From: Cellulosimicrobium marinum | GTDB lineage: Bacteria > Actinomycetota > Actinomycetes > Actinomycetales > Cellulomonadaceae | Length of the DNA: 64,000 nucleotides | Direction: 5' to 3' | Assembly (NCBI RefSeq): GCF_020551945.1 | Contig: NZ_JAJBZH010000001.1 | Coordinates: forward strand, 314,108-378,107 | In this document: piece by piece, positions 1-64,000 of the stretch | How positions within the stretch are numbered: position 1 is the stretch's first letter | Layout: the number at the start of each line of letters is the position of its first letter | Position numbers and translations under genes: made by a program | The notes under the pieces: model-generated | Seen by the model: the letters and a program-made list of their open reading frames with translations, nothing else | Database searches by the model: none | What the model was told of the DNA's origin: nothing

Positions 1-2
1 TG

Positions 3-653
3 ACGATCGCGCTCACGCACGAGGTGTCGTCGTACGGCGACGGTGTGCGCGACGTCGAGACGTTCGCGCGACGCGTGCACGACCACACGCGGCCCGGCGG
101 CGTGTGGGTCAACTCGGACGTGTGCGGGCCCGCGGAGCCGGCCCGCGCCGTCGTGCTCACGCTGCGCACGGACGACGGCCTGGGTGCGCAGGGCGACGGG
201 CCGCACGGGGCGCGCACGGATCTCGGCTCGCTCGCCCGCGAGGACGTCGCCGCGTACGTCGGCGCGCTGTCGACCGACGCGCGCATGGCGCAGTTCGCGC
301 ACGACTTCCCCCGGTCCTCCGGCGCGCTCTTCGCGCCCGCGGCGCTCGGCGGCGGGCGGTGGCGCCTCACGCTGCGCGAGGCGATGGAGTTCATGACGCG
401 CAAGGACTACGTCGACAACTGGCTGTCCGAGGCCCACGAACGGTTCTGCGACCTCACCGGGGCGGGGTGGGCCACCCTCCTGGAGGACGCCGGCTTCGTC
501 CTGGAGCCGGGCAGCGGCGCGTGGCGCAACGCGTGGCTCGTCGAGCACTCCTTCGCGCCCGTCGCCGCGCTGCACGACGCCGTCACGGGCGAGCCCGTCG
601 ACTGGCCCGACACCCACGTCCTCACCGTCGCCCGCCGCCCCGAGCTCGCCTGA
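3..653 (+). CDS. C-terminal part of a class I SAM-dependent methyltransferase-like protein (5' truncated by the window)
   Basis: The reading frame is already open at base 3 and reads TIALTHEVSSYGDGV, so the true start lies upstream of the window. The visible part is about 216 residues. The run RPGGVWVNSDVCGP resembles the strand after motif IV in class I methyltransferases (PGGVLVNRDV type), followed by a mostly helical C-terminal half with EAMEFMTRKDYVDNW and a final VLTVARRPE strand. The SAM-binding GxGxG segment would be in the missing N-terminal half, so the family call rests on the C-terminal pattern only. It could instead be a methyltransferase-like domain without activity. A 97-bp gap separates it from the next gene on the same strand. 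Confidence 0.5.
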   Translation, partial: TIALTHEVSSYGDGVRDVETFARRVHDHTRPGGVWVNSDVCGPAEPARAVVLTLRTDDGLGAQGDGPHGARTDLGSLAREDVAAYVGALSTDARMAQFAHDFPRSSGALFAPAALGGGRWRLTLREAMEFMTRKDYVDNWLSEAHERFCDLTGAGWATLLEDAGFVLEPGSGAWRNAWLVEHSFAPVAALHDAVTGEPVDWPDTHVLTVARRPELA

Positions 654-750
654 CGGCAGCACCCGTCCCGCCGAGGTAGAACGCTGGTCGCGCGAGGGAG
701 TACCCCGGTCGCGCGGTTGACGGACGCCGTCGGGCTGGGATCGTGGAGAC

Positions 751-1344
751 GTGCTGCTCGACGCGCGGACGCTCCGCGGCATCCAGGACGGGACGGTGAC
801 GCTCGCCTTCCGGCGCTGGACGACGCCGCGCGTGCGGGTCGGGACGCGCCAGCGCACCCGCATCGGGGTGGTCGAGGTGACGTCGGTCGACCGCGTGCCG
901 GTCGGCCCCGACGGCGTCCCGCTCGTGTCCGACGACGACGCGCACCTCGCCGGGATGGCGTCGCCCGAGCGGGTGCTCGCGCGGGGAGCCGCCCGGGAGG
1001 GCGACCTGTACCGGGTGGGGCTGCGGTTCGCGGGCGAGGACCCGCGCGTCGCGCTGCGTGCCGACGCCGACCTCGACCCTGCCGCGGTGGAGGCGATCCG
1101 GGTGCGGCTCGGGCGCATGGACCGCGCGGCCGACGCGCCGTGGACGCGCGCGTACCTCGAGCTGGTCGCCGGGAACCCGGGTGTCGTCGCGCGCGAGCTG
1201 GCCGCGGGGATCGGGATGGAGCGCGACCCGTTCAAGGTGCGGGTGCGACGGCTCAAGGAGCTGGGACTGACGGAGAGCCTCGACGTCGGCTACCGGATCT
1301 CGCCGCGCGGCGCGGCGTACCTGGCGGCGACGACCGTCGGCTGA
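751..1344 (+). CDS. ASCH/PUA-like domain protein with C-terminal winged helix
   Basis: The 197-residue product starts at a GTG with GGAG six bases before it. Residues 1 to about 45 (LRGIQDGTVTLAFRRW, then VRVGTRQRTRIGVVEVTSVDRV) have the ASCH pattern: a TVTLAFRRW strand and a basic VGTR turn, as in proteins that bind RNA or modified bases. The C-terminal 60 residues (VVARELAAGIGMERDPFKVRVRRLKELGLTES) form a winged-helix-like segment ending in GYRISPRGAAYL. This ASCH plus winged-helix arrangement occurs in uncharacterised actinobacterial proteins. The ligand is not known. A hairpin follows the stop codon. The domain reading is fairly secure; the function is not. Confidence 0.6.
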   Translation: MLLDARTLRGIQDGTVTLAFRRWTTPRVRVGTRQRTRIGVVEVTSVDRVPVGPDGVPLVSDDDAHLAGMASPERVLARGAAREGDLYRVGLRFAGEDPRVALRADADLDPAAVEAIRVRLGRMDRAADAPWTRAYLELVAGNPGVVARELAAGIGMERDPFKVRVRRLKELGLTESLDVGYRISPRGAAYLAATTVG

Positions 1345-1352
1345 CGGCCTGT

Positions 1353-1394
1353 TGTCAGCGCTCCACGGGTCGGGGGACCGGTGGGGTGCTGACA
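1353..1394. terminator. Strong hairpin between convergent genes, likely bidirectional terminator
   Basis: Arms 1353-1366 and 1381-1394 (TGTCAGCGCTCCAC against GTGGGGTGCTGACA) pair over 14 positions with two G-T pairs or mismatches. An inner GGTC/GACC stem closes on a GGGG loop. It lies 9 bp after one stop codon and 5 bp before the stop of the opposing gene. No long T run is present, as is usual in GC-rich actinobacteria. Confidence 0.75.
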
Positions 1395-1398
1395 GGTG

Positions 1399-1950
1399 TC
1401 AACCGATCGCGGGCAGGCCGTCGAGGCTCTGGGCGTTGCGGTCGCGCCAGTACGTCTCGAAGTACTCGGGCGATCGGCGCTCCTGCGCCCGGTCGAGCAC
1501 GTCGCGGTCCTCGACGAAGCCCATGCGGGGCACGGAGAACCCGCACGAGTCGGAGACACGGTCGACGTCCACCACGACGACCCCGCGCTGGCCGATCTCG
1601 CGCGGCTTCGCGAACGCCGGACGCAGCGCGTCGAACTCCGCGGTGCCCGCCTCGACGTAGCGGCCCGTGCCGTGGAGCCGCACGATGTTCGGTGGTCCGT
1701 CGAACGCGCAGAACATGAGGACGACGCGCCCGTTCTCGCGCAGGTGCGCGGCCGTCTCGGCCCCGGACCCGGTGTAGTCGAGGTACGCGACCCGGTGCGG
1801 GTCGAGGACGGCGAACGTCCCGGCCATGCCCTTGGGAGAGACGTTGACGTGCCCGTCGGCGGCCAGCGGAGCCGTCCCGACGAAGAACACCGGCTGGGCG
1901 ACGACGAACGACGCGATCCTCTCGGTGATCTCCGCGTGGACGGTGGCCAT
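1399..1950 (-). CDS. Pyridoxamine 5'-phosphate oxidase-fold (flavin-binding) protein
   Basis: 183 residues from ATG at 1950. The sequence has the split-barrel PPOX pattern: HAEITERIASFVVAQPVFFVGTAPLAADGHVNVSPKG at residues 4-40, then a LDYTGSGAETAAHLRENGRVVLMFCAF segment where the flavin phosphate is normally bound, and LHGTGRYVEAGT. The C-terminal RVSDSCGFSVPRMGF segment is typical of the sub-group annotated as pyridoxamine 5'-phosphate oxidase family proteins in actinobacteria, many of which bind FMN or F420 rather than make PLP. It is therefore probably a cytoplasmic flavin- or deazaflavin-dependent reductase of unknown substrate, not PdxH. It faces the upstream gene across a terminator and is divergent from the DinB-like gene 48 bp away. 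Confidence 0.8.
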   Translation of the reverse strand: MATVHAEITERIASFVVAQPVFFVGTAPLAADGHVNVSPKGMAGTFAVLDPHRVAYLDYTGSGAETAAHLRENGRVVLMFCAFDGPPNIVRLHGTGRYVEAGTAEFDALRPAFAKPREIGQRGVVVVDVDRVSDSCGFSVPRMGFVEDRDVLDRAQERRSPEYFETYWRDRNAQSLDGLPAIG

Positions 1951-1998
1951 GCGAAAAGTCTGGCATGCCGGCGGTGGCTCGGGAGTAGCGTCCGGGTG

Positions 1999-2622
1999 AT
2001 GAGCGACTCGACGACGAGCGGGGCGACGGCGCCCGCGGACCCCAAGGCCACCCTGCTGCGGTACCTCGCGCGCGAGCGCGAGGCGCTGCTCGCCAAGGCC
2101 GACGGCCTCGGCGAGTACGACGCGCACCGTCCCCTGACGCGCACGGGCACGAGCCTGCTCGGGCTGCTCAAGCACGTGGCGAGCGTGCAGCTGGGGTACC
2201 TGTGCGAGGCGTTCGGCGGCACGCACGACCTCGCGATGCCGTGGTTCGACGACGACGCGGAGGTCAACGCCGACATGTGGGCGACGGCCGACGAGTCGAG
2301 CGAGGACGTCGTCGCGTTCTTCCGGCGGTCGTCCGAGCTCTGCGACGCGACCGTGGCCGGTCTGGACCTCGACGCGCGCGGCGAGGTGCCGTGGTGGCCG
2401 CCGGGGCGCAACGTCGTCACGCTGCACGAGGTCCTCGTCCACGTGCTCGACGAGATGGCCCGCCACGCGGGCCACGCGGACATCGTCCGCGAGCTGATCG
2501 ACGGGTCGGCGGGGGACGGCCGCAACCTCCCCGACCTGACCGACGACGAGTGGTCGGCCTACCGGCAGCGCGTCGAGGAGGCCGCGCTCGAGGCCGGGCG
2601 ACGCGGCGTCGGGCAGGGCTGA
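1999..2622 (+). CDS. DinB-like / DUF664 family protein
   Basis: 207 residues starting at the ATG after CCGGGTG. The LLRYLAREREALLAKADGL helix, LLGLLKHVASVQLGYL (metal-site histidine after LLxLLKH) and the C-terminal HEVLVHVLDEMARHAGHADIVREL helix with a HxxH-type arrangement are hallmarks of the DUF664 branch of the DinB four-helix-bundle superfamily. Family members bind a divalent metal with three histidines, and several use mycothiol or bacillithiol as a cosubstrate. A mycothiol synthase is encoded at 29.8-30.8 kb, so mycothiol-dependent chemistry is plausible here. The exact reaction cannot be read from sequence. It is convergent with the rRNA methyltransferase gene. Confidence 0.8.
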   Translation: MSDSTTSGATAPADPKATLLRYLAREREALLAKADGLGEYDAHRPLTRTGTSLLGLLKHVASVQLGYLCEAFGGTHDLAMPWFDDDAEVNADMWATADESSEDVVAFFRRSSELCDATVAGLDLDARGEVPWWPPGRNVVTLHEVLVHVLDEMARHAGHADIVRELIDGSAGDGRNLPDLTDDEWSAYRQRVEEAALEAGRRGVGQG

Positions 2623-2670
2623 CCGGACGCCACATCGGCGACCACGGTTCTCCCTCGCAGGACCAGGGTC

Positions 2671-3825
2671 CTACCTCGCCGGGGTGGGCCGGTCGGTGGT
2701 CCGGGTGAGGAGGACGGCGACCTCGTAGTGCGCGGTGTGGGGGAACATGTCGAGGACGCGCGCCTCGACGGGGCGCAGCGACGGCATGAGGGCGAGGTCG
2801 CGCGCGAGAGACGTCGCGTTGCAGCTCGAGTAGACGACGTGGCCGACGTCCGAGTCCTCCAGCCAGCGGCTCAGCGTCTCGCCGATGCCGCGCCGCGGCG
2901 GGTTCACGACGACGAGGTCGGGGTGCGCCGTCGGCGGCTGGGCGAGGGCGAAAGCGGTGGCGTCGTCGGCGCGGAACGTCGTGCCGGCGAGGCCGGCGTC
3001 GTGCGCGGTGAGGCGCGCGCTCGCGACCGCCTCGGCGCTCGTCTCGACCCCCACGACGTCGCGACCGCCGCCCGCGACGTGCAGCGCGAACCCGCCCACG
3101 CCGCAGTAGAGGTCCCAGACCGAGGAGGGTGCGGCGTCGTCCACCCAGGCGCGGCCCTGCCGGTAGAGCGCGGCGGCGACGTCGGTGTTCGTCTGGAAGA
3201 AGCTCTGCGGGCGCAGGTGCAGGTCGAGGCCGTTGACGCTCATGCGCAGCGTCTCGGCCTCCGTGAGCAGGACCTCCGTGTCGCCCTCGACGACGGCCTT
3301 GTGCTCGGGGTGGATGTTCGCGGACACGACACGCAGCGCGGGGAGGTCGTCGAGCAGCGTCGGCAGGTGCTTGCGCAACCGCGGCAGGGACTCGGTCGAG
3401 CGCAGGACGAACCGGGCCATGAGGTCGCCGTCGGGCGACAGGGTGACGAGGACGTACTTGAGCTCGCCGCGGCGGGCGCGGACGTCGTAGGGGACGAGGC
3501 GGGCGCGCGTGACGAGCGCCGCGAGCGGACCGAACGCGTCCCGCAGCGCCGCGGGGTAGAGCGGGCAGTCGGTGAGGTCGACGCCGCCGTCGTCAGAGAG
3601 GATGCCGAGCACCGGCGCGTCGACGGTGCCCGTGACGACCATCTTCGCCTTGTTGCGGAACCCGGCCTCCGGCGACGTCACCGGGTCGAGCCACCGCAGC
3701 CCGGGCGCGACCGGGTCGAGCAGGTCGGCGCAGTGCCCCACCTTGCCCGCGAGCTGGACGGCGTACGCCTGGTCGAGCAGGGTGCACGAGCGGCACCGCC
3801 AGGCGTCGAAGTGGTGGCACTGCAC
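2671..3825 (-). CDS. rlmC: RlmC/TrmA-type 23S rRNA (uracil-5-)-methyltransferase with Fe-S cluster
   Basis: 384 residues from GTG at 3825. The N-terminal CHHFDAWRCRSC plus GHC gives the four cysteines that hold the [4Fe-4S] cluster in RlmC/RlmD/TrmA enzymes. The Rossmann SAM site is VWDLYCGVGGFAL, NPPRRGIGETL is the motif IV loop, and VYSSCNATSLARDL contains the catalytic cysteine that attacks uracil C6. QSFFQTN is the conserved substrate and SAM contact. The protein lacks an N-terminal TRAM domain, and the length fits RlmC, which methylates U747 of 23S rRNA; RlmC rather than another TrmA-family member is an inference. The start was chosen because the cluster begins at residue 3 and no further conserved sequence lies upstream. 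Confidence 0.85.
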   Translation of the reverse strand: MQCHHFDAWRCRSCTLLDQAYAVQLAGKVGHCADLLDPVAPGLRWLDPVTSPEAGFRNKAKMVVTGTVDAPVLGILSDDGGVDLTDCPLYPAALRDAFGPLAALVTRARLVPYDVRARRGELKYVLVTLSPDGDLMARFVLRSTESLPRLRKHLPTLLDDLPALRVVSANIHPEHKAVVEGDTEVLLTEAETLRMSVNGLDLHLRPQSFFQTNTDVAAALYRQGRAWVDDAAPSSVWDLYCGVGGFALHVAGGGRDVVGVETSAEAVASARLTAHDAGLAGTTFRADDATAFALAQPPTAHPDLVVVNPPRRGIGETLSRWLEDSDVGHVVYSSCNATSLARDLALMPSLRPVEARVLDMFPHTAHYEVAVLLTRTTDRPTPAR

Positions 3826-3877
3826 TCGTTCGAGTCTACGGGCCGACGGCGCCCGGTCCGCCCCGCGCGGCCCGCCC

Positions 3878-4171
3878 TCAGGCGGGGGCGGGCCTCGTCG
3901 CCTTCCCGTCGAGCCAGAGGGTGTCCGTCTCGTCGCGGTGGCTGCCCTGCGTGCCGACGTGCGTCGAGCCGATCTGCGGGCCCTTCGTGATGACGTGCAC
4001 CATCGCCATGCCGTGACCGCGGCCCAGACCGTAGTCGTCCTTGAGCCACTCGAGGATCGGCCCCGCCTTCGTCGACGCGTCGAACCCGCGCTCGTGCGCC
4101 TTCTCCACCAGCTCGCGCGGCGTGAGCCCCGTCCTGTCCTCGACCGCGTCGAGGTACGCCTGGAACGACAT
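3878..4171 (-). CDS. DUF4287 domain protein
   Basis: 97 residues; ATG at 4171 preceded by GAGGAG seven bases upstream. SFQAYLDAVEDRTGLTPRELVEKAHERGF and GPILEWLKDDYGLGRGHGMAMVHVI match the DUF4287 pattern, a short helical domain of unknown role often followed by a DUF5655 transport domain, which is absent here. The C-terminal tail carries TKGPQIGSTHVGTQGSHRDE. Nothing in the context indicates a function. It is a cytoplasmic protein with no membrane segment. Confidence 0.75.
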   Translation of the reverse strand: MSFQAYLDAVEDRTGLTPRELVEKAHERGFDASTKAGPILEWLKDDYGLGRGHGMAMVHVITKGPQIGSTHVGTQGSHRDETDTLWLDGKATRPAPA

Positions 4172-4314
4172 GGGTGCTCCTCTCGTGCCGGGCCCCGTGC
4201 CCGGTCCAAGGCGTCGACCTGCCGGACCGGCAGAACTCATCGGACCGTCACGCCGCCCGCCGGTGTTCACCCGGAGTTCCACCGGTCGCCACCAAAGGGT
4301 GCGACGCTCCGCGC

Positions 4315-4542
4315 ATGACCGACGAGTCCCGCGAGATCGACGTCGTGGTGCAGCGCATCGCCGACCGCTTCCCCCAGCTCCCCACCGACGAGGTGCGCGA
4401 GCAGGTCCTGGCCGAGCTCGACCGGTTCGACGACGCGCACGTGCGCGACTTCGTGCCCGTGCTCGTCGAGAACGCCGTCATGGACACCTTGCGCTCCTCC
4501 CTCGACCCGACCCCCGTCGCCACCACCGACGAGCCTGCCTGA
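4315..4542 (+). CDS. Small three-helix-bundle dimerisation-domain protein
   Basis: 75 residues. The pattern REIDVVVQRIADRFPQLPTDEVREQVLAELDRF, then HVRDFVPVLVENAVMDTLR, matches the short actinobacterial proteins annotated as three-helix bundle dimerisation domain proteins, also found fused to other domains. The FP-x(5)-V and VRDFVPVLVE signatures are both present. Its molecular role is unknown. It is transcribed away from the DUF4287 gene and toward the STAS gene, 147 bp upstream of it, so the two may share a transcript. Confidence 0.7.
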   Translation: MTDESREIDVVVQRIADRFPQLPTDEVREQVLAELDRFDDAHVRDFVPVLVENAVMDTLRSSLDPTPVATTDEPA

Positions 4543-4689
4543 GCGTCACCTGCCACCGGCGCGTCTCCTGCCCGGCGGCGGTCCCGGCGCCTGCCTGTCG
4601 CGAACCAGCGCGCCCACCGGCCCCCGTTGGGCGGACGGGCGCTTTCGCGCGTACCGTCGTGCCCGCCGACGGAGAGGAGCAGGAGCACG

Positions 4690-5055
4690 GTGGGTGCGGA
4701 CCAGGCAGGCGACGTGACGATCGAGGACGGCGGTTCCCGGTGGGTGATGACGGGTGAGATCGACTTCTCCGTGACGCACCGCGTCAAGCGAGCGCTCGCC
4801 GCGACGATCGACGGGTTCCCCAAGACCGTCGACCTGTCCCGCGTCACGTTCATGGACTCCTCCGGCCTCCACCTCCTGCTCATGAAGGTCACCGCCGCGT
4901 CCCGGCCCCGCCTCGTCAACGCGCCCCAGCAGGTCCACGACCTGCTCGAGATGTCCGGCGCGACGTCGATGGTCGACCACGTGACACGCCCCGTCCCCGA
5001 CCCGCCCGGCACCGGGCGCAGCGCCCACCCCGCCGACGGGGGCCGCGCGTCCTGA
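4690..5055 (+). CDS. STAS domain protein, anti-sigma factor antagonist type
   Basis: 121 residues from GTG with a purine-rich GGAGAGGAGCAGGAG region just upstream; an in-frame start 63 bp earlier is less likely. WVMTGEIDFSVTHRVKRAL and VDLSRVTFMDSSGLHLLLMKV form the STAS core, with the phosphorylatable serine in the DSSG loop (residues about 57-60). Such proteins bind anti-sigma kinases in partner-switching circuits. No RsbW-like kinase or sigma gene is adjacent, so the partner is unknown. The C-terminal 20 residues are Pro/Gly-rich and probably disordered. It is the last backbone gene before the lower-GC island. Confidence 0.8.
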   Translation: MGADQAGDVTIEDGGSRWVMTGEIDFSVTHRVKRALAATIDGFPKTVDLSRVTFMDSSGLHLLLMKVTAASRPRLVNAPQQVHDLLEMSGATSMVDHVTRPVPDPPGTGRSAHPADGGRAS

Positions 5056-5163
5056 CTGGTGGCAACCCCTCCTGCGCGGCGGGCGACATCACCGTCCGTT
5101 GAATCGCACGCCCGCGGCCTGGCGTCATCACGCGGGATGGGCGTCGACGCCTATCTCACCCGG

Positions 5164-5208
5164 CACAACTGTGCAGGTTGTGTGACAGCTGCACGTATCC
5201 TCGCACCT
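5164..5208 (+). promoter_or_regulatory. Candidate leaderless promoter with overlapping dyads upstream of the membrane-GAF gene
   Basis: Two overlapping dyads are visible: CACAAC-N7-GTTGTG (5164-5182) and GTGCAG-N12-CTGCAC (5171-5194). A TATCCT hexamer at 5196-5201 lies 7 bp before the GTG at 5209, and no Shine-Dalgarno sequence is seen. That spacing is typical of leaderless actinobacterial mRNAs. The dyads may be an operator. Inference only. Confidence 0.4.
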
Positions 5209-6039
5209 GTGAGTGGGTCGAGGAAGGTGCTGCGAAGGGTACGCAAGCGCCTGCCCTACTTCGGGTGGACGACGTGGATCCTCCCGACGCTCGCCATCGC
5301 CCTCATCGGCGTGTCCACGTGGTGCGGTGTCCAGGCGGGCGCGGCGGAGACGGAGAAGGGCGAACAAGTCACGCGAGCTCTTCAGATCGGCCTCGCCGCC
5401 GCTTCCGGGTTGCTGACTCTCGTGCTGAAGATGCGCAACGACGCGGCCGAGAGGAAGCGCAAGGCCGACGACATCGACGCGCGGGCCGAGACGGAGATGT
5501 CCTTCAACGACGCGCTGGACCCGCTTGTCGACTCGTTGGCCGAGCTCACCTCATCCGATCCGGACCAGCGCAAGGAGGCGTTCGGCAGCCTGCGAAAGCA
5601 GGCGCTTAACTCGATCATCCACGTCCTGAACGTCCGTCGCGCGCGGGTGAACTACTACGACCTCATGGATGGCGCGGCCACTGATGACGGGAAGGCGCGG
5701 CTGCGTCTTCGAGGGGGTAGCTCGGGCCGCGCGCCGCGCTCTCGCTACGAGTTCGTGGAGGGGACGCCCGAGGGCGACCACGTGCTCGCGCAGCTCAAGG
5801 AAGACCGCGTCGAATTCTGTGACAACGTCCGCAAACATCCTCCGCCCGGCATGGCGGGCAAGCTCCCGCGCAGCTACAAGGCTTACCTCTCCGTACCGTG
5901 TCGCGCGGACGGCGTCGTCTACGGCATGGTCACCGTGGACTCGCCGTACAAGGGCGCGCTGAAGGAGGGCCACGGAGACTTCGTCAGAGTCGTCGCCACG
6001 ATCCTGGCCATCGGCAAGCGACTCCAGGACACGACGTGA
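5209..6039 (+). CDS. Two-helix membrane protein with cytoplasmic GAF-like domain
   Basis: 276 residues from GTG at 5209. A basic N-terminus (SGSRKVLRRVRKRLPY) precedes a hydrophobic helix TWILPTLAIALIGVSTWCGV (about residues 19-38) and a second one, IGLAAASGLLTLVLKM (about 58-73). A charged linker (NDAAERKRKADDIDARAETE) follows. The last 150 residues look like a GAF fold: SIIHVLNVRRARVNYYDLMDG, then SYKAYLSVPCRADGVVYGMVTVDSPYKG and a final helix DFVRVVATILAIGKRL. GAF domains bind small ligands or dimerise; here the domain would sit on the inner membrane face. Base composition is clearly lower in GC than the flanks, which suggests acquisition. No catalytic domain is attached, so it may be a sensor or scaffold. 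Membrane topology is moderately sure, the GAF call likewise. Confidence 0.6.
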   Translation: MSGSRKVLRRVRKRLPYFGWTTWILPTLAIALIGVSTWCGVQAGAAETEKGEQVTRALQIGLAAASGLLTLVLKMRNDAAERKRKADDIDARAETEMSFNDALDPLVDSLAELTSSDPDQRKEAFGSLRKQALNSIIHVLNVRRARVNYYDLMDGAATDDGKARLRLRGGSSGRAPRSRYEFVEGTPEGDHVLAQLKEDRVEFCDNVRKHPPPGMAGKLPRSYKAYLSVPCRADGVVYGMVTVDSPYKGALKEGHGDFVRVVATILAIGKRLQDTT

Positions 6040-6110
6040 CCAACACGTCAGGGTCCCGGACCTTGCATACCGCATCGGTATACTTCATGCTGTCAACACC
6101 AGTCAGCACC

Positions 6111-6131
6111 GCCCCGCACCTGCGGGGCTTT
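6111..6131 (+). terminator. Hairpin after the membrane-GAF gene
   Basis: GCCCCGCA (6111-6118) is the exact reverse complement of TGCGGGGC (6121-6128), followed by TTT. It lies about 70 bp after the stop codon at 6039 and just before the next small gene. Confidence 0.6.
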
Positions 6132-6160
6132 CGCTGTCTGTAGACACCGAGGGAGGGTTG

Positions 6161-6334
6161 ATGGCATTTCGCGTAACTCGACCCGATGACAGGGCGCAAC
6201 GCATCATTCAGGATCCCGACAGCTACTTCCGCGAGGCTCGCGACCGTGCGCGACGCGAGGCTGAGAAGCGTCGGGAACGCGAGTTGCGGCTTGCACGTCA
6301 GCGGACATCGAACAGGGCGATTCACGCGTCCTAG
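6161..6334 (+). CDS. Small basic/acidic coiled-coil-like protein, 57 residues
   Basis: The ATG at 6161 has GAGGGAGG five bases upstream, an excellent ribosome binding site, and the frame closes with TAG at 6332-6334. The product begins MAFRVTRPDDRAQRIIQDPD and continues with a highly charged helix rich in Arg and Glu (REARDRARREAEKRRERELR). I do not recognise a family; short proteins of this style are common in actinobacterial prophages and integrative elements. Lower GC and position between two hairpins fit an accessory gene. It is real mainly on the strength of its ribosome binding site and charged-helix composition. Confidence 0.5.
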   Translation: MAFRVTRPDDRAQRIIQDPDSYFREARDRARREAEKRRERELRLARQRTSNRAIHAS

Positions 6335-6402
6335 TGGTTGAGGGCTCCCCACAACTGCGTGGTCGCCTTCGTCAGTTCGCACCACTGCCAGCGCGCAGTA
6401 GA

Positions 6403-6454
6403 GCACGACGACGGGCCCCGCCCCGCTCCGGCGAGGTGGGGCCCTTCGTCGTGC
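6403..6454. terminator. Long imperfect hairpin between convergent genes, bidirectional terminator
   Basis: The 20-bp arms 6403-6422 and 6435-6454 match at 18 of 20 positions (GCACGACGACGGGCCCC against GGGGCCCTTCGTCGTGC), with a 12-base loop. It ends 9 bp from the stop of the opposing HTH gene. Confidence 0.8.
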
Positions 6455-6463
6455 CCACGAGGT

Positions 6464-6988
6464 CTAGATGCGCGTCTTGTCGATCTCGGGGCTGGCGGTG
6501 AACTGGACGGCGCGGTCGCGTGCGAGGTCCGCGGCGAGGCGCTCGGGGTCGGCTGCGGCGACGGATGCGGCCTGGACGACCCAGGTCTTGCCGACCTTGG
6601 AGCCGGCGAGGGAGCCGGACTTGAGGCGCTGCAGGACGGCCTGACGGCTGATGCCGAGCTGGGCGGCGGCGTCGGTGACGGAGACGAGCCCAGGCACGGG
6701 GGCGATGCCGTTGCGCTGGTCGAACTCGGTTGTGGGCATGACCTCGAGGACGAGGGGCTCGGCGTCGGCGAGCACGGTGGTGCCTGCAGTTGTGGCGATC
6801 GCGAGGGCGGTGCTCAGTGCCTGGCGCAGGTTCTCGGCGGGCAGAGTGATGTCGGCGTTGATCCACCCGCGCTCGCTGCGGGAGACGGCGGGACGATAGT
6901 CGATGAGCGCGCCGACGAGCTCGTCGACGCGGGGGTCGTCGTCGGTGGTTCGGGTGCGCCACTCGATACGGGCGTTGTACTCCGTCAC
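6464..6988 (-). CDS. Island protein with C-terminal MerR/excisionase-type HTH
   Basis: 174 residues. The N-terminal two thirds (EYNARIEWRTRTTDDDPRVDELVGALIDYRPAV, then INADITLPAENLRQALSTALAIA) look like a small alpha/beta domain of about 90 residues that I cannot name. Residues about 103-138 (VSVTDAAAQLGISRQAVLQRLKSG, then KVGKTWVVQ) are a helix-turn-helix of the MerR/excisionase kind that reads DNA. It lies 92 bp downstream of the HicA-like pseudogene on the same strand, in the position expected of an antitoxin or regulator. It could be the autoregulator of this cassette; that is inference. Lower GC than the chromosome backbone. Confidence 0.6.
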   Translation of the reverse strand: MTEYNARIEWRTRTTDDDPRVDELVGALIDYRPAVSRSERGWINADITLPAENLRQALSTALAIATTAGTTVLADAEPLVLEVMPTTEFDQRNGIAPVPGLVSVTDAAAQLGISRQAVLQRLKSGSLAGSKVGKTWVVQAASVAAADPERLAADLARDRAVQFTASPEIDKTRI

Positions 6989-7080
6989 GGGTGGCGCCTC
7001 CTGGTCGTGCGGTGTGCTGGTGGGGGAGGATGGAGTCCTGGGCCCGGGAGGTGCTTTCTTCAGCTCCCGGGCCCTGTCCG

Positions 7081-7286
7081 CTACCGCCTGGGCGGACAGC
7101 GGAACCCGCGGCGCTTGAGCGGGCGAGCGCGTTCAGTACGCTGCGCCGGTCGCTCGGGGTGCCCGATAAGGTCGCGACCTTCTCCCCGTCCCGGGTGTAG
7201 ACCTCGGGGTGACCCTTGCGGTTGATCTGCAACTTGTACCCGGCTGCCTCGATCGCCGCGAGGATCTCCTTGAGGTCCTTGTCCAT
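7081..7286 (-). pseudogene. HicA-like mRNA interferase gene with a one-base frameshift
   Basis: The ATG at 7286 follows AAGGAGG six bases upstream. It encodes MDKDLKEILAAIEAAG, then RKGHPEVYTRDGEKVATLSG and SDRRSVLNALAR, the pattern of actinobacterial HicA-like proteins (amphipathic helix, GHP/GSH histidine, beta hairpin, SDRR...LLARL). Near 7117 the frame breaks. Adding one C would restore LKRRGFRCPPRR and a TAG stop at 7081, exactly the usual C-terminal ending of this family. As written, translation runs on into a low-complexity frame. So the gene has lost one base, or the sequence has an error there. HicA toxins are dsRBD-fold RNases that cleave mRNA and need an antitoxin; the neighbouring HTH protein is not a recognisable HicB. 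Confidence 0.6.
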
Positions 7287-7658
7287 GGTCTCCTCCTTCC
7301 GTCTTTCTGACAAGAGAACAACCCTGCCGCACGTTGCTAACTAGCAAGCCAGGGAGCGAGATCGGTTCGGAGAGTTCGAAAGGTGTTCGAGCGCGCGCAC
7401 GCTGGGGGCGTGAGTGAGTAGGACGATGGACGCGAACGGCCACTTGGTGCAGCGCATCGTCAACGCGCATCCATACCACTGCTCCGTGCGCAGCGCACGG
7501 GGTGGGCGCGGTGTCGCGCGCGGATAGTCTGCGAGCTCGATGGTGAGGAGCGGATCGACACCTACGCCTACGCGTGGACGGCCCCCCCGCGCTCGTCCAG
7601 CGCCCGCGCGACGACCACCGGTGGGCGGGCATCGGGGTCTGGATGGGCGCTGGGGACC
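7287..7658. other. 372-bp region without a convincing intact gene
   Basis: It contains the ribosome binding site of the HicA-like gene, a dyad at 7334-7347, a palindrome CCGTGCGC-A-GCGCACGG at 7484-7500, and on the plus strand a possible protein fragment (VCELDGEERIDTYAYAW, then after a frameshift in a C7 run at 7583-7589, RDDHRWAGIGVWMGAGDL). That fragment may be the tail of a decayed gene, but I cannot identify it. Confidence 0.4.
7334..7347. promoter_or_regulatory. Dyad TTGCTA-N2-TAGCAA upstream of the HicA-like gene
   Basis: A perfect 6+2+6 dyad 48 bp before the start codon at 7286 on the minus strand, placed where an operator of the cassette would lie. It resembles the TTGC-N5-GCAA dyads in front of the MarR gene at 21.0-21.5 kb. 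The binding protein is unknown. Confidence 0.35.
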
Positions 7659-8555
7659 TCACTCGTCGGAGTCGTTGACGCCCTCAGGTGCTGGCGGAAG
7701 CACCTCGAACGGGAAGGACACGTGGACGTCGGCGCCGTCGCGACCGTGCTGGTGGTGCTCGACGCCGCGGACTCGCGCGGAGATCGTCACGTACTGGTGC
7801 CGGACTTCGGTGAAGGTGTAGGCAACGCGGACGGTACCCCCGGAGGGGATCGACTCGTGGTGGGCGATCGTCTCGCCGCGGTCAAGGTGCTGCTGGAACC
7901 CAGATGAGAGGTCGGGCATCGCGATAACCTCGAGCTCGCGGTCGTGCGGGTCCACGAACGTGGCCTCGATCTCCACGCGCTCGCCCAGTCCGACGAGGAC
8001 GTCGACGTCGACGTAGACAACCCTGCGGCTCGCCCACGACGAGAGCTTCTCGGCGGTGGCGACGCGGCCGCGGGAGTCGGAAGCGGCGGCGACGCGCGGG
8101 TAAAAGGTGCCGGTCGGATGCTGCTCGCTCATGTACCTACCGATCCTGTTCTGTAGTTCGACGGCCACGCCGGACAAGATGTCGCGCGCCGACGCCGGGA
8201 GGCCGCGCCCATGCATGACGTCGTTCCGGTACTCGATGACTCGACGGAGCAGCGGGTCGATGTCACGCTCGTCGCCCAGCGCCTCCTCGAGCGGTGTCCA
8301 CTCCTTCCTCGCCATGATCACGAGGTCTTCCAGGCGGGTGAAGTCGAGCTCGCTCGTGGCCCCGGCGACGCGCGCTTCGTCGTCGGCGACGGCCTCGAAC
8401 GCCGCACGCGACTTCCGCGCGTTGTCCCGGATCTTGGTGTTCGAGAGCTCGTCGTACCAGTCGGGCCCGAAGGCGCGCCGGTAGGCATGATCAAGGAGTT
8501 GTCGCAATGACCTCTCGATCGAGATCGCAGCGTCGTAAGGCTCGAAGGTCGTCAC
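7659..8555 (-). CDS. Swt1-like HEPN domain protein (putative RNase or RNA-binding)
   Basis: 298 residues from GTG at 8555. The N-terminal 150 residues form a helical domain, ISIERSLRQLLDHAYRRAFGPDWYDEL, ending in VIEYRNDVMHGRGLP. The R110-N-D-V-M-H115 element is the Rx4-6H motif of HEPN RNases, and the helix before it with conserved GxxWxxxL resembles the Swt1-like HEPN family. The C-terminal half (about 165-298) is beta-rich: VVYVDVDVLVGLGERVEIEATFVDP, then GGTVRVAYTFTEVRHQYVTISARVRG. It ends in an acidic tail. HEPN proteins commonly act as toxins in toxin-antitoxin and phage defence modules. Its GTG overlaps the stop codon (GTGA) that a repaired upstream metallopeptidase frame would use, so the two were once one operon. 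Activity is not proven. Confidence 0.7.
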   Translation of the reverse strand: MTTFEPYDAAISIERSLRQLLDHAYRRAFGPDWYDELSNTKIRDNARKSRAAFEAVADDEARVAGATSELDFTRLEDLVIMARKEWTPLEEALGDERDIDPLLRRVIEYRNDVMHGRGLPASARDILSGVAVELQNRIGRYMSEQHPTGTFYPRVAAASDSRGRVATAEKLSSWASRRVVYVDVDVLVGLGERVEIEATFVDPHDRELEVIAMPDLSSGFQQHLDRGETIAHHESIPSGGTVRVAYTFTEVRHQYVTISARVRGVEHHQHGRDGADVHVSFPFEVLPPAPEGVNDSDE

Positions 8556-9206
8556 GTCGGATCCTCTCCTAGATCGGTGAACGCGGCGAGGAGCCGCCGC
8601 GCCTGCTCGACGTTGCCGCGGTGACGTCCTCCTCGTAGAACCAGGTCCTGCTCTCAGCGGGCGGCGTGAGCGCGACGGCGATCGCCTCCGCGGAGGTCTC
8701 GTAGCCGAGGTTTGTATCTGGCTCGGTGTAGTCGAACTGAGCGCCGAACACTGCCTTGAGGTACGCGTCGTCGAGGTCGAGAAGTTGGTTCAGGATGTGT
8801 CCGAGCTCGTGCCTCACAGTCGTCTGGATGTGTTGCTCGAGCAGCTCGTAGTCGACGCTGGCGTCGCCGCCCGTCGCGTAGGCGGCGACGTCGTTCGCGA
8901 TCCATACCTTCGGGCGGTTGCCCCACTCGGGCGCTGCCTCCATCACCGTGCCCCAGTAGGCCCAGTCGTCGGAGGACGGGACGAACGGCCACTCGACATC
9001 GCACACACCGGAAGTCCGGCCTCGCCCAGTCGGCGGATCTCTTCCCACGCGATCGGGTCGACGACCCCGGCCGGGGCGTCCGGGACGCAGCTCGTACCCG
9101 GCGTAGTCGCCCTGTACGCCTAGTAGGCGGGCCGGGTCTCGGCGACCATCGACGAGCCGACCGCCCACACCGACGCTCCGAGCACGGCGACGAGGAGCGC
9201 GGCCAT
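8552..9206 (-). pseudogene. Broken secreted HELGH metallopeptidase-like gene (copy 1)
   Basis: From ATG 9206 the frame encodes an N-terminal hydrophobic segment (MAALLVAVLGASVWAVGSSM), then hits a TAG at 9121. It continues as TPGTSCVPDAPAGVVDPIAW, LGEAGLPVC, and loses frame near 9004 at a duplicated TG (GTGTGTGC). The next frame gives DVEWPFVPSSDDW, KVWIANDVAAYATGG, TTVRHELGHILNQLLDLDD and FGAQFDYTEPDTNLGYETSAEAIAVAL. Near 8620 one G is missing; restoring it gives GNVEQARRLLAAFTDLGEDP and a TGA at 8552-8554 that overlaps the HEPN start. HELGH is a zinc-metallopeptidase motif, with a downstream glutamate in ETSAEA. At least three lesions make it non-functional as read. Homologous to the sequence at 10.04-10.87 kb. 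Confidence 0.7.
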
Positions 9207-9234
9207 GCTGCGGCCGCGGCCCCCTGGCGCCGCG

Positions 9235-10082
9235 TCATGCTAGCGACCCTACGGATGCCGCGGCGCCGATCACAGGGCTACCGGCGAAGTTCACCCGGCG
9301 GTCGGTCCCCCCAGGGCTCGTCTGCGTCCGCACGGCGCGCACGATCGCGCACACCGCGGACTTGTCCAGACTGAGCTCGGCGGCGATGGCGCGTCCGGAC
9401 TGGGTGGTCGTCCGTGCGGGCGGATGATGTCCGCGCGGTGCTCGGCGACGCGTCCGCGCGCGGACGTCCGTCCGCTCGGGCGCGACGCCGGCCTCCGTCC
9501 GGACGTCCGTCGTGTCCGCCGTCGGGCTGTCCGTCGTCTCAGCGGCGACCCGGACACTGTCCGCGGGCGGGGTGTCCGGCGTGCGACGTGTCCTGTCCGG
9601 CGTCCTGCTCGTCGCCCGTCCGGCCGTCCGCCCGTCCGGCGCTCGCGGACGTCTGTTCGGTGTCTGCCTTGCCTGCGATGTCCGGACGAGGAGCGAACGC
9701 GACGTGCGCGACGACGTGCGCGGCGGCGAGCGTCATGAACGGGGGCATGCCCGTGAGGCCCGCCTCTACGGCGCCCTGCCAGCTCTGGTCGCCAGCGCCC
9801 CAGGCGTGCAGCGCGTTCCGTGCGGACGAGACCGTGGTCAGGGCCCACACGAGCGTCCAGGGAGACGGGCACGTTCGCCGCGGTGGGTGCGGATGAACGC
9901 GACGGCGACGAAGGCGAGCATGGCAACCTTGAGCGCGACCGGGGCACGCCATGCGAAGTAGGCGGGATCGACGCCCAGGGCGCAGCGGCGGACAGTCCCA
10001 TGAAGGACAGCGTGAAGCTCGCGGCCGCGACGGCGACTAGCACGACGAGCAGCCTGGCGAGGACGGGGACGGTTGCGGACAT
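9235..10082 (-). pseudogene. Broken DUF2637 (Spd/AICE-type) membrane-HTH gene
   Basis: The ATG at 10082 opens MSATVPVLARLLVVLVAVAA, then FTLSFMGLSAAAPWASIPP. A missing base at about 9960 moves to YFAWRAPVALKVAMLAFVAVAFIRTHRG. Another shift near 9855 gives LVWALTTVSSARNALHAWGA, GDQSWQGAVEAGLTGMPPFM and LAAAHVVAHVAFAPRP. A last shift leads to SGRAIAAELSLDKSAVCAIV and a stop at 9235. Three or four membrane helices followed by a disordered linker and a HTH tail is the layout of DUF2637 proteins, which are common on actinomycete integrative conjugative elements and plasmids next to transfer and spread genes. At least three frameshifts are needed to read it. It lies between the two metallopeptidase remnants. 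Confidence 0.65.
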
Positions 10083-10873
10083 GCTCGACGCGGTGGTGCG
10101 AGGGCGGCGGCCTCGACGTGATCGGCGAACAGCGCGCGGTTGGTTGAGATCGGGCGGACGGCGGCCCGGACGGCGCCGGGGCAGCATCGTCCGGGGCCGT
10201 CCTGCATATAGGGGTTGTGCGTTGTGGTGACCGCGTTGAGCACGAGCACTGCCACGGTCGAGTTCTGGGCGGGCACGTCCTCGTCGTAGAAGACGGTCCG
10301 CTGCTCGTCGTCGGGGGTCAGGGCGAGCGCCAGCGCCTCGGCCGACGCCTCGTGCCACGGCCTCGTCCCGGGGTGCGTCACCTCGAGGTCCGCGACGAAC
10401 AGGCGCTCGAGGGAGATCTCGTCGAGGCCGAGCATGTAGGTCAGGGCGTGCCCGAGCTCGTGCCTGACGGTGGTGCGCACGTGCTGCTCGAGCAGGTCGC
10501 CGTCGACGTGGTCCTCGCCGTCCTCGGCGTAGGCCGCGACGTCGTGCACGATCCACACCGTCGGCAGGTCGCCCTCGCCGCGGCTCGGCGCGGCCCAGCC
10601 CCACCACCACCACTCGTCCCGATCGGGCACGAGCTGCCAGTCGACGTCGCACACCGGCAGGCCGGCCTTCCCGAGACGCTCGATCTCCGCCCAGGCGATC
10701 GCGTCGTGCGTGCCCAGCGCCTCGTCGGGCACGCACGACGTGCCCGGCGTCGCGGGGGAGTAGGCGGCGAAGCGCTCCGGCTCGTGGGCCGGGTCGGCGC
10801 TCGCGGCGGACCCGGCGAGCAGCGCCGGTGTGGCCAGGGCGAGGGCCGCGGCGACGGTGCGGCGGCAAACCCT
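10037..10873 (-). pseudogene. Second HELGH metallopeptidase-like gene, lacking a start codon (copy 2)
   Basis: A frame beginning about 10873 reads a signal-peptide-like stretch, RRTVAAALALATPALLAG, then SADPAHEPERFAAYSPATPG, TSCVPDEALGTHDAIAWAEI, LGKAGLPVCDVDWQLVPDRD, PTVWIVHDVAAYAEDGED, TTVRHELGHALTYMLGLDE and ASAEALALALTPDDEQR. It matches copy 1 along its whole length and keeps the HELGH zinc motif intact. No ATG, GTG or TTG lies in frame between the signal segment and the tRNA, so its 5' end appears lost about 70 bp from tRNA-Lys. The C-terminus after FYDEDVPAQNST differs from copy 1 and runs into the DUF2637 region. A short internal GTG (10732) could still yield the catalytic part without export. 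Probably secreted originally. Confidence 0.6.
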
Positions 10874-10942
10874 GTGCCCAACAACTGCCCAGCGAGTTCG
10901 AACGTGCGTTCGTCCGCTGGGGTGTTTTCCCAGGTCAGAGGG

Positions 10943-11015
10943 TGGGCCCCCCGGGGTTCGAACCCGGAACCTACGGATTAAAAGTCCGCAGCTCTGCCAG
11001 TTGAGCTAGAGGCCC
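10943..11015 (-). tRNA. tRNA-Lys(TTT)
   Basis: 73-nt gene read on the minus strand from 11015. Acceptor GGGCCTC pairs with GGGGCCC, the D arm is GCTC/GAGC, the anticodon stem-loop is GCGGA-CTTTTAA-TCCGT with anticodon TTT, and the T arm contains GGTTCGAACCCC. The discriminator base is A and CCA is not encoded (CCC follows). The 3' end faces the decayed island, a usual arrangement for an integration site. Confidence 0.95.
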
Positions 11016-11330
11016 GTGACGTCCGTCTGCGCGCGGGTGCGCCGGGACGTCGACACGCACAGGGTACGCGGGACGGGAGCGTCCTGCGGGCGCCGTCGGC
11101 TCGCGCGGGCGCGTACCGTACGCGGGGTCGGCCGACCTGTCAGGTGGGGTCTTGCTCCGTGAGAAGTTCGGTGAGATCGGGGCGATTCGCTTGCGAGCCC
11201 CCGGCGTTCTTGCTTGGTTGGTAGAGACCGAGGGGCCCGCGGGAGGGTGCACCGACGGCTGGTCGCACCACTCCAGGTGCGTGCCGCTCGACGTGTCCCG
11301 TAGCCCCGCCCGGCGACGAGAGGAGCTCTC
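11016..11330. other. 315-bp intergenic region upstream of the IscA-like gene
   Basis: It carries the upstream promoter region of tRNA-Lys and the leader of the 11331 gene, whose GTG is preceded by GAGAGGAG. Short GC-rich inverted repeats are present, but I see no coding frame, RNA gene or strong operator. Confidence 0.5.
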
Positions 11331-11612
11331 GTGCTTACCCTGACCGACAACGCACGTACCGCTGTCCAGGACCTCACCACGCAGGCCGGTGTCCCCGAGG
11401 GAGGCGGTCTGCGGATCGCCGAGTCGACGGACCAGGCCGGCAGCTTCGAGCTCGCGCTCGTTCCCGCCCCGCAGCCCGACGACGAGGTCGTCGAGAACGG
11501 CGAGGCGAAGGTCTTCGTGGAGGCCCAGACCGTCCAGACGCTGTCGAACCTCACCCTCGACACGGACCCGAACGCTCAGGGTCCGTCGTTCGTCCTGACT
11601 CCTCAGGGCTGA
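11331..11612 (+). CDS. HesB/IscA-like iron-sulfur cluster biosynthesis domain protein
   Basis: 93 residues from GTG at 11331, with GAGGAG seven bases upstream. LTLTDNARTAVQDLTTQAG and GGLRIAESTDQAGSFELALV followed by PDDEVVENGEAKVFVEAQTV match the HesB/IscA-like fold found in actinobacteria as a stand-alone protein. It lacks the three cysteines that bind iron or the cluster in true A-type carriers (no Cys in the whole protein), so it probably does not carry clusters in the classical way. Its role is therefore uncertain; stress-related Fe-S handling is only a guess. It is monocistronic, followed by two hairpins. Confidence 0.75.
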   Translation: MLTLTDNARTAVQDLTTQAGVPEGGGLRIAESTDQAGSFELALVPAPQPDDEVVENGEAKVFVEAQTVQTLSNLTLDTDPNAQGPSFVLTPQG

Positions 11613-11630
11613 CGCACCAGCTGTCGACGG

Positions 11631-11653
11631 CGCACCCACCTCCTCCGGGTGCG
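11631..11653 (+). terminator. Hairpin after the IscA-like gene
   Basis: CGCACCC (11631-11637) pairs perfectly with GGGTGCG (11647-11653) over a 9-base loop, starting 19 bp after the stop codon, followed by TCCTCG. Confidence 0.6.
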
Positions 11654-11667
11654 TCCTCGAACCCCAT

Positions 11668-11699
11668 GACGGGCCGTCCGCTGACGCGGGCGGCCCGTC
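11668..11699 (+). terminator. Second hairpin, GACGGGCCG/CGGCCCGTC
   Basis: A perfect 9-bp stem (11668-11676 with 11691-11699) with a 14-base loop directly after the first hairpin. Tandem hairpins of this kind usually mark the end of a transcript. Confidence 0.6.
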
Positions 11700-11799
11700 G
11701 TGCTGCGCGTATCAGGGACGGGCCTGCGGTACTCCCTCCTTCCCGTGGCCGGGAGCCCGGTCACGTGGGGTCGCCGACCGGCGACCGGGAGGGAAGACG

Positions 11800-12324
11800 A
11801 TGACGTCGAGGACGACGAGCACGACGGCCGCGGTCCTGTGCGCCGCGGGGGTCGCGGCGCTGGTCGGGGCGTGCGCCCCGGCACGGCTCCCCGCGGAGGA
11901 CGACCCGGTGACGAGCGGTGCGCGCGCCGCGCACGACGACCCGCCGACGGTCCGGGACGGGTCGGTGACCCTGGGCCCGGGCGACGAGGTCGACCTCGAC
12001 GGCGAGACGGTCGTGCTGGCCTCCCAGGAGGTGGAGCTGGCGTGGGACGGAGAGCGGCTGACGCTCCCGGTCGGGACGGCGCTGGTCGAGGGGACCGAGC
12101 CCGACACGTGCGACGAGGTCCTCGCGCAGAGCGCCGGGTCGACCGGCGGGGGCGTGGGGGAGCAGGCCGGCGCGTCGGCCCGTGCCGTGCCCGTGGCCCT
12201 GCTCGGCGACGGGCTGGAGGCGTGCCTGCGCACGGACGCGGGCGTCGTCGTGCACGTCGAGGTCACCGCGCCGGACGTGCGGGACGACCTCCACGTGCGC
12301 GTGCTCGGCCAGCGCGCCGAGTGA
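11800..12324 (+). CDS. Putative lipoprotein of unknown function
   Basis: 174 residues. The N-terminus (MTSRTTSTTAAVLCAAGVAALVGAC) is a signal peptide ending in an LVGAC lipobox, so Cys25 should be lipidated and the protein anchored outside the membrane. The mature part is acidic and mostly beta: VTLGPGDEVDLDGETVVLAS and QEVELAWDGERLTLPVGTAL, with two more cysteines (TCDEV and ACLRT) that may form a disulfide. No family recognised. It is convergent with the M50 peptidase gene, whose stop codon falls within the same hairpin. Confidence 0.7.
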   Translation: MTSRTTSTTAAVLCAAGVAALVGACAPARLPAEDDPVTSGARAAHDDPPTVRDGSVTLGPGDEVDLDGETVVLASQEVELAWDGERLTLPVGTALVEGTEPDTCDEVLAQSAGSTGGGVGEQAGASARAVPVALLGDGLEACLRTDAGVVVHVEVTAPDVRDDLHVRVLGQRAE

Positions 12325-12352
12325 CGCCGCGGCGCGGCGGGCAGGGGCGTCA
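12322..12352. terminator. Hairpin spanning both convergent stop codons
   Basis: TGACGCC (12322-12328) and GGCGTCA (12346-12352) pair exactly. The TGA of the lipoprotein gene and the TCA (TGA on minus) of the M50 gene are themselves the ends of the stem. Likely bidirectional terminator. Confidence 0.6.
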
Positions 12353-13090
12353 GGGCGCGGGGCCGACGATCCACCAGCCCCCGAGCACGGCGCTGCCGAG
12401 GGTGACGAGGAGGAACACCCCGACCCAGAGGATGCCGGGAGTGCGGGTGAGCGCGGCGAGCATGTCGGCGTCGGAGCGTCGTGCCTGGCCGCGGGACCGC
12501 TGGGCCTGGAGCTCGAGCACGGGGCGCACGGCGCCGAGCAGCAGGAACCACGTGACGGTGTACGCGACGGCGCTCTGGACGGGCGGCGTCGCCCACCAGG
12601 ACACGCCGACGAGCGCGGCGCCGCTCACGAGGACGGACCACAGCCCGAACCAGTTGCGGATCTGCACGAGCATGAGGGCGAGCAGCAGCACGAGGAGCCA
12701 CAGCAGCCCGACGGCGTAGCCCTGACGCAGCAGCGCGGCGGCGCCCAGCCCGACCAGCCCGGGGCCGACGTACCCCATGAACGCGGTGACGACCATGCCG
12801 ACGCCGCGGGGGCGGCCGCGCGAGACGGTGAGGCCGGACGTGTCGGAGTGCAGGCGGATCCCGGTGAGGCGGCGTCCGGTGAGGACGGCGGCGAGGGCGT
12901 GGGCGCCCTCGTGCGCGATGGTCACGGCGTGCCGGGCGACGCGCCACACGGGCGTGACGAGCACGACGGCCAGGGCGAGGGCTCCCGTCGCGAGCACCAC
13001 CGCAGGTTCCGGGGGCGCGACGGGTGTGACCGCCGCGTCCCAGATCTGCCCGACGACGTCGGTCACCGCTCCCCAGTCCACGCGCGACAT
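12350..13090 (-). CDS. M50-family (site-2-protease-like) membrane metallopeptidase
   Basis: 246 residues with about six membrane helices. The second helix region carries VTIAHEGAHALAAVLTGRR, in which HEGAH is the zinc-binding HExxH motif of M50B peptidases inside a membrane segment. Later helices include GLLWLLVLLLALMLVQIRNW and WWATPPVQSAVAYTVTWFLL. LQIRNWFGLW is in the place of the usual second metal ligand region; the canonical D-x-x-N/P-G is not obvious, and IRNWFG may substitute. Members of this actinobacterial group are annotated M50 family metallopeptidase; substrates are unknown. The start ATG follows GTGGAATG without a strong SD. Confidence 0.75.
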   Translation of the reverse strand: MSRVDWGAVTDVVGQIWDAAVTPVAPPEPAVVLATGALALAVVLVTPVWRVARHAVTIAHEGAHALAAVLTGRRLTGIRLHSDTSGLTVSRGRPRGVGMVVTAFMGYVGPGLVGLGAAALLRQGYAVGLLWLLVLLLALMLVQIRNWFGLWSVLVSGAALVGVSWWATPPVQSAVAYTVTWFLLLGAVRPVLELQAQRSRGQARRSDADMLAALTRTPGILWVGVFLLVTLGSAVLGGWWIVGPAP

Positions 13091-13148
13091 TCCACCACAG
13101 CCGGCCGGACGTGAGGTGCGGTCGCGCGAGAACGGTCCTTCTCGCCGT

Positions 13149-13203
13149 CGACCACGAGGCTGCTGCCAAAATGAGGCTCAGAACGGCACCAACCTCGTGC
13201 TCG
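13149..13203. repeat. Imperfect hairpin repeat, copy A of a dispersed family
   Basis: Arms 13149-13167 and 13185-13203 pair at 16 of 19 positions (right arm GGCACCAACCTCGTGCTCG). The right arm closely matches sequences at 33.19-33.25 kb and, less well, at 55.65-55.70 kb. It sits between two divergent genes, so it is not simply a terminator for either. Confidence 0.5.
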
Positions 13204-13370
13204 GCGGGAGCGGGGTGGCGTGACGCCCGCCACGATCCGGGCCGGGCGGCGTCGGGCATGAGAGACTGGTCCCCTGAGGGCAGCGCCGACTGCGCGCCCC
13301 GCGTCGTGGAGATCCCCCCGGATTGCGTGCGGCGGACCCCGACCCCCAGCCCCGAGAGGCCTTTTCACCT

Positions 13371-14900
13371 GTGACTTCCTTTGCCGATTTCGGCCTGCCC
13401 ACCCCTGTCGTGCGCGAGCTCTCGCGCCAGGGCATCGACTCCCCGTTCCCCATCCAGACCGCCACGCTGCCCGACTCGCTGAAGGGTCGTGACGTCCTCG
13501 GCCGCGGCCGCACCGGCTCGGGCAAGACGCTCGCGTTCTCCCTCCCGACGGTCTCGCGCCTGTCGTGGGCGAAGTCGTCGCGCCACCCGCGCCGGCCCCG
13601 TGCGCTCGTGCTGTGCCCGACGCGCGAGCTCGCCAACCAGATCAACGCCACCATGGAGCCCGTCGCGAAGGCCCTCGGCCTGACGACGACGACGATCTTC
13701 GGCGGCGTCGCGCAGTCCCGCCAGGTCGCGGCGCTCGACAAGGGCGTGGACATCGTCATCGCGTGCCCCGGTCGCCTGGAGGACCTGCTCAACCAGCGGC
13801 TCCTCACGCTCGACGGCGTCGAGATCACCGTGCTCGACGAGGCGGACCACATGGCCGACCTCGGCTTCCTGCCCGGCGTGAAGCGCATCATGGACAAGAC
13901 GCCGAAGCAGGGGCAGCGCATGCTGTTCTCCGCCACGCTCGACAACGGCGTGGACCAGCTCGTCAAGCGCTACCTGTCCAACCCGGTGCGGCACTCCGTG
14001 GACGACGCCGCGGCCGCGCCCCCGCAGATGACGCACCACATCCTCGCGGTGCGTGACGCGGAGGCGAAGAAGCAGGTCGTGCAGGAGCTCGCGTCCGGCA
14101 CCGGCCGTCGCGTCCTGTTCATGCGGACCAAGCACCAGGCGAAGAAGCTCGCCAAGCAGCTCACCGCCGCCGGCGTCCCCGCCGTCGACCTGCACGGCAA
14201 CCTCGGCCAGGGCGCGCGCGAGCGCAACCTCGAGGCGTTCTCGTCGGGCAGCGTGAAGGTGCTCGTCGCGACCGACATCGCGGCGCGCGGCATCCACGTC
14301 GACGAGGTCGAGCTCGTCGTGCACGTCGACCCGCCCGCCGAGCACAAGGCCTACCTGCACCGCTCGGGCCGCACCGCCCGCGCCGGGTCCGAGGGCGTCG
14401 TCGTCACCGTCATGCTCCCCGAGCAGCGCGGCGACGTGCGCGACCTGACCCGCAAGGCGAAGATCACCGCCCAGCCGACGCCCGTCGCGCCGGGCGACGC
14501 GACGATCACCGGGCTCGTCGGCGAGGTCGCCGAGTACGTGCGCCCCGCCGACATCACCCCGCCCCAGACGCAGGCCAAGCGCGGGACGGCGTCGTCCAAC
14601 GGCGGCTCGCGCGCGTCGCGTCGCGGCCGTGGTGGCCAGGGTGCTGGTCAGGGCGGCGGCCAGGGTGGCGGCCGCGCCGCGCAGGGCGGCGCCCAGGGTT
14701 CCGGCACGACGACGCAGCGCGGCCAGGGCGGTCAGCGCCCGTCCGGCGGCGGTCGGAGCGCCCAGGGTGGCCGCGGGAACCAGGGCGCCGGCGCCGCCGC
14801 GTCCGGGGCCGGCCAGTCCACCGGGCGTCGTCGGGGCGGCCGCGGTCGCGCCCAGCGCCCCGCGGGCGGCACGGTCTACTCGACGTCCACGCCGCGCTGA
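13371..14900 (+). CDS. DEAD-box RNA helicase with Gly/Arg-rich tail
   Basis: 509 residues, starting at GTG 13371 (MTSFADFGLPTPVVRELSRQG), which gives the Q-motif (FPIQTATLP) at its usual place. Motifs in order: GRGRTGSGKT (I), PTRELANQ (Ia), VLDEADHMADLGF (II), FSATL (III), VLFMRTKHQAKKL (IV), VLVATDIAARGIHV (V), HRSGRTARAG (VI). The last 120 residues are a low-complexity Gly/Gln/Arg region with RGG-like repeats (RRGRGGQGAGQGGGQGGG), as in RNA-binding cold-shock helicases. Likely role: unwinding structured mRNA or rRNA during ribosome assembly or in cold. It is expressed from a 280-bp intergenic region divergent from the M50 gene and terminated by a strong hairpin. Confidence 0.9.
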   Translation: MTSFADFGLPTPVVRELSRQGIDSPFPIQTATLPDSLKGRDVLGRGRTGSGKTLAFSLPTVSRLSWAKSSRHPRRPRALVLCPTRELANQINATMEPVAKALGLTTTTIFGGVAQSRQVAALDKGVDIVIACPGRLEDLLNQRLLTLDGVEITVLDEADHMADLGFLPGVKRIMDKTPKQGQRMLFSATLDNGVDQLVKRYLSNPVRHSVDDAAAAPPQMTHHILAVRDAEAKKQVVQELASGTGRRVLFMRTKHQAKKLAKQLTAAGVPAVDLHGNLGQGARERNLEAFSSGSVKVLVATDIAARGIHVDEVELVVHVDPPAEHKAYLHRSGRTARAGSEGVVVTVMLPEQRGDVRDLTRKAKITAQPTPVAPGDATITGLVGEVAEYVRPADITPPQTQAKRGTASSNGGSRASRRGRGGQGAGQGGGQGGGRAAQGGAQGSGTTTQRGQGGQRPSGGGRSAQGGRGNQGAGAAASGAGQSTGRRRGGRGRAQRPAGGTVYSTSTPR

Positions 14901-14921
14901 CCTTCCGCGCGCACAGCACCC

Positions 14922-14963
14922 GTGAGTCGGGGCGGCCCGAGGCCCCCCCCCCCCCCGACTCAC
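14922..14963. terminator. Bidirectional terminator containing a 13-base C run
   Basis: GTGAGTCGGGG (14922-14932) pairs perfectly with CCCCGACTCAC (14953-14963). The right side is preceded by an uninterrupted C13 tract (14944-14956). The stem overlaps the stop codon of the arylsulfatase gene. The homopolymer length may be unreliable in sequencing. Confidence 0.8.
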
Positions 14964-17326
14964 TGCTTCGCCATCGCGATCCGCAGGACCGTCTCCGGGT
15001 CGACGAGGTGGTCGTGCGAGTCGCCGCCCACGTCGAGCTGCACCCAGTGCAGGCGACCCGTGAAGCGGCTCGTGCGGGACGTGTAGTCCGGCGAGACGCA
15101 CGTGCCCGACTCGTAGCCGACGTCCGTCGTCTCGTCGGCGGAGAAGATCATCGGCTGGGTCGCGTCGACCCTCCCCGCGCCGACCTGCTCGCCGTCGTGG
15201 AACAGGGTGACGTCACCGCCCTTGCCCAGCCCGCCGCCGTCGTACGCGAGCTCGGCCCGGAGCTGGTGGCTGCCCGCGGGCACGGGGACGTCCGCACGGA
15301 CGGCGAAGTGGTGGATGCCGAGCACGTTGTACAGGAACGTCAGGCGCCCCTCGTGCACGTACAGGCTCCAGCCGCCGAACCGGCCGCCCTGCGCGAGCAG
15401 CACCCCTGCCAGCCCGGCGTCGGGTGCGTCGACCTGCGCCGTCACCGAGAACGACCGGTTCTTCACGCTGAGGACGCTGTTCTCCGACAGCCGCCCCATG
15501 CCGGGGTAGAACACCTGCCGCGTGCCCCGCAGCAGGGTGGGGCGCCCGGCCATGGACGGCTCGACGCGCTCCGCCGTGCGGTCGTCCATGGGCAGCACGC
15601 CGTACTTCGTCGCCTCGATGAGCCACAGGCGTTGCAGCGCGCGCAGCCGCTCGGGCTGCTCCGCCGCGAGGTCGTGCGCCTGGCTGAAGTCCGACGACCC
15701 GTCGTAGAGCTCCCACACGTCCTCGTCGAACGGCACGAGGTCGCCGCCCACGAGGATCCAGGGCGTGCGGTGCTTCGTCACCGCGCTCCACCCCTTGTGG
15801 TAGATCCCGCGGTTGCCGAACATCTCGAAGTACTGCAGGTCGTGCCGCTCGGGGCTCGTGGCGTCCTCGAACGCGTAGAGCATCGACGTGCCCTCCATGG
15901 GCGACTGCAGCACGCCGTTGACCATGGTCGGCTCGGGGATGCCTGCCGCCTCCAGCACGGTCGGCGCGATGTCGACGACGTGGGTGAACTGCGACCGCAG
16001 CCCCCCGCGCTCCGCGATGCGCCGCGGCCAGTGCACCACCGTCCCGTTGCGCGTCCCGCCCCAGTGCGACGCGACCTGCTTCGTCCACTGCAGGGGCGAG
16101 TTCATGGCCCACGCCCAGCCGACCGCGTAGTGGTTGTACGACGCGGGCGAGCCGAAGTCGTCCATCTTCGACCGCATGAACTCCGGCGTCTCCAGGGCGG
16201 CCATGCCGTTGAAGTTCGCCATCTCGTTGAACGCGCCGTTGACCGTGCCCTCGGCCGACGCCCCGTTGTCCCCGACGATGTAGTACACGAGCGTGTCGTC
16301 GAGGACGCCGAGCTCGTCGAGCGTGTCGACGAACCGCCCGACGTGGTGGTCGGTGTGCTCGAGGAACGCCGCGTACACCTCCATCTGGCGCGCGAGCACG
16401 GGCTTGAGATCGTCGGGCATGTCGTCCCACGCGGGGATCTCGTCGTGACGGGCGGTGAGCTCGGCGTCCTCCGGCACGACCCCGAGCTCCTTCTGCCGGG
16501 CGAACGTCCGCTCGCGCTGGACGTCCCAGCCGTCGTCGAACGCCCCGCGGTACTTCTCGACCCCTTCCGCGGGCACGTGGTGCGGCGCGTGCGTCGCGCC
16601 GGGGGCGAGGTAGACGAAGAAGGGCTTGTCCGGCATGAGGGCCTTCTGCTGGCGCACCCACGCCGTCGCGTGGTCGACCAGGTCCTCGGTGAGGTGGTAG
16701 CCCTCTTCCGGCGTCGCGGGCGGCTCGACGGGGGTCGTCCCCTCGTACAGGGCCGGGTCCCACTGGTTGTTCTCCCCGCCGATGAAGCCGTAGAACGTCT
16801 CGAACCCGCCCCCGCCGGACGGCCACGCGTCGAACGGTCCCATGGGCGACGTCTGCCACACGGGCACCTCGTGGCACTTGCCGAACTGGGCGGTCGAGTA
16901 GCCGTTGAGCTTCAGCGTGAGCGCCAGGGGCGCCTTGGTGTTGGGGCGCAGCGAGCTGTTCCCCGGGGCCGACGTCGCGGTCTCGGTGATGCTGCCCATG
17001 CCCACCGAGTGGTGGTTGCGGCCGGTGAGCAGCGCCTGCCGCGTCGGGGCGCACAGCGCCGTCGTGTGGAAGCGGTTGAAGCGCAGCCCGCCGGCAGCGA
17101 GGCGCTCCGCCGTGGGGGTGCGGCACGGACCGCCGAACGCGCTCGACGCACCGAATCCCACGTCGTCGAGCAGGATCACGACGACGTTCGGCGCGCCCTC
17201 GGGCGGCAGCAGCGGCTCGATCGGGGGGTACGCCGTGTCGGGGTCCCGTGCGTCGTACGTGGTGAGACCGGGCGGCGTGCGGTCGGGGATCGGGAGCATG
17301 GCGCGGGCGTGGGTGTCGGGGCGCAT
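14960..17326 (-). CDS. Type I arylsulfatase (Cys-type, formylglycine-dependent)
   Basis: 788 residues. APNVVVILLDDVGFGASSAFGG carries the metal-binding Asp-Asp pair (54-55), and TTALCAPTRQALLTGRNHH holds the C-x-P-x-R signature. Cys92 would be oxidised to formylglycine by a sulfatase-modifying enzyme, which is not in this window. YYIVGDNGASAEGT and HWGGTRNGTVVHWP supply further metal and sulfate ligands. The last 150 residues (FSVTAQVDAPDAGLAGVLLA, then WSLYVHEGRLTFLYNVLG) form a beta-sandwich domain typical of the large arylsulfatase A-like enzymes that hydrolyse aryl sulfate esters. There is no signal peptide, so it is probably cytoplasmic. A CRP-like site lies about 67 bp upstream, which suggests cAMP/GlxR-type control of sulfur or carbon scavenging. 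Confidence 0.9.
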   Translation of the reverse strand: MRPDTHARAMLPIPDRTPPGLTTYDARDPDTAYPPIEPLLPPEGAPNVVVILLDDVGFGASSAFGGPCRTPTAERLAAGGLRFNRFHTTALCAPTRQALLTGRNHHSVGMGSITETATSAPGNSSLRPNTKAPLALTLKLNGYSTAQFGKCHEVPVWQTSPMGPFDAWPSGGGGFETFYGFIGGENNQWDPALYEGTTPVEPPATPEEGYHLTEDLVDHATAWVRQQKALMPDKPFFVYLAPGATHAPHHVPAEGVEKYRGAFDDGWDVQRERTFARQKELGVVPEDAELTARHDEIPAWDDMPDDLKPVLARQMEVYAAFLEHTDHHVGRFVDTLDELGVLDDTLVYYIVGDNGASAEGTVNGAFNEMANFNGMAALETPEFMRSKMDDFGSPASYNHYAVGWAWAMNSPLQWTKQVASHWGGTRNGTVVHWPRRIAERGGLRSQFTHVVDIAPTVLEAAGIPEPTMVNGVLQSPMEGTSMLYAFEDATSPERHDLQYFEMFGNRGIYHKGWSAVTKHRTPWILVGGDLVPFDEDVWELYDGSSDFSQAHDLAAEQPERLRALQRLWLIEATKYGVLPMDDRTAERVEPSMAGRPTLLRGTRQVFYPGMGRLSENSVLSVKNRSFSVTAQVDAPDAGLAGVLLAQGGRFGGWSLYVHEGRLTFLYNVLGIHHFAVRADVPVPAGSHQLRAELAYDGGGLGKGGDVTLFHDGEQVGAGRVDATQPMIFSADETTDVGYESGTCVSPDYTSRTSRFTGRLHWVQLDVGGDSHDHLVDPETVLRIAMAKQ

Positions 17327-17392
17327 CGAGCCTCCTGGGGCCGGTCGCGGCCGGCGGGCCGCGTTCGCGTCGGGTCACGGTCGGCACATCAC

Positions 17393-17408
17393 TGTGATCT
17401 GTATCACG
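17393..17408. promoter_or_regulatory. CRP/GlxR-like binding site upstream of the arylsulfatase gene
   Basis: TGTGA-TCTGTA-TCACG matches the TGTGA-N6-TCACA consensus of CRP/GlxR-type regulators at nine of ten positions. It is centred about 75 bp before the start at 17326. Confidence 0.6.
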
Positions 17409-17477
17409 GCGTAAGGGGTGCGGCGACCGGGACCTCGGCGAGCGGGAGATCGCGCCGTCCGCGCGACCCGACGCCGC

Positions 17478-17978
17478 TCAGTGCAGCAGCACCTTGAGCA
17501 GGATCACGACGAGCCCGAAACCCGCCGCGACGCACGTCTCGCCCACGAGCCTCCAGCCGCGGTCGCCCGCCCGTGCTGCCGCGTACGCTCCGGTCCCGGC
17601 GAGCACGGCGACGGTGAACCACAGCGCCACGAACGCCGCCCCGGGGACGTCGATCCCCAGCGCGCGCGCGCCGATGAACACGAGGATCGGGGGGACGCTG
17701 CCCACGAGCACGCCCGTGTTCGTCCGCAGCGCCTCGGCCAGTCGCTGGCCCGTCGAGTGCTCCGGGTCCGTGAACCGGCCGCCCACCGCGTCGACGTAGA
17801 CGTGCGCGAGCCAGTAGATCGCCGCGACCACGGCGGCACCGATCGCCACGCGGTCGCCCGTCTGCGCGTGCGTGCTGCTCACCGCGAGCACCGACCCCGT
17901 GACGACCGCCCCGTACAGCAGCTCGGGCGCGGCGCGCGAGTGCACGTGGCGTCGCAACGACTTCGGCATCTCGGCCAT
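17478..17978 (-). CDS. Small integral membrane protein of unknown function
   Basis: 166 residues from ATG 17978, with GAGGAG six bases upstream. Four to five hydrophobic helices are visible: [80 protein letters not shown] and [20 protein letters not shown]. The pattern [20 protein letters not shown] is seen in many actinobacterial uncharacterised membrane proteins. No ligand or catalytic motif. It is divergent from msrB. Confidence 0.65.
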
Positions 17979-18093
17979 GGCGCTCCTCGCGGTCCTCGCC
18001 CCTCGCGCCCCATCATGCTCGGCCCGACGGTCGACCGCCACGGGGCCGGAACACGCCGGGCGCCGGCGTGGTTGCTCACGTCGGAGGTGGATC

Positions 18094-18555
18094 ATGACCG
18101 ACAAGACCCACGAGAGCACCCAGCCGAGCACCCCGCAGAGCGTCCCCGAGGCCGGCGCCTACGCGGTGACCAAGACGGACGCGCAGTGGCGCGCCGAGCT
18201 GTCGCCCCAGGAGTACGCCGTGCTGCGGCACGCCGGCACGGAGCGCGCCTGGACCGGTGAGCTGCTCGACGAGAGGCGCACGGGCGTCTACGCGTGTCGT
18301 GCGTGCGGCAACGAGCTCTTCCGGTCCGACACGAAGTTCGACTCCCACTGCGGGTGGCCGAGCTTCTTCAGCCCCCTGGCGGGCGACCGTGTCGAGCTGC
18401 TGACCGACCGCAGCCACGGCATGGTGCGCACCGAGGTGCGCTGCGCACGCTGTGGTTCGCACCTGGGCCACGTGTTCGACGACGCCCCGCAGACCCCGAC
18501 GGGCGACCGGTTCTGCATGAACTCGGTCAGCCTGACGTTCGAGCCGGCCCAGTAG
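18094..18555 (+). CDS. msrB: Peptide-methionine (R)-S-oxide reductase MsrB
   Basis: 153 residues, ATG at 18094 with TCGGAGG upstream. Zinc is held by CRAC and CARC pairs. [25 protein letters not shown] and the catalytic cysteine in [10 protein letters not shown] are the MsrB signatures. It reduces the R-epimer of methionine sulfoxide in proteins in the cytoplasm, using thioredoxin or mycothiol/mycoredoxin for recycling. An N-terminal 28-residue polar extension precedes the domain. A MarR-type gene lies convergent 21 bp downstream. Confidence 0.93.
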
Positions 18556-18576
18556 TCCGGACCGGCCGACGAGAGG

Positions 18577-19068
18577 TCACCGCGCGGCGTTCCACCGCAC
18601 GACGTCGTCGGAGTAGCGGTGGAGCAGGGTGGCGAGCTGCGCGACGTCGCGCTCGTCCCACCCGTCGAGCGCCTCGGTGATCGACTGGACGCGGCCGACG
18701 TGCGCGGCCTGGAGGCGGGCGGCGCCGTCGGCCGTGAGGGTGATGCGCTGCCCGCGCGAGTCGTCCGGGTCGACCTCGCGGGCGACGAGCCCGAGCCCGT
18801 GGAGGCGGCTGAGCTGGCGCGAGATGGTCGCGCGCCCGACGCCGAAGTGGGCCGCGAGCTCCGACCCCCGGACGCCGGGGTGGTCGGCGACGTGCGCGAG
18901 GAGGGGGTAGGCGCTCGCGTCGAGGTCGGGGTGGATGCGGCGTGCCATGGACCCGGCGACCGCGCCGGCGCGGCGCAGCATGATGCGGAGCTCGCGTTCG
19001 AGGTCGACGTACGCGGCGTCGGGCGCGGGCGTCGGTGCGGGCTGCGGGGCGGGGGTCTCGTGGGGCAC
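18577..19068 (-). CDS. MarR-family transcriptional regulator
   Basis: 163 residues if the GTG at 19068 is used. A Pro/Ala-rich leader is followed by DLERELRIMLRRAGAVAGSMARR, the dimerisation helix. The winged HTH comes next, GVRGSELAAHFGVGRATISRQLSRLHGLGL, with the wing REVDPDDSRGQRITLTADG that ends in the typical DDSRG turn. An upstream in-frame GTG at 19104 would run through the GGGTCACG dyad at 19098-19115, so the shorter form was preferred. Two dyads immediately upstream suggest autoregulation. The ligand is unknown; linkage to msrB and the DHA2 exporter hints at oxidant or drug sensing. Confidence 0.8.
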   Translation of the reverse strand: MPHETPAPQPAPTPAPDAAYVDLERELRIMLRRAGAVAGSMARRIHPDLDASAYPLLAHVADHPGVRGSELAAHFGVGRATISRQLSRLHGLGLVAREVDPDDSRGQRITLTADGAARLQAAHVGRVQSITEALDGWDERDVAQLATLLHRYSDDVVRWNAAR

Positions 19069-19097
19069 AGGCCCATCATGGCGCCCCGCACGCCGAC

Positions 19098-19131
19098 GGG
19101 TCACGCCCGTGACCCAAACGTCACCCGTGAC
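19098..19131. promoter_or_regulatory. Tandem dyads upstream of the MarR gene, candidate operator
   Basis: GGGTCACG-CC-CGTGACCC (19098-19115) is a perfect 8+2+8 dyad, followed by GTCAC-CC-GTGAC (19120-19131). Both share the GTCAC-N2-4-GTGAC core and are 30-60 bp before the start at 19068, the position for MarR autorepression. Confidence 0.6.
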
Positions 19132-19137
19132 AGGGTG

Positions 19138-19215
19138 CCCCGTCCGCTGAGTGCGGGAGATCTGTCGTCCCGAATCGATTCGGGACGACAGATCTCCCGC
19201 ACTCAGCGGACGGGG
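19138..19215. repeat. 78-bp perfect palindrome (39-bp arms, no spacer)
   Basis: Bases 19138-19176 are the exact reverse complement of 19177-19215; the centre is GAATC/GATTC. It begins 12 bp beyond the stop of the DHA2 exporter gene (19228) and would form a very long mRNA hairpin, so it can act as the terminator of that gene, or be a recombination or mobile-element scar. It lies 70 bp upstream of the MarR gene start. Confidence 0.9.
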
Positions 19216-19227
19216 GGCGCCGCCGGG

Positions 19228-20928
19228 TCAGCGGGTGCGGGCCGCCGGGTCGTCGACGACGCCGCCCGGGGCGAGGGCGTCGACGAGGGTCGACTCCGTC
19301 TCCTCGGCCAGGGTGATGCGACCGGGGGTGGTGTCGACGGGGGCGTCGTCGGGGTCGGCGGTGCGTGCCGCCTCCTGCTCGAGGCGCTCCTGCAGACCCG
19401 TCTTCGTGCCGAGCGGGACCTCCTTGAGGAAGGACACCGCGACGAGGGCGACGAGCGCGAGCGGGACCGCGACGAGGAAGATCTCCGCGATGCCGTCGCC
19501 GTACGACCGCTCGACGAGGTCCCGGACCGGCGCGGGGAGCGTCGCGACGTCGGGCACGGCGCTGCTGCCACCCATGGAGTCGGCGGGGACGCCGAGTCCT
19601 TCCAGGCCCGACCGGATCGAGGTGGACACCTTCGACGCGAGGACCGCCCCGAGCACCGAGACGCCGATCGCGCCGCCGAGCGTGCGGAAGAACGCGACGG
19701 TGGACGACCCGGCGCCCATCTCCGCGACCGCGAGCGTGTTCTGCACCGCGAGGACGAGGTTCTGCATGAGCATGCCCATGGACGTGCCGAGCAGGAACAG
19801 GTAGAGGCTCACGAGCACGAAGCTCGTGTGGTAGTCGATCGTCGACAGCGCGAGGAGCGACACGGTGAGCAGCGCCGCGCCGCCGACCATGATCGCCTTG
19901 TACCGGCCGAAGCGCGTGATGAGCTGGCCGAACAGGGTCGACGCGACGAACGTCCCGATGATCATGGGGATGGTCAGCAGCCCGGACTCGGTCGGCGTCT
20001 TCCCCCGGGCGACCTGCATGTACTGGCTGAGGAAGACGGCGGTGCCGAACATCGCGACGCCGACGGCGACGGACGCGACGACGGCGAGGACGAACGTGCG
20101 GTTGCGGAAGAGGTGGAGCGGGATGATCGGCTCCGCGGCGACACGCTCGACGAGCACGGCCGCGACGAGCGCCGCGACGGCCCCGCCGACCATGACGTAC
20201 GTCTGCCAGGAGAGCCAGTCGAAGTTCTGGCCGGCGAACGTCACCCAGAGCAGCAGCGTCGCGACGCCGACGCTGATGAGGCCCGCGCCCCAGTAGTCGA
20301 TCCGCACGACGCGGCGCGCCACCGTGGGCAGGTGCAGCGTGCGCTGCAGGACGACGATGGCGGCGATGGCGAACGGCAGCCCGACGAAGAAGTTGAGGCG
20401 CCAGCTCACGGTGTCGGTGAGGACGCCGCCGAGCAGGGGGCCGCCGATCTGGCTGACGGCCATGATCCCGCCCATGAGGCCCATGAACTTGCCGCGCTCG
20501 CGCGGGGAGATGATGTCGGTGACCAGGACGGTGGCGAGCGCCATGAGGCCGCCCGCGCCGAGTCCCTGGAACGCGCGGAAGGTGATGAGCGTGCCGACGT
20601 TCTGCGAGAGGCCGGCGAGCGCGGAGGAGACGACGGCGACGACGAGCGCCACCTGGATGAGGACCTTGCGGTCGGTGAGGTCGGCGAGCTTGCCCCAGAT
20701 CGGGGTGGAGATGCACATCGCGAGCAGGGTCGAGGTGACGACCCACGTGTAGGACGCCTGCGAGCCGTCGAGGTCGCTGACGATCTTGGGCAGCGAGCTC
20801 GACACGATGGAGCTCGCGAGGATCGCGACGAACATGCCGAGGAGGATGCCGGAGAGGGACTCCAGCACCTCGCGGCGCGTCATGGTGGGCGCGACGTCGG
20901 GTGGCGTCGCCGGGGTGGCGGTGGTCAT
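19228..20928 (-). CDS. MFS drug exporter, DHA2 (EmrB/QacA, 14-helix) family
   Basis: 566 residues. LLGMFVAILASSIVSSSLPKI is helix 1 with the D/E-less DHA2 pattern, and TSTLLAMCISTPIWGKLADLTDRK holds motif A (GKLADLTDRK). GLGAGGLMALATVLVTD (motif B region) and GLMGGIMAVSQIGGPLLGGV (motif C, the antiporter motif) follow. Fourteen hydrophobic segments are present, with a long cytoplasmic C-terminal tail. It should export hydrophobic or cationic drugs with protons. It is downstream of a MarR gene on the same strand (93 bp gap containing a hairpin), so the regulator at 21022-21549 probably controls it. SD AGGAG precedes the ATG. Confidence 0.88.
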   Translation of the reverse strand: MTTATPATPPDVAPTMTRREVLESLSGILLGMFVAILASSIVSSSLPKIVSDLDGSQASYTWVVTSTLLAMCISTPIWGKLADLTDRKVLIQVALVVAVVSSALAGLSQNVGTLITFRAFQGLGAGGLMALATVLVTDIISPRERGKFMGLMGGIMAVSQIGGPLLGGVLTDTVSWRLNFFVGLPFAIAAIVVLQRTLHLPTVARRVVRIDYWGAGLISVGVATLLLWVTFAGQNFDWLSWQTYVMVGGAVAALVAAVLVERVAAEPIIPLHLFRNRTFVLAVVASVAVGVAMFGTAVFLSQYMQVARGKTPTESGLLTIPMIIGTFVASTLFGQLITRFGRYKAIMVGGAALLTVSLLALSTIDYHTSFVLVSLYLFLLGTSMGMLMQNLVLAVQNTLAVAEMGAGSSTVAFFRTLGGAIGVSVLGAVLASKVSTSIRSGLEGLGVPADSMGGSSAVPDVATLPAPVRDLVERSYGDGIAEIFLVAVPLALVALVAVSFLKEVPLGTKTGLQERLEQEAARTADPDDAPVDTTPGRITLAEETESTLVDALAPGGVVDDPAARTR

Positions 20929-20988
20929 GAGGGGGCTCCTCGGGGAGAGGCGGTCAGGAGGTCGGGCGCGGCGCTGCGCGGTGGGGCT

Positions 20989-21014
20989 GCCCGACGGCGT
21001 GGGGGTCGTCGGGC
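20989..21014 (-). terminator. Hairpin between the MarR and exporter genes
   Basis: GCCCGACG (20989-20996) pairs with CGTCGGGC (21007-21014) over a 10-base loop. It may attenuate read-through from marR into the exporter gene. Confidence 0.45.
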
Positions 21015-21021
21015 GCGACGG

Positions 21022-21549
21022 TCACCCGGTCGTGGCGGGGGTCGGGGCGGGGAGCGGCGCGGGGAGGGCGTGCGCGGCGGTGACCGCGGCGGTCACGCGC
21101 TCGATCTGCTCGGTGGCGGCGTGGATCTCGGTGGGCGTCCAGTCCGCGAACACCTCGGCGCCCATGGCCTCGACGAGCGCGCCCGAGTGGCGCACGACCT
21201 CGCGCCCGGCGTCGGTGAGCTCGACGGTGCGGGCGCGGCGGTCGTCGTCGTCGACCGTGCGGTGGGCGAGGCCGGCGTCGACGAGGTGGCTCACCTGACG
21301 GCTCGCGACGGACAGGTCGACGCGCAGGCGGCCGGCGACGTCGCCGAGCTGGACGGTGCCGCAGCGGTCGAGCATGCGCAGGACGCCGAGGGCGGCGCGG
21401 GGGACGTCGAGCTCGCGGGCGAGCCGCGCCGCGCTCTCCTTCTGCACCCGGGCGAGGTCGTCGAGCGCGCGGACGAGCGCGGTGGTCGGGGTGCGGCCGG
21501 GGGAGGCGGGGGGCGCGTCGTCGGGCACGAGGGTGGGGGTGACGGGCAC
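21022..21549 (-). CDS. MarR-family regulator of the DHA2 exporter
   Basis: 175 residues from GTG 21549, preceded by AAGGAG at six bases, better than the longer alternative from 21603 which would run over the dyads. TTALVRALDDLARVQKESAARLAREL is the dimer helix; VQLGDVAGRLRVDLSVASRQVSHLVDAGLAHR is the recognition HTH; DDDDRRARTVELTDAGREV is the wing. It lies first in an apparent two-gene operon with the exporter. Two TTGC-N5-GCAA dyads in its promoter suggest autorepression relieved by a drug-like ligand. Confidence 0.85.
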   Translation of the reverse strand: MPVTPTLVPDDAPPASPGRTPTTALVRALDDLARVQKESAARLARELDVPRAALGVLRMLDRCGTVQLGDVAGRLRVDLSVASRQVSHLVDAGLAHRTVDDDDRRARTVELTDAGREVVRHSGALVEAMGAEVFADWTPTEIHAATEQIERVTAAVTAAHALPAPLPAPTPATTG

Positions 21550-21562
21550 GGGAACTCCTTGG

Positions 21563-21604
21563 TTGCTGCAGGCAAGAGTACGCCCGCAAGTTGCTTGTAG
21601 CAAC
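21563..21604. promoter_or_regulatory. Two TTGC-N5-GCAA dyads, likely MarR operators
   Basis: TTGCTGCAGGCAA (21563-21575) and GTTGCTTGTAGCAAC (21590-21604) lie directly upstream of the GTG at 21549 on the minus strand, spaced 28 bp, nearly three helical turns. Typical for a MarR dimer covering its own promoter. Confidence 0.65.
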
Positions 21605-21710
21605 CATCTGGACGTGTCGCCTCACCAACCCTCGTCGAGCGGGACCACGGCCCCGTTGCTAGCCTCCCGCCACGCCCCCCGTCCGAGGGGGCCCGTTTCG
21701 AGGGAGAGAC

Positions 21711-22046
21711 ATGAGACGTCGACTGATCTCGAGCCTGCTGGCCGCCATGATGGCGGTCGGAGGGATGGTCGTGGCCGCGCCGGCCAGCCAGGCCGCCCAG
21801 CCCTGCGGCATGTCGCAGGTGAAGCACACGTCGTGGACCTACGTCGCGAGCAACCGCATCTACCGCCAGACCCCGTACACCACGTACTTCCGCAACTGCT
21901 CCTCCGTCACCGTGAAGAAGCGGCTCGACATCGCCCTGGGCTTCGACCTCGCGTGCCAGACCGTCACCCCGTACGCCACGGTCTCCTGGTACTGGGTGAA
22001 GAACAGCGCCAACCCCTCCTACATCCGGGGCGTCACGAGCTGCTGA
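21711..22046 (+). CDS. Small secreted protein of unknown function
   Basis: 111 residues. A signal peptide (MRRRLISSLLAAMMAVGGMV, with AAPASQA^AQ as the likely cleavage site) leaves a mature domain of about 80 residues with four cysteines (QPCGM, RNCSS, DLACQ, TSC) that can form two disulfides. It is rich in Tyr and Trp (WYWVKNSANPSYIRG). No family recognised; similar short tyrosine-rich Cys proteins are exported by many actinomycetes. GAGGGAGAG precedes the ATG. It is monocistronic, ended by a 15-bp-stem hairpin. Confidence 0.7.
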   Translation: MRRRLISSLLAAMMAVGGMVVAAPASQAAQPCGMSQVKHTSWTYVASNRIYRQTPYTTYFRNCSSVTVKKRLDIALGFDLACQTVTPYATVSWYWVKNSANPSYIRGVTSC

Positions 22047-22050
22047 CCCG

Positions 22051-22089
22051 GTGCCCGCGCGGCGGCACCGGTTCCCGCCGCGCGGGCAC
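22051..22089. terminator. Perfect 15-bp-stem hairpin between convergent genes
   Basis: GTGCCCGCGCGGCGG (22051-22065) and its exact reverse complement (22075-22089) with a 9-base loop, 5 bp after one stop and 7 bp before the other. Bidirectional terminator. Confidence 0.85.
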
Positions 22090-22095
22090 GTCCCG

Positions 22096-23550
22096 TCAGG
22101 ACGACGCCCGCGACCGGGACTCGTTGCCCATGTCCTCCAGCTCGATCCCCTTCGTCTCCGGGACCTTGCCGAGGACGAACACGAACGACAGCGCCGCGAA
22201 GACCGCGAAGGCGAGGTACGGGACGGACGCCCCGAAGGCGTCGAGCAGCGGCTTGAACGCGATGGTCACGGTGAAGTTCGCGAGCCACTGCGCCATCGCC
22301 GCGACGCCCAGCGCCGCAGCGCGGATGCGGTTGGGGAACATCTCGCCGAGCAGCACCCACACGAGCGGTCCCCACGACGCACCGAAGAACACGACGAACG
22401 CGTTCGCTGCCACCAGCGCCACCGGTCCCCACGGGTCCGGGAGCGAGACGTCGTCGCCCGTGCCGCTCGCGAAGGTGAACGCCAGCGCCATGAGCGCCAG
22501 GGACACGGTCATGCCCGCGGACCCGATGAGCAGGATGGGGCGTCGACCCACACGGTCGACGAGCGCGATCGCGATGAACGTCACCGCGACGTTGGTCACC
22601 GCCGTGATGGTCGAGAAGAGGAACGACTGGCTCTCGTCGAAGCCCACCGACTGCCAGAGGGTCGTCGAGTAGTAGAAGATCGCGTTGATCCCGACGAACT
22701 GCTGGAAGATCGACAGGATGATGCCGACCCAGACGATCGGCTTGAGCCCGAAGCGCGGGCCACGCAGCGTGCCCTCCGCCGCGTTGCGCTCGTCGATCGC
22801 GATGGACCGGTGGATCTGCGCGATGCGGTCGTCGACGTCCTCGTCGGGGCCCAGGACAGACGCCAGCACGGAGCGCGCCTCGTCGTCCCGGCCCTTCGCC
22901 ACGAGGTAGCGCGGCGACTCCGGGATACGCGCGGCGAGCAGGCCGTAGACCGCGGCCGGCACGACGCACACGAGGAACATCCAGCGCCACGCCTCCCAGC
23001 CCAGCCACAGCTCGTTCGCCGCACCGCCGGCCGACTCCGCGAGGAGCTGGTCCGAGAGCAGCGCGGCGAAGATGCCGACCGTGATCGCGAGCTGCTGCAG
23101 AGAGCCGAGGCGGCCGCGCAGGCGGGCCGGGGCGATCTCCGCGATGTACGCCGGGGCGATGACCGACGCGATGCCGATGCCGACCCCCGCCATGAAGCGC
23201 CACACCGCGAGGTCGACGGCGGACCACGCGATCGCGGACAGGATCGACGAGACGAAGAACAGCACCGCCCCGAGCACCATCACGCGCGTGCGCCCCCAGC
23301 GGTCGGCGAGCTTGCCGCCCGACCACGCCCCGAGCGCGCACCCGAGCAGGGCGATCGCGACCACGAGGCCGGTCACGCCCGAGCTCAGCTCGAACTGGCC
23401 CTCGATCGCCTCGACCGCACCGTTGATGACGGACGAGTCGAACCCGAAGAGGAAGCCGCCGACCGCGGCCGCGAAGGCGAGACCGATCGCCTTGCGTTGC
23501 GCGTCCTTCGCGGTGGCTGTCGGCTGACCTGCGGCGTCGCTGCTGGACAT
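22096..23550 (-). CDS. MFS sugar porter (SP family)
   Basis: 484 residues from ATG 23550 with GAGGGGAT upstream. GFLFGFDSSVINGAVEAI is the SP-family first helix, GGKLADRWGRTRVM motif A, and RIPESPRYLVAKGR the central PESPR motif. FQQFVGINAIFYYSTTLW is the QQxxGxNxxxYY sugar-binding helix 7. LVDRVGRRPILLIG repeats motif A, and KVPETKGIELEDM is the PETKG end. It is a proton-coupled or facilitative monosaccharide/polyol importer; the sugar is not clear. No sugar kinase or regulator is adjacent. Confidence 0.92.
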   Translation of the reverse strand: MSSSDAAGQPTATAKDAQRKAIGLAFAAAVGGFLFGFDSSVINGAVEAIEGQFELSSGVTGLVVAIALLGCALGAWSGGKLADRWGRTRVMVLGAVLFFVSSILSAIAWSAVDLAVWRFMAGVGIGIASVIAPAYIAEIAPARLRGRLGSLQQLAITVGIFAALLSDQLLAESAGGAANELWLGWEAWRWMFLVCVVPAAVYGLLAARIPESPRYLVAKGRDDEARSVLASVLGPDEDVDDRIAQIHRSIAIDERNAAEGTLRGPRFGLKPIVWVGIILSIFQQFVGINAIFYYSTTLWQSVGFDESQSFLFSTITAVTNVAVTFIAIALVDRVGRRPILLIGSAGMTVSLALMALAFTFASGTGDDVSLPDPWGPVALVAANAFVVFFGASWGPLVWVLLGEMFPNRIRAAALGVAAMAQWLANFTVTIAFKPLLDAFGASVPYLAFAVFAALSFVFVLGKVPETKGIELEDMGNESRSRASS

Positions 23551-23697
23551 GGATCCCCTCCGGTCGCTCTCCGGGCCCTGCCGGTCCCTTTCGTCACTGT
23601 AGGGCGGACACGTCGGCCGGGCGCGGCGAACGGGCACGTCGCCGGACCGGGCGGCGCGGGCGTGCGTCGTCGGCACCGGCAGGGGGAGACTGGGGCG

Positions 23698-24342
23698 ATG
23701 CCCGACGACGCCCCGCGGCCGCCCCGCCCCCGCCGCCCCGCGATGCTCGACCCCCGCGACGCCGAGGACCTCCCGGGCGAGCTCGACCCCGCCCTGCGCG
23801 ACCAGGTCGCGCACACGACCGCGCACGCGATGGTGCACGGCGCACGCGACGCCGAGGACCCGGAGGTCGTCGCGCGTCTGGTCCGTCTCGTCGAGACCGA
23901 GGGGCTCGACGTCGTCGCCTCGCTCTGGGCGGACGCCGCCCCCGGCTCGCTCCCCGGCGCGCTCTGGCGGCTCTACGTCCTGCGGGAGTGGGTGCGCCGC
24001 GACCCGCAGACGGTCGCCCTGCGCTACCGGCTCGGCGTCGACGCGGCTCCCGTCCACGAGGCGATCGCCGGCGTGCCGCGACCGCCCGAGCCCCAGGACC
24101 TGCGCCGGCTCGCCGACGACGTGCTCTCCGGAGTCTTCGCGGGCGACCTCGCCGTCGCGCTCGAGCGCGCGGCGTCGTTCTGCCGCATCCTCGCGACGGG
24201 CGCCGCGTTCGACGCGGACGCGCGCGAGGTCGCCGACCCCGACGGCGCGCTGCGCACGACCCGTGGCGCGTCGTCCCTCCAGCGGACCGCCGAGGAGCTC
24301 GAGCACGCGGCCTCGCTGTGGCGCGCGGGTCGCCTGGACTGA
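23698..24342 (+). CDS. Conserved actinobacterial protein of unknown function
   Basis: 214 residues; ATG preceded by GGGGGAGACTGGGG. A Pro/Arg-rich start leads to AMLDPRDAEDLPGELDPALRDQVAHTTAHAMVHGARD, then SLPGALWRLYVLREWVRRDP, RRLADDVLSGVFAGDLAVAL and a final TAEELEHAASLWRAGRLD. It is all-helical, without signal peptide or membrane helix. I have the impression that homologues occur in many Micrococcales as hypothetical proteins, but I cannot name a function. It is divergent from the sugar porter gene. Confidence 0.6.
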   Translation: MPDDAPRPPRPRRPAMLDPRDAEDLPGELDPALRDQVAHTTAHAMVHGARDAEDPEVVARLVRLVETEGLDVVASLWADAAPGSLPGALWRLYVLREWVRRDPQTVALRYRLGVDAAPVHEAIAGVPRPPEPQDLRRLADDVLSGVFAGDLAVALERAASFCRILATGAAFDADAREVADPDGALRTTRGASSLQRTAEELEHAASLWRAGRLD

Positions 24343-24742
24343 CCGATCGCGCTCCGCGAACACGGGCGCCCCCGGGGTGCCTGCACGCCGGGCCGACCCG
24401 TACGATGGACGACGACGCCGGGCCGCGGTAGCCCCGGGCTCCACACTCAGCCGCTCCGAGCGGCCACGCGCCGAGAGGCGCTCCCGGCCCGGCGTCGCTC
24501 CCTCGGCGGCGTGCCGCCGCGACGACGCGGACAGGCCCTGACGGACCTCGTGGCCGACGCACAGGTTCCGGTGCCGGAGCACGCGTGACGGTCGGCTACA
24601 TTTGACGAGAGTTCGACCGGCGTTCACCCGCACCCCGTCGATGTCTCCTCGGAGGCCGTCGGTTCCGGGGAGGGCCGTGCCGGACCGCACCGAGACCGTC
24701 CCCACTCGTGACGACGCCCACCACGCCACAACGGAGCCACCC
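24343..24742. other. 400-bp leader region upstream of the phosphate operon
   Basis: No gene is apparent. The first 200 bp are dense in GC hairpins (for example CCGCTCCGAGCGG and CGGCGGCGTGCCGCCG) and may contain a terminator for the preceding gene or a structured RNA that I cannot name. A PHO-box-like repeat lies at 24611-24632, and the DUF47 gene begins at 24743. Confidence 0.5.
24611..24632 (+). promoter_or_regulatory. PHO-box-like pair of 11-bp direct repeats
   Basis: GTTCGACCGGC followed at once by GTTCACCCGCA. Streptomyces PhoP recognises tandem 11-nt units beginning GTTCACC, so the second unit is a full match and the first has one change in the conserved part. It lies 111 bp upstream of a phosphate-transport gene pair. 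Confidence 0.6.
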
Positions 24743-25363
24743 GTGCGCCTGCGCCTGACACCGCGCGACACCTCGTTCTTCGACCTCCTCGCCGACCTGG
24801 CGCAGCACCTCGTCACCGGCTCCACGCTCCTCGGAGAGCTGCTCGGCGCCGACCGGGCGACGCGCAAGGAGATCGCGAAGCAGCTCAGCGAGACGGAGCA
24901 CCTCGCGGACGACTCGACGCACACGATCATGCGGCGCCTCAACCAGACGTTCGTCACCCCGTTCGACCGGGACGACATCTATGCGCTCGCGTCCGCGCTC
25001 GACGACTGCATGGACTTCATGGAGGAGGCGTCCGACCTCATCGTCCTGTACAAGGTCGACGAGCTCCCGGCACGGGTGTCCGAGCAGGTCCAGGTGCTCC
25101 AGCGCGCCGCCGAGCTCACCGCCGATGCCATGCCGCGCCTGCGGTCCATGAGCGACCTCGCGGAGTTCTGGGTCGAGCTCAACCGCCTGGAGAACCAGGC
25201 CGACAAGCTGCACCGCAAGCTCCTCGCCCAGCTCTTCGACGAGGTGTCGGACCCGATCCTGCTCATGAAGCTCAAGGAGATCGTGGAGACGCTCGAGGCG
25301 GCCGCCGACGCCTTCGAGAAGGTCGCCAACACGGTCGAGACGATCGCGCTCAAGGAGTCCTGA
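24743..25363 (+). CDS. DUF47 (PhoU-like) phosphate transport regulator
   Basis: 206 residues from GTG 24743 (RLRLTPRDTSFFDLLADLAQHL). The protein is all helix: NQTFVTPFDRDDIYALASALDDCMDFMEE contains the FxTPxDRxDI metal-binding signature of DUF47/PhoU-like proteins, and ENQADKLHRKLLAQLFDE is the second repeat. In such operons the DUF47 protein (sometimes called Pit accessory protein) regulates or assists the Pit transporter from the cytoplasm. The stop codon is 5 bp before the pit start. Transcription is probably PhoP-dependent given the PHO-box-like repeat. Confidence 0.9.
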   Translation: MRLRLTPRDTSFFDLLADLAQHLVTGSTLLGELLGADRATRKEIAKQLSETEHLADDSTHTIMRRLNQTFVTPFDRDDIYALASALDDCMDFMEEASDLIVLYKVDELPARVSEQVQVLQRAAELTADAMPRLRSMSDLAEFWVELNRLENQADKLHRKLLAQLFDEVSDPILLMKLKEIVETLEAAADAFEKVANTVETIALKES

Positions 25364-25368
25364 GCGCC

Positions 25369-26370
25369 GTGGAGGTAGTGCTCGTCGTCGTCGTCGTGGC
25401 GTTCGCGCTCGCGTTCGACTACACCAACGGTTTCCACGACGCGGCGAACGCGATCGCGACGTCGGTCTCGACCCGCGCCCTCACGCCGCGCGCCGCGCTC
25501 CTGATGGCCGCGTTCTTCAACCTCGTCGGCGCCCTCATGGGCACGGCCGTGGCGCAGACCATCGCCGAGGACATCGTCGCCGTCGGCGACGTGCCACCGC
25601 ACCAGGGTCTCGTCATCGTCCTGTGCGGCCTCGTCGGCGCCATCACGTGGAACCTCATCACGTGGTGGTTCGGGCTCCCGTCGTCGTCGACCCACGCGAT
25701 CATCGGCGGGCTCACCGGCGTGGGCATCGCGTCGGGCATCACCGTGCACTGGGACGCGATCCTCGACAAGGTCGTGCTCCCGATGATCTTCTCGCCCCTC
25801 ATCGGGTTCGGCCTCGCGTTCGCGCTCATGGTCGGCGTCCTGTGGCTGTTCCGCCGGGCGGCGCCGGCCAAGGCGTTCCGCCGGTTCCGCATCGCGCAGA
25901 CCGCGTCCGCCGCCGCCATGGCCCTCGGGCACGGCCTCCAGGACGCGCAGAAGACGATGGGCGTCATCGTGCTCGCGCTCGTCGCGGGCGGGTTCCAGGA
26001 CGACAACACCATCCCGCTGTGGGTGAAGCTGTCGGCCGCGGGCGCGATCTCGCTCGGGACCTACGCGGGCGGCTGGCGCATCATGCGCACGCTGGGGCGG
26101 CGGATCATCGAGCTCGACCCCGCGCGCGGGTTCGTCGCCGAGTCCGTCTCCGCGCTCGTCCTCTACGCCAACGCGTTCATCTTCCACGCGCCCGTCTCCA
26201 CGACGCACACCATCACGTCCGCGATCATGGGGGTCGGTGCGACGAAGCGGCTCTCCGCCGTGCGCTGGGGCGTCGCCAAGAACATCGGCGCCGCGTGGGT
26301 TCTCACCATCCCGATGGCGGCCCTCGTCGCGGCCGTCGTCTACTGGGTGCTCGGCCCGATCCTCATCTGA
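25369..26370 (+). CDS. pit: Low-affinity inorganic phosphate transporter, PiT family
   Basis: 333 residues from GTG 25369. FDYTNGFHDAANAIATSVST is the first PiT signature, and VSTTHTITSAIMGVGATKRL the second, inverted-repeat copy. GLPSSSTHAIIGGLTGVG and GHGLQDAQKTMGVI are also family motifs. About ten membrane helices. It imports phosphate as a neutral metal-phosphate complex driven by protons (family knowledge). It is cotranscribed with the DUF47 gene and followed convergently by the MutT1-Ppk pair. Confidence 0.93.
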   Translation: MEVVLVVVVVAFALAFDYTNGFHDAANAIATSVSTRALTPRAALLMAAFFNLVGALMGTAVAQTIAEDIVAVGDVPPHQGLVIVLCGLVGAITWNLITWWFGLPSSSTHAIIGGLTGVGIASGITVHWDAILDKVVLPMIFSPLIGFGLAFALMVGVLWLFRRAAPAKAFRRFRIAQTASAAAMALGHGLQDAQKTMGVIVLALVAGGFQDDNTIPLWVKLSAAGAISLGTYAGGWRIMRTLGRRIIELDPARGFVAESVSALVLYANAFIFHAPVSTTHTITSAIMGVGATKRLSAVRWGVAKNIGAAWVLTIPMAALVAAVVYWVLGPILI

Positions 26371-26383
26371 CCCGTCGTCGCCG

Positions 26384-27421
26384 TCAGTGCAGCGGCGGCG
26401 CCACCTTCTCGGCCGCGACGACGCGCGGACCCCGCGGCGTGCGCGCCACGTGCGCGACGATCATCTCGCCCGGCTCCAGGTACGGGTCGCGCGTCGGCAG
26501 AGCGTTCGCGACCGCGCGGCGCGAGTGCTGCCCGAGCACGTCGAGCACCGTCGGCAGGACCGGGCGGTGGGTGCACAGCACCGACGACCGCCCGGCCTCC
26601 AGGAGCTCGCGCACCGTGCGCGCGACCCGGGCGGGGGACCGCTCGTGCTGCGCCTCCGAGAGGTGGTCGCTGCGCACCGGCTCGAGCCCCGCCGCGCGGC
26701 CGTACGGCTCGATGGTGCGCGCGCAGCGCTCCCACCGGCTCGTCACGACCGCCTCGACACCGTACGCGGCGAGCACCGGCACCAGCGCCACCGACTGCGC
26801 GTGGCCGGCCGGCGTGAGCGGGCGGTCCTGCTCCTCGCCGTGCCACGTGCCACGGGCGACCGCCTTGCCGTGACGGGCGATGACGACGACGTGCGTGTCC
26901 AGGCGGCCCTCCTGGTCCTCGCGGACGAGGGCGTCGAGCGGACCGCGGTCGGCGTACCGCGTGAGCCGGCGCGCGGCGTCGGGCACCGAGAGCCACGTGG
27001 CGTCGTCGATCTCCTGCGGGGACACCGGGGGGACGGGGGCGCGCGCGGCGAGCGCGCCGGCGTCGCGCGACCGCGAGGCGCGCCGTGCCGCCCAGTAGTG
27101 CACGCGCTTCACGCGCCCCTCGGGGGTGAGGTACTGCAGCCCCGGCAGGGGGACGCCGAGGACGACGGGCTTGCCCGTCTCCTCCGCGACCTCGCGGGCC
27201 GCCGCCGTGGGGAAGGTCTCGCCCGGGTCGAGCTTTCCCTTGGGCCACGACCAGTCGTCGTAGCGGGGCCGGTGGACGAGCCGCACCTGCAGCTCGCCCT
27301 CGTGACGGCGCCACACCAGCGCACCGGCGGACTCGATCACGGGGGCGTGCTCGACGTGCGTGGGCCCGAGGGCGGGCACGAGCGGGACCCCGCCCTGGAG
27401 TGCGGACGGCGGAACTCCCAT
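26384..27421 (-). CDS. MutT1-like protein: Nudix hydrolase fused to histidine phosphatase
   Basis: 345 residues. Residues 30 to about 160 contain the Nudix box GKLDPGETFPTAAAREVAEETGK after WSWPKG. Residues 185 to the end are a histidine phosphatase with VVIARHGKAV (the RHG nucleophile), TPAGHAQSVALVPVL, and SSVLCTHRPVLPTVLDVLG with the second histidine. This domain pair is that of mycobacterial MutT1, which hydrolyses 8-oxo-(d)GTP and diadenosine polyphosphates to sanitise the nucleotide pool. The ATG lies 4 bp after the ppk stop, so the two are translationally linked; both act on phosphoanhydrides. Identity to MutT1 is by domain layout. Confidence 0.88.
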   Translation of the reverse strand: MGVPPSALQGGVPLVPALGPTHVEHAPVIESAGALVWRRHEGELQVRLVHRPRYDDWSWPKGKLDPGETFPTAAAREVAEETGKPVVLGVPLPGLQYLTPEGRVKRVHYWAARRASRSRDAGALAARAPVPPVSPQEIDDATWLSVPDAARRLTRYADRGPLDALVREDQEGRLDTHVVVIARHGKAVARGTWHGEEQDRPLTPAGHAQSVALVPVLAAYGVEAVVTSRWERCARTIEPYGRAAGLEPVRSDHLSEAQHERSPARVARTVRELLEAGRSSVLCTHRPVLPTVLDVLGQHSRRAVANALPTRDPYLEPGEMIVAHVARTPRGPRVVAAEKVAPPLH

Positions 27422-27425
27422 GCGC

Positions 27426-29759
27426 TCAGCGCCTCCCCACCAGCCGGCGCCGTTGGCGGTTGACCAGCCCCGCCTGCAGGTCGACCAGGGGACCGCCGTC
27501 GGGCGCCGCCTCGGGGCGGTGCCACGTGTTGTCCGCGTCGAGGTGCCACGACGCCGTCGAGTCGGCCATCGACGTGTCGAGCAGGTCGAGGAGCTCGCGC
27601 ACCTGGCCCTCGTCGGTGATCCGGACGAGCGCCTCCACCCGGCGGTCGAGGTTGCGGTGCATGAGGTCGGCGGAGCCGATGAACACCTCGGGCCCGGACT
27701 CGGGCCCTTCGCCGATCGCCGGACCGGCGGAGTTCGCGAACGCGAAGATGCGGGAGTGCTCGAGGAAGCGCCCGAGGATGGAGCGCACCCGGATGTTCTC
27801 CGACAGACCGGGGACGCCGGGCCGCACCGCGCAGATGCCGCGGACGACGAGGTCGACCTTCACGCCGGCCTGCGACGCCCGGTACAGCGCGTCGAGCGTC
27901 GTCTCGTCGACGACGGAGTTCACCTTGATCTTCACCCACGCCTCGTGGCCCTCGCGTGCCGCAGCGGCCTCGCGCTCGATGCGCTCGACGAGCCCCGACC
28001 GGACCGTGCGGGGCGCGACCAGCAGGCGGTGGAAGCGGGACTGCGGCGCGTAGCCGGAGAGCTGGTTGAACAGGCGCGTGAGGTCCTGACCGACGTCCGG
28101 GTCGCACGTGAGCAGCCCGTGGTCGGTGTACAGGCGGGCCGTCTTCGGGTGGTAGTTGCCCGTGCCCACGTGGCAGTAGCGGCGCAGCCCGTCGGACTCC
28201 TGGCGCACGACGAGCGAGAGCTTGCAGTGCGTCTTGAGCCCGACGATCCCGTACACGACGTGCACGCCCGCCTGCTCCAGCTTGCGCGCCCACGAGATGT
28301 TCGCCTGCTCGTCGAACCGCGCCTTGATCTCCACGAGCGCGAGGACCTGCTTGCCGGCCTCCGCGGCGTCGATGAGCGCGTCGACGATCGGGGAGTCGCC
28401 CGACGTACGGTACAGCGTCTGCTTGATCGCGAGCACGGCCGGGTCGGCCGCGGCCTGCTCGAGGAACGTCTGCACGGACGTGGAGAACGAGTCGTACGGG
28501 TGGTGCAGCAGCACGTCGCGCTCGCGGATCGCGGCGAAGACGTCGGTCGGGGACGCGCTCTCCACCTCCGCGAGCAGGCGGTGCGTCGTCGGGACGAACG
28601 GCGGGTAGTGCAGGTCGGACCGGTCGAGGTCGGCGATGAGGTTGAGGCCCGTGAGGTCGAGCGGCTCGGTGAGCTCGTACACCTCCTCCTCGACCACGTC
28701 GAGCTCGCGCACGAGCAGCGCACGGATGCGCGGGCTGATCCCGTGGGTGAGCTCGAGCCGCACCGGCGGGCCGAAGCGCCGCCGCAGGAGCTCCTTCTCC
28801 ATCGCCTGGAGGAGGTTCTCGGCGTCGTCCTCCTCGACCTCCACGTCCTCGTTGCGCGTGACCCGGAACGTGTGGTGCTCCCGCACCTCCATGCCGGGGA
28901 ACAGGTGGTCGAGGTGCTGGGCGATGACCTCCTCGACCGGCACGAAGGACGTGGGCCCGCGGTCCGACGCCGCGGTCTTCGACGTCGGCGCGGAGGGCCG
29001 GCCCCGCGCGTCGACCGCGATGAACCGCGGCAGCAGCGGCGGCACCTTGACACGCGCGAAGTGCTCCTTGCCCGTCGTGGGGTTCGCCACCACGACCGCG
29101 AGGTTGAGCGACAGCCCCGAGATGTAGGGGAACGGGTGCGCCGGGTCGACGGCGAGCGGGGTGAGGACGGGGAAGATCTGCTTGCGGAAGTACTTGTGCA
29201 GGCGCTCCTGCTCACGCGTCTCCAGCTCGTCCCAGTGCACCAGCGTGATGCCCTCGGCGGCGAGCGCCGGCTGGACGTCGCCCGCGAACACCTTCGCGTG
29301 CCGGTCCATGAGCGCGTGGGCGCGCTCGCTGATCGCGTCGAGCACCTGGCGCGGGGAGAGCCCCGAGGCGGCGGTGACGGCGATGCCCGTCGCCATGCGG
29401 CGCTTCAGCCCGGCGACGCGGACCATGAAGAACTCGTCGAGGTTCGACGCGAAGATCGCCAGGAAGCGCACGCGTTCCAGCAGGGGCTGCTGCGGGTCCT
29501 CGGCGAGCTCGAGCACACGCTGGTTGAACGCGAGCCAGCTCAGCTCGCGGTCGGCGAACCGGTCGTCCGGCAGGGGCGGCGCGTCCGTCTCGAGCACGCT
29601 GCCGTCGATCTCCGGCTCCTCGGCGATGTGCTCGGCGATGTGCGCCGCGAGCGACGGGTCGATCGCGGCGCGCGCTCCGTTCGGGCGCTGCTCGTCGTCG
29701 GCGGCGAAGCGCCCCTTGGAGTCCCGGGTCCGTCCGCTCTTCTCCGCAGTCGTGCTCAT
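27426..29759 (-). CDS. ppk: Polyphosphate kinase (Ppk1)
   Basis: 777 residues. A disordered 65-residue N-terminus precedes [20 protein letters not shown], the start of the Ppk1 N domain. [19 protein letters not shown] and [20 protein letters not shown] are conserved. The catalytic histidine is in the [20 protein letters not shown] segment, with the second conserved histidine in [20 protein letters not shown]. It makes polyphosphate from ATP reversibly. Being upstream of mutT1 and near the Pit operon places it in a phosphate-handling neighbourhood. There is no fused extra domain. Length is normal for actinobacterial Ppk1. Confidence 0.95.
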
Positions 29760-29814
29760 GCGCCCTATCGTGTCACCGCCGGATGAACGGCGCGTGACGT
29801 GGGTCTCCTCGTGG

Positions 29815-30780
29815 TCACGGCCCGTCGGGCGCGTACTGGACGTGGACCTCCCGGCGGGTGAACCCGGCGCGCTCGTAGGTCCGCAGCGCGGGGACGTTGT
29901 CGCCGTCCACGTAGAGGACCGCGGTGCCCACCCCGACGCGGGCGAGGTGCGCGAGGCCGACGGCGGTGAGCAGCCCTCCCAGCCCCTGGCCCTGGGCCTC
30001 GGGTGCCACGCCGACGACGTAGATCTCGCCCTCGGGCGCGCGCGACGGGTCCTGCCCCGTGGGCACCTTCGTCCAGACGAAACCGACGAGACCGCCCTCC
30101 CCGCGCTCGAGCAGGAGCAGTCCCTCCGGGTCGAACCAGTCCTCGCGCACGCGGTCGTGCAGGTCCGCCACCGTCAGCCGCCCCTGCTCGGGGTGCCGGG
30201 CGAAGGCCGCCGCGTTGACGCGGACCCACGCCGCGTCGTCGTCCCCGGGCACGAACGGGCGCAGCCACAGGCCGGTGGGGACCGGCGGCGGCTCCGGCAG
30301 GGCGTCGAGCGGTCGGGCGAGCACGAGGAGCTCGCGGACGGGGACGTAGCGGGACCGGGCCGCGAGGGCGCGCGCCGCGGGGAGGTCGCCGTGCGCCCAG
30401 ACCCGCAGCGACGCCGGTGCGCCGTTCGTCGGGGGACCGGACGACGACCCCGGTGCGGTCGCGGACTCGGACGCGCGGTCCGCCGCGCTCGCGAGGAGGT
30501 GGAACCCCAGGCCGCGGCGCCGGTACGTCGGCCGCACCACGAGCTCCGCCCTCGGTGCGTCGCCCCGCCGGTCGACCTGCGCGTACCCGGCGAGCTCGCC
30601 CCGGCGCCAGGTCAGCAGGTGGACCACGTCGTCGCTGTCGGTCCGGAGGTTGAGCAGCGGCTGCTCCGAGAGCGGCGCGACGCCGTCCGCCTCCCGGGCG
30701 GCCGCCGCGAGGGCGTGCACCTGGGCGATCTCGACGTCGTCGATGAGGGGTCCGGCGTGCCAGAGGATCTCGGTCTCCAC
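29815..30780 (-). CDS. mshD: Mycothiol synthase (double GNAT acetyltransferase)
   Basis: 321 residues from GTG 30780. Two GNAT domains: the N-terminal one with [19 protein letters not shown] (residues about 80-98), and the C-terminal one with [20 protein letters not shown] carrying the canonical acetyl-CoA loop Q/RxxGx[26 protein letters not shown] and [19 protein letters not shown] are typical MshD segments. It acetylates Cys-GlcN-Ins with acetyl-CoA in the last step of mycothiol synthesis, which marks the organism as an actinobacterium. Monocistronic, divergent from the MFS gene. Confidence 0.92.
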
Positions 30781-30878
30781 CCGTCCATCTTGCCCCCCGT
30801 GCGGCGTGGCAGGATCCTGACGGACGGTGGCGGTCCTGACGCTCGCCCGCACCGGCTCCGTCCGCCTACCGTGCGGGG

Positions 30879-32249
30879 GTGACCACACCCCCGCCGTCGC
30901 AGGACGGTTCCCCGCACCTGGCCGAGACGTCCGACACCGCCGTCCAGCGGCGCACGGTCGCGACGCTCGCCGCCGCGCAGGTGCTCTCGGGCGTCGGCGT
31001 CGCGAGCGGCATCGCCGTCGCGCCCCTCGTCGCGTCGGCGCTGTCCGGGTCCGACGCCATCGCCGGTCTCACCGCGACGGGCGGTGTCGTCGGGGCGGCG
31101 CTCGTCGCCCTCCCGCTCGCGCACGTCGCCGGGCGGCACGGGCGACGACCCTCCCTCCTCCTCGGCTTCGCGCTCGCGACCGGGGGTGCGGCGCTCGCGA
31201 CGGTGGCCGTGCTCGTCGGGTCGTGGCCCCTGCTCGTCGTCGCGATGATGCTGTTCGGCTCCGGGACGGCCGCGGGGCTCGCCTCGCGCTTCGCCGCCAC
31301 CGACCTCGCGACGCCCGCGCACCGCGCACGCGACCTGTCCGTCGTCGTGTGGGCGACGACGGTCGGCTCCGTCGTCGGGCCGACGCTCGCCGGGCTCGCC
31401 GACCGCGTCGCCGGGCCCGCGCTGCGGCTGGGCGGGGACGCGCACGCCCACCACGGCGACACGGCACCGAGCGCCGCCCCGTTCGTGCTCGGCGGGATCG
31501 CGTTCGCCCTCGCCGCCGTCGTCGTCGCGGTGCTCCTGCGGCCCGACCCCCTGCTGGTCTCCCGGGCCCCCGCGGGCGGCACCGCTGCAGGAGGCCCCGC
31601 GGACGCCCCCGCGAACCCCCTGCCGCGCGGGGGAGGCCTGCGCGCCGGGTGGTCGGTCGTCTCCTCGAGCCCGACGGCGCGGCTCGCCCTCGGCGCGATC
31701 GTCCTCAGCCACCTCGTCATGGTGGGCCTCATGTCGATGACGCCCGTCCACATGAACCACGGCGGCGCCACGCTGCAGGTCGTCGGGCTCGTCATCAGCG
31801 CCCACATCGCCGGGATGTACGCGCTCAGCCCGGTCGTCGGCTGGCTCGCGGACCGGTTCGGCCACGCCCGGGTGCTCTACCTCGGCGGCCTCCTGCTCCT
31901 CGCGTCCGCCGTCGTCGTCGCGGGCGCGCCCGGCGAGGACTCCGCCCGGCTCACCGTCGGCCTCGTGCTGCTCGGGCTCGGCTGGTCGTGCGGCCTCGTC
32001 GCCGGGTCGGCGCTCCTCGTCGACGCCACGCCCACGGGGTCGCGCACCGCCGTGCAGGGACTGTCCGACCTGCTGATGAACGGCGGCGGCGCGCTCGGCG
32101 GGATCCTCGCGGGCGCGATCATCGGCTTCTCCTCGTACGGGGCGCTCGCGTGGGGCGCGGCGGTCCTCGTCGCGGTGTGCGCCGCCGTGGCCCTCCCGCT
32201 CGCCCGGGCGGTCGCGCGCCGATCCGCCGCGCCGTCGGTCCGGGGCTGA
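30879..32249 (+). CDS. MFS transporter, 12-helix
   Basis: 456 residues from GTG 30879. A TACCGT hexamer lies 7 bp before the start, so the mRNA may be leaderless. VLSGVGVASGIAVAPLVAS is helix 1, and HVAGRHGRRPSLLLGFALA is motif A. GWLADRFGHARVLYLGGLLL is the second-half copy, and TPTGSRTAVQGLSDLLMNGG is conserved in this drug/metabolite exporter group. A His-rich loop (GGDAHAHHGDTAPS) sits between helices 5 and 6. The substrate is unknown. It is convergent with the pentapeptide gene. Confidence 0.85.
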   Translation: MTTPPPSQDGSPHLAETSDTAVQRRTVATLAAAQVLSGVGVASGIAVAPLVASALSGSDAIAGLTATGGVVGAALVALPLAHVAGRHGRRPSLLLGFALATGGAALATVAVLVGSWPLLVVAMMLFGSGTAAGLASRFAATDLATPAHRARDLSVVVWATTVGSVVGPTLAGLADRVAGPALRLGGDAHAHHGDTAPSAAPFVLGGIAFALAAVVVAVLLRPDPLLVSRAPAGGTAAGGPADAPANPLPRGGGLRAGWSVVSSSPTARLALGAIVLSHLVMVGLMSMTPVHMNHGGATLQVVGLVISAHIAGMYALSPVVGWLADRFGHARVLYLGGLLLLASAVVVAGAPGEDSARLTVGLVLLGLGWSCGLVAGSALLVDATPTGSRTAVQGLSDLLMNGGGALGGILAGAIIGFSSYGALAWGAAVLVAVCAAVALPLARAVARRSAAPSVRG

Positions 32250-32266
32250 CCGGCCGAGAGCCCGCG

Positions 32267-33145
32267 CTACCTCCAGGCCGTCGGGCGGTCCAGGGCGGCG
32301 GGCAGGCGCGTCCGTACGTCGCCGCGGGCCGCGCCGACCTGGGCGGGCGTGAGGAAGAGGGCACGCGCGAGGTCCGCGCCCCGGACGTCCGCACCGCGCA
32401 GGTCGGCGCCGAGCAGGTCCACCGCGTGCAGGTCGGCGTCGCGCAGGTCCGCGCCGAGCAGCAGCGCGCCGCGCAGGTCCGTCCCGGAGAGGTCCAGTCG
32501 GCGCAGGTCCGCCCCGACGAGGTCGGCGCCCGGCCGGAGCCGCGTCAGCAGGTGGCCGCGTGGCCGACGACCGCCGCCCGGCCGGGCCGCGGCGCGCACG
32601 AGCGCGCTCGCGTCGTCGACGACCGGCCCGACCTCGCGCCGGACGCCGGCGACGTCGGCCGCGAGCAGGTCCGCCGGGGCGAGGTCCGCGAGACGGGAGA
32701 GGCGGTCCAGGGCCGACCGGGCGTCGTCGTGCACCGGGGCCGCGCCGGGGAGGGACAGCACCTCGGCCAGGTACCAGAGCAGCTCGTGGACCTGCGTGGC
32801 GACGGGGAGGGCGGCGAACGACTCGCGGGCCGCGGCGGGGTCGTCGCGCCACGTCGCGCCGTCGTGCGCCGCGCGGACCGCCGCGGTGACGCGCTGCCCG
32901 GCGCCCAGGCAGTCGTATGCCGTGCAGCCGGGGAACCCGCTCGTGCGGAGCCGCGAGTGGATCGCGCACCCGAAGTCGGAGCGCAGGTTCGGGCACGGGG
33001 TCCCCGCGGGCTTGTCGATCGCGAAGTCGCTCGACCGCTGCAGCGTCAGCGCGACGCAGCACAGCCCGGTGCAGCGCGAGCAGTCCGCGCGCAGGTCGAG
33101 CCGTTCCACGAGTGCGCGACGGTCGGTCGGGGGAGAGGCGGGCAC
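32267..33145 (-). CDS. Cys-cluster protein with C-terminal pentapeptide repeats
   Basis: 292 residues. The first 80 contain eight cysteines in a zinc- or Fe-S-like arrangement: CSRCTGLCCVALTLQRSSDF, CPNL, FGCAIHSRLRTSGF, GCTAYDCLGAGQR. A helical linker follows (residues about 85-195). From about 205 the chain has A(D/N)LxG-type pentapeptide repeats: GADLVGADLRRLDLSGTDLR, GALLLGADLRDADLHAVDLL, GADLRGADVRGADL. Pentapeptide proteins fold into a right-handed beta helix that can mimic DNA and protect gyrase, but the repeat stretch here (about 55 residues) is short for that. This N-terminal cluster plus pentapeptide layout occurs in actinobacteria. Cytoplasmic; function unknown. Confidence 0.75.
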   Translation of the reverse strand: MPASPPTDRRALVERLDLRADCSRCTGLCCVALTLQRSSDFAIDKPAGTPCPNLRSDFGCAIHSRLRTSGFPGCTAYDCLGAGQRVTAAVRAAHDGATWRDDPAAARESFAALPVATQVHELLWYLAEVLSLPGAAPVHDDARSALDRLSRLADLAPADLLAADVAGVRREVGPVVDDASALVRAAARPGGGRRPRGHLLTRLRPGADLVGADLRRLDLSGTDLRGALLLGADLRDADLHAVDLLGADLRGADVRGADLARALFLTPAQVGAARGDVRTRLPAALDRPTAWR

Positions 33146-33194
33146 CCCCCGACGCTACGCCGCCGGGGGCCCCACGAGCACGGGGAGACGTGCT

Positions 33195-33253
33195 GACGAG
33201 AACGAGGTTGGTGCCGCCCCCGCGAGGAGAACGGCAACAACCCCGTGCTCGAC
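33195..33253. repeat. Imperfect hairpin repeat, copy B
   Basis: Arms 33195-33216 and 33232-33253 pair at 18 of 22 positions (right arm contains CAACAACCCCGTGCTCGAC). The left arm, read on the minus strand, is nearly the same as the right arm of copy A at 13185-13203. It is 2 bp beyond the acsA stop, so here it can act as that gene's terminator. Confidence 0.55.
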
Positions 33254-33254
33254 G

Positions 33255-35270
33255 TCAGTCCTCGGACGACGGCTTCTGCAGGCCCGACGCGATGAGCTCC
33301 ATGACCGAGGAGTCCGCGAGCGTCGTCGCGTCGCCCACGGTCCGGTTCTCCGCGACGTCGCGCAGGAGACGGCGCATGATCTTGCCCGAGCGGGTCTTGG
33401 GGAGCTCCGGCACGACGAGGATCTTCTTCGGCTTCGCGATCGGGCCGATCTCCTTCGCCACGTGGTTGCGCAACTCCGTCTGGACCGCCGCCGCGCCGTC
33501 GGCGTCGGCCGCGCGGGACGCGTGCTCGCCGCGCAGGATGACGAACGCGACGACCGCCTGGCCCGTGAGGTCGTCCGACGCGCCGACGACCGCGGCCTCC
33601 GCCACGAGGTCGTTCGACACGAGCGCCGACTCGATCTCCGTCGTCGACAGGCGGTGGCCCGAGACGTTCATGACGTCGTCGACACGGCCGAGCAGCCAGA
33701 TGTCGCCGTCCTCGTCCTTCTTCGCGCCGTCGCCGGCGAAGTAGATGCCGGGGAAGCGCGACCAGTACGTGTCCTTGAAGCGCTCCAGGTCGCCCCAGAT
33801 GCCGCGCAGCATCGACGGCCACGGCTCGGACAGGACCAGGTAGCCGCCGCCGCCGTCCGGCACCTCGTGCGCCTCGTCGTCGACGACGGTCGCGGCGATG
33901 CCGGGGAGCGGCACCTGCGCGGAGCCGGGCTTCGCCGCGGTGACGCCGGGCAGCGGCGAGATCATGATCGCGCCCGTCTCGGTCTGCCACCACGTGTCGA
34001 CGATCGGCGTGCGGTCGCCGCCGATGACGCGGCGGTACCACATCCACGCCTCGGGGTTGATGGGCTCGCCCACCGAGCCGAGCACGCGCAGGGAGGAGAG
34101 GTCGAACTTCGCCGGGATCTCCGCGCCCCACTTCATGCACGCACGGATCGCCGTCGGCGCGGTGTAGAGGATGGAGACCTTGTACTTCTCGACGATCTCC
34201 CACCAGCGGCCCTGGTGCGGGGAGTCGGGCGTGCCCTCGTAGATCACCTGCGTCGCGCCGTTGAGCAGCGGCCCGTACACGACGTACGAGTGGCCGGTGA
34301 CCCAGCCGATGTCGGCCGTGCACCAGTACACGTCCGTCTCGGGCTTGAGGTCGAACACGTTCTTGTGCGTGAACGCGGCCTGCGTGAGGTAGCCGCCGGT
34401 CGTGTGGAGGATGCCCTTCGGCTTCCCCGTGGTCCCCGACGTGTAGAGGATGAACAGCGGGTGCTCCGCCTCGACGAAGACGGGCGTGTGCGTCGTGTCG
34501 GCCGACTCGAGCGCGTCGTGCCACCACACGTCGCGCCCCTCGGTCCACGCGGTGTCCTGCCCGGTGCGCCGCACCACGAGGACGTGCTGCACGGTCGTCG
34601 GCTCCGCGCCCTCCTTGGGTGCCAGCGCCTCGTCGACCGCGGGCTTGAGCGCCGACGCGGACCCGCGCCGGTACCCGCCGTCGGCGGTGATGACGAGGGT
34701 GGCCTCCGCGTCGGCGATGCGGCTGCGCAGCGCGTCGGCGGAGAAGCCGCCGAAGACGACCGAGTGCGGCGCGCCGAGCCGCGCGCAGGCGAGCATCGCG
34801 ACGACCGCCTCGACGATCATGGGCAGGTAGATGACGACGCGGTCGCCGGTGGAGACGCCGAGCGCCGCCAGCGCGTTCGCCGCGCGCGACACCTCGCGCT
34901 GCAGCTCCGCGTACGTGACCGTGCGCGTGTCGCCCGGCTCGCCCTCGAAGTGGATCGCGACGCGGTCGCCCAGGCCGGCCTCGACGTGCCGGTCGACCGC
35001 GTTGTACGCCGCGTTGAGCGTGCCGTCGGCGAACCAGCGCGCGACGGGGGCCTGCGACCAGTCGAGCGTCTCGGTGAACGGCGTCCGCCACGAGACGAGC
35101 TCGTTCGCCTGCTTCGCCCAGAAGGCCAGCCGGTCGGTACGCGCCTCCTCGTAGAGCTCGGGCGTCGCGTTCGCCTGCGCGGCGAACTCCGGGCTCGGCG
35201 GGAAGCTCCGGGTCTCGTGGAGGAGGTTCTCCAGACCGGTCTGAGCAGGGGTGGACTCGTTCTCTGGCAC
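33255..35270 (-). CDS. acsA: Acetyl-coenzyme A synthetase
   Basis: 671 residues from GTG 35270, with GGAGGT seven bases upstream. [20 protein letters not shown] and [20 protein letters not shown] are the Acs N-terminal signatures. [20 protein letters not shown] is the P-loop-like A3 motif, and [19 protein letters not shown] and [20 protein letters not shown] the A5/A8 region. [16 protein letters not shown] carries the catalytic lysine that is controlled by reversible acetylation. It converts acetate, ATP and CoA to acetyl-CoA in the cytoplasm. Monocistronic; the stop codon is at once followed by repeat copy B. Confidence 0.96.
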
Positions 35271-35523
35271 GCTGACCTCCGGTGCGCATCGACTTCGGTG
35301 CGGCGCCCGCGCGCGGGTCGCCGGGAGAGCGGCGACGGACGCGGGGCGGCCGGGCGCCCGCCGTTCGGGCCCCGACCCTGCGGAGTCTAGACCCCTCCGG
35401 GTGAGGGCGGTCACACCGTCCTACGATTCGGCGGGATCGGTAGCAAAGTCGTCCGAGCCATGGCGCCCGCGACGCCTGGCGCATTTGTGGTACGTTAGTA
35501 CCAGAGTTGCACGGAGGTGACTC

Positions 35524-35568
35524 TGCGGACGAGGGAGCAGTACCCGCACCGGACAAGACTGCCTCGAA
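35524..35568 (+). ncRNA. Guanidine-III (ykkC-III) riboswitch
   Basis: The segment contains CGGACGAGG (35526-35534), GTACCCG (35540-35546) and GGACAAG (35551-35557), the conserved blocks of the guanidine-III class in order. TGCGG (35524-35528) can pair with CCGCA (35544-35548) as the pseudoknot, and GAGG...CAGT with ACTGCCTC (35558-35565) as the main helix. The Shine-Dalgarno AAGGAG (35567-35572) directly abuts the 3' strand, so guanidinium binding can control access to it. Two SMR exporter genes follow. A dyad GGTAC-N4-GTACC at 35489-35502 lies in the promoter region upstream. Confidence 0.88.
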
Positions 35569-35580
35569 GGAGTGTCTGTC

Positions 35581-35895
35581 ATGGCATGGCTCGTCCTGGT
35601 CCTCTCGGGCCTGCTCGAGGCGGTGTGGGCCACCGCGCTCGGCGCGTCGGAGAACTTCCGGAAGTGGCGACCGACGGTCGTCTTCGTCGTCGCCATCACC
35701 CTGAGCATGGTCGGGCTGGCCTGGGCGATGACGTCCCTGCCGACCGGCACCGCCTACGCGGTCTGGGTCGGGATCGGCGCGACGCTCACCGTCGTCTGGG
35801 GCTTCGTCACCGGCACGGAGCGCGCGACCCTGGCCCGTGTCGGCCTGCTCGTGCTGCTCGTCGGCTCCGTCATCGGTCTCAAGGCGGTGAGCTGA
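35581..35895 (+). CDS. SMR-family guanidinium exporter subunit 1 (Gdx/SugE-like)
   Basis: 104 residues from ATG 35581, eight bases after AAGGAG. WLVLVLSGLLEAVWATALGA carries the conserved membrane glutamate (LLEAVWA) that couples substrate to protons, and TGTAYAVWVGIGATLTVVWG is helix 3 with the GTAYAVWxGIG signature of SugE/Gdx proteins. Four helices. The second SMR gene follows after 2 bp, so the pair probably forms a heterodimer. The guanidine-III riboswitch upstream shows the natural substrate is guanidinium, exported in exchange for protons. The second copy has a longer tail. Confidence 0.92.
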   Translation: MAWLVLVLSGLLEAVWATALGASENFRKWRPTVVFVVAITLSMVGLAWAMTSLPTGTAYAVWVGIGATLTVVWGFVTGTERATLARVGLLVLLVGSVIGLKAVS

Positions 35896-35897
35896 CC

Positions 35898-36290
35898 GTG
35901 CCGTGGATCGTCCTTCTCGTCAGCGCCGTCTTCGAGGCGGTCTGGGCGACCGCCCTCGGCATGTCCGACGGCCTGTCCGTCCTGGCGCCGTCGATCGTCT
36001 TCTTCGTCGCGCTCGCCCTCAGCATGATCGGCCTGGGCTGGGCGACCAAGCACATCCCCATCGGCACGGCGTACGCCGTGTGGGTCGGTGTCGGCGCGGC
36101 GCTCACCGTCACGTACGCGATCCTCAGCGGCGACGAGTCGGTCAGCGTCGGCAAGGTCGTCTTCATCGTCGGCATCATCGCCGCGGTGGTCGGGCTCAAG
36201 CTCGTCCCGTCCGGGAAGCCCACACCGGGCCCTGGCCCCGACGCCGACGCCGGTCCCGAGGCCGGGCGCGCGGCGGTCGGTCGGTCCTGA
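35898..36290 (+). CDS. SMR-family guanidinium exporter subunit 2
   Basis: 130 residues from GTG 35898, 2 bp after the stop of subunit 1 and under the same riboswitch. WIVLLVSAVFEAVWATALGM has the conserved glutamate (VFEAVWA) and IGTAYAVWVGVGAALTVTYA the helix 3 signature. Four helices end near residue 104 (IVGIIAAVVGLKLV), after which comes a 25-residue Pro/Gly/Asp-rich tail not seen in subunit 1. Paired SMR genes usually give antiparallel heterodimers with fixed orientation. The tail is probably cytoplasmic and disordered. Confidence 0.9.
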   Translation: MPWIVLLVSAVFEAVWATALGMSDGLSVLAPSIVFFVALALSMIGLGWATKHIPIGTAYAVWVGVGAALTVTYAILSGDESVSVGKVVFIVGIIAAVVGLKLVPSGKPTPGPGPDADAGPEAGRAAVGRS

Positions 36291-36312
36291 CGTCCTTCTC
36301 GGTGGGCGTCAG
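36287..36312. terminator. Short hairpin spanning both convergent stop codons
   Basis: CTGACG (36287-36292) pairs with CGTCAG (36307-36312) and includes the TGA of the SMR gene and the stop of the TrmH gene. Weak stem; possible bidirectional terminator. Confidence 0.4.
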
Positions 36313-37123
36313 GTCGCGCGGCGCTGGCGGACCGCCTCGTAGAGCACGACGGTCGTCGCGCTCGCGGCGTTGAGCGAGCTCGCGGACCCGGCCATGGGGA
36401 TGGACACCATGACGTCGCACGCGTCGCGCCAGCCCGCGCTGAGGCCCGACGTCTCGTTCCCGGTGAGCACGAGCGTGGGCCCGGTGAGGTCGTGGTCGGC
36501 GAGCTCGACGTCGCCGTGCTCGTCCGTGCCGACGAGGGTCAGCGGGCGACCCGCGGCGCGCTGCGCCGCGACCCAGCCCAGGACGTCGCGGCCCGCCGGG
36601 ACACGGACCGTCGGCACCGCGAACAGCGAGCCGGTGCTCGCGCGCAGGGCGCGCGGGTCCCACGGGTCGGCGGCGTGCCCGGCGACGACGAGGCCCGTCC
36701 CGCCGAACGCGTCGAGGGAGCGCGCGACCGTCCCGACGTTGCCGGGGCTGGTCGGCCGGTCCATCACGACGCCGAGGAAGTCGTCGGTCACGGTGAGGCG
36801 GCCCAGGTCGTCCGGCGGGGTGGCGACGACGGCGAGCAGCTCGGGCGCGTCGTCGTCCTTGCCGCCGAGCTCGCGCATGAGCGCGCTCGACACGGCGAAG
36901 CGGCGCGTGCGGACGCGGTCGAGCATCCCGTGCGCCCACGAGGACAGCGAGCGGTCCGCGTCGACGAGCCACGTGCGCACCGTCCACCCCGACTCGACGG
37001 CGACGGTGATCGGGCGGACGCCCTGGACGATCGTCTCGCCCGCGCGGTGCCGCTTGGTCCGGTTGGCGAGCAGGGCCTCCCACTGCTGGAAGGCCGCGTT
37101 GCGGGTCGTGACGCGCTGCACGC

Positions 37124-37127
<4 letters not shown>
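36309..37127 (-). CDS. SpoU/TrmH-family RNA 2'-O-methyltransferase
   Basis: 272 residues from GTG 37127, with GGAGG upstream. Residues about 1-115 form the substrate-binding N-terminal domain (AAFQQWEALLANRTKRHRAGETIVQGVRP). The SpoU knot motifs are DRPTSPGNVGTVARSLDAFG (motif 1), LVLTGNETSGLS (motif 2) and IPMAGSASSLNAASATTVVL (motif 3). Such enzymes methylate ribose 2'-OH in rRNA or tRNA; the target cannot be told from sequence. Its GTG overlaps the malic enzyme TGA (GTGA), so it is translated by coupling from that gene. Confidence 0.88.
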
Positions 37128-38521
<1,394 letters not shown>

Positions 38522-38857
38522 GCGGACCAGTATCGCGCCGGGCACGACGACGGCGCCCTCGCGGACGCCGTCCCGCCAGCATCGCGGCGGCTATCAGGCG
38601 TGCTGTCTCGTCTCCGCTGCAACGGTGCGGGGGGCCGGCTGTGGCCTGGTCCCGCCCGGTCAGCGAGTCCCTACGTGGACTTCCTGCGCGTGGGTTCCGC
38701 CGCGATGCTGTTCCTCCCATGACAGCCCGGGAGGGCCGGGAGCGCAAGCGGTCGAGGGGTGCGGGGCGAGACGTGCACACGGTGTTCTACCGCGGTGTTC
38801 GAACGGCTGCCCCGACGGTCGCCTCCGACGGTCACCTCGAACGGCCGGTCCGGCCGG
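38522..38857. other. 336-bp intergenic region
   Basis: It lies between two minus-strand genes and holds the promoter region of the malic enzyme gene. A GC hairpin at about 38840 (GGCCGGTCCGGCC) is close to the stop of the HAD gene and may be its terminator. No gene or RNA was recognised. Confidence 0.45.
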
Positions 38858-39691
38858 TCAGGTGCCGTCCTGGCGCCGTCGGGCCCGACGGCGGGCCGCG
38901 CGCCACACGCACCAGGCCACGACGGCGACGACGAGCACCCCGGCTGCGGCGAGCGCGGGCGCGCGGGGCGAGAGGTGGCTGCGCAACGCGACGGGCTTGG
39001 TGAACGTGAGGACGCCCCAGCCGCGCTCGGCGGCGAGCCGGCGCAGCGCCCGGTCCGGGTTGACGACGGACGCGCGCCCCACGGCGTCGAGCATCGGGAC
39101 GTCGGTCACGGAGTCGGAGTAGGCGTAGCTCGCGTCCAGGTCGTACCCCTCGCGGTCGGCGAGCTCGCGGATCGCGACGGCCTTGTTCTCCCCGTAGGCG
39201 TAGAAGTCGATCGACCCCGTGTAGCGGCCCTCCTCGACGGCCATGCGCGAGGAGATGACGTGGTCGGCGCCGAGGACCGCCGCGATCGGCTCGACGACCT
39301 CGCTGCCGGACGCGGACACGACGACGACGTCGTGCCCGTGGGCGTGGTGGGAGTCGATGAGCTCGACCGCCTCGGCGTACACGACGGGGTCGATGTGCTC
39401 GTGCAGCGTCTCGGTGACGATGCGCGAGACGGTCGCGACGTCCCAGCCGGTGACGAGGCTCGACAGGTGCGCGCGCATCCGCTCCGTCTGGTCGGCGTCG
39501 GCGCCGCCCACCATGAAGAGGAAGTGGGCGTACGCGCTGCGGAGCACGTCGGCGCGGTTGAGCAGGCCCCCGGCGAAGAACGGGCGCGAGAACGCGGCCG
39601 CCGACGACGTCGCGATGATCGTCTTGTCGAGGTCGAAGAACGCGGCGACGCGGTCGTCGGGGACGTGTGGTTGCTCGGACGGCGAGGTCAC
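38858..39691 (-). CDS. HAD-IB family phosphatase with C-terminal membrane anchor
   Basis: 277 residues from GTG 39691. VAAFFDLDKTIIATSSAAAF is motif I (DxDxT nucleophile), VVVVSASGSEVVEPIAAVLG motif II (S/T), and AYSDSVTDVPMLDAVGRASV motif III/IV with GENK before it. The cap segment between motifs I and II is helical, as in SerB/CicA-like HAD-IB enzymes. Residues about 245-265 (ALAAAGVLVVAVVAWCVW) form a C-terminal membrane helix followed by an Arg-rich tail, so the enzyme faces the cytoplasm. It could act on a membrane phospholipid or phosphoserine-like substrate. It neighbours the Tad locus; in many actinobacteria an HAD-IB gene lies beside ssd/cpaF (Rv3661-like). Confidence 0.88.
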   Translation of the reverse strand: MTSPSEQPHVPDDRVAAFFDLDKTIIATSSAAAFSRPFFAGGLLNRADVLRSAYAHFLFMVGGADADQTERMRAHLSSLVTGWDVATVSRIVTETLHEHIDPVVYAEAVELIDSHHAHGHDVVVVSASGSEVVEPIAAVLGADHVISSRMAVEEGRYTGSIDFYAYGENKAVAIRELADREGYDLDASYAYSDSVTDVPMLDAVGRASVVNPDRALRRLAAERGWGVLTFTKPVALRSHLSPRAPALAAAGVLVVAVVAWCVWRAARRRARRRQDGT

Positions 39692-39835
39692 GCCGTGAGC
39701 CTAGCGGCGCGACGTGGCCGTCCACAGGCCTTGGTCGCGACGGGCGCGTCCCCAGGTCGGCGCGGGCGCCTGGTCACGGCGCGCCCCGCGCGCCAGGCTC
39801 TCGCTCCGTCACGGGTGGTCGGCGGAGGAGGACGT

Positions 39836-40546
39836 GTGGACGGTGCGGTCGTCGGGGTGGTCGGCGCGCGTGGCGGAGCCGGGGCGAGCGTGGTCGCGGC
39901 GTGCCTCGCCCGGGCCGCTGCCCGACGCCGCGTGCCCGCCTGCGTGGTCGACCTCGCCGACACCGGCGGCCTCGACGTCCTGCTGGGCGTCGAGGACGAG
40001 CCGGGCGTCCGCTGGCCGGACCTCGCGGACGCGCGGGGTCGACTCGACGGGGACGACCTGGCGGCCCGCCTGCCCCGGTGGGACGGCGTCGGCGTGGTCA
40101 GCGCGACGACGGCGAGCGGGCCGGTGGCCGAGTGCGTCGTGGACGTCGTCACCGCCCTCGCGGAGAGCGTCGTGCCGCGGGGCGGCCTCGTCGTGCTCGA
40201 CCTGCCCCGCCCCGGTGCCGCCGCGACCGGCCCGGTGCCCGACCTCCTCCCCGCGTGCGACGAGCTGCTCGTCGTCACCCCGCTCGACGTGCCGTCCGTC
40301 GCCGGGGCCGCCGCCCTGCGTCCCCGCCTCGGCGCGGGCCCCGCCGCGCTCGTCGTCCGCGGGCCCGCCCCCGGCCGGCTCGGCGCCGGGGAGGTGGCGC
40401 GCGCCGTCGGCCTCGACGTCGCCGCGACGGTCCGCCGGGACCGGCGCCTGCCCGCCGCCGTGGAGCGCGGGCACGGCCCCGCGGGCGGTCCGCTCGACCG
40501 CGCCGGGCGCGTGCTCGCCGCGCGCTACCTCGGGCCGCGACGATGA
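39836..40546 (+). CDS. ssd: Septum-site-determining protein Ssd (CpaE/MinD-like)
   Basis: 236 residues from GTG 39836 behind GGAGGAG. VVGARGGAGASVVAACLARA is the deviant Walker A loop of the MinD/CpaE group, although the usual lysine is missing (GGAGAS instead of GGxGKS/T). VVDLADTGGLDVLLGVEDEP is the region for the switch I Asp, and LVVLDLPRPGA the Walker B strand. It heads the pilus operon and overlaps cpaF by ATGA. In mycobacteria the homologue (Rv3660c) is called Ssd and is linked to septum formation; here it is more likely to position Tad pilus secretion. The lost P-loop lysine suggests no or weak ATP hydrolysis. Confidence 0.82.
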   Translation: MDGAVVGVVGARGGAGASVVAACLARAAARRRVPACVVDLADTGGLDVLLGVEDEPGVRWPDLADARGRLDGDDLAARLPRWDGVGVVSATTASGPVAECVVDVVTALAESVVPRGGLVVLDLPRPGAAATGPVPDLLPACDELLVVTPLDVPSVAGAAALRPRLGAGPAALVVRGPAPGRLGAGEVARAVGLDVAATVRRDRRLPAAVERGHGPAGGPLDRAGRVLAARYLGPRR

Positions 40547-41706
40547 CGCGCCCCGCCGCCGACCCCCGGCTCCTCGACACCGTGCGCGAGCGCCTCGCGG
40601 GCGTGGGCGACGGCCCGGACGCCGTCGCCGAGGCGCTGCTCGCCACCGGCCGCGTGCTCGGGTCCACGGCGCTGCGCGAGCTCACCCGGACCACCCGCGC
40701 CGAGCTGTTCGGGGCGGGGCCGCTCCAGCACCTCCTCGACGCCCCCGACGTCACCGACGTCCTCGTCAACGGTCCCGACGAGGTCTGGGTCGACCGCGGC
40801 GCCGGGCTCGAACGTGCCGACGTCCCGCTCGGTGGCCCCGCCGACGTGCGGGCGCTCGCGGTGCGCCTCGCCGCCGCCGGCGGGGGCCGGCTCGACGACG
40901 CGAGCCCCGTCGTCGACGCCCGGCTGCCCGACGGGACCCGGCTCCACGCCGTCGTCGCACCCGTCTGCGCCGCCGGCGCCGTGATCTCCCTGCGCGTCCT
41001 GCGACCCCACGCGTTCGCGCTGCCCGACCTCGTCGCCCGCGGGACCGTCCCGCCGGCGTGGGAACCGCTCCTGCGGGCCCTCGTCGCGCGGCGCGCGTCC
41101 GTCCTCGTCACCGGCGGTACCGGGACGGGCAAGACGACCCTGCTCGCCGCGCTCCTCGCGCTCGTGCCGCACGACGAACGCGTCGTGTGCGTCGAGGAGG
41201 CGCGCGAGCTCGTCCCGGACCACCCGCACGTCGTGCCGCTCACCGCGCGCCGCCCGAACGTCGAGGGCGCGGGCGGCGTCGACCTCGCCGCGCTCGTGCG
41301 CGCGGCGCTGCGCATGCGGCCCGACCGCGTCGTGCTGGGGGAGTGCCGCGGCGCGGAGGTGCGCGAGGTCCTCATGGCGCTCAACACGGGGCACGACGGC
41401 GGCCTGGCGACCCTGCACGCCAACGACGTCACAGTCGTCCCCGCGCGGCTGGAGGCGCTCGCGTCCCTGGCCGGGATGAGCCGGGCCGCCGTGGCGGCGC
41501 AGGCGGCGAGCGGGCTCGACGTCGTGCTGCACCTGCGCCGCGACCGCGCGGGAGGCACGAGGCGGCGGTACCTCGCGCAGGTCGGGCTCGTCGGTCGCGA
41601 CGCGAGGGGCGCACTCGACGTCGCGCTCGCGGCGTCGTGGGACGGGCGGGGTGCGCCCGCTCCGGGGCCGGCGTGGGCCGAGCTGGTCCGGCGGTGGGCG
41701 GCATGA
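40543..41706 (+). CDS. tadA: TadA/CpaF pilus assembly ATPase
   Basis: 387 residues from ATG 40543, overlapping ssd. LQHLLDAPDVTDVLVNGPDEVWVDRGAG is the N-terminal TadA signature. SVLVTGGTGTGKTTLLAALL is Walker A (191-199), VCVEEARELVPD the Asp box, RMRPDRVVLGECRGAEV Walker B, and LNTGHDGGLATLHAND the His box. It is a hexameric secretion ATPase that drives assembly of Flp pilins at the inner membrane face. It works with TadB and TadC, encoded directly downstream with 4-bp overlaps. Confidence 0.95.
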   Translation: MTRPAADPRLLDTVRERLAGVGDGPDAVAEALLATGRVLGSTALRELTRTTRAELFGAGPLQHLLDAPDVTDVLVNGPDEVWVDRGAGLERADVPLGGPADVRALAVRLAAAGGGRLDDASPVVDARLPDGTRLHAVVAPVCAAGAVISLRVLRPHAFALPDLVARGTVPPAWEPLLRALVARRASVLVTGGTGTGKTTLLAALLALVPHDERVVCVEEARELVPDHPHVVPLTARRPNVEGAGGVDLAALVRAALRMRPDRVVLGECRGAEVREVLMALNTGHDGGLATLHANDVTVVPARLEALASLAGMSRAAVAAQAASGLDVVLHLRRDRAGGTRRRYLAQVGLVGRDARGALDVALAASWDGRGAPAPGPAWAELVRRWAA

Positions 41707-42383
41707 CGCTCCTCGTCGGCGGCCTCGTCGCCCTGGCGGCGTGGAGCGCGCTCGACCCCGGGGGACGGCGGGCACGGCCCGTGGCCGGGGGCTCTCCCGC
41801 CGCGCGGACGCCCCTCGGCGGTCGGCCGACCGCGGGCCCGGGCCGGTCGTGGCCGTGGGGTCGCCGCCGCCGCGGCGAGGCGGAGGCGGTGCGGCTCGTC
41901 GTCGCGCAGGTCGGTGCGCTGCTGCGCGCGGGCCGCTCGCCCGCCGCCGCCTGGGCCGCCGTCACCGGTGCGCCCGCGGACGCCGCGGGCGCCCCACGGG
42001 TCGCCGCGCTCGCCCCGCACGTCGGCGGCGAGCCCACCGCCCGTGCCGTCGTCGCGGCCTGCCGGCTCGCCGCCGAGGTGGGGGCGCCGCTGGCCACGGT
42101 CCTGGACGAGGTCGCCGCGGCGGTCGCGGCCGACGCCGAGGCGCGCGCGGAGCGCGACGCGGCGCTCGCGGGCCCGCGCGCCACGACGCGCGTGCTGCTG
42201 TGGCTCCCGGCCGTCGGCGTCGTGCTCGGGTACGTCCTCGGTGCGGACCCGGTGGCGTCGGCGCTCGACGGCGGCGTGGGCACCCTCGGCGTGCTCACCG
42301 GCGTCCTGCTCCTCCTCGCGGGCCGCACGTGGTCGGCGAAGCTCGTGGACCGGGCGCGCGCCGTCGGGCAGGAGCCGACGTGA
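41703..42383 (+). CDS. tadB: TadB-like type II secretion (GspF-domain) membrane protein
   Basis: 226 residues from ATG 41703, overlapping tadA (ATGA). A first membrane helix (LLVGGLVALAAWSAL) leads to a Pro/Arg-rich stretch. The GspF-domain helices come next: AVRLVVAQVGALLRAGRSPAAAWAAVTG and VAACRLAAEVGAPLATVLDEVAAAVAADAEARAERDAAL. Two further hydrophobic segments, VLLWLPAVGVVLGYVLGADP and GVLTGVLLLLAGRTW, close it. It is short for TadB (usually around 300), as is common in the actinobacterial reduced Tad systems. It forms the membrane platform with TadC. Confidence 0.85.
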   Translation: MTLLVGGLVALAAWSALDPGGRRARPVAGGSPAARTPLGGRPTAGPGRSWPWGRRRRGEAEAVRLVVAQVGALLRAGRSPAAAWAAVTGAPADAAGAPRVAALAPHVGGEPTARAVVAACRLAAEVGAPLATVLDEVAAAVAADAEARAERDAALAGPRATTRVLLWLPAVGVVLGYVLGADPVASALDGGVGTLGVLTGVLLLLAGRTWSAKLVDRARAVGQEPT

Positions 42384-42946
42384 CGGGCACGCTGGTGGCG
42401 TGCTGCGCGCTCGTCGCCCTCGGTCCGTGGTGGTCGGCGCGCGCCCGGGCGGGGCGCCGCGTCGCGTCGCTGGGCCGGACGACGAGCAGCCCACGGCGCG
42501 GGGAGGACCCGGCGCCGGGCGTGGAGAGCGGGGTGCTGCTCGAGCTGCTCGCCGCCGCGGTGCGGGCGGGCGCGTCGGTGCCCCGCGCCCTCGACGCCGT
42601 GGGCGCGGCGGTCGGCGGGCCCGACGGCGCCGGGTTGCGGCGCGCGGCGTCCGCCCTGCTCCTCGGCGCCGCCTGGGACACGGCCTGGACGGGGACGCCC
42701 GCCCGCCTCGACGTGGTGCGCCGGGCGCTGCGCCCGGCCTGGGTGCACGGCGCGGGACCTGTCGCGTCGCTGCGGGCGGCGGGAGAGGCGCTGCGTCAGG
42801 ACCGGGCCGCGGCGGCGCGCACTGCGGCCGCCCGGCTCGGCGTGCACCTCGTGCTCCCGCTCGGCGCCTGCTTCCTCCCGGCCTTCGTCCTCGTCGGCCT
42901 GGTCCCCGTCCTGCTGTCGCTCGGGGCGGGGCTGCTGGGCGGGTGA
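42380..42946 (+). CDS. tadC: TadC-like type II secretion membrane protein
   Basis: 188 residues from GTG 42380, overlapping tadB by GTGA. GVLLELLAAAVRAGASVPRALDAVGAAVG and AASALLLGAAWDTAW, then AAARTAAARLGVHLVLPLGA and CFLPAFVLVGLVPVLLSLG, are the GspF-domain helices typical of TadC. Only the C-terminal GspF unit is present, so the protein is short. It partners TadB to make the inner membrane platform. It is the last gene of this operon; a sigma factor remnant on the other strand follows. Confidence 0.83.
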   Translation: MTGTLVACCALVALGPWWSARARAGRRVASLGRTTSSPRRGEDPAPGVESGVLLELLAAAVRAGASVPRALDAVGAAVGGPDGAGLRRAASALLLGAAWDTAWTGTPARLDVVRRALRPAWVHGAGPVASLRAAGEALRQDRAAAARTAAARLGVHLVLPLGACFLPAFVLVGLVPVLLSLGAGLLGG

Positions 42947-42954
42947 GGGTCGGC

Positions 42955-43199
42955 TCAGGACGGTCGCGGCCCGGGGAGCAGGTCGCGACGACGTCGAGCC
43001 GTTCGTCGAGCCGGTCCGGCGGCGGGACCGCGCAGGGGATGCCCGAGGCGGCCAGCCGCTTCTTGGCCCGGGTGAGACTCGTCGCCATGGTCGTCTCCGG
43101 GACGACGAACAGGCGGGAGAGGTCGGGCACGCCGAGCCCGTCGACGAACCGCAGCGTCCGGGCCGCGCGCGCCTCGGGCGTGGCCGCGCCGGGCGTCAC
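42955..43199 (-). pseudogene. Remnant of an ECF RNA polymerase sigma factor (sigma/DUF6596 type)
   Basis: From GTG 43199 the frame reads TPGAATPEARAARTLRFVDG, LGVPDLSRLFVVPETTMATS, LTRAKKRLAASGIPCAVPPP and DRLDERLDVV. This is the region 4 HTH plus linker of SigJ/ECF41-like sigma factors, in which the normal text is ALTLRFVGGL...FLVPETTMAxRLxRAKxxI...AGIPFxVPPPxxLxERLxAVL. The upstream sigma region 2 (about 150 residues) is missing between VTP and the ARAARTLRFV block, and the C-terminal DUF6596 part ends abruptly after RLDVV. What follows is non-homologous and runs toward tadC. So both ends are deleted. Confidence 0.7.
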
Positions 43200-43365
43200 A
43201 GCGCGTCGTCGGGTCGGACCTCGACCGCGTAGCGCGGCGCCCCCGCGCGGCGGCGAGGCGGGCGAACTCGTCGTGCCGCGGGTACGTCGCCGCCCGGAGC
43301 TCGGGGGCCGGGTCCACCCACGCGCTCTCGTCGTCGTGGACGAGGATCACGTACTCGGTGCTCAT
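43196..43365 (-). pseudogene. Remnant of a YCII-related domain gene
   Basis: From ATG 43365 the frame gives STEYVILVHDDESAWVDPAP and PRHDEFARLAAARG, the start of a YCII-family protein. After a break near 43250 another frame gives PRYAVEVRPDDAL and stop at 43196, its usual C-terminal VEVRPxxxx. About 60 residues between are gone. Its TGA overlaps the GTG of the sigma remnant (GTGA), the normal order YCII gene, then ECF sigma gene, seen in actinobacteria. Such YCII proteins are thought to be small-molecule or peroxide related partners of the sigma factor. Broken here. Confidence 0.65.
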
Positions 43366-43657
43366 GGTCTCTCCGGGCGTCGTCCCGCCGTCCGAGTGGC
43401 CCCCGGACGAGGACCTCGACGAGGTCTCGTGGTGGTGACGTGCGAGGCCCCCGCAGATCGACACCACTGTGGCAAGAAGCTCCCCCGACCGCCCCACGGG
43501 GTGCCGGGGTCCGGGTCCGCGCCCGTCCTGGCCGTGCACAGGCCCGTGCCCGACGGCGTCCTCCACAGCGGCGCTCGACGCCCGCCCCGCGGCGTGCCGT
43601 GCGCCGCCACAGTGGACCGGCCGCCCGCGACCGCGCGGGCCACGAGGAAGGGGAGAA

Positions 43658-43894
43658 ATGATGTCGAGGACACGGCACCGCACGACGGCGGGGCGTCACG
43701 GGGGACGGATCGCGGCACGCCTGACCGGTGGGCCGGGCTCGCCCCGGCGCGAGGACGGGCTCGCGACCGCCGAGTACGCGATCGCCACCGTCGCCGCGGC
43801 GGGCTTCGCCGGGCTGCTCATCGTCGTGCTGAAGAGCGGTGAGGTGCGCGAGCTGCTGCTCGGCATCGTGCGCAGCGCCCTGGCGCTGGGATGA
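43658..43894 (+). CDS. DUF4244 Flp-type pilin
   Basis: 78 residues from ATG 43658, preceded by GGAAGGGG. The N-terminus is a basic leader of about 33 residues; RREDGLATAEYAIATVAAAG holds the prepilin cleavage site (after the Gly of DG, then LATAE with Glu at +5). A single hydrophobic helix (IATVAAAGFAGLLIVVL) follows. The end is GEVRELLLGIVRSALALG. This is the major Flp-type pilin of the actinobacterial Tad system (DUF4244). No prepilin peptidase gene (TadV) is seen in the window. Its stop overlaps the TadE start (ATGA). Confidence 0.88.
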   Translation: MMSRTRHRTTAGRHGGRIAARLTGGPGSPRREDGLATAEYAIATVAAAGFAGLLIVVLKSGEVRELLLGIVRSALALG

Positions 43895-44298
43895 GCGTGT
43901 GGCGAGAGCGGGCGCGGCGGCGGGCGCGGTCCGACCACCGGCCCGGCACGCGTCGTCGAGCGACGTCCGAGCGGGGCGCCGTCACGGCCGAGCTCGCGGT
44001 GGCGCTGCCCGCCGTCGTGCTCGTCCTCGCCGGGGTCCTCGCGGTCTCCGCGGCGTCGGGCGCCCAGATGCGGTCCGCGGACGCCGCACGGGCGGGTGCC
44101 CGCGCGGCGGCGATCGGCGAGGAGGACGCGGTCGTCCGCGCGACGGCGGAGCACGTCGCCGGCGACGGGACGCTCGTGGTCGTCCACCGGGACGACCCGT
44201 GGGTGGAGGTCTCCGTCACCAGCCCCGTCGTCACCGGCTGGCTCTCGTCGTCGCCGCTGCGCGCGAGCGGGCAGGCCGTGGCCCGGGTCGAGCCGTGA
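43891..44298 (+). CDS. TadE-family pilus protein
   Basis: 135 residues from ATG 43891. ATSERGAVTAELAVALPAVVLVLAGVLAV is the TadE motif: G-x-x-x-x-E before a hydrophobic helix, with cleavage after ERG. The periplasmic part (MRSADAARAGARAAAIGEED, VVVHRDDPWVEVSVTSPVVT) is small. TadE pseudopilins are processed by the prepilin peptidase and join the pilus base. The preceding pilin gene overlaps it, and a second TadE-like gene follows 19 bp downstream. Confidence 0.87.
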   Translation: MSVWRERARRRARSDHRPGTRRRATSERGAVTAELAVALPAVVLVLAGVLAVSAASGAQMRSADAARAGARAAAIGEEDAVVRATAEHVAGDGTLVVVHRDDPWVEVSVTSPVVTGWLSSSPLRASGQAVARVEP

Positions 44299-44317
44299 GC
44301 GGCGTGCGGGTCGGGCC

Positions 44318-44728
44318 GTGAGCGGCCCCGTGCGGGCGGGCCCGGGTGCGCGCCCGCACGGGGACCGGCGCGCCGAGCGGGGCAGCGGGACGGCGCTGGT
44401 CCTCGGCGTCGTCGGTGCCGTCGCCGTCGTGCTGCTCGCGCTCGCCGCGCTCGCCCAGGCCCAGGCGGGCCGGGGTAGGGCGCAGACCGGGGCGGACCTC
44501 GCGGCGATCGCCGCCGCGACGGCGCTGCGCGACGGGTGGGACGCGTGCACGGTCGCGCACGAGACCGCGGCGCGCAACGCCGTGCGGGTCGTGGCGTGCA
44601 CCGCGGCCGGGGACGGCTCCGTCCGGGTGGACGTCGTGTCCGGGCCCGCCGTCGAGGCGTTCGGCGTCGCGCTCGGCGAGACGTCCGCGGCGGCGCGCGC
44701 CGGGCCCGCGACCGCGCGGGACGGGTGA
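44318..44728 (+). CDS. Rv3654c-family TadE-like protein
   Basis: 136 residues, starting at GTG 44318, the only start that keeps the frame open (GTG 44295 closes at once). RRAERGSGTALVLGVVGAVAVVLLALAAL is a leader ending in GSGTALVLG with a hydrophobic helix, and GADLAAIAAATALRDGWDAC followed by ARNAVRVVACTAAGDGSVRVDV is the typical Rv3654c-like periplasmic domain with a Cys pair. Such proteins are found between Tad genes and the DUF1998 helicase gene in actinobacteria (Rv3654c next to Rv3649 type), which is the arrangement here. Confidence 0.8.
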   Translation: MSGPVRAGPGARPHGDRRAERGSGTALVLGVVGAVAVVLLALAALAQAQAGRGRAQTGADLAAIAAATALRDGWDACTVAHETAARNAVRVVACTAAGDGSVRVDVVSGPAVEAFGVALGETSAAARAGPATARDG

Positions 44729-44734
44729 CGGCGG

Positions 44735-47221
44735 TCAGGCGGGCGCGTGGGCGAGCACGGCGTCGAGCAGCCGGACCGCGGCGTCCTTGTCGAGCGGGGC
44801 GTTGTACGACCCGCACTTCGGCGACTGGACGCACGCGGGGCACCCGTCGTGGCACGGGCAGCGGGAGATCGCGTCGCGCGTGGCCCGGAGCCACGTCGCG
44901 CCGAGCTCGAACCCGCGCTCGGCGAAGCCCGCGCCGCCGGGGTAGGCGTCGTAGACGAACACCGTCGCCTGCTCGGTGTCGACGTGCAGCGCGGTGGACA
45001 CCCCGCCGAGGTCCCAGCGGTCGCACGTCGCCAGCAGGGGCAGGAGCCCGATCGACGCGTGCTCGGCGGCGTGCAGCGCTCCGGGGGCGGTGTCGGGGTC
45101 GACGCCGGCCTCGTCGAGCACCGACTCGGGGACGGCCCACCACACGGCCATGGTCGGCAGGGTGCGCTCGGGCAGGTCGAGGGGCTCCTGGCCGAGGATC
45201 TGCAGGTCGGGCAGGCGGCGGCGCTGGAAGCTCACGACCTGGGAGCTGACGTCGACGGGCCCGTACCCCCAGGTCACGGGACCCCACCGCCGTTCGACGA
45301 CGTCGCGTCCGGCTGCGACGTCGCCGGCGTCCGGGTCGTCGGCGACGGTGATCGACGTGACGGACCGCGACCACGTGCCGAAGTCGACGTCGGTGCGGCG
45401 CACGAGCGCGACGCCGTCGGTCAGGTCGAGGCGCTCGACGACGTAGGTGGAGCCCTGGTGGACGTAGACCGCGCCGTCGTGCACGGACCCGTCCGCGGAG
45501 GCGGCGTCGACCGTGCCGAGCAGCCGCCCGGTGCTCGCCTCGGCGACCCGCACGGGCGCGCCGCCGGAGCCGCGCAGGTCCGTCATGCCCGCGGCGGGCT
45601 GCGCGTGGGTCCAGTACCAGCCGGACGACCGGCGGCGCAGCGCGCCGCGCGCGACGAGGACGCCGAGGAGGCTCGTCACGGCGGCGGGGTCGCCGAACGC
45701 GGCGAGGTCGGACTGGCGCAGCGGGACCTCCGCGGCGGCGGCGCACAGGTGGGGGGCGAGGACGTACGGGTTCGCGGGGTCGAAGACGGTCGCCTCGAGC
45801 GGGGCGTCGAAGATCGCCTCGGGGTGGTGCACGAGGAACGTGTCGAGCGGGTCCTCGCGCGCGACGAACGCGACGAGTCCGTCGGCGCCCGCCCGGCCGG
45901 CGCGACCCGCCTGCTGCCACACGGACATCCGGGTGCCGGGCCAGCCCGCGACGAGCACGGCGTCGAGGCCGGAGATGTCGACGCCGAGCTCGAGCGCGTT
46001 CGTCGTCGCGAGCGCCCGCACCGCTCCCGTGCGCACCGCGTCCTCGAGCTCGCGCCGCTCCTCCGGCAGGTAGCCGCCGCGGTACGCGGCGACGCGGCGG
46101 GCGAGGTCGGCGTCGACGGGCCGCAGGTGGTCCTGGGTCTGCGTCGCGACCGCCTCGGCGCCGCGGCGCGAGCGCGTGAACGCGAGCGTGCGGGCCCCGG
46201 CGAGGACGAGGTCGGCGAGGAGGTCGGCGGCCTCGGCCGTCGCGCTGCGGCGCGGGTGGTCCGCCGCGGTGCGGACGGTGGCGGGGACGGGCGGGTCGTC
46301 GGGGTGGGCGTCCGACCCGCCGTGCGCGTCGTCGAAGCCCGCGACGACGGGCGGCTCCCACAGCGCGAACGTGCGGTGACCCGACGGCGACGTGTCGCCC
46401 GCGACCGTCACCACGTCCTGCGCGCCGACGCCCACGAGCCGCGCGGCGCTGACGGCGGGGTCGGCCGTCGTGGCCGAGGCGACGACGAACGTCGGCGCCG
46501 TGTCGCCCTCGCGCGCGGAGTGGGCGGCGAGGCGCCGCAGCCGCCGCAGCACGAGCGACACGTGCGCGCCGAACACGCCCCGGTAGGCGTGGCCCTCGTC
46601 GACGACGACGTAGCGCAGGTCGCGCAGGAGACGCGACCAGCGGCGGTGGTTCGGCAGGAGCGCGAAGTGCAGGAAGTCGGGGTTGGTGAGCACGACGTCG
46701 GCGTGCTCGCGCACCCACCGGCGCTCGTCGGGCGACGTGTCGCCGTCGCAGGTGGCGACGCGCACGTCCCGCGTCCCGGCCGCGTCGAGGAGCCGCTGCA
46801 GGCCGGCGAGCTGGTCCGCGGCGAGCGCCTTCGTCGGCGACAGGTAGAGCACGGAGCCGCGGCGCCCCACCGACTCGATGCGCCCCGGGTCGAGGGTGCG
46901 GGCCGCGGCGTCGGCCCGCACGGCGGTCAGCGCGGGCAGCCAGAACGCGAGCGACTTGCCCGACCCCGTGGACGTGGCGAGCGCGACGTGCCGGCCGGAC
47001 CACGCGGCGTCGGCCGCCACGGCCTGGTGCACCCACGGCCGGTCGACGCCGAGCGCGCGGTACCCGGCGACGAGCGTCGCGTCGGCCCACGCGGGCCACT
47101 CGCCGTGCGTGCCCTCGCGCGCGGGCAGCTCGCGCACGTGGGTGAGCCGGTCGGCGCGGCGGCCGCCCGCGACGAGCACGTCGAGCAGCGCGTTCGTCGG
47201 CGGGGCGGGGGCGTCGGGCAC
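44735..47221 (-). CDS. DEAD/DEAH-box helicase with DUF1998 zinc-type C-terminus (MrfA/Rv3649-like)
   Basis: 828 residues from GTG 47221. VALATSTGSGKSLAFWLPAL is motif I, LSPTKALAADQL motif Ia, RYVVVDEGHAYRGVFGAHVS motif II (DEGH), and FVVASATTADP motif III. RTLAFTRSRRGAEAV and ATTNALELGVDISGLDAVLV are motifs IV-V, and WQQAGRAGRAG motif VI. The C-terminal DUF1998 has four cysteines, RCPCHDGCPACVQSPKCGSY. In Bacillus MrfA this protein is a mitomycin-specific excision-repair helicase; here the role is probably DNA repair as well. It converges on the Tad genes with a 6-bp gap and no visible terminator, an arrangement conserved in actinobacteria. Confidence 0.92.
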   Translation of the reverse strand: MPDAPAPPTNALLDVLVAGGRRADRLTHVRELPAREGTHGEWPAWADATLVAGYRALGVDRPWVHQAVAADAAWSGRHVALATSTGSGKSLAFWLPALTAVRADAAARTLDPGRIESVGRRGSVLYLSPTKALAADQLAGLQRLLDAAGTRDVRVATCDGDTSPDERRWVREHADVVLTNPDFLHFALLPNHRRWSRLLRDLRYVVVDEGHAYRGVFGAHVSLVLRRLRRLAAHSAREGDTAPTFVVASATTADPAVSAARLVGVGAQDVVTVAGDTSPSGHRTFALWEPPVVAGFDDAHGGSDAHPDDPPVPATVRTAADHPRRSATAEAADLLADLVLAGARTLAFTRSRRGAEAVATQTQDHLRPVDADLARRVAAYRGGYLPEERRELEDAVRTGAVRALATTNALELGVDISGLDAVLVAGWPGTRMSVWQQAGRAGRAGADGLVAFVAREDPLDTFLVHHPEAIFDAPLEATVFDPANPYVLAPHLCAAAAEVPLRQSDLAAFGDPAAVTSLLGVLVARGALRRRSSGWYWTHAQPAAGMTDLRGSGGAPVRVAEASTGRLLGTVDAASADGSVHDGAVYVHQGSTYVVERLDLTDGVALVRRTDVDFGTWSRSVTSITVADDPDAGDVAAGRDVVERRWGPVTWGYGPVDVSSQVVSFQRRRLPDLQILGQEPLDLPERTLPTMAVWWAVPESVLDEAGVDPDTAPGALHAAEHASIGLLPLLATCDRWDLGGVSTALHVDTEQATVFVYDAYPGGAGFAERGFELGATWLRATRDAISRCPCHDGCPACVQSPKCGSYNAPLDKDAAVRLLDAVLAHAPA

Positions 47222-47256
47222 GTCCCGAGTCTCCCACCCCGTACCCACCCGCCGAG

Positions 47257-47300
47257 CATGCGCCTGGCGACCGCCGACCATGTGCCTGGCGACCGTCGGG
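47257..47300 (+). repeat. Two tandem 22-bp direct repeat units
   Basis: CATGCGCCTGGCGACCGCCG (from 47257) and CATGTGCCTGGCGACCGTCG (from 47279) differ at two positions of 20 and start 22 bp apart, in the short region between the helicase and the M18 gene. Two operator half-sites or a duplication are possible. Confidence 0.4.
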
Positions 47301-47355
47301 CCCCCGGATCGGGAGGTGATCGCCTGCTCGGCGCTGGGCCCGGCAGGGGGAAGGG

Positions 47356-48789
47356 TCAGCCGCGGAACACCTCGACGACGGCGCGCGTCAGGTACCAGGG
47401 GTCGACGACGGCGGTGAGCTCGCGCGCCGAGTGCATCGACAGGAGGGGCACGCCGACGTCCACCACGCGGATGCCGAGCCGGGTCGCGGTGAGCGGGCCG
47501 ATGGTCGAGCCGCACGGCACGGTGTTGCGGGACACGAACTCCTGGCTCGGCACGCCCGCCGCCGCGCACGCGCGCGCCCACGCCGCCGCGCCGAGGGCGT
47601 CGGTCGAGTAGCGCTGGTTGGCGTTGATCTTGAGGATCGGGCCGCCGCCCGCGAGGGGGCGGTTCACCGGGTCGTGCCGCTCCGGGTAGTTCGGGTGGAC
47701 CGAGTGCCCGACGTCGCTCGACACGCACAGCGACGCGGCGAGCTGCCGGTGCCGCTCCTCCTCGGTCGCCCCGAGCCCGGCCGCGACCCGCGCCAGGACG
47801 TCCGCGAGGAACGGCCCCGACGCCCCGGACCGCGACTGGGAGCCGATCTCCTCGTGGTCGAACGCCGCGAGCACCGGGATCGTCGTCGGCGCGGTGTCCC
47901 GGGCGTCGTCCGCGCCCGACGCCGCGACCTCGAGCAGGGCCGTCAGGCCGGCGTGGACGGAGAGCAGGTTGTCGAGCCGCCCGGACGCGAGGAACGCGTC
48001 GCGCGCGCCGAACACGCGCGGGGCCTGGGTGTCCGCGACGACGACGTCGTACCCGGTGATCTCGCTCGCGCGCACGCCCGCGTGGTGCGCGAGCTCGGCG
48101 AGCACGTCGGCCCCCGCGGTGCGGCCGTCGTCGGCCCCGTCGTGCCCGACGACGTCGCCCGAGCCCGCGGGCCCGCTCGCCGAGGCGAGCCCCCAGACGG
48201 GCTGGGTGTGCTGCTGCTTGTCGAGCGCGAGGCCGTCGTTCGCGGCGCGGTCGAGGTGGATCGCGAGCTGCGGGATGCGCAGGAGCGGCCCGGTGCGCAC
48301 GAGGCGCACGTCGTCGGGCCCGGTGCCGTCGCCGACGACGACGCGGCCCGCGAGCTCGAGCTCGCGGTCCAGCCAGGAGTTGAGCAGCGGCCCGCCGTAC
48401 ACCTCGACCCCGGCCTGCCACCAGCCCTCGCGCACGACGCTCGGCCGCGGCTTGAGCGTGAACCCGGGCGAGTCGGTGTGCGCGCCGAGGATCGCGAACG
48501 GCGTCGTCGTCGTCGCGCCCGGCGGCACGACCCAGGCGATCACGGCGCCGTCCCGCACGACGACGTAGCGTCCGCCGGCTGCGCCGTCGTCCCCGGCGCC
48601 GGGCCAGGCCGCGGTCTCCTCCAGCCGCGTGAAGCCCGCGGCGACGAGCCGTCGGGCGACCTCGTGGGCGGCGTGGAACGACGACGGCGAGGCCTCGACG
48701 AACGTCGCGAGGTCGTGCGCGTGGGCCCGGGCCCGCTCGCGCGCGGTGCTGTCGGAGGGCTGCGGGGGGAACGGGTTCGGCGTGGGCAC
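47356..48789 (-). CDS. apeB: M18-family aminopeptidase
   Basis: 477 residues from GTG 48789. AILGAHTDSPGFTLKPRPS carries the first zinc-ligand His-Asp pair, VRTGPLLRIPQLAIHLDRA and FLASGRLDNLLSVHAGLTAL the second, and AFDHEEIGSQSRSGASGPFL the catalytic glutamates. CVSSDVGHSVHPNYPERHDP and LLSMHSARELTAVVDPWYLT complete the M18 metal site. It is a cytoplasmic dodecameric aminopeptidase that releases acidic (Asp/Glu) N-terminal residues. It is monocistronic and divergent from the GyrI-like gene. ApeB is used as a family symbol. Confidence 0.93.
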   Translation of the reverse strand: MPTPNPFPPQPSDSTARERARAHAHDLATFVEASPSSFHAAHEVARRLVAAGFTRLEETAAWPGAGDDGAAGGRYVVVRDGAVIAWVVPPGATTTTPFAILGAHTDSPGFTLKPRPSVVREGWWQAGVEVYGGPLLNSWLDRELELAGRVVVGDGTGPDDVRLVRTGPLLRIPQLAIHLDRAANDGLALDKQQHTQPVWGLASASGPAGSGDVVGHDGADDGRTAGADVLAELAHHAGVRASEITGYDVVVADTQAPRVFGARDAFLASGRLDNLLSVHAGLTALLEVAASGADDARDTAPTTIPVLAAFDHEEIGSQSRSGASGPFLADVLARVAAGLGATEEERHRQLAASLCVSSDVGHSVHPNYPERHDPVNRPLAGGGPILKINANQRYSTDALGAAAWARACAAAGVPSQEFVSRNTVPCGSTIGPLTATRLGIRVVDVGVPLLSMHSARELTAVVDPWYLTRAVVEVFRG

Positions 48790-48898
48790 GTCGTCAACCC
48801 TACGCACGCGCACCCTGCGCCCGTGCGCGCCGCGGTGCGCGCGACGTGCGCGAGCCCCGTCACCGATGAGTCGACGCTCCGGCCGCGGTCCGACGGCC

Positions 48899-49435
48899 AT
48901 GGAGCAGACACCGCAGATCCAGCACCGGCCCGACCAGCCGTACGTCGGCGTGACCCGGACGGTGACGATGCAGACCGTCCCCGAGATCGCCGACCGCCTC
49001 CCCGGGGTGGTCGGCTGGCTCCTGGCGCAGGGCGTCGAGCCTGCCGGGCCACCGTTCCTGCGCTACCTCGCCGTGGAGATGGACTCCCGGCTCGTCGTCG
49101 AGGCGGGCGTCCCGGTCGCCACGACCGACGGGCTGCCCGACGGCGACGGGACCGCCGACGACCCGGCCCGCCCGAGCCCCGCCCTCGGCGTGCTGCCCGG
49201 GGGGCGCTACGCCGTCGTGCTCCACCGGGGGCACCCCGACGGGCTCGAGCGGGCGACCGGTGAGCTGCTCGCGTGGGCCGCGGAGCGCGGGCTGACGTGG
49301 GACGCGGACGCCGAGCAGCGGCGCTGGGGCGTGCGCCTGGAGTCCTACCGGACCGACCCGCGCGAGGAGCACGACATGGAACGGTGGGAGACCGAGCTGG
49401 CGTTCCGCCTCGCCGACCCGGCGGACGGCTCGTGA
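48899..49435 (+). CDS. GyrI-like domain protein (effector-binding domain)
   Basis: 178 residues from ATG 48899. PDQPYVGVTRTVTMQTVPEIADRLPGVVGWL and YLAVEMDSRLVVEAGVPVAT, then GVLPGGRYAVVLHRGHPDGLERATGELLAWAAERG and ESYRTDPREEHDMERWETEL, are the two-repeat SHS2 (GyrI/BmrR effector-binding) domain. The conserved acidic end (YxTDPxxExD) is present. There is no DNA-binding domain, so it binds ligands or proteins only. GyrI-like proteins include multidrug-binding and gyrase-inhibitor members. Function unknown; divergent from apeB. Confidence 0.85.
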   Translation: MEQTPQIQHRPDQPYVGVTRTVTMQTVPEIADRLPGVVGWLLAQGVEPAGPPFLRYLAVEMDSRLVVEAGVPVATTDGLPDGDGTADDPARPSPALGVLPGGRYAVVLHRGHPDGLERATGELLAWAAERGLTWDADAEQRRWGVRLESYRTDPREEHDMERWETELAFRLADPADGS

Positions 49436-49547
49436 CGTCCTTCACGCGAGGCCGCACGCGGGGTGCGTGACCTGCGCCACACGTGCGTAGACTCACCCCC
49501 ATCGTGTCGGCAGGGGGCCGGCCGGCCGCAGTCGTCAAGGAGGACGG

Positions 49548-51869
49548 ATGCCCACCCTCGGTACCGGAAGTCTGACCATCGTCGGGGTGATCGCGCTCAT
49601 CGCGCTGGTCGCCCTCGGATTCGCCGTCGTCCTGCGCAGACAGGTCCTCGCCGCCGAGGAGGGGTCGGCGAAGATGCGCGACGTCGCGCAGGCGGTGCAG
49701 GAGGGTGCCGGCGCCTACCTCAACCGGCAGTTCCGCACCCTGGCCCTCTTCGCGGTCGTCGTGTTCGGGCTGCTGTTCCTCCTGCCCGGCGACGGCGGCG
49801 TCCGCGTGGGCCGGTCGGTCGCCTTCCTCGTGGGGGCGGGCTTCTCCGCGGCGATCGGCTACCTCGGCATGTGGCTCGCGGTCCGGGCGAACGTGCGCGT
49901 CGCGCACGCGGCCACGCGGCCGGGCGGGCGCACCGAGGGGGCGCGCATCGCGTTCCGCACGGGCGGCGTCGTCGGGATGTCCGTCGTCGGGCTGGGCCTG
50001 CTCGGCGCGGCCGGGGTCGTCCTGCTGTACCGGGGGGACGCGCCCGCGGTGCTGGAGGGCTTCGGCTTCGGCGCCGCGCTGCTCGCCATGTTCATGCGCG
50101 TGGGTGGCGGCATCTTCACCAAGGCGGCCGACGTCGGCGCCGACCTCGTGGGCAAGGTCGAGCAGGGCATCCCCGAGGACGACCCCCGCAACGCCGCGAC
50201 CATCGCCGACAACGTGGGCGACAACGTCGGCGACTGCGCGGGCATGGCCGCCGACCTGTTCGAGTCCTACGCGGTGACGCTCGTCGCCGCGCTCATCCTC
50301 GGCAAGGCCGCGATGGGCGAGGAGGGCCTCGTCTTCCCGCTCGTCGTCACGGCGGTCGGCGCGCTCGTCGCCGTGCTCGGCGTGTTCATCACCCGGGTCA
50401 AGGGGCAGGAGAACGGCCTCCGGGCCATCTACCGCGGGTTCTACCTCTCCGCCCTCATCGGCGCGGTCCTCGCCGCGCTCGCCGCCTTCGTCTACCTGCC
50501 GTCGTCGTTCGACGCCCTCGACGGGACCGCCGACCTCGGCGACCTCTCCGGCCTCGCCGCGGACCCGCGCGTCGTGGCGAGCCTCGCCGTCGTCATCGGC
50601 GTGGTCCTCGCGGGCATCATCCTGTGGATCACGGGCTACTTCACGGGCACGACGTCGAAGCCCACCCTCCACGTCGCCGCCACCTCCCGCACGGGCGCGG
50701 CGACGGTCGTGCTGTCCGGCATCGGTGTCGGGTTCGAGTCGGCCGTGTACACCGCCGGTGTCATCGCCGCCGCGATCTGCGGCCTGTTCCTCCTCGCGGG
50801 CGGGTCCGTCTGGCTCGCGCTGTTCCTCGTGGCGCTCGCGGGCTGCGGCCTGCTCACCACGGTCGGCGTCATCGTCGCGATGGACACGTTCGGTCCCGTC
50901 TCCGACAACGCGCAGGGCATCTACGAGATGTCCGTCGGCGAGGACGTCGCGGACGGCGGCGAGACGGAGGCCGGGCAGATCCTCACCGACCTCGACGCCG
51001 TCGGGAACACGACCAAGGCCATCACCAAGGGCATCGCCATCACCACGGCCGTCCTCGCCGCGACCGCCCTGTTCGGCTCGTACGCCGACGCGGTGAGCCA
51101 CGCGATGGCGGACGTCCAGGAGGCCGGCACCGGGCTCGTCACGTCGATGCTCGACTACGAGATCATCTCGCCGGTCACGCTCGTCGGCGTCATCCTCGGC
51201 GCGGCGACGGTGTTCCTCTTCTCGGGGCTCGCGATCGACGCGGTCACGCGCGCCGCCGGGGCGATCGTGTTCGAGGTGCGCCGCCAGTTCCGCGAGCACC
51301 CCGGGATCATGACGTACCAGGAGCGCCCCGAGTACGGCCGGGTCGTCGACATCTGCACGCGCGACTCCCTGCGCGAGCTCGCCACCCCGGGGCTCCTCGC
51401 GGCGTTCGCCCCCATCGCCGTCGGCTTCGGCCTGGGCGTCGGGCCGCTCGCCGGGTTCCTCGCGGGCGCGATCGGCGCGGGCGTGCTCATGGCGGTGTTC
51501 CTCGCCAACTCGGGCGGAGCGTGGGACAACGCGAAGAAGATCGTCGAGGACGGCGCCTACGGCGGCAAGGGCTCCGAGGCGCACGCCGCGACGGTCATCG
51601 GCGACACCGTCGGCGACCCGTTCAAGGACACCGCCGGTCCCGCGATCAACCCGCTCATCAAGGTCATGAACCTCGTGTCGGTGCTCATCGCGCCCGCCGT
51701 CGTCATGCTCAGCGTCCCGGCCGACGCCAACCAGGTCCTGCGCATCGGCATCGCCGTCGTGGCCGCAGCGATCGCGTTCGGCGCGGTGGTCCTGTCCCGG
51801 CTGCGCGCCGCGCGCGTCGACCGCGAGGAGTCGGCCGTCGGTGTCCCGGAGCGCGTCGCGGCCTCCTGA
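49548..51869 (+). CDS. hppA: Membrane-bound proton-translocating pyrophosphatase (K+-independent type)
   Basis: 773 residues with about 16 membrane helices. FTKAADVGADLVGKVEQGIPEDDPRNAATIADNVGDNVGD is the pyrophosphate site with the DVGADLVGK signature, AMDTFGPVSDNAQGIYEM the second acidic patch, and GDTVGDPFKDTAGPAINPLI the third. In GNTTKAITKG the position that is Ala in K+-dependent enzymes is Lys, so it is predicted to be K+-independent and to pump H+. It hydrolyses PPi and moves protons out of the cytoplasm, saving energy in slow growth. It is convergent with the TetR gene. Confidence 0.96.
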   Translation: MPTLGTGSLTIVGVIALIALVALGFAVVLRRQVLAAEEGSAKMRDVAQAVQEGAGAYLNRQFRTLALFAVVVFGLLFLLPGDGGVRVGRSVAFLVGAGFSAAIGYLGMWLAVRANVRVAHAATRPGGRTEGARIAFRTGGVVGMSVVGLGLLGAAGVVLLYRGDAPAVLEGFGFGAALLAMFMRVGGGIFTKAADVGADLVGKVEQGIPEDDPRNAATIADNVGDNVGDCAGMAADLFESYAVTLVAALILGKAAMGEEGLVFPLVVTAVGALVAVLGVFITRVKGQENGLRAIYRGFYLSALIGAVLAALAAFVYLPSSFDALDGTADLGDLSGLAADPRVVASLAVVIGVVLAGIILWITGYFTGTTSKPTLHVAATSRTGAATVVLSGIGVGFESAVYTAGVIAAAICGLFLLAGGSVWLALFLVALAGCGLLTTVGVIVAMDTFGPVSDNAQGIYEMSVGEDVADGGETEAGQILTDLDAVGNTTKAITKGIAITTAVLAATALFGSYADAVSHAMADVQEAGTGLVTSMLDYEIISPVTLVGVILGAATVFLFSGLAIDAVTRAAGAIVFEVRRQFREHPGIMTYQERPEYGRVVDICTRDSLRELATPGLLAAFAPIAVGFGLGVGPLAGFLAGAIGAGVLMAVFLANSGGAWDNAKKIVEDGAYGGKGSEAHAATVIGDTVGDPFKDTAGPAINPLIKVMNLVSVLIAPAVVMLSVPADANQVLRIGIAVVAAAIAFGAVVLSRLRAARVDREESAVGVPERVAAS

Positions 51870-51870
51870 G

Positions 51871-51891
51871 GTCGACGCCGAGGACGTCGAC
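51871..51891. terminator. Hairpin between hppA and tetR
   Basis: GTCGACG (51871-51877) pairs with CGTCGAC (51885-51891) over a 7-base loop, one base after the hppA stop and 15 bp before the tetR stop. Confidence 0.55.
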
Positions 51892-51905
51892 GACGCCGGG
51901 CGCCG

Positions 51906-52547
51906 TCAGGTCCAGCGGTCGAGGAACCGGGCGACGGTCGACGTCGCGTGGTCGAGCACGTGGCCGTCCTCCCGTGCGGCGGCGGACACGAGCGCGGCGT
52001 CGACCACGTGGGCGAGGAGGTCGACGTCGTCCACGGCGCCGTGCCCGGAGACGTCGAGGACGGTCCGCACCGCCGCGAGCAGCCGGGGCCGGGAGGCGCG
52101 CATGAGGGGGCGCAGCGCGGGGTCGCGCAGCGCGGTGATCATCGGGTCGAGGCGGGTGTCGACCACGGTGTCGTCGACGTGCGGGGCGTACAGCGTCGCG
52201 ACGACCTCCCGCGCCGTCTCCCGTGCGGAGCGGGCGCGGGGTGCGAGCGCGTCGGCGTGCTCCCGTGCCGCGCGCGCACGCAGGTCCTCGGCGGCGCCGA
52301 CGGCGGCGGCGACGAGGGCCGCGCTCGTGGGGAAGTAGTACGACGCGGAGCCCTGCGGGACCCCGGCGGCGCGGGCGACCTGCCGGTGGGTGACGGCGGT
52401 GAAGCCGTGCTCGATGAGGAGGCGGGCCGCGGCGTCGACCATCGCCTGCTGGCGCCGGGTGCTGCGGACCTGGACGGTGGTGCGCGGCTGCGGTGCCGCG
52501 CCCGGTGCGGCGGCGGTGCGCTCGGGGGCGTGATCGACGCTGCTCAC
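51906..52547 (-). CDS. TetR-family transcriptional regulator
   Basis: 213 residues from GTG 52547. RSTRRQQAMVDAAARLLIEHGFTAVTHRQVARAAGVPQGSASYYFP is the TetR HTH with the YYFP recognition turn and a basic pre-helix; the first 25 residues are polar and disordered. The C-terminal part (SARETAREVVATLYAPHVDD, LLAHVVDAALVSAAAREDGH) is an alpha-helical ligand domain of the usual size. No obvious target lies beside it: the exported protein gene to the right is divergent and could be its target. Ligand unknown. Confidence 0.85.
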   Translation of the reverse strand: MSSVDHAPERTAAAPGAAPQPRTTVQVRSTRRQQAMVDAAARLLIEHGFTAVTHRQVARAAGVPQGSASYYFPTSAALVAAAVGAAEDLRARAAREHADALAPRARSARETAREVVATLYAPHVDDTVVDTRLDPMITALRDPALRPLMRASRPRLLAAVRTVLDVSGHGAVDDVDLLAHVVDAALVSAAAREDGHVLDHATSTVARFLDRWT

Positions 52548-52648
52548 GGCACGATCGTAGCGAGGAGGCAGACGCGCGGAGGGGTCGTGTGCGGGTTCGC
52601 GGGACGCACGGGTTCGGCTCCGGGCCGCGACGCGTCATCATAGGGGCC

Positions 52649-53293
52649 ATGCGATCTCCGGTGCGTGCCGTCGCCCACGGTGCCGTGCTCGTCGCGGTGG
52701 CCGGCCTCTGCGTCGCGACGGTCCTGAGCGGGGCGTTCGACGTGGTGACGCTCGGTGCGGCACCCGGCGCGGTGTCGGCCGGGTCGTCGGGCGGGTCGGC
52801 GGACCCGGCCGCCACGGACAGCACGGCGGACGCCGCCGCCGACGCCCCGGCCGACCCCGGGACCGACCCCGCGACGTCGGGCACGGCGGCGGACGGCGCC
52901 GACGCGGAGCACGACGCGGCACCGGACGGGGAGGAGCCCGTCGCGGCGGAGCCCGCGGACCCGGCGTGCCGCGAGGCCGAGGTCGCGTGGGGGGCCGCCG
53001 CGAAGGCGCAGGTCAACCTCAGCGTGGACCACCCGGCGGCGCTCGTCACGGGGTTCACCACCGCGCGGGACACCCTCGCCGCGACCGAGCCGCCGGCCCA
53101 GGTCGCGCACGACTGGGCCGTCGTCTCCACGTACCTGACGATGCTCGCCGACGCGGTGGAGGCCGCGGGGCCCCACGACCCGGAGGAGCTGGCCCGCTCC
53201 ATCGACCGGGTCGGCCGCCGCATCGACGCGGGCGCGCTCACGACGTCCTCCCAGCGCGTCACGGAGTTCTTCCAGGCGGGCTGCCCGGCCTGA
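52649..53293 (+). CDS. Exported or membrane-anchored Ala/Asp-rich protein of unknown function
   Basis: 214 residues from ATG 52649. A hydrophobic N-terminus (AVAHGAVLVAVAGLCVATVL) is a signal peptide or anchor. About 80 low-complexity residues (Ala, Asp, Gly, Pro, Thr) follow as a linker. The folded part is the last 110 residues, CREAEVAWGAAAKAQVNLSV, TRARDTLAATEPPAQ-type helix, DWAVVSTYLTMLADAVEAAG and RVTEFFQAGC. Its helical pattern resembles the end of the next gene (DFCTAFG...PAELSDDWDTVAGGF...NC), so the two look like diverged paralogues: both have a Cys near each end and a DW pair in the middle. Function unknown. Confidence 0.65.
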   Translation: MRSPVRAVAHGAVLVAVAGLCVATVLSGAFDVVTLGAAPGAVSAGSSGGSADPAATDSTADAAADAPADPGTDPATSGTAADGADAEHDAAPDGEEPVAAEPADPACREAEVAWGAAAKAQVNLSVDHPAALVTGFTTARDTLAATEPPAQVAHDWAVVSTYLTMLADAVEAAGPHDPEELARSIDRVGRRIDAGALTTSSQRVTEFFQAGCPA

Positions 53294-53397
53294 CGCCGCC
53301 CCGGACTTCACCCGCATGACGTACGCCACATGGGGAGACCTCCCCGGTCGGGGGTGTGCGGCGCGCCGTCGGGCCCGGGACCGGCCACGATGTGTCC

Positions 53398-53925
53398 ATG
53401 CGCAACCGAACGACGATCACCCGGACCACCGCCGCGCTCGCCACGAGCACCCTGCTCGTCCTCGGGCTCGCCGCCTGCGGCGGGTCCGGCGACGACGAGG
53501 CCACCACCCAGGACACCGCCACCGAGGAGTCGACCGGCACCGAGGAGACGACCGAGGAGACCACCGAGGAGACGACCGAGGAGGGCACGACCGAGGCGGA
53601 GGGCGAGGGCGACTTCTGCACCGCCTTCGGCACCCTGACCTCCGCCCAGGGCGAGCTCTCCGGTCTCGACATGAACGACCCCGAGGCTGCGCTCGCGACC
53701 TTCGAGGAGTTCACGGGCACGCTCGAGGCCGCCGAGGCCCCGGCCGAGCTCTCCGACGACTGGGACACCGTCGCCGGGGGCTTCCGCACCCTGACGGACA
53801 CGCTGGAGACGGCGACGAACGACCCGGAGAACGCCGACCCGAGCGCCGCGATGGGCCTGCTGAGCGACGAGGCGTTCACGACCGCGCTGACGAACGTCGC
53901 CACGTACGGCGCGCAGAACTGCTGA
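53398..53925 (+). CDS. Putative lipoprotein with Thr/Glu repeats
   Basis: 175 residues from ATG 53398. ALATSTLLVLGLAACGGSGD is a lipoprotein signal with the LAAC lipobox (lipidated Cys27). The mature start is a Glu/Thr-rich stretch (TEETTEETTEETTEEGTTEA) acting as a spacer from the membrane. A helical domain then begins at DFCTAFGTLTSAQGELSGLD and ends at YGAQNC, with cysteines at both ends that can pair. FEEFTGTLEAAEAPAELSDDW resembles the previous exported protein. Function unknown; probably extracytoplasmic. Confidence 0.75.
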   Translation: MRNRTTITRTTAALATSTLLVLGLAACGGSGDDEATTQDTATEESTGTEETTEETTEETTEEGTTEAEGEGDFCTAFGTLTSAQGELSGLDMNDPEAALATFEEFTGTLEAAEAPAELSDDWDTVAGGFRTLTDTLETATNDPENADPSAAMGLLSDEAFTTALTNVATYGAQNC

Positions 53926-54027
53926 CCCGACCCTGACCGACCCGACCCCGGGTCGCGCGGCACGCCCCACCGGGCACACCGTGCGGCTCGGGGTCCGTCG
54001 TCCCCGCCGCTGCGCGAAGATGGACCC

Positions 54028-55680
54028 ATGCCCGCACCCGAGGACCGTCCCAGCCCGCCGCCGCCCGGGACGGGACTGCCGCCCGGCGCGCTCGAGCCCG
54101 CCGTGGACGCCCTGCACGCCGACCTCGCGGGCGCGGGCTTCACGGTCGACGGGGTCGAGGACGTCCTCGGGCCCGTCGCCGCCGCGGCGCTCCACCGCGA
54201 GCAGGCCGCCCCCGCACGCCGGGTGCTGCGCGAGCGCGCCGCGACGTCCGCGGACCACCCCGCCGCGGCGCTCGCGGCGCTCTTCCTCCTCGGTGACCCC
54301 GTCCCGCGCCGCGCCCTCGACGCCGCCCTCGCCCGCACCGGGACCGACGGCGCGCAGCGGCTCGGCCTCGTCGAGGCGGCGGGCACGGGCCCGGACGACC
54401 CGGTGCGCGCCGTCGTGGACCTGCGCCCGTACGCCGCGTCCGACGCCGCGGGCGATGTCACGTGGTGGCTGGCCTCCGACCTCGGCGAGCTCGCGACCGG
54501 CCGCCGTCTCGCCGCCGACCACGTGCTCGGCGCGGGCGGCGCGTCCCTCACGCTCGCCCAGGTGACCGTCCGCGACCCCGTCGAGCGGGTGCTCGACCTC
54601 GGCACCGGGTGCGGCATCCAGGCGCTGCACGCGGCCCGCCACGCCCGGCACGTCGTCGCGACGGACATCTCGCGGCGTGCGCTCGGCTTCGCCGCGTTCA
54701 ACGCCGCGCTCGACCTGCCCACGGGCGGCGCCGGGTCGTCCGGCGGCGGGGCGGCGCCCCTCGACCTGCGCGCCGGGTCGATGCTCGAGCCCGTCGCCGG
54801 CGAGCGGTTCGACCTCGTGGTGTCGAACCCGCCGTTCGTCATCACCCCGCGCACCGCGGGCGTCACCGAGTACGAGTACCGCGACGGCGGGCGCGCGGGC
54901 GACGACCTCGTGCGCGACCTCGTCACCGGCGTCGGCGCCGTCCTCGCCCCGGGCGGGGTCGCCCAGCTCCTCGGCAACTGGGAGCACCGCCGCGGCGAGC
55001 CGTGGACCGAGCGCGTCGGGGCGTGGCTCGACGCCGCGGGCCTCGACGGGTGGGTGGTGCAGCGCGAGGTGCTCGACCCTGCGGAGTACGCCGAGACGTG
55101 GATCCGCGACGGCGGCACGACGGCCGAGCGCGAGCCCGGCGCCTGGGACGCCGCGTACGAGGCGTGGCTCGACGACCTCGCGTCGCGCGACGTCGAGGCC
55201 GTCGGGTTCGGGATCGTCACGCTGCGTCGCCCGCGGGACGGCGCCCCCACGCTGCGTCGGCTGGAGGAGCACACCGGGTCGGTGCACCAGCCGCTGGGCG
55301 CGCACCTCGCGGCGTCGCTCGCGGCCCACGACTGGCTCGCGGCGCGCGACGACGCGGCGCTCGCCGCCGAGCGGCTCGTCGTCGCCGGCGACGTCACGGA
55401 GGAGCGGTTCCACACGCCGGGTGCCGCCGACCCGAGCGTCGTGCTGCTGCGCCAGGGCGGGGGTCTCGGCCGTGCGGTGCACGCGTCGACGGGCCTCGCG
55501 GCGCTGGTCGGCGCGTGCGACGGGGAGCTGGCCGTCGGTCAGCTCGTCGGGGCGATCGCCGCGCTGTTCGAGGTCCCGGCGGCGGACCTCGCGGCGGAGC
55601 TCGTCCCGGGCGTGCGGGGGCTGGTGCGCGACGGCCTGCTCCGGCCGAGCACGACGTTGCTGTCGGAAGAGCCCGGATAA
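54028..55680 (+). CDS. Class I SAM-dependent methyltransferase (N5-glutamine/RsmC-like NPPF type)
   Basis: 550 residues from ATG 54028. The first 170 residues are a helical domain with winged-helix features (HPAAALAALFLLGDPVPRRA). The methyltransferase core follows: VERVLDLGTGCGIQALHAARHA (motif I), VVATDISRRALGFAAFNAAL and FDLVVSNPPFVITPRTAGVT, in which NPPF is the motif IV of enzymes that methylate exocyclic or amide nitrogens (N5-Gln, N6-A). The C-terminal 140 residues are an extra helical domain (VHASTGLAALVGACDGELAV). This architecture matches a group annotated as methyltransferase, often DUF7059-containing, in actinobacteria. The substrate (release factor, rRNA or a small molecule) is not known. 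Confidence 0.85.
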   Translation: MPAPEDRPSPPPPGTGLPPGALEPAVDALHADLAGAGFTVDGVEDVLGPVAAAALHREQAAPARRVLRERAATSADHPAAALAALFLLGDPVPRRALDAALARTGTDGAQRLGLVEAAGTGPDDPVRAVVDLRPYAASDAAGDVTWWLASDLGELATGRRLAADHVLGAGGASLTLAQVTVRDPVERVLDLGTGCGIQALHAARHARHVVATDISRRALGFAAFNAALDLPTGGAGSSGGGAAPLDLRAGSMLEPVAGERFDLVVSNPPFVITPRTAGVTEYEYRDGGRAGDDLVRDLVTGVGAVLAPGGVAQLLGNWEHRRGEPWTERVGAWLDAAGLDGWVVQREVLDPAEYAETWIRDGGTTAEREPGAWDAAYEAWLDDLASRDVEAVGFGIVTLRRPRDGAPTLRRLEEHTGSVHQPLGAHLAASLAAHDWLAARDDAALAAERLVVAGDVTEERFHTPGAADPSVVLLRQGGGLGRAVHASTGLAALVGACDGELAVGQLVGAIAALFEVPAADLAAELVPGVRGLVRDGLLRPSTTLLSEEPG

Positions 55681-55704
55681 CGACGACGACCCCGTGGTCG
55701 ACGG
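55645..55704. repeat. Weak hairpin repeat, possible copy C
   Basis: Arms 55645-55665 and 55681-55701 pair at only about 14 of 21 positions; the right side ACGACCCCGTGGTCGACGG resembles the right arm of copy B. It includes the stop codon of the methyltransferase gene. Confidence 0.3.
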
Positions 55705-55785
55705 CGAGCGACCTCGTGCTCGGCGCCGGACCGGACGGGCCGCACTGCGCGACACGCCCCGTGCGGGCGGTTACGTTCGGGAGGC

Positions 55786-56778
55786 ATGGACCTCGAACTG
55801 CGGCACCTGCGGATGATCGTGGCCGTGGCCGAGTCGGGCAGCGTGACGAAGGCCGCCGCGTCGCTGGGCGTGGCCCAGCCCGCGCTGACCGCCCAGCTCA
55901 ACCGGATCGACCGGTCGCTGGGCGGGTGCGTCTTCACGCGCGACCGTCAGGGGGCACGTCCGACCGAGCTCGGTGAGCTCGTCCTGCGCCACGCGCGCGT
56001 CCTGCTGCCGGCGATGTCGGCCCTGGTCGACGACGCGCGCCACCTCCTCAGCGCCGTCCCGTCGGGCCGGACGGTGCGCGTGGGGACGGTGAGCACGGCG
56101 ATCGGCGGGCTCTTCGCGCGCCGCCTGCACGAGACGCTGCCCGCGGCGGCGCCCGGCCTGACCGTCACGACGGCCACGTCGTGGAGCGTCGACGACACGG
56201 CCGAGCGGCTCGCGGCGGGCACGCTCGACGCCGCGCTCGTCGGCATGTGCGGCGACTCGCGCCCTCCCGGCCCGGGGCTGACGTGGACGGCGGTGCGCAC
56301 CGACCCCGTGTTCGTCCTCGTCGACGAGCGGCACCCGTGCGCCGGGCGTGGCGTCGTGGGCCTCGGCGAGCTCGCGGACGCGCTGTGGCTGTCCGCGCCG
56401 GGCAGCGGCTGCTTCGAGCAGTGCTTCGTCGCGGCGTGCGCCCGTGCGGGGTTCACGCCGCGCGCGATGGGCGAGTCGGACCGGACGGCGTGCATCGACC
56501 AGGTCCGGGGCGGGCACGCCGTCGCGCTCGTCCAGCCCGTGCTGCTCGACGCCCCCGGCGTGCGGACGGTCGCGCTCGACGGCGCGCCGCTGCGCTGGAC
56601 GCACCACGTCGGCTGGCGGCACGACGCGGGGGAGCGCCTGCCCGTGCACGTGGTCGCCGCGGCGGCCCGCTCCGCGCACCGGGACGCCGTCGCGCGCTCG
56701 CCCTACTACGCGCGGTGGCTCGTCGAGCACGGGGCGGGTACGGGTACGGGACCACCCGGACATACCGCCCGGGTATGA
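55786..56778 (+). CDS. LysR-family transcriptional regulator
   Basis: 330 residues from ATG 55786. DLELRHLRMIVAVAESGSVTKAAASLGVAQPALTAQLNRIDRSLG is the LysR winged HTH with the linker helix. Residues 95-300 form the periplasmic-binding-protein-like ligand domain (RTVRVGTVSTAIGGLFARRL, LDAALVGMCGDSR). The last part includes AARSAHRDAVARSPYYARWL. The gene lies 85 bp upstream of the secreted protease gene on the same strand; it may control it or belong to another regulon. There is no adjacent divergent target, which is unusual for LysR. Confidence 0.9.
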   Translation: MDLELRHLRMIVAVAESGSVTKAAASLGVAQPALTAQLNRIDRSLGGCVFTRDRQGARPTELGELVLRHARVLLPAMSALVDDARHLLSAVPSGRTVRVGTVSTAIGGLFARRLHETLPAAAPGLTVTTATSWSVDDTAERLAAGTLDAALVGMCGDSRPPGPGLTWTAVRTDPVFVLVDERHPCAGRGVVGLGELADALWLSAPGSGCFEQCFVAACARAGFTPRAMGESDRTACIDQVRGGHAVALVQPVLLDAPGVRTVALDGAPLRWTHHVGWRHDAGERLPVHVVAAAARSAHRDAVARSPYYARWLVEHGAGTGTGPPGHTARV

Positions 56779-56863
56779 CCTGAATGGCATCTGTGCGGCG
56801 TCGGGGAGCCCGCCTAGCGTGACCTCGACCGGGTCACCCGGGCCCGGCGAAGGGACGGACGAC

Positions 56864-58372
56864 ATGACACGACCACTCCCCAGGGCGCTCGCCGCGGTCA
56901 CCGCCGCCGCGACGCTCCTCGCGGGTTCCGCCGCGGCACAGACCGCCGCCGCGGCCCCCGCACCGGCCCCCGACGAGACCCGCGCGACGGTGCGCGCGGT
57001 CCCGAAGACGGCCCCCGGCCTGGAGCGCGCGCTGCAGCGCGACCTGGGCCTCAGCGCGCGCGACGCACGGCAGCGTCTCGCGTTCCAGTCCGACGCCGCG
57101 GGCACCGAGGCCGAGCTCGAGGACGAGCTCGGCGCGGACTACGCGGGTGCGTGGGTCGACGACGACGCCAACGTGCTCTACGTGGGGGTCGCCGAGGGCG
57201 CGTCCGCCGCGGACTCCGCCGCGGTCCGCGCCGAGGGGGCGCGCGCCGTCGCCGTCGCGCACTCGCTCGACGACCTCGAGACGTGGCGCGGTGCGCTCGA
57301 CGACGCCCTCGCCGACGACCCCGCCGCCCTCCCCGGCTGGTACGTGGACGTGACGCGCAACCGCGTCGTCGTGTCCGTGCGGGCGGGCGAGCGCGCGGAG
57401 GTGGCCGCGCAGGTCGCGGCCGCGGGCGTCCCGGCGGACGCGGTCGCGTACGCCGAGACCACGGAGACGCCCCGGCCCCTGATCGACGTGGTGGGCGGCA
57501 ACGCGTACACGATCGGCGGCGGGAGCCGCTGCTCGGTCGGGTTCGCGGTCCAGGGCGGGTTCGTCACGGCCGGGCACTGCGGCTCCACGGGCGCGCGGAC
57601 GTCCGGGCCGGCGGGCACGTTCCGCGGGTCGAGCTTCCCCGGCAACGACTACGCGTGGGTGCAGGTCGACGCCGGCAACACCCCCGTCGGGGCCGTGAAC
57701 AACTACTCCGGCGGACGCGTCCCGGTCGCAGGCGCCACGCAGGCCCCCGTCGGGTCGTCGGTGTGCCGCTCCGGCTCCACCACGGGCTGGCACTGCGGCA
57801 CCGTCCAGGCGTACAACGCCTCGGTGACGTACCCGCAGGGCACGGTCACCGGTCTCATCCGCACGAACGTGTGCGCCGAGCCGGGGGACTCCGGCGGCTC
57901 CCTCCTCGCGGGCAACCAGGCGCAGGGCGTGACGTCCGGCGGGTCGGGCAACTGCCGCAGCGGCGGGACGACGTACTTCCAGCCCGTCGGGGAGATCCTC
58001 TCGACGTACGGGCTGACCCTCGTCACGAGCGGCGGCGGCGGCAACCCCGAGCCGCCGACGGGGTGCTCGGGCTACGCGCGCACCTACACGGGCTCGCTGT
58101 CGTCCGGCGCGACCGCGGTCCAGCCGAACGGGTCCTACTTCACCGTCGGGTCGTCCGGCACCCACCGCGGCTGCGTCACCGGTGCGAGCGGCACCGACGT
58201 CGACCTGTACCTGCAGAAGTGGAACGGGTCCGCGTGGGCGTCGGTCGCGAGCTCGACGTCGCCCGGCGCGAACGAGTCCGTCACCTACGCGGGCACGCCC
58301 GGCTACTACCGGTACGTGGTCCACGCGTACTCGGGCTCCGGGTCGTACACGCTGGGAGTCACGACGCCGTGA
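56864..58372 (+). CDS. Secreted alpha-lytic-type (S1) serine protease with pro-region and C-terminal domain
   Basis: 502 residues from ATG 56864. The signal peptide (AVTAAATLLAGSAAAQTAAA) is followed by a pro-region of about 160 residues (LERALQRDLGLSARDARQRL, WYVDVTRNRVVVSVRAGERA) that acts as intramolecular chaperone in this family. The mature protease begins near IDVVGGNAYTIGGGSRCSVG. The triad is GFVTAGHCG (His238), GNDYAWVQV (Asp262) and CAEPGDSGGSLLAG (Ser343), with disulfides CSVG...GHCG, CRSG...WHCG and VCAE...GNCRS. A Gly-rich linker (SGGGGNPEPP) joins a C-terminal beta domain (GTDVDLYLQKWNGSAWASVA, GYYRYVVHAYSGSGSYTLGV), typical of PPC secretion domains. Closest known type: Cellulomonas/Streptomyces proteases. 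Confidence 0.94.
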   Translation: MTRPLPRALAAVTAAATLLAGSAAAQTAAAAPAPAPDETRATVRAVPKTAPGLERALQRDLGLSARDARQRLAFQSDAAGTEAELEDELGADYAGAWVDDDANVLYVGVAEGASAADSAAVRAEGARAVAVAHSLDDLETWRGALDDALADDPAALPGWYVDVTRNRVVVSVRAGERAEVAAQVAAAGVPADAVAYAETTETPRPLIDVVGGNAYTIGGGSRCSVGFAVQGGFVTAGHCGSTGARTSGPAGTFRGSSFPGNDYAWVQVDAGNTPVGAVNNYSGGRVPVAGATQAPVGSSVCRSGSTTGWHCGTVQAYNASVTYPQGTVTGLIRTNVCAEPGDSGGSLLAGNQAQGVTSGGSGNCRSGGTTYFQPVGEILSTYGLTLVTSGGGGNPEPPTGCSGYARTYTGSLSSGATAVQPNGSYFTVGSSGTHRGCVTGASGTDVDLYLQKWNGSAWASVASSTSPGANESVTYAGTPGYYRYVVHAYSGSGSYTLGVTTP

Positions 58373-58378
58373 GCCCGG

Positions 58379-58417
58379 CGGGCCCGTCGTCGCACCCGGG
58401 GTGCGGCGGCGGGCCCG
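58379..58417 (+). terminator. Hairpin after the protease gene
   Basis: Arms 58379-58397 and 58399-58417 pair at 17 of 19 positions (CGGGCCCGTCGTCGCACCC). It starts 6 bp after the stop codon. Confidence 0.7.
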
Positions 58418-58461
58418 TCCCGGCGGAGCGCGGTGGGCCGGGCGCGGCGGACGGCGGTGGA

Positions 58462-59154
58462 TCAGGCGAGGAGCGCCGGGCCGTAGCTCACGACGACGAG
58501 GATCGCGAGCGCCACGAGCCACGCCGCGACGAGGTACCCGTACGCGCCGGACCGCACGAACCCGAGCAGCCGCTCCTGGGCGCGCCGGGGCAGGTAGAGG
58601 TTGTCCTCCAGCACGTTCCAGTGCAGGAGCGAGGCGAACACGAGGGTCGTGGAGACGGTGATGAGCAGGCACCACGGGCACAGCGCCCCGATGACGACCA
58701 TCGACTGGTAGAAGAGCCAGTACGCGAACACGACGCCGAGGAAGTGCACGCACTGCGCGGCGAAGAGGAACCAGCGCGGGAACCGCGTCCCGCCGAGCGA
58801 CGCGACCGCGACCGTGATGACGATCGGTTCCGCGACCAGCCCCAGGAACGCGTTCGGGAAGCCGAACACCTGCGCCTGCCACGACTGCGCGACCGTGCCG
58901 CACGACAGCACGGTGTTCACGTCGCACGCCAGGGTCGCGGTGGGGTTCGCGGCCAGCACCACCGCGTCGTACGACAGCACGAACGCGGCCGTGAGGCTGA
59001 GCAGCCCGAACACGAGCATCTCGCCGAACAGGACGGCGCGGGAGTGCGTCCACCCGGTGGGCCGCTCCAGCGGGTCGTACCCGCCCCGGGTGCCCGACGA
59101 CGCGCGCGCGCCCGCACCCGGCCGGTCGGCGAGGGCGGTGGTCACGTCGGTCAT
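58462..59154 (-). CDS. Vitamin K epoxide reductase (VKOR) family protein
   Basis: 230 residues from ATG 59154, five membrane helices: VLFGEMLVFGLLSLTAAFVL, FPNAFLGLVAEPIVITVAVA, FLFAAQCVHFLGVVFAYWLF, VVIGALCPWCLLITVSTTLV and YLVAAWLVALAILVVVSYG. Cys77 and Cys85 (ACDVNTVLSC) form the loop pair, and Cys159-Cys162 (CPWC) is the quinone-facing active-site pair. Bacterial VKORs reoxidise DsbA-like proteins using menaquinone, so it supports disulfide formation in secreted proteins such as the adjacent protease. No DsbA domain is fused, as often in actinobacteria. Divergent from the Wadjet operon. Confidence 0.93.
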   Translation of the reverse strand: MTDVTTALADRPGAGARASSGTRGGYDPLERPTGWTHSRAVLFGEMLVFGLLSLTAAFVLSYDAVVLAANPTATLACDVNTVLSCGTVAQSWQAQVFGFPNAFLGLVAEPIVITVAVASLGGTRFPRWFLFAAQCVHFLGVVFAYWLFYQSMVVIGALCPWCLLITVSTTLVFASLLHWNVLEDNLYLPRRAQERLLGFVRSGAYGYLVAAWLVALAILVVVSYGPALLA

Positions 59155-59255
59155 GGGCGGTCCTCCGGGGGGCGGGAGCGGCGACCGGCCGGCAGGGTGG
59201 GCGCGCTGCCGGCCAGGCGCCGGGATCCAGCGTAGGAGCGCGCGACGTCGGGCGA

Positions 59256-59273
59256 CAGGGACCATGGTCCCTG
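59256..59273. promoter_or_regulatory. Perfect 18-bp palindrome upstream of the VKOR gene
   Basis: CAGGGACCATGGTCCCTG is fully self-complementary (9+9). It lies 102 bp before the VKOR start and about 160 bp before jetA. It could be an operator; nothing near it identifies the protein. Confidence 0.45.
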
Positions 59274-59289
59274 CCCTCGCGGGCCCGAG

Positions 59290-59349
59290 CGATGCACTCC
59301 GGGCCGGGTGATGCGCTCAGAGGTGCATCGCCCGGCCCGGCGTGCATCG
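59290..59349. repeat. 25-bp inverted repeat with GATGCR/TGCATC boxes upstream of jetA
   Basis: The arms 59290-59314 and 59325-59349 pair at 23 of 25 positions around a 10-base loop (left arm begins CGATGCACTCCGGGCCGGG). Each arm contains two short boxes: GATGCA and GATGCG on the left, TGCATC twice on the right. A TAGGAT hexamer at 59368-59373 could be the -10 element of the jet operon, so the repeat would occupy the -35 region and upstream. Candidate operator or transcript hairpin. Confidence 0.65.
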
Positions 59350-59434
59350 TTCGCGGTGCGCCCGACCTAGGATCGTCCCCGCGCCCCTGCCCTCCCGGCA
59401 CGGCGACCGCCCGCCCCCGCCCGGAAGGACCCGC

Positions 59435-61015
59435 GTGCTGCACGACGACGTCGAGGACCTGCGGCGGTCGAGCGCGGCATGGCGTCTCCTGCGCGCCGAC
59501 ACCGCCCCCCTCGTCCTGTCCTTCCTCGGCACCGTGTTCGTCGAGGAGAACGTGCGCGCCATCCCCGAGAGCGCGCTCGTCGCCCGCCTCGACGACCACC
59601 TGTACGCCCTGCACCGCGCCGACGCGCCCGGCACCGAGCCCCGCTACCCGCGCGCCCCGCAGGCGTACGTCGACCACTGGGCGCACCCCGACCAGGGCTG
59701 GTTGCGCGCCTGGTACCCGCCCGGGTCCGCCGAGCCCCACTACGACGCCACGCCCGCCGTCGAGCAGGCCGTGCGGTGGGTCACGTCCCTGCACGGGCGC
59801 GCGTTCGTCGGCACGGAGTCGCGCCTCGCGACCGTGTTCGAGCTCCTGCGCCAGCTCGCCGTCGGCACGCAGACCGACCCGGCCGAGCGGCTCCGCGAGC
59901 TCGAGGAGCGGCGCGCCCGCATCGACGACGAGATCGCCCAGGTGCGCGCCGGCCGGCTCGCCGTCCTCGACGCCGCTGCGCAGCGCGACCGCTACCAGCA
60001 GCTCACCCAGACCGCCGCCGACCTGCTCTCCGACTTCCGGGAGGTCGAGGCGAACTTCCGCACCCTCGACCGGGGGCTGCGGGAGCGGATCACCGGGTGG
60101 GACGGCGCGAAGGGCGAGCTCCTGGAGGAGGTCGTCCGCTCGCGCAGCGCCATCGCCGAGTCCGACCAGGGCCGCTCCTTCCACGCGTTCTACGACTTCC
60201 TCCTCGACCGCGGCCGGCAGGAGGAGTTCGCCCGCCTCGTCGAGCAGGTCCAGGGGCTCGACGCCCTCGCCGCCGACGACCCCGACGCGCACGCCGCCGA
60301 GCACCGCCGGCTGCGGCGCGTCCACTACGACTGGCTCGACGCCGGGGAGCGCACCCAGGCGACCGTGCGGACCCTGTCCGAGCAGCTGCGACGCTTCCTC
60401 GACGACCAGGTCTGGCTCGAGAACCGCCGCGTCATGGACCTCCTGCGCGGCATCGAGGCGAAGGCGCTCGCGGTGCGCGACGCCGCTGCCGCCGGTGCGG
60501 GCACGCCCCCGGGCGCGACCGTCGACGCCGTCGCCCCGGAGGTCGTGCTGCCCACGGAGCGACCCCTGTTCGCGCCGCGGCCCGTCGCGCGCGTCGACTC
60601 CGACCACGTGGAGAGCGGCGACGACGACTTCGAGGTCGGGGCGCTCTACGAGCAGGTGCACGTCGACCCCGACCGCCTCGCCCGGACCGTGCGGGGCGCG
60701 CTCGCCGGGCCCGGGGCCCGGTCGCAGGTCTCGCTCACCGACCTCGTCCGCGACGCCCCGCTGGAGCACGGGCTCGCGGAGCTCGTCACGTACCTCTCCC
60801 TCGACGACCCCCGGTTCGCCGTCGTGCACGACGACGACGCCACCGACGAGGTGAGCTGGCTCGGGGAGCCGCCGCCCGCCGTCGGGCACGCCGACGAACC
60901 CGCGGCGGAGCGCCCCGGGACGCAGCCCGTGGTGCGCGTCGCGCGCCTGCCCCGGGTCACGTTCGCGCGTCGCGGACCCACGACCGCCCCCGCCCGCACC
61001 GAGGAGGACCAGTGA
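59435..61015 (+). CDS. jetA: Wadjet protein JetA (DUF3375, MksF-like kleisin)
   Basis: 526 residues from GTG 59435, with GGAAGG nine bases upstream. [20 protein letters not shown] then [20 protein letters not shown] is the DUF3375 start. A winged-helix-like N-terminal domain (residues about 1-170) includes [20 protein letters not shown] and [21 protein letters not shown] long coiled coil follows ([41 protein letters not shown]). The C-terminal half contains [40 protein letters not shown]. JetA is the kleisin of the Wadjet SMC complex and bridges the two JetC heads. It overlaps jetB by GTGA. Length and motifs fit JetA/MksF. It opens the operon downstream of the inverted repeat. Confidence 0.93.
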
Positions 61016-61716
61016 GCACGTCGGCCGCCCCGACCCGTCCCGCGCGCAGCCCCGAGCTGTCCGTCGTCGTCACGTCCCTGCTCAAGGGCGTCGTCTACCG
61101 CGAGACGAGCCCCGAGACGTGGCGCGACCTGCTCGCGCACGACGCGCAGGTGCGCGACGCGGTGGCGCTGCTCGGCCTCCAGGTCGTGGTCGACGACGGC
61201 GACGGGTACGCGTTCCTGCGCTCGCAGCCGGAGCACGAGCGCGACGAGCGGGTGCCGCGGCTCGTCCCGCGGCGCGAGCTGCCGTTCGACGTGAGCCTCC
61301 TGCTCGCGCTGCTGCGCAAGCGGCTCGCGCAGGCCGACTCCGAGGGGGGCGAGACGCGGCTCGTGCTCGCGCGCGCCGAGATCGTCGACCTGCTGCGCGT
61401 GTTCCTCGCGCAGGACGCGGGCGCCGCGGCGAACGAGGCACGGCTCGTGGACCGCGTGGACGCGCTCGTGCGCCGCGTGGTCGAGCTGGGCTTCCTGCGG
61501 CCGGCGGACCCGGGGGACGACGCCGCGGGGTCGCCGGACGGCGGCGGGGCGGCGGACGGCGACGGGCCGGGCGACGCGCGGCGCTACGAGGTGCGCCGCA
61601 TCCTCAAGGCGTTCGTCGACGCGCAGTGGCTCGCGGACCTCGACGCGCGGCTCGCCGCCTACCTCGACGTGGCGGCAGGCCGGACGGACGGGACGACGAA
61701 GGGCACGGTGGCGTGA
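61012..61716 (+). CDS. jetB: Wadjet protein JetB (DUF4194, MksE-like KITE subunit)
   Basis: 234 residues from GTG 61012 (overlap GTGA with jetA). [45 protein letters not shown] is the DUF4194 start. DGYAFLRSQ, then [20 protein letters not shown] and [17 protein letters not shown] form the first winged helix. [20 protein letters not shown] and [27 protein letters not shown] form the second, with a Gly/Asp-rich insert (residues about 167-190) between them. JetB dimerises and binds the JetA kleisin. Its TGA shares the A with the JetC ATG (TGATG), so synthesis is coupled. Confidence 0.93.
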
Positions 61717-64000
61717 TGGAGGGCCTGTTCAGCGCGGTAGAGCTGCACGACCCGGCGGCCGACGTCGACGCGCGCGCCGGGTTCCGGCTCGAACGGCTCG
61801 AGGTGCTCAACTGGGGCACGTTCGACCAGCGGGTGTGGGCGTTCGACCTGGACGGGCGCAACGCGCTCCTCACGGGCGACATCGGCTCGGGCAAGTCGAC
61901 GGTGGTCGACGCGGTGACGACGCTCCTCGTGCCGTCGCACCGCATCTCCTACAACAAGGCGGCGGGTGCGGGTGCGCGCGAGCGGTCGCTGCGGTCGTAC
62001 GTCGCGGGCCACTACAAGGCGGAGCGTGACGAGGCGACGGGTGCGACGCGGCACGTCGGCCTGCGCGAGCGCGGCACGTACTCCGTGGTCCTCGGGCGGT
62101 TCGCGAACCGCGGGTTCGAGCAGGAAGCCACGCTCGCCCAGGTGTTCTGGCTCGCGCCGGGGCAGACGGGCCAGCCCGACCGGTTCTTCGTCACGGCCGA
62201 CCGGCCCCTGACGGTCACGGAGGACTTCGCCGGGTTCGGCGGCGACGTGGCGGCGCTGCGGCGGCGCCTGCGCGAGTCCGGCGCGCAGGTGCGCGACCAC
62301 TTCCCCGAGTACGGGCGCGACTTCCGGCGCCTGCTCGGCATCCCGTCGGAGCAGGCGATGGACCTGTTCCACCAGACGGTGTCCATGAAGTCGGTGGGCG
62401 ACCTCGGCGAGTTCGTCCGCGAGCACATGCTCGAGCCGTTCGACGCGCAGCGCTGGACCGACCGGCTCGTCGCCCACTTCGACGACCTCACGAGCGCGCA
62501 CGACGCGGTCGTGCGCGCGACGGCACAGGTCGCCCGGCTCGTCCCGCTGCTCGCCGACTGCGACGCGCACGACGCGCTCGGACGTCGTGCGGAGGCGGTC
62601 ACGGCGCGACGGGACGCCCTGCGCGCGTTCACGGCGTCGCGGCGGGTCGCGGACCTCGACGGGCTCATCGGCGCGCTGGAGGAGCGGGTCGCGGACGGCG
62701 ACGCGCGGCGGGCGCGCATCGGCGACGAGCTCGGCGCCCTCGGGTCGGAGCGGCAGCGGCTCGAGCTCGAGCGCGCGGGCCACGGCGGGGACCGGCTGGC
62801 CGCGATCGAGGGCGAGGTGGCGCGCCGCGAGGTCGAGCGCGCCGCGCGCGAGCGCCGCGTCACCCAGCTCGCGGGGTACGCCGCGCAGGCGGGCGGGTCG
62901 TCCGGGGCCCCGGCCGACGGTGAGGGCCAGGCCCGGCAGGCCGTCGCGGACGCCCTCGTCGACGCCACCGCGTTCGCCGCGCTGCGCGCCGACGCCGACG
63001 ACGCCGCCCGCACGGTCCGCGACGACCTCGCCCGCGTCGAGGAGGAGGTGGGCGAGGTGTCGGCGGCGGTGCGCGCCGTCGAGCAGGAGACCGCCGAGGT
63101 CAAGGCCGAGCTCGCGAGCCTCGCCGACCGTCGCTCCAACCTCCCGCGCGCCCACCTCGACGTGCGGGACCGGCTGAGCGCCGGCGTCGGCCTCGCCCCG
63201 GGCGACCTGCCGTTCGTCGGCGAGCTGCTCGCGGTGCGGCCCGAGCACGAGGACTGGGAGGGCGCGGCCGAGCGGGTCCTGCGCCCCTTCGCGCTCTCGC
63301 TGCTCGTCCCGGTCGCGCACGCCGACGCCGTCGCGGCGTGGGTCGACCGGGAGCACCTGGGGCTGCGGCTCGTCTACCACCGCGTGCCGGAGCAGGTCGC
63401 GCCGCCGCGACAGGCCGACCGGCCCGACGGCGTGCTCGTCCTCGCCGACCTGCTCGACGTCCGCGCGCTCGACGACGCGCCCGCGCTCACCGCGTGGGTC
63501 GAGGCCGAGCTGGAGCGCCGCGCCGACCACGCGTGCGCCGACGACCTCGCGGCGTTCCGCCGCCTGCCGCGCGCCGTGACCCGCGCGGGCCAGGTCAAGC
63601 ACTCGCCCGACCACCACGAGAAGAACGACGTGCGCGCCGTCGACGACCGGCGCGGGTACGTGCTCGGCTGGTCCACGCAGGCGAAGGTCGACGCGCTGCT
63701 GGAGCAGGCGGCCGAGGTGACGGCGCGGCGCGACGACCTCGCGCGGCGTCGGGACGCCGTCGTCGCCCGGCGCACCGCGCTCCAGGCGCGCGCGACCGCC
63801 CTCGGGCGCCTGGACGTGTACCGCGACTGGGACGAGCTGGACTGGCGCGCCGAGGTGGCCCGCGTCGCCGAGCTCGACGACGAGAAGCGTCGCCTGGAGC
63901 AGGCGAGCGACGAGCTCGGGCGCATCGCCGCCGCGCTCACCGCGAACGCGCGCGCCCACGCCGCCCTGGAGGCCGACCGGGACGACGTCGTCGCGACCCT
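61716..64000 (+). CDS. jetC: Wadjet protein JetC (SMC/MukB-like ATPase), N-terminal 761 residues; runs off the window end
   Basis: ATG 61716 opens a frame that stays open to base 64000, so at least 761 residues; JetC is usually about 1100 residues, so roughly the last third is missing. [22 protein letters not shown] leads to Walker [18 protein letters not shown] (GDIGSGKST, residues 54-62). [22 protein letters not shown] is the conserved Wadjet block. Arms of coiled coil (residues about 270-420) surround [35 protein letters not shown], the hinge segment. Beyond this are further coiled-coil helices. JetC loops plasmid DNA by ATP-driven extrusion; small circular DNA is then cut by JetD, which must lie beyond 64000. 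Walker B and signature motifs are not in view. Confidence 0.95.

Follow-up and report, generated by a model that had tools for sequence, protein, structure and literature searches.

Type I Wadjet (JetABCD), called EptABCD in Mycobacterium smegmatis and MksBEFG in Corynebacterium glutamicum, cleaves DNA through its JetD subunit. To our knowledge, all published Wadjet anti-plasmid activity needs JetD. MksBEF of Pseudomonas aeruginosa is a three-gene MukB-like condensin without a nuclease, present beside Smc-ScpAB, and according to PMC7485682 this JetD-less complex organises and segregates the chromosome alongside SMC. It belongs to another branch of the superfamily. In PMC10586767, an origin of MksBEF through JetD loss was already proposed, and the relation between SMC defence complexes and chromosomal condensins is called unresolved. 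The new result here is that JetD losses in actinomycetes are repeated and polarised.

The locus analysed is from Cellulosimicrobium marinum, a soil actinobacterium, and lies at the end of the window (the whole stretch of 64,000 nucleotides that was analysed). Three genes on the + strand form one operon: jetA (kleisin, DUF3375; 59435..61015, 526 aa, GTG start), jetB (KITE, DUF4194; 61012..61716, 234 aa) and jetC (MukB-like SMC ATPase; 61716..65258, 1180 aa). The part of jetC inside the window is 61716..64000; the final 1258 bases lie beyond it and the full frame is intact (L009:3324-6866, where window position = L009 position + 58392). A divergent VKOR-family gene (58462..59154, - strand; Pfam VKOR 3.8e-32) stands upstream of jetA, as it does in most loci of the genus.

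All three products matched their families far beyond chance. JetA was recovered by PADLOC JetA1 (E=2.8e-189), Pfam DUF3375 (1.6e-138) and PDB JetA chains, JetB by PADLOC JetB1 (6.1e-79) and DUF4194 (1e-38), and JetC by PADLOC JetC1 (E=0, 1364 bits), AAA_29 (1.7e-23), SbcC_Walker_B (9.7e-23) and PDB JetC chains. The best-fitting PADLOC models were those of type I Wadjet for every gene, so the operon holds JetA, JetB and JetC of this type. The original prediction had named these three overlapping genes in this order, and gene calls and profiles bore it out, as they did both junctions (GTGA, a 4-base overlap of jetA and jetB, and TGATG between jetB and jetC), the Walker A at JetC residues 54-62 (GDIGSGKST) and a Gly/Asp-rich linker in JetB, found at about residues 165-190. 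The signature SGGQ (residues 1050-1053) and Walker B VVIDEAF (1085-1091) were also present, and with all three motifs JetC is predicted to be a functional SMC ATPase. The profile searches make the ATPase a JetC and no other SMC, RecN or SbcC type, so the second outcome by which the prediction would have been refuted did not occur.

The prediction had made its Wadjet call depend on a jetD gene directly after jetC. When the sequence was extended past the window, a convergent gene for a TetR regulator (L009:6863-7546, - strand) was found there instead, and the operon contains no JetD (DUF3322 plus Toprim). The two JetD families, PF09983 (C-terminal) and PF11795 (N-terminal), gave no match at E<=10 anywhere in this 99.99% complete genome, while the Corynebacterium glutamicum control was positive in both; a genome search with JetD proteins, run without a positive control, was also empty. 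The genome is in 14 contigs, and a JetD in an assembly gap is conceivable. With no JetD adjoining jetC or in the genome, the locus is therefore not a four-subunit Wadjet nuclease. What it encodes is a three-subunit MukB-like SMC complex without MksG/JetD, as in MksBEF-type systems. Thus the prediction was right on the domains, on how the genes are ordered and in offering MksBEF as another name, but its headline "Wadjet (JetABCD)" did not stand. JetA-C models would annotate "Wadjet" here, although cleavage or restriction of small circular plasmids should not be expected without JetD.

The locus resembles type I Wadjet in its three families, gene order, overlapping junctions and PDB relatives, which are Wadjet chains, and differs from it in lacking the cleaving subunit. 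It resembles P. aeruginosa MksBEF in its composition, and JetB scores above the cut-off of Pfam MksE as well (2.9e-11); in contrast to MksBEF, however, its nearest relatives are JetD-carrying actinobacterial Wadjets. The JetD loss is therefore separate from that in Pseudomonas, as far as our two JetC trees, built without the Pseudomonas MksBEF proteins, can reach. MukBEF shares the overall architecture of MukB-like SMC, kleisin and KITE (PMC10586767), but the JetC match to the MukB N-terminal model was sub-threshold (20.8 bits, cut-off 23). Like Smc-ScpAB, the complex would be a loop-extruding SMC complex, and the genome encodes both. The two are clearly distinct: JetC reached 29 bits against SMC_prok_B (cut-off 567), while the true Smc (C11) reached 911 bits; ScpA is encoded as well.

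The JetC trees place the JetD-less state within JetD-carrying relatives. In the tree of 116 of 121 rows (L064, L065, L115, L143 and L172 omitted), the own clade comprises 16 rows from 4 genera, none with JetD, and is nested in a 30-row clade; JetD is present in every one of the other 14 rows of that clade, which represent 6 families. For 35 loci the JetD and JetC trees were congruent (Mantel r 0.94, 0/2000 permutations as high). Since the two trees agree, JetD was lost, not gained, in the lineage of Cellulosimicrobium and three sister genera. A rooted tree of 93 JetCs, which joins 66 of the 80 named loci to 27 earlier rows, needed 2 changes. In it Gordonia forms a JetD-less clade independent of the own one, and a single joint JetD-less clade was rejected (p-AU 0.0001). 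This tree leaves out L187-L196 and L198, which are partial or nearly identical Cellulosimicrobium loci, and L248, L251 and L259, whose ends are cut. A third JetD-less event, in genera g3, g7 and g14, is suggested by the 116-row tree. Furthermore, at one shared position within a single genus, some of the related loci carry JetD and others do not (L133 versus L101 and L137). With the loss polarised by outgroups, replicated in Gordonia and seen in this pair of states, the question of a passage from defence to housekeeping becomes directly testable.

Where JetD was present in the loci examined, it lay directly behind jetC. JetD remnants were sought in the JetD-less loci with a trimmed profile, and none scored above 12 bits. 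The first profile, built from stop-to-stop frames, began with about 150 positions that read the 3' end of jetC in a different frame, which produced spurious matches of 18-106 bits; an apparent partial JetD in L137 (106 bits) disappeared after trimming. In 4 of the 85 JetD-less loci the available sequence does not cover the stretch behind jetC (it breaks off within or at jetC in L064, L065 and L134, and L143 has no jetC). Their JetD-less status comes from genome-wide searches; in G087, home of L134, the sole JetD_C match is at L133.

The three-gene form is the prevailing one in this family, where JetA was found in 122 of 150 genomes and JetD_C in 22. All 17 sampled Cellulosimicrobium genomes, the own one included, have JetA, and 16 of them gave no JetD_C match; the remaining congener (G106) has a complete JetABCD at a second locus (L067). 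JetD-less JetABC was also present in 15 of the 36 genomes that hold a JetD-carrying locus, and the two forms, coexisting in at least 15 genomes, presumably do separate jobs. The 120 loci compared were picked by place from the listed JetA matches, with long contigs favoured and a spread over genera, and are a non-random sample; the best 80 of 158 relatives were kept.

JetD-less loci were positionally stable and JetD-carrying ones mostly were not. In 80 of 81 loci (L106 was dropped, its jetC not being placeable), at least 2 flanking families were common with another genus for 49/62 JetD-less versus 3/18 JetD-carrying loci. When 18 JetD-less loci were drawn at random, 11.5 of them on average shared flanks (minimum 2), and the stability could be partly due to JetD-less loci being more numerous and more closely related. 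The present locus lies near PAP2-topA in three genera, a stable place beside core genes that is unlike type I Wadjet. The GC3 difference between jetC and its flanks, taken as a sign of mobility, averaged 0.032 for JetD-carrying and 0.014-0.016 for JetD-less loci and was not significant (p=0.19). JetC was found in 6 of 72,556 plasmid records at E<=1e-40, none from Cellulosimicrobium, a count that is uninformative.

After JetD loss, Cellulosimicrobium and its three sister genera kept the other three genes unbroken and mostly at the same position. Within the genus (7 pairs), dN/dS was 0.13-0.21 for jetC, 0.17-0.27 for jetA and 0.21-0.36 for jetB, so that jetABC are under purifying selection; the values exceed those of topA in most pairs. 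This retention suggests the conversion of a defence machine into one that handles the chromosome. Our preferred explanation, held with moderate confidence, is that a type I Wadjet core without its nuclease has been retained as an accessory condensin of the chromosome, comparable to Pseudomonas MksBEF. From published JetABC biochemistry and Pseudomonas MksBEF, JetA, JetB and JetC would assemble into a dimeric complex that extrudes DNA loops with the energy of ATP, could no longer cleave circular DNA and might now act on the chromosome alongside canonical Smc-ScpAB. We infer the role in chromosome organisation or segregation from conservation and precedent. The broader proposal, that JetD loss repeatedly turned mobile Wadjet immune systems of actinomycetes into resident, vertically inherited condensins, with Cellulosimicrobium plus three sister genera and Gordonia as two independent events, seems to us evenly balanced.

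Defence without cleavage is an unlikely alternative, in which small circles are sensed by complete extrusion and then silenced, compacted or blocked in partition, as has been suggested for Smc5/6 acting on the circular DNA of viruses. In the published model JetABC alone gives shape and size sensing, and compaction of circles without cutting is proposed for Smc5/6 (both PMC10586767). Most columns that are conserved among the JetD-carrying sisters are also kept here (JetA 116/125, JetB 42/47, JetC 273/289). However, the same paper states that anti-plasmid action in B. subtilis requires all four subunits, and in C. glutamicum the mksG deletion behaved like the mksB deletion (PMC10123090). A stable position and presence in all sampled congeners would also be unusual for a defence locus.

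An unlinked, unrelated nuclease might instead substitute for JetD in defence. The neighbourhood analysis is blind to such partners, and no decayed JetD-contact surface was shown, the lost columns being scattered and slightly denser at JetA 50-100 (4/14) and JetC 600-650 (3/16), both without a control. But no conserved replacement effector beside jetC was found by neighbour-gene comparison and the JetD families are missing from the genome, which makes this quite improbable. A decaying Wadjet remnant on its way out would fit the loss of jetD and jetB being the fastest-evolving gene, yet it is very improbable given the selection and retention across four genera, with open frames and ATPase motifs in 16/16 complete JetCs of the own clade (to which the use of the motif expressions was confined, as they are too strict for other JetC clades). 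In L196, from a named congener, JetC is split over two frames. A complete Wadjet with jetD elsewhere or missed, already refuted at the locus, is hardly tenable against the empty genome-wide searches, the usual place of JetD and the 16 congeners, despite the fragmented assembly and the second locus of G106.

The JetB motif IFDR was rejected as a marker of JetD loss, since it occurs in 0/77 JetBs and does not discriminate. An LFxGDxGxL-like motif was absent from all 18 own-type JetBs and likewise from the JetD-carrying sisters L081, L086 and L087, and was present in 11/17 JetD-carrying and 38/42 other JetD-less JetBs.

The reading was extended past the right edge of the window (C1:314108-378107) into the rest of the locus (L009, C1:372500-391500; window position = L009 position + 58392), and three genes in head-to-tail order, each overlapping its neighbour, were found on the plus strand. 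The kleisin gene jetA (59435-61015) matched PADLOC JetA1 (E=2.8e-189), Pfam DUF3375 and Wadjet JetA in the PDB. The KITE gene jetB (61012-61716) matched PADLOC JetB1 (E=6.1e-79), Pfam DUF4194 and MksE, and PDB Wadjet JetB. The SMC ATPase gene jetC (61716-65258), which runs past the window edge, matched PADLOC JetC1 (E=0), Pfam AAA_29 and SbcC_Walker_B, and PDB Wadjet JetC. Gene calls, PADLOC and Pfam bore out the three overlapping genes of the original prediction, and its gene junctions, Walker A position and Gly/Asp-rich stretch in JetB all matched on re-reading the sequence. Two genes before jetA there is a frame resembling a secreted protease (56348-58372, plus strand). For a counterpart from the same genus (L068:700-2202) the match is to the alpha-lytic protease prodomain family, and related loci repeatedly have a gene of that kind upstream of jetA.

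The locus had been named Wadjet (JetABCD), a name made to depend on a nuclease gene jetD beyond the window, and this part did not hold. The last bases of jetC, which ends at 65258, are overlapped by a convergent TetR gene (L009:6863-7546, minus strand). Beyond it come a gene for a PAP2 phosphatase and one that we take from its sequence to be topA. Searches with JetD_C (PF09983) and DUF3322 (PF11795) gave zero matches at E<=10 in the 14-contig, 99.99% complete genome, and the positive control, C. glutamicum, was matched in both. A related JetD protein as query, searched without a positive control, also returned nothing from this genome. Canonical Smc (911 bits) and ScpA are both encoded. Since the genome holds no JetD families and has Smc and ScpA, the complex is taken as JetABC without JetD, beside Smc-ScpAB. 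Judged from its sequence, the locus is a nuclease-less type I Wadjet core.

In the own family (150 genomes), DUF3375 was detected in 122 genomes, and the 22 that have JetD_C all belong to these 122. All 17 genomes of the genus, own included, have JetA, and JetD occurs in one (G106), where a different contig holds an additional, complete locus (L067) that includes it. Across the class (296 genomes), 51 had JetA and 32 had JetD_C above cut-off, the latter including some weak partial matches; in the phylum, JetC at E<=1e-50 was found in 8/296 genomes, own included. A trimmed JetD profile was run over 121 loci (120 fetched plus our own). JetD was detected in 36, of which 35 score 369-457 bits and one (L182) has JetD in two frames; the other 85 lacked any match >12 bits, the call resting on genome-wide searches in four whose post-jetC stretch is missing. 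Of the 36 genomes holding a JetD-carrying locus, 15 have a JetABC without JetD as well.

The history of JetD was read from JetC trees. In a 116-JetC tree, the own clade comprises 16 rows from four genera (g1, g11, g19 and g23), none with JetD, and is nested in a 30-row clade in which every one of the remaining 14 rows, drawn from six families, carries JetD. JetD state changes at least 15 times across this whole tree, a quick one built without a mixture model and with several long branches flagged. The JetD and JetC trees of 35 JetD-carrying loci were concordant (Mantel r 0.94, 0/2000 permutations as high; 22/32 splits in common). Among the best 80 of 158 nearest JetC matches from named genomes, 61 had a JetD match, a count including L209 of Gordonia hydrophobica, where the JetD is part of another Jet set directly upstream of a JetD-less JetABC; three end too early to tell, and no JetD match was seen in five Gordonia loci and in 11 loci of Cellulosimicrobium type, 10 of which bear that name. 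The root of a 93-JetC tree was set on distant rows that carry JetD, although this outgroup did not coincide exactly with one side of any branch. The tree requires two JetD state changes, and a single clade of all 19 JetD-less rows was rejected (p-AU 0.0001). JetD was therefore lost rather than gained, with independent losses in Gordonia and the Cellulosimicrobium group.

Other loci also differ in JetD. L209 (G. hydrophobica NBRC 16057, 1-11417) holds two tandem Jet systems: an upstream JetABCD with jetC in two frames and JetD at 4625-5848, and an adjoining JetD-less JetABC whose jetA frame starts from 5852. In genus g7, L133, L101 and L137 share the same flanking genes, and JetD is present in L133 and absent from L101 and L137; JetC of L101 and L133 is close (dN 0.061), so that JetD was recently lost or gained at a single site. 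Seven loci of g3, g7 and g14 (L100, L108, L113, L119, L130, L132, L134) form a JetD-less clade among nine JetD-carrying rows, adjoining F420-ligase and DUF218 genes; this is probably a third loss event.

The remaining genes are conserved. Within-genus dN/dS (seven pairs; Nei-Gojobori at high GC, values comparative only) was 0.13-0.21 for jetC, 0.17-0.27 for jetA and 0.21-0.36 for jetB, with topA at 0.04-0.20 and the TetR gene at 0.07-0.39. Two between-genus pairs gave 0.26-0.67 for the jet genes and 0.19-0.21 for topA, with synonymous saturation likely. The Walker A, SGGQ signature and Walker B motifs are kept in 16/16 complete own-clade JetCs. Most columns conserved in the JetD-carrying sisters are kept in all three proteins (JetA 116/125, JetB 42/47, JetC 273/289).

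In three genera (g1, g11, g23) jetABC lies within a few genes of PAP2-topA. At least two flanking families were common to another genus in 13/18 own-type, 36/44 other JetD-less and 3/18 JetD-carrying loci (Fisher p 2.4e-6, relatedness uncorrected). With one locus per genus, the mean sharing flanks was 14.3/19 for JetD-less and 0.5/11 for JetD-carrying loci; when 18 JetD-less loci were drawn at random, 11.5 shared flanks on average and at minimum 2. A second large JetD-less JetABC lineage in several genera of family f1 (L083, L103, L112 and L140 among its loci) has a leucyl-tRNA synthetase gene on one side and, on the other, a stretch of glycogen-phosphorylase, HerA-helicase and what we presume to be DegV-like and com-like genes; a few loci at this site carry JetD (L122, L128). 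In L143 (genome G379, same order), jetA (3485-5038) and jetB (10596-11318) lie ~5.5 kb apart, and no jetC match was found in the stretch; it is an interrupted or rearranged locus.

In the published model, JetABC senses DNA shape in an ATP-dependent manner, presumably by loop extrusion, JetD does the cutting, and anti-plasmid action in B. subtilis requires all four subunits (PMC10586767). For C. glutamicum, an mksG deletion phenotype like that of mksB deletion and a chromosome unaffected by MksB are described (PMC10123090). In P. aeruginosa, JetD-less MksBEF is reported to organise and segregate the chromosome beside SMC (PMC7485682). Cellulosimicrobium JetABC probably extrudes loops without cutting, and was probably kept for chromosome work. 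As far as the JetC trees reach, it is a separate case from Pseudomonas MksBEF. Searches of the full-text literature (licence-limited, preprints excluded) gave no account of an actinomycete JetABC that lacks JetD.

Two database records (L194, L201) were odd. The one titled Sphaerisporangium cinnabarinum has a JetC 85% identical to that of Cellulosimicrobium, and the other, a metagenome bin under the title Bifidobacterium breve, has a JetABCD of soil-actinobacterial type; both are possibly mislabelled or mixed.
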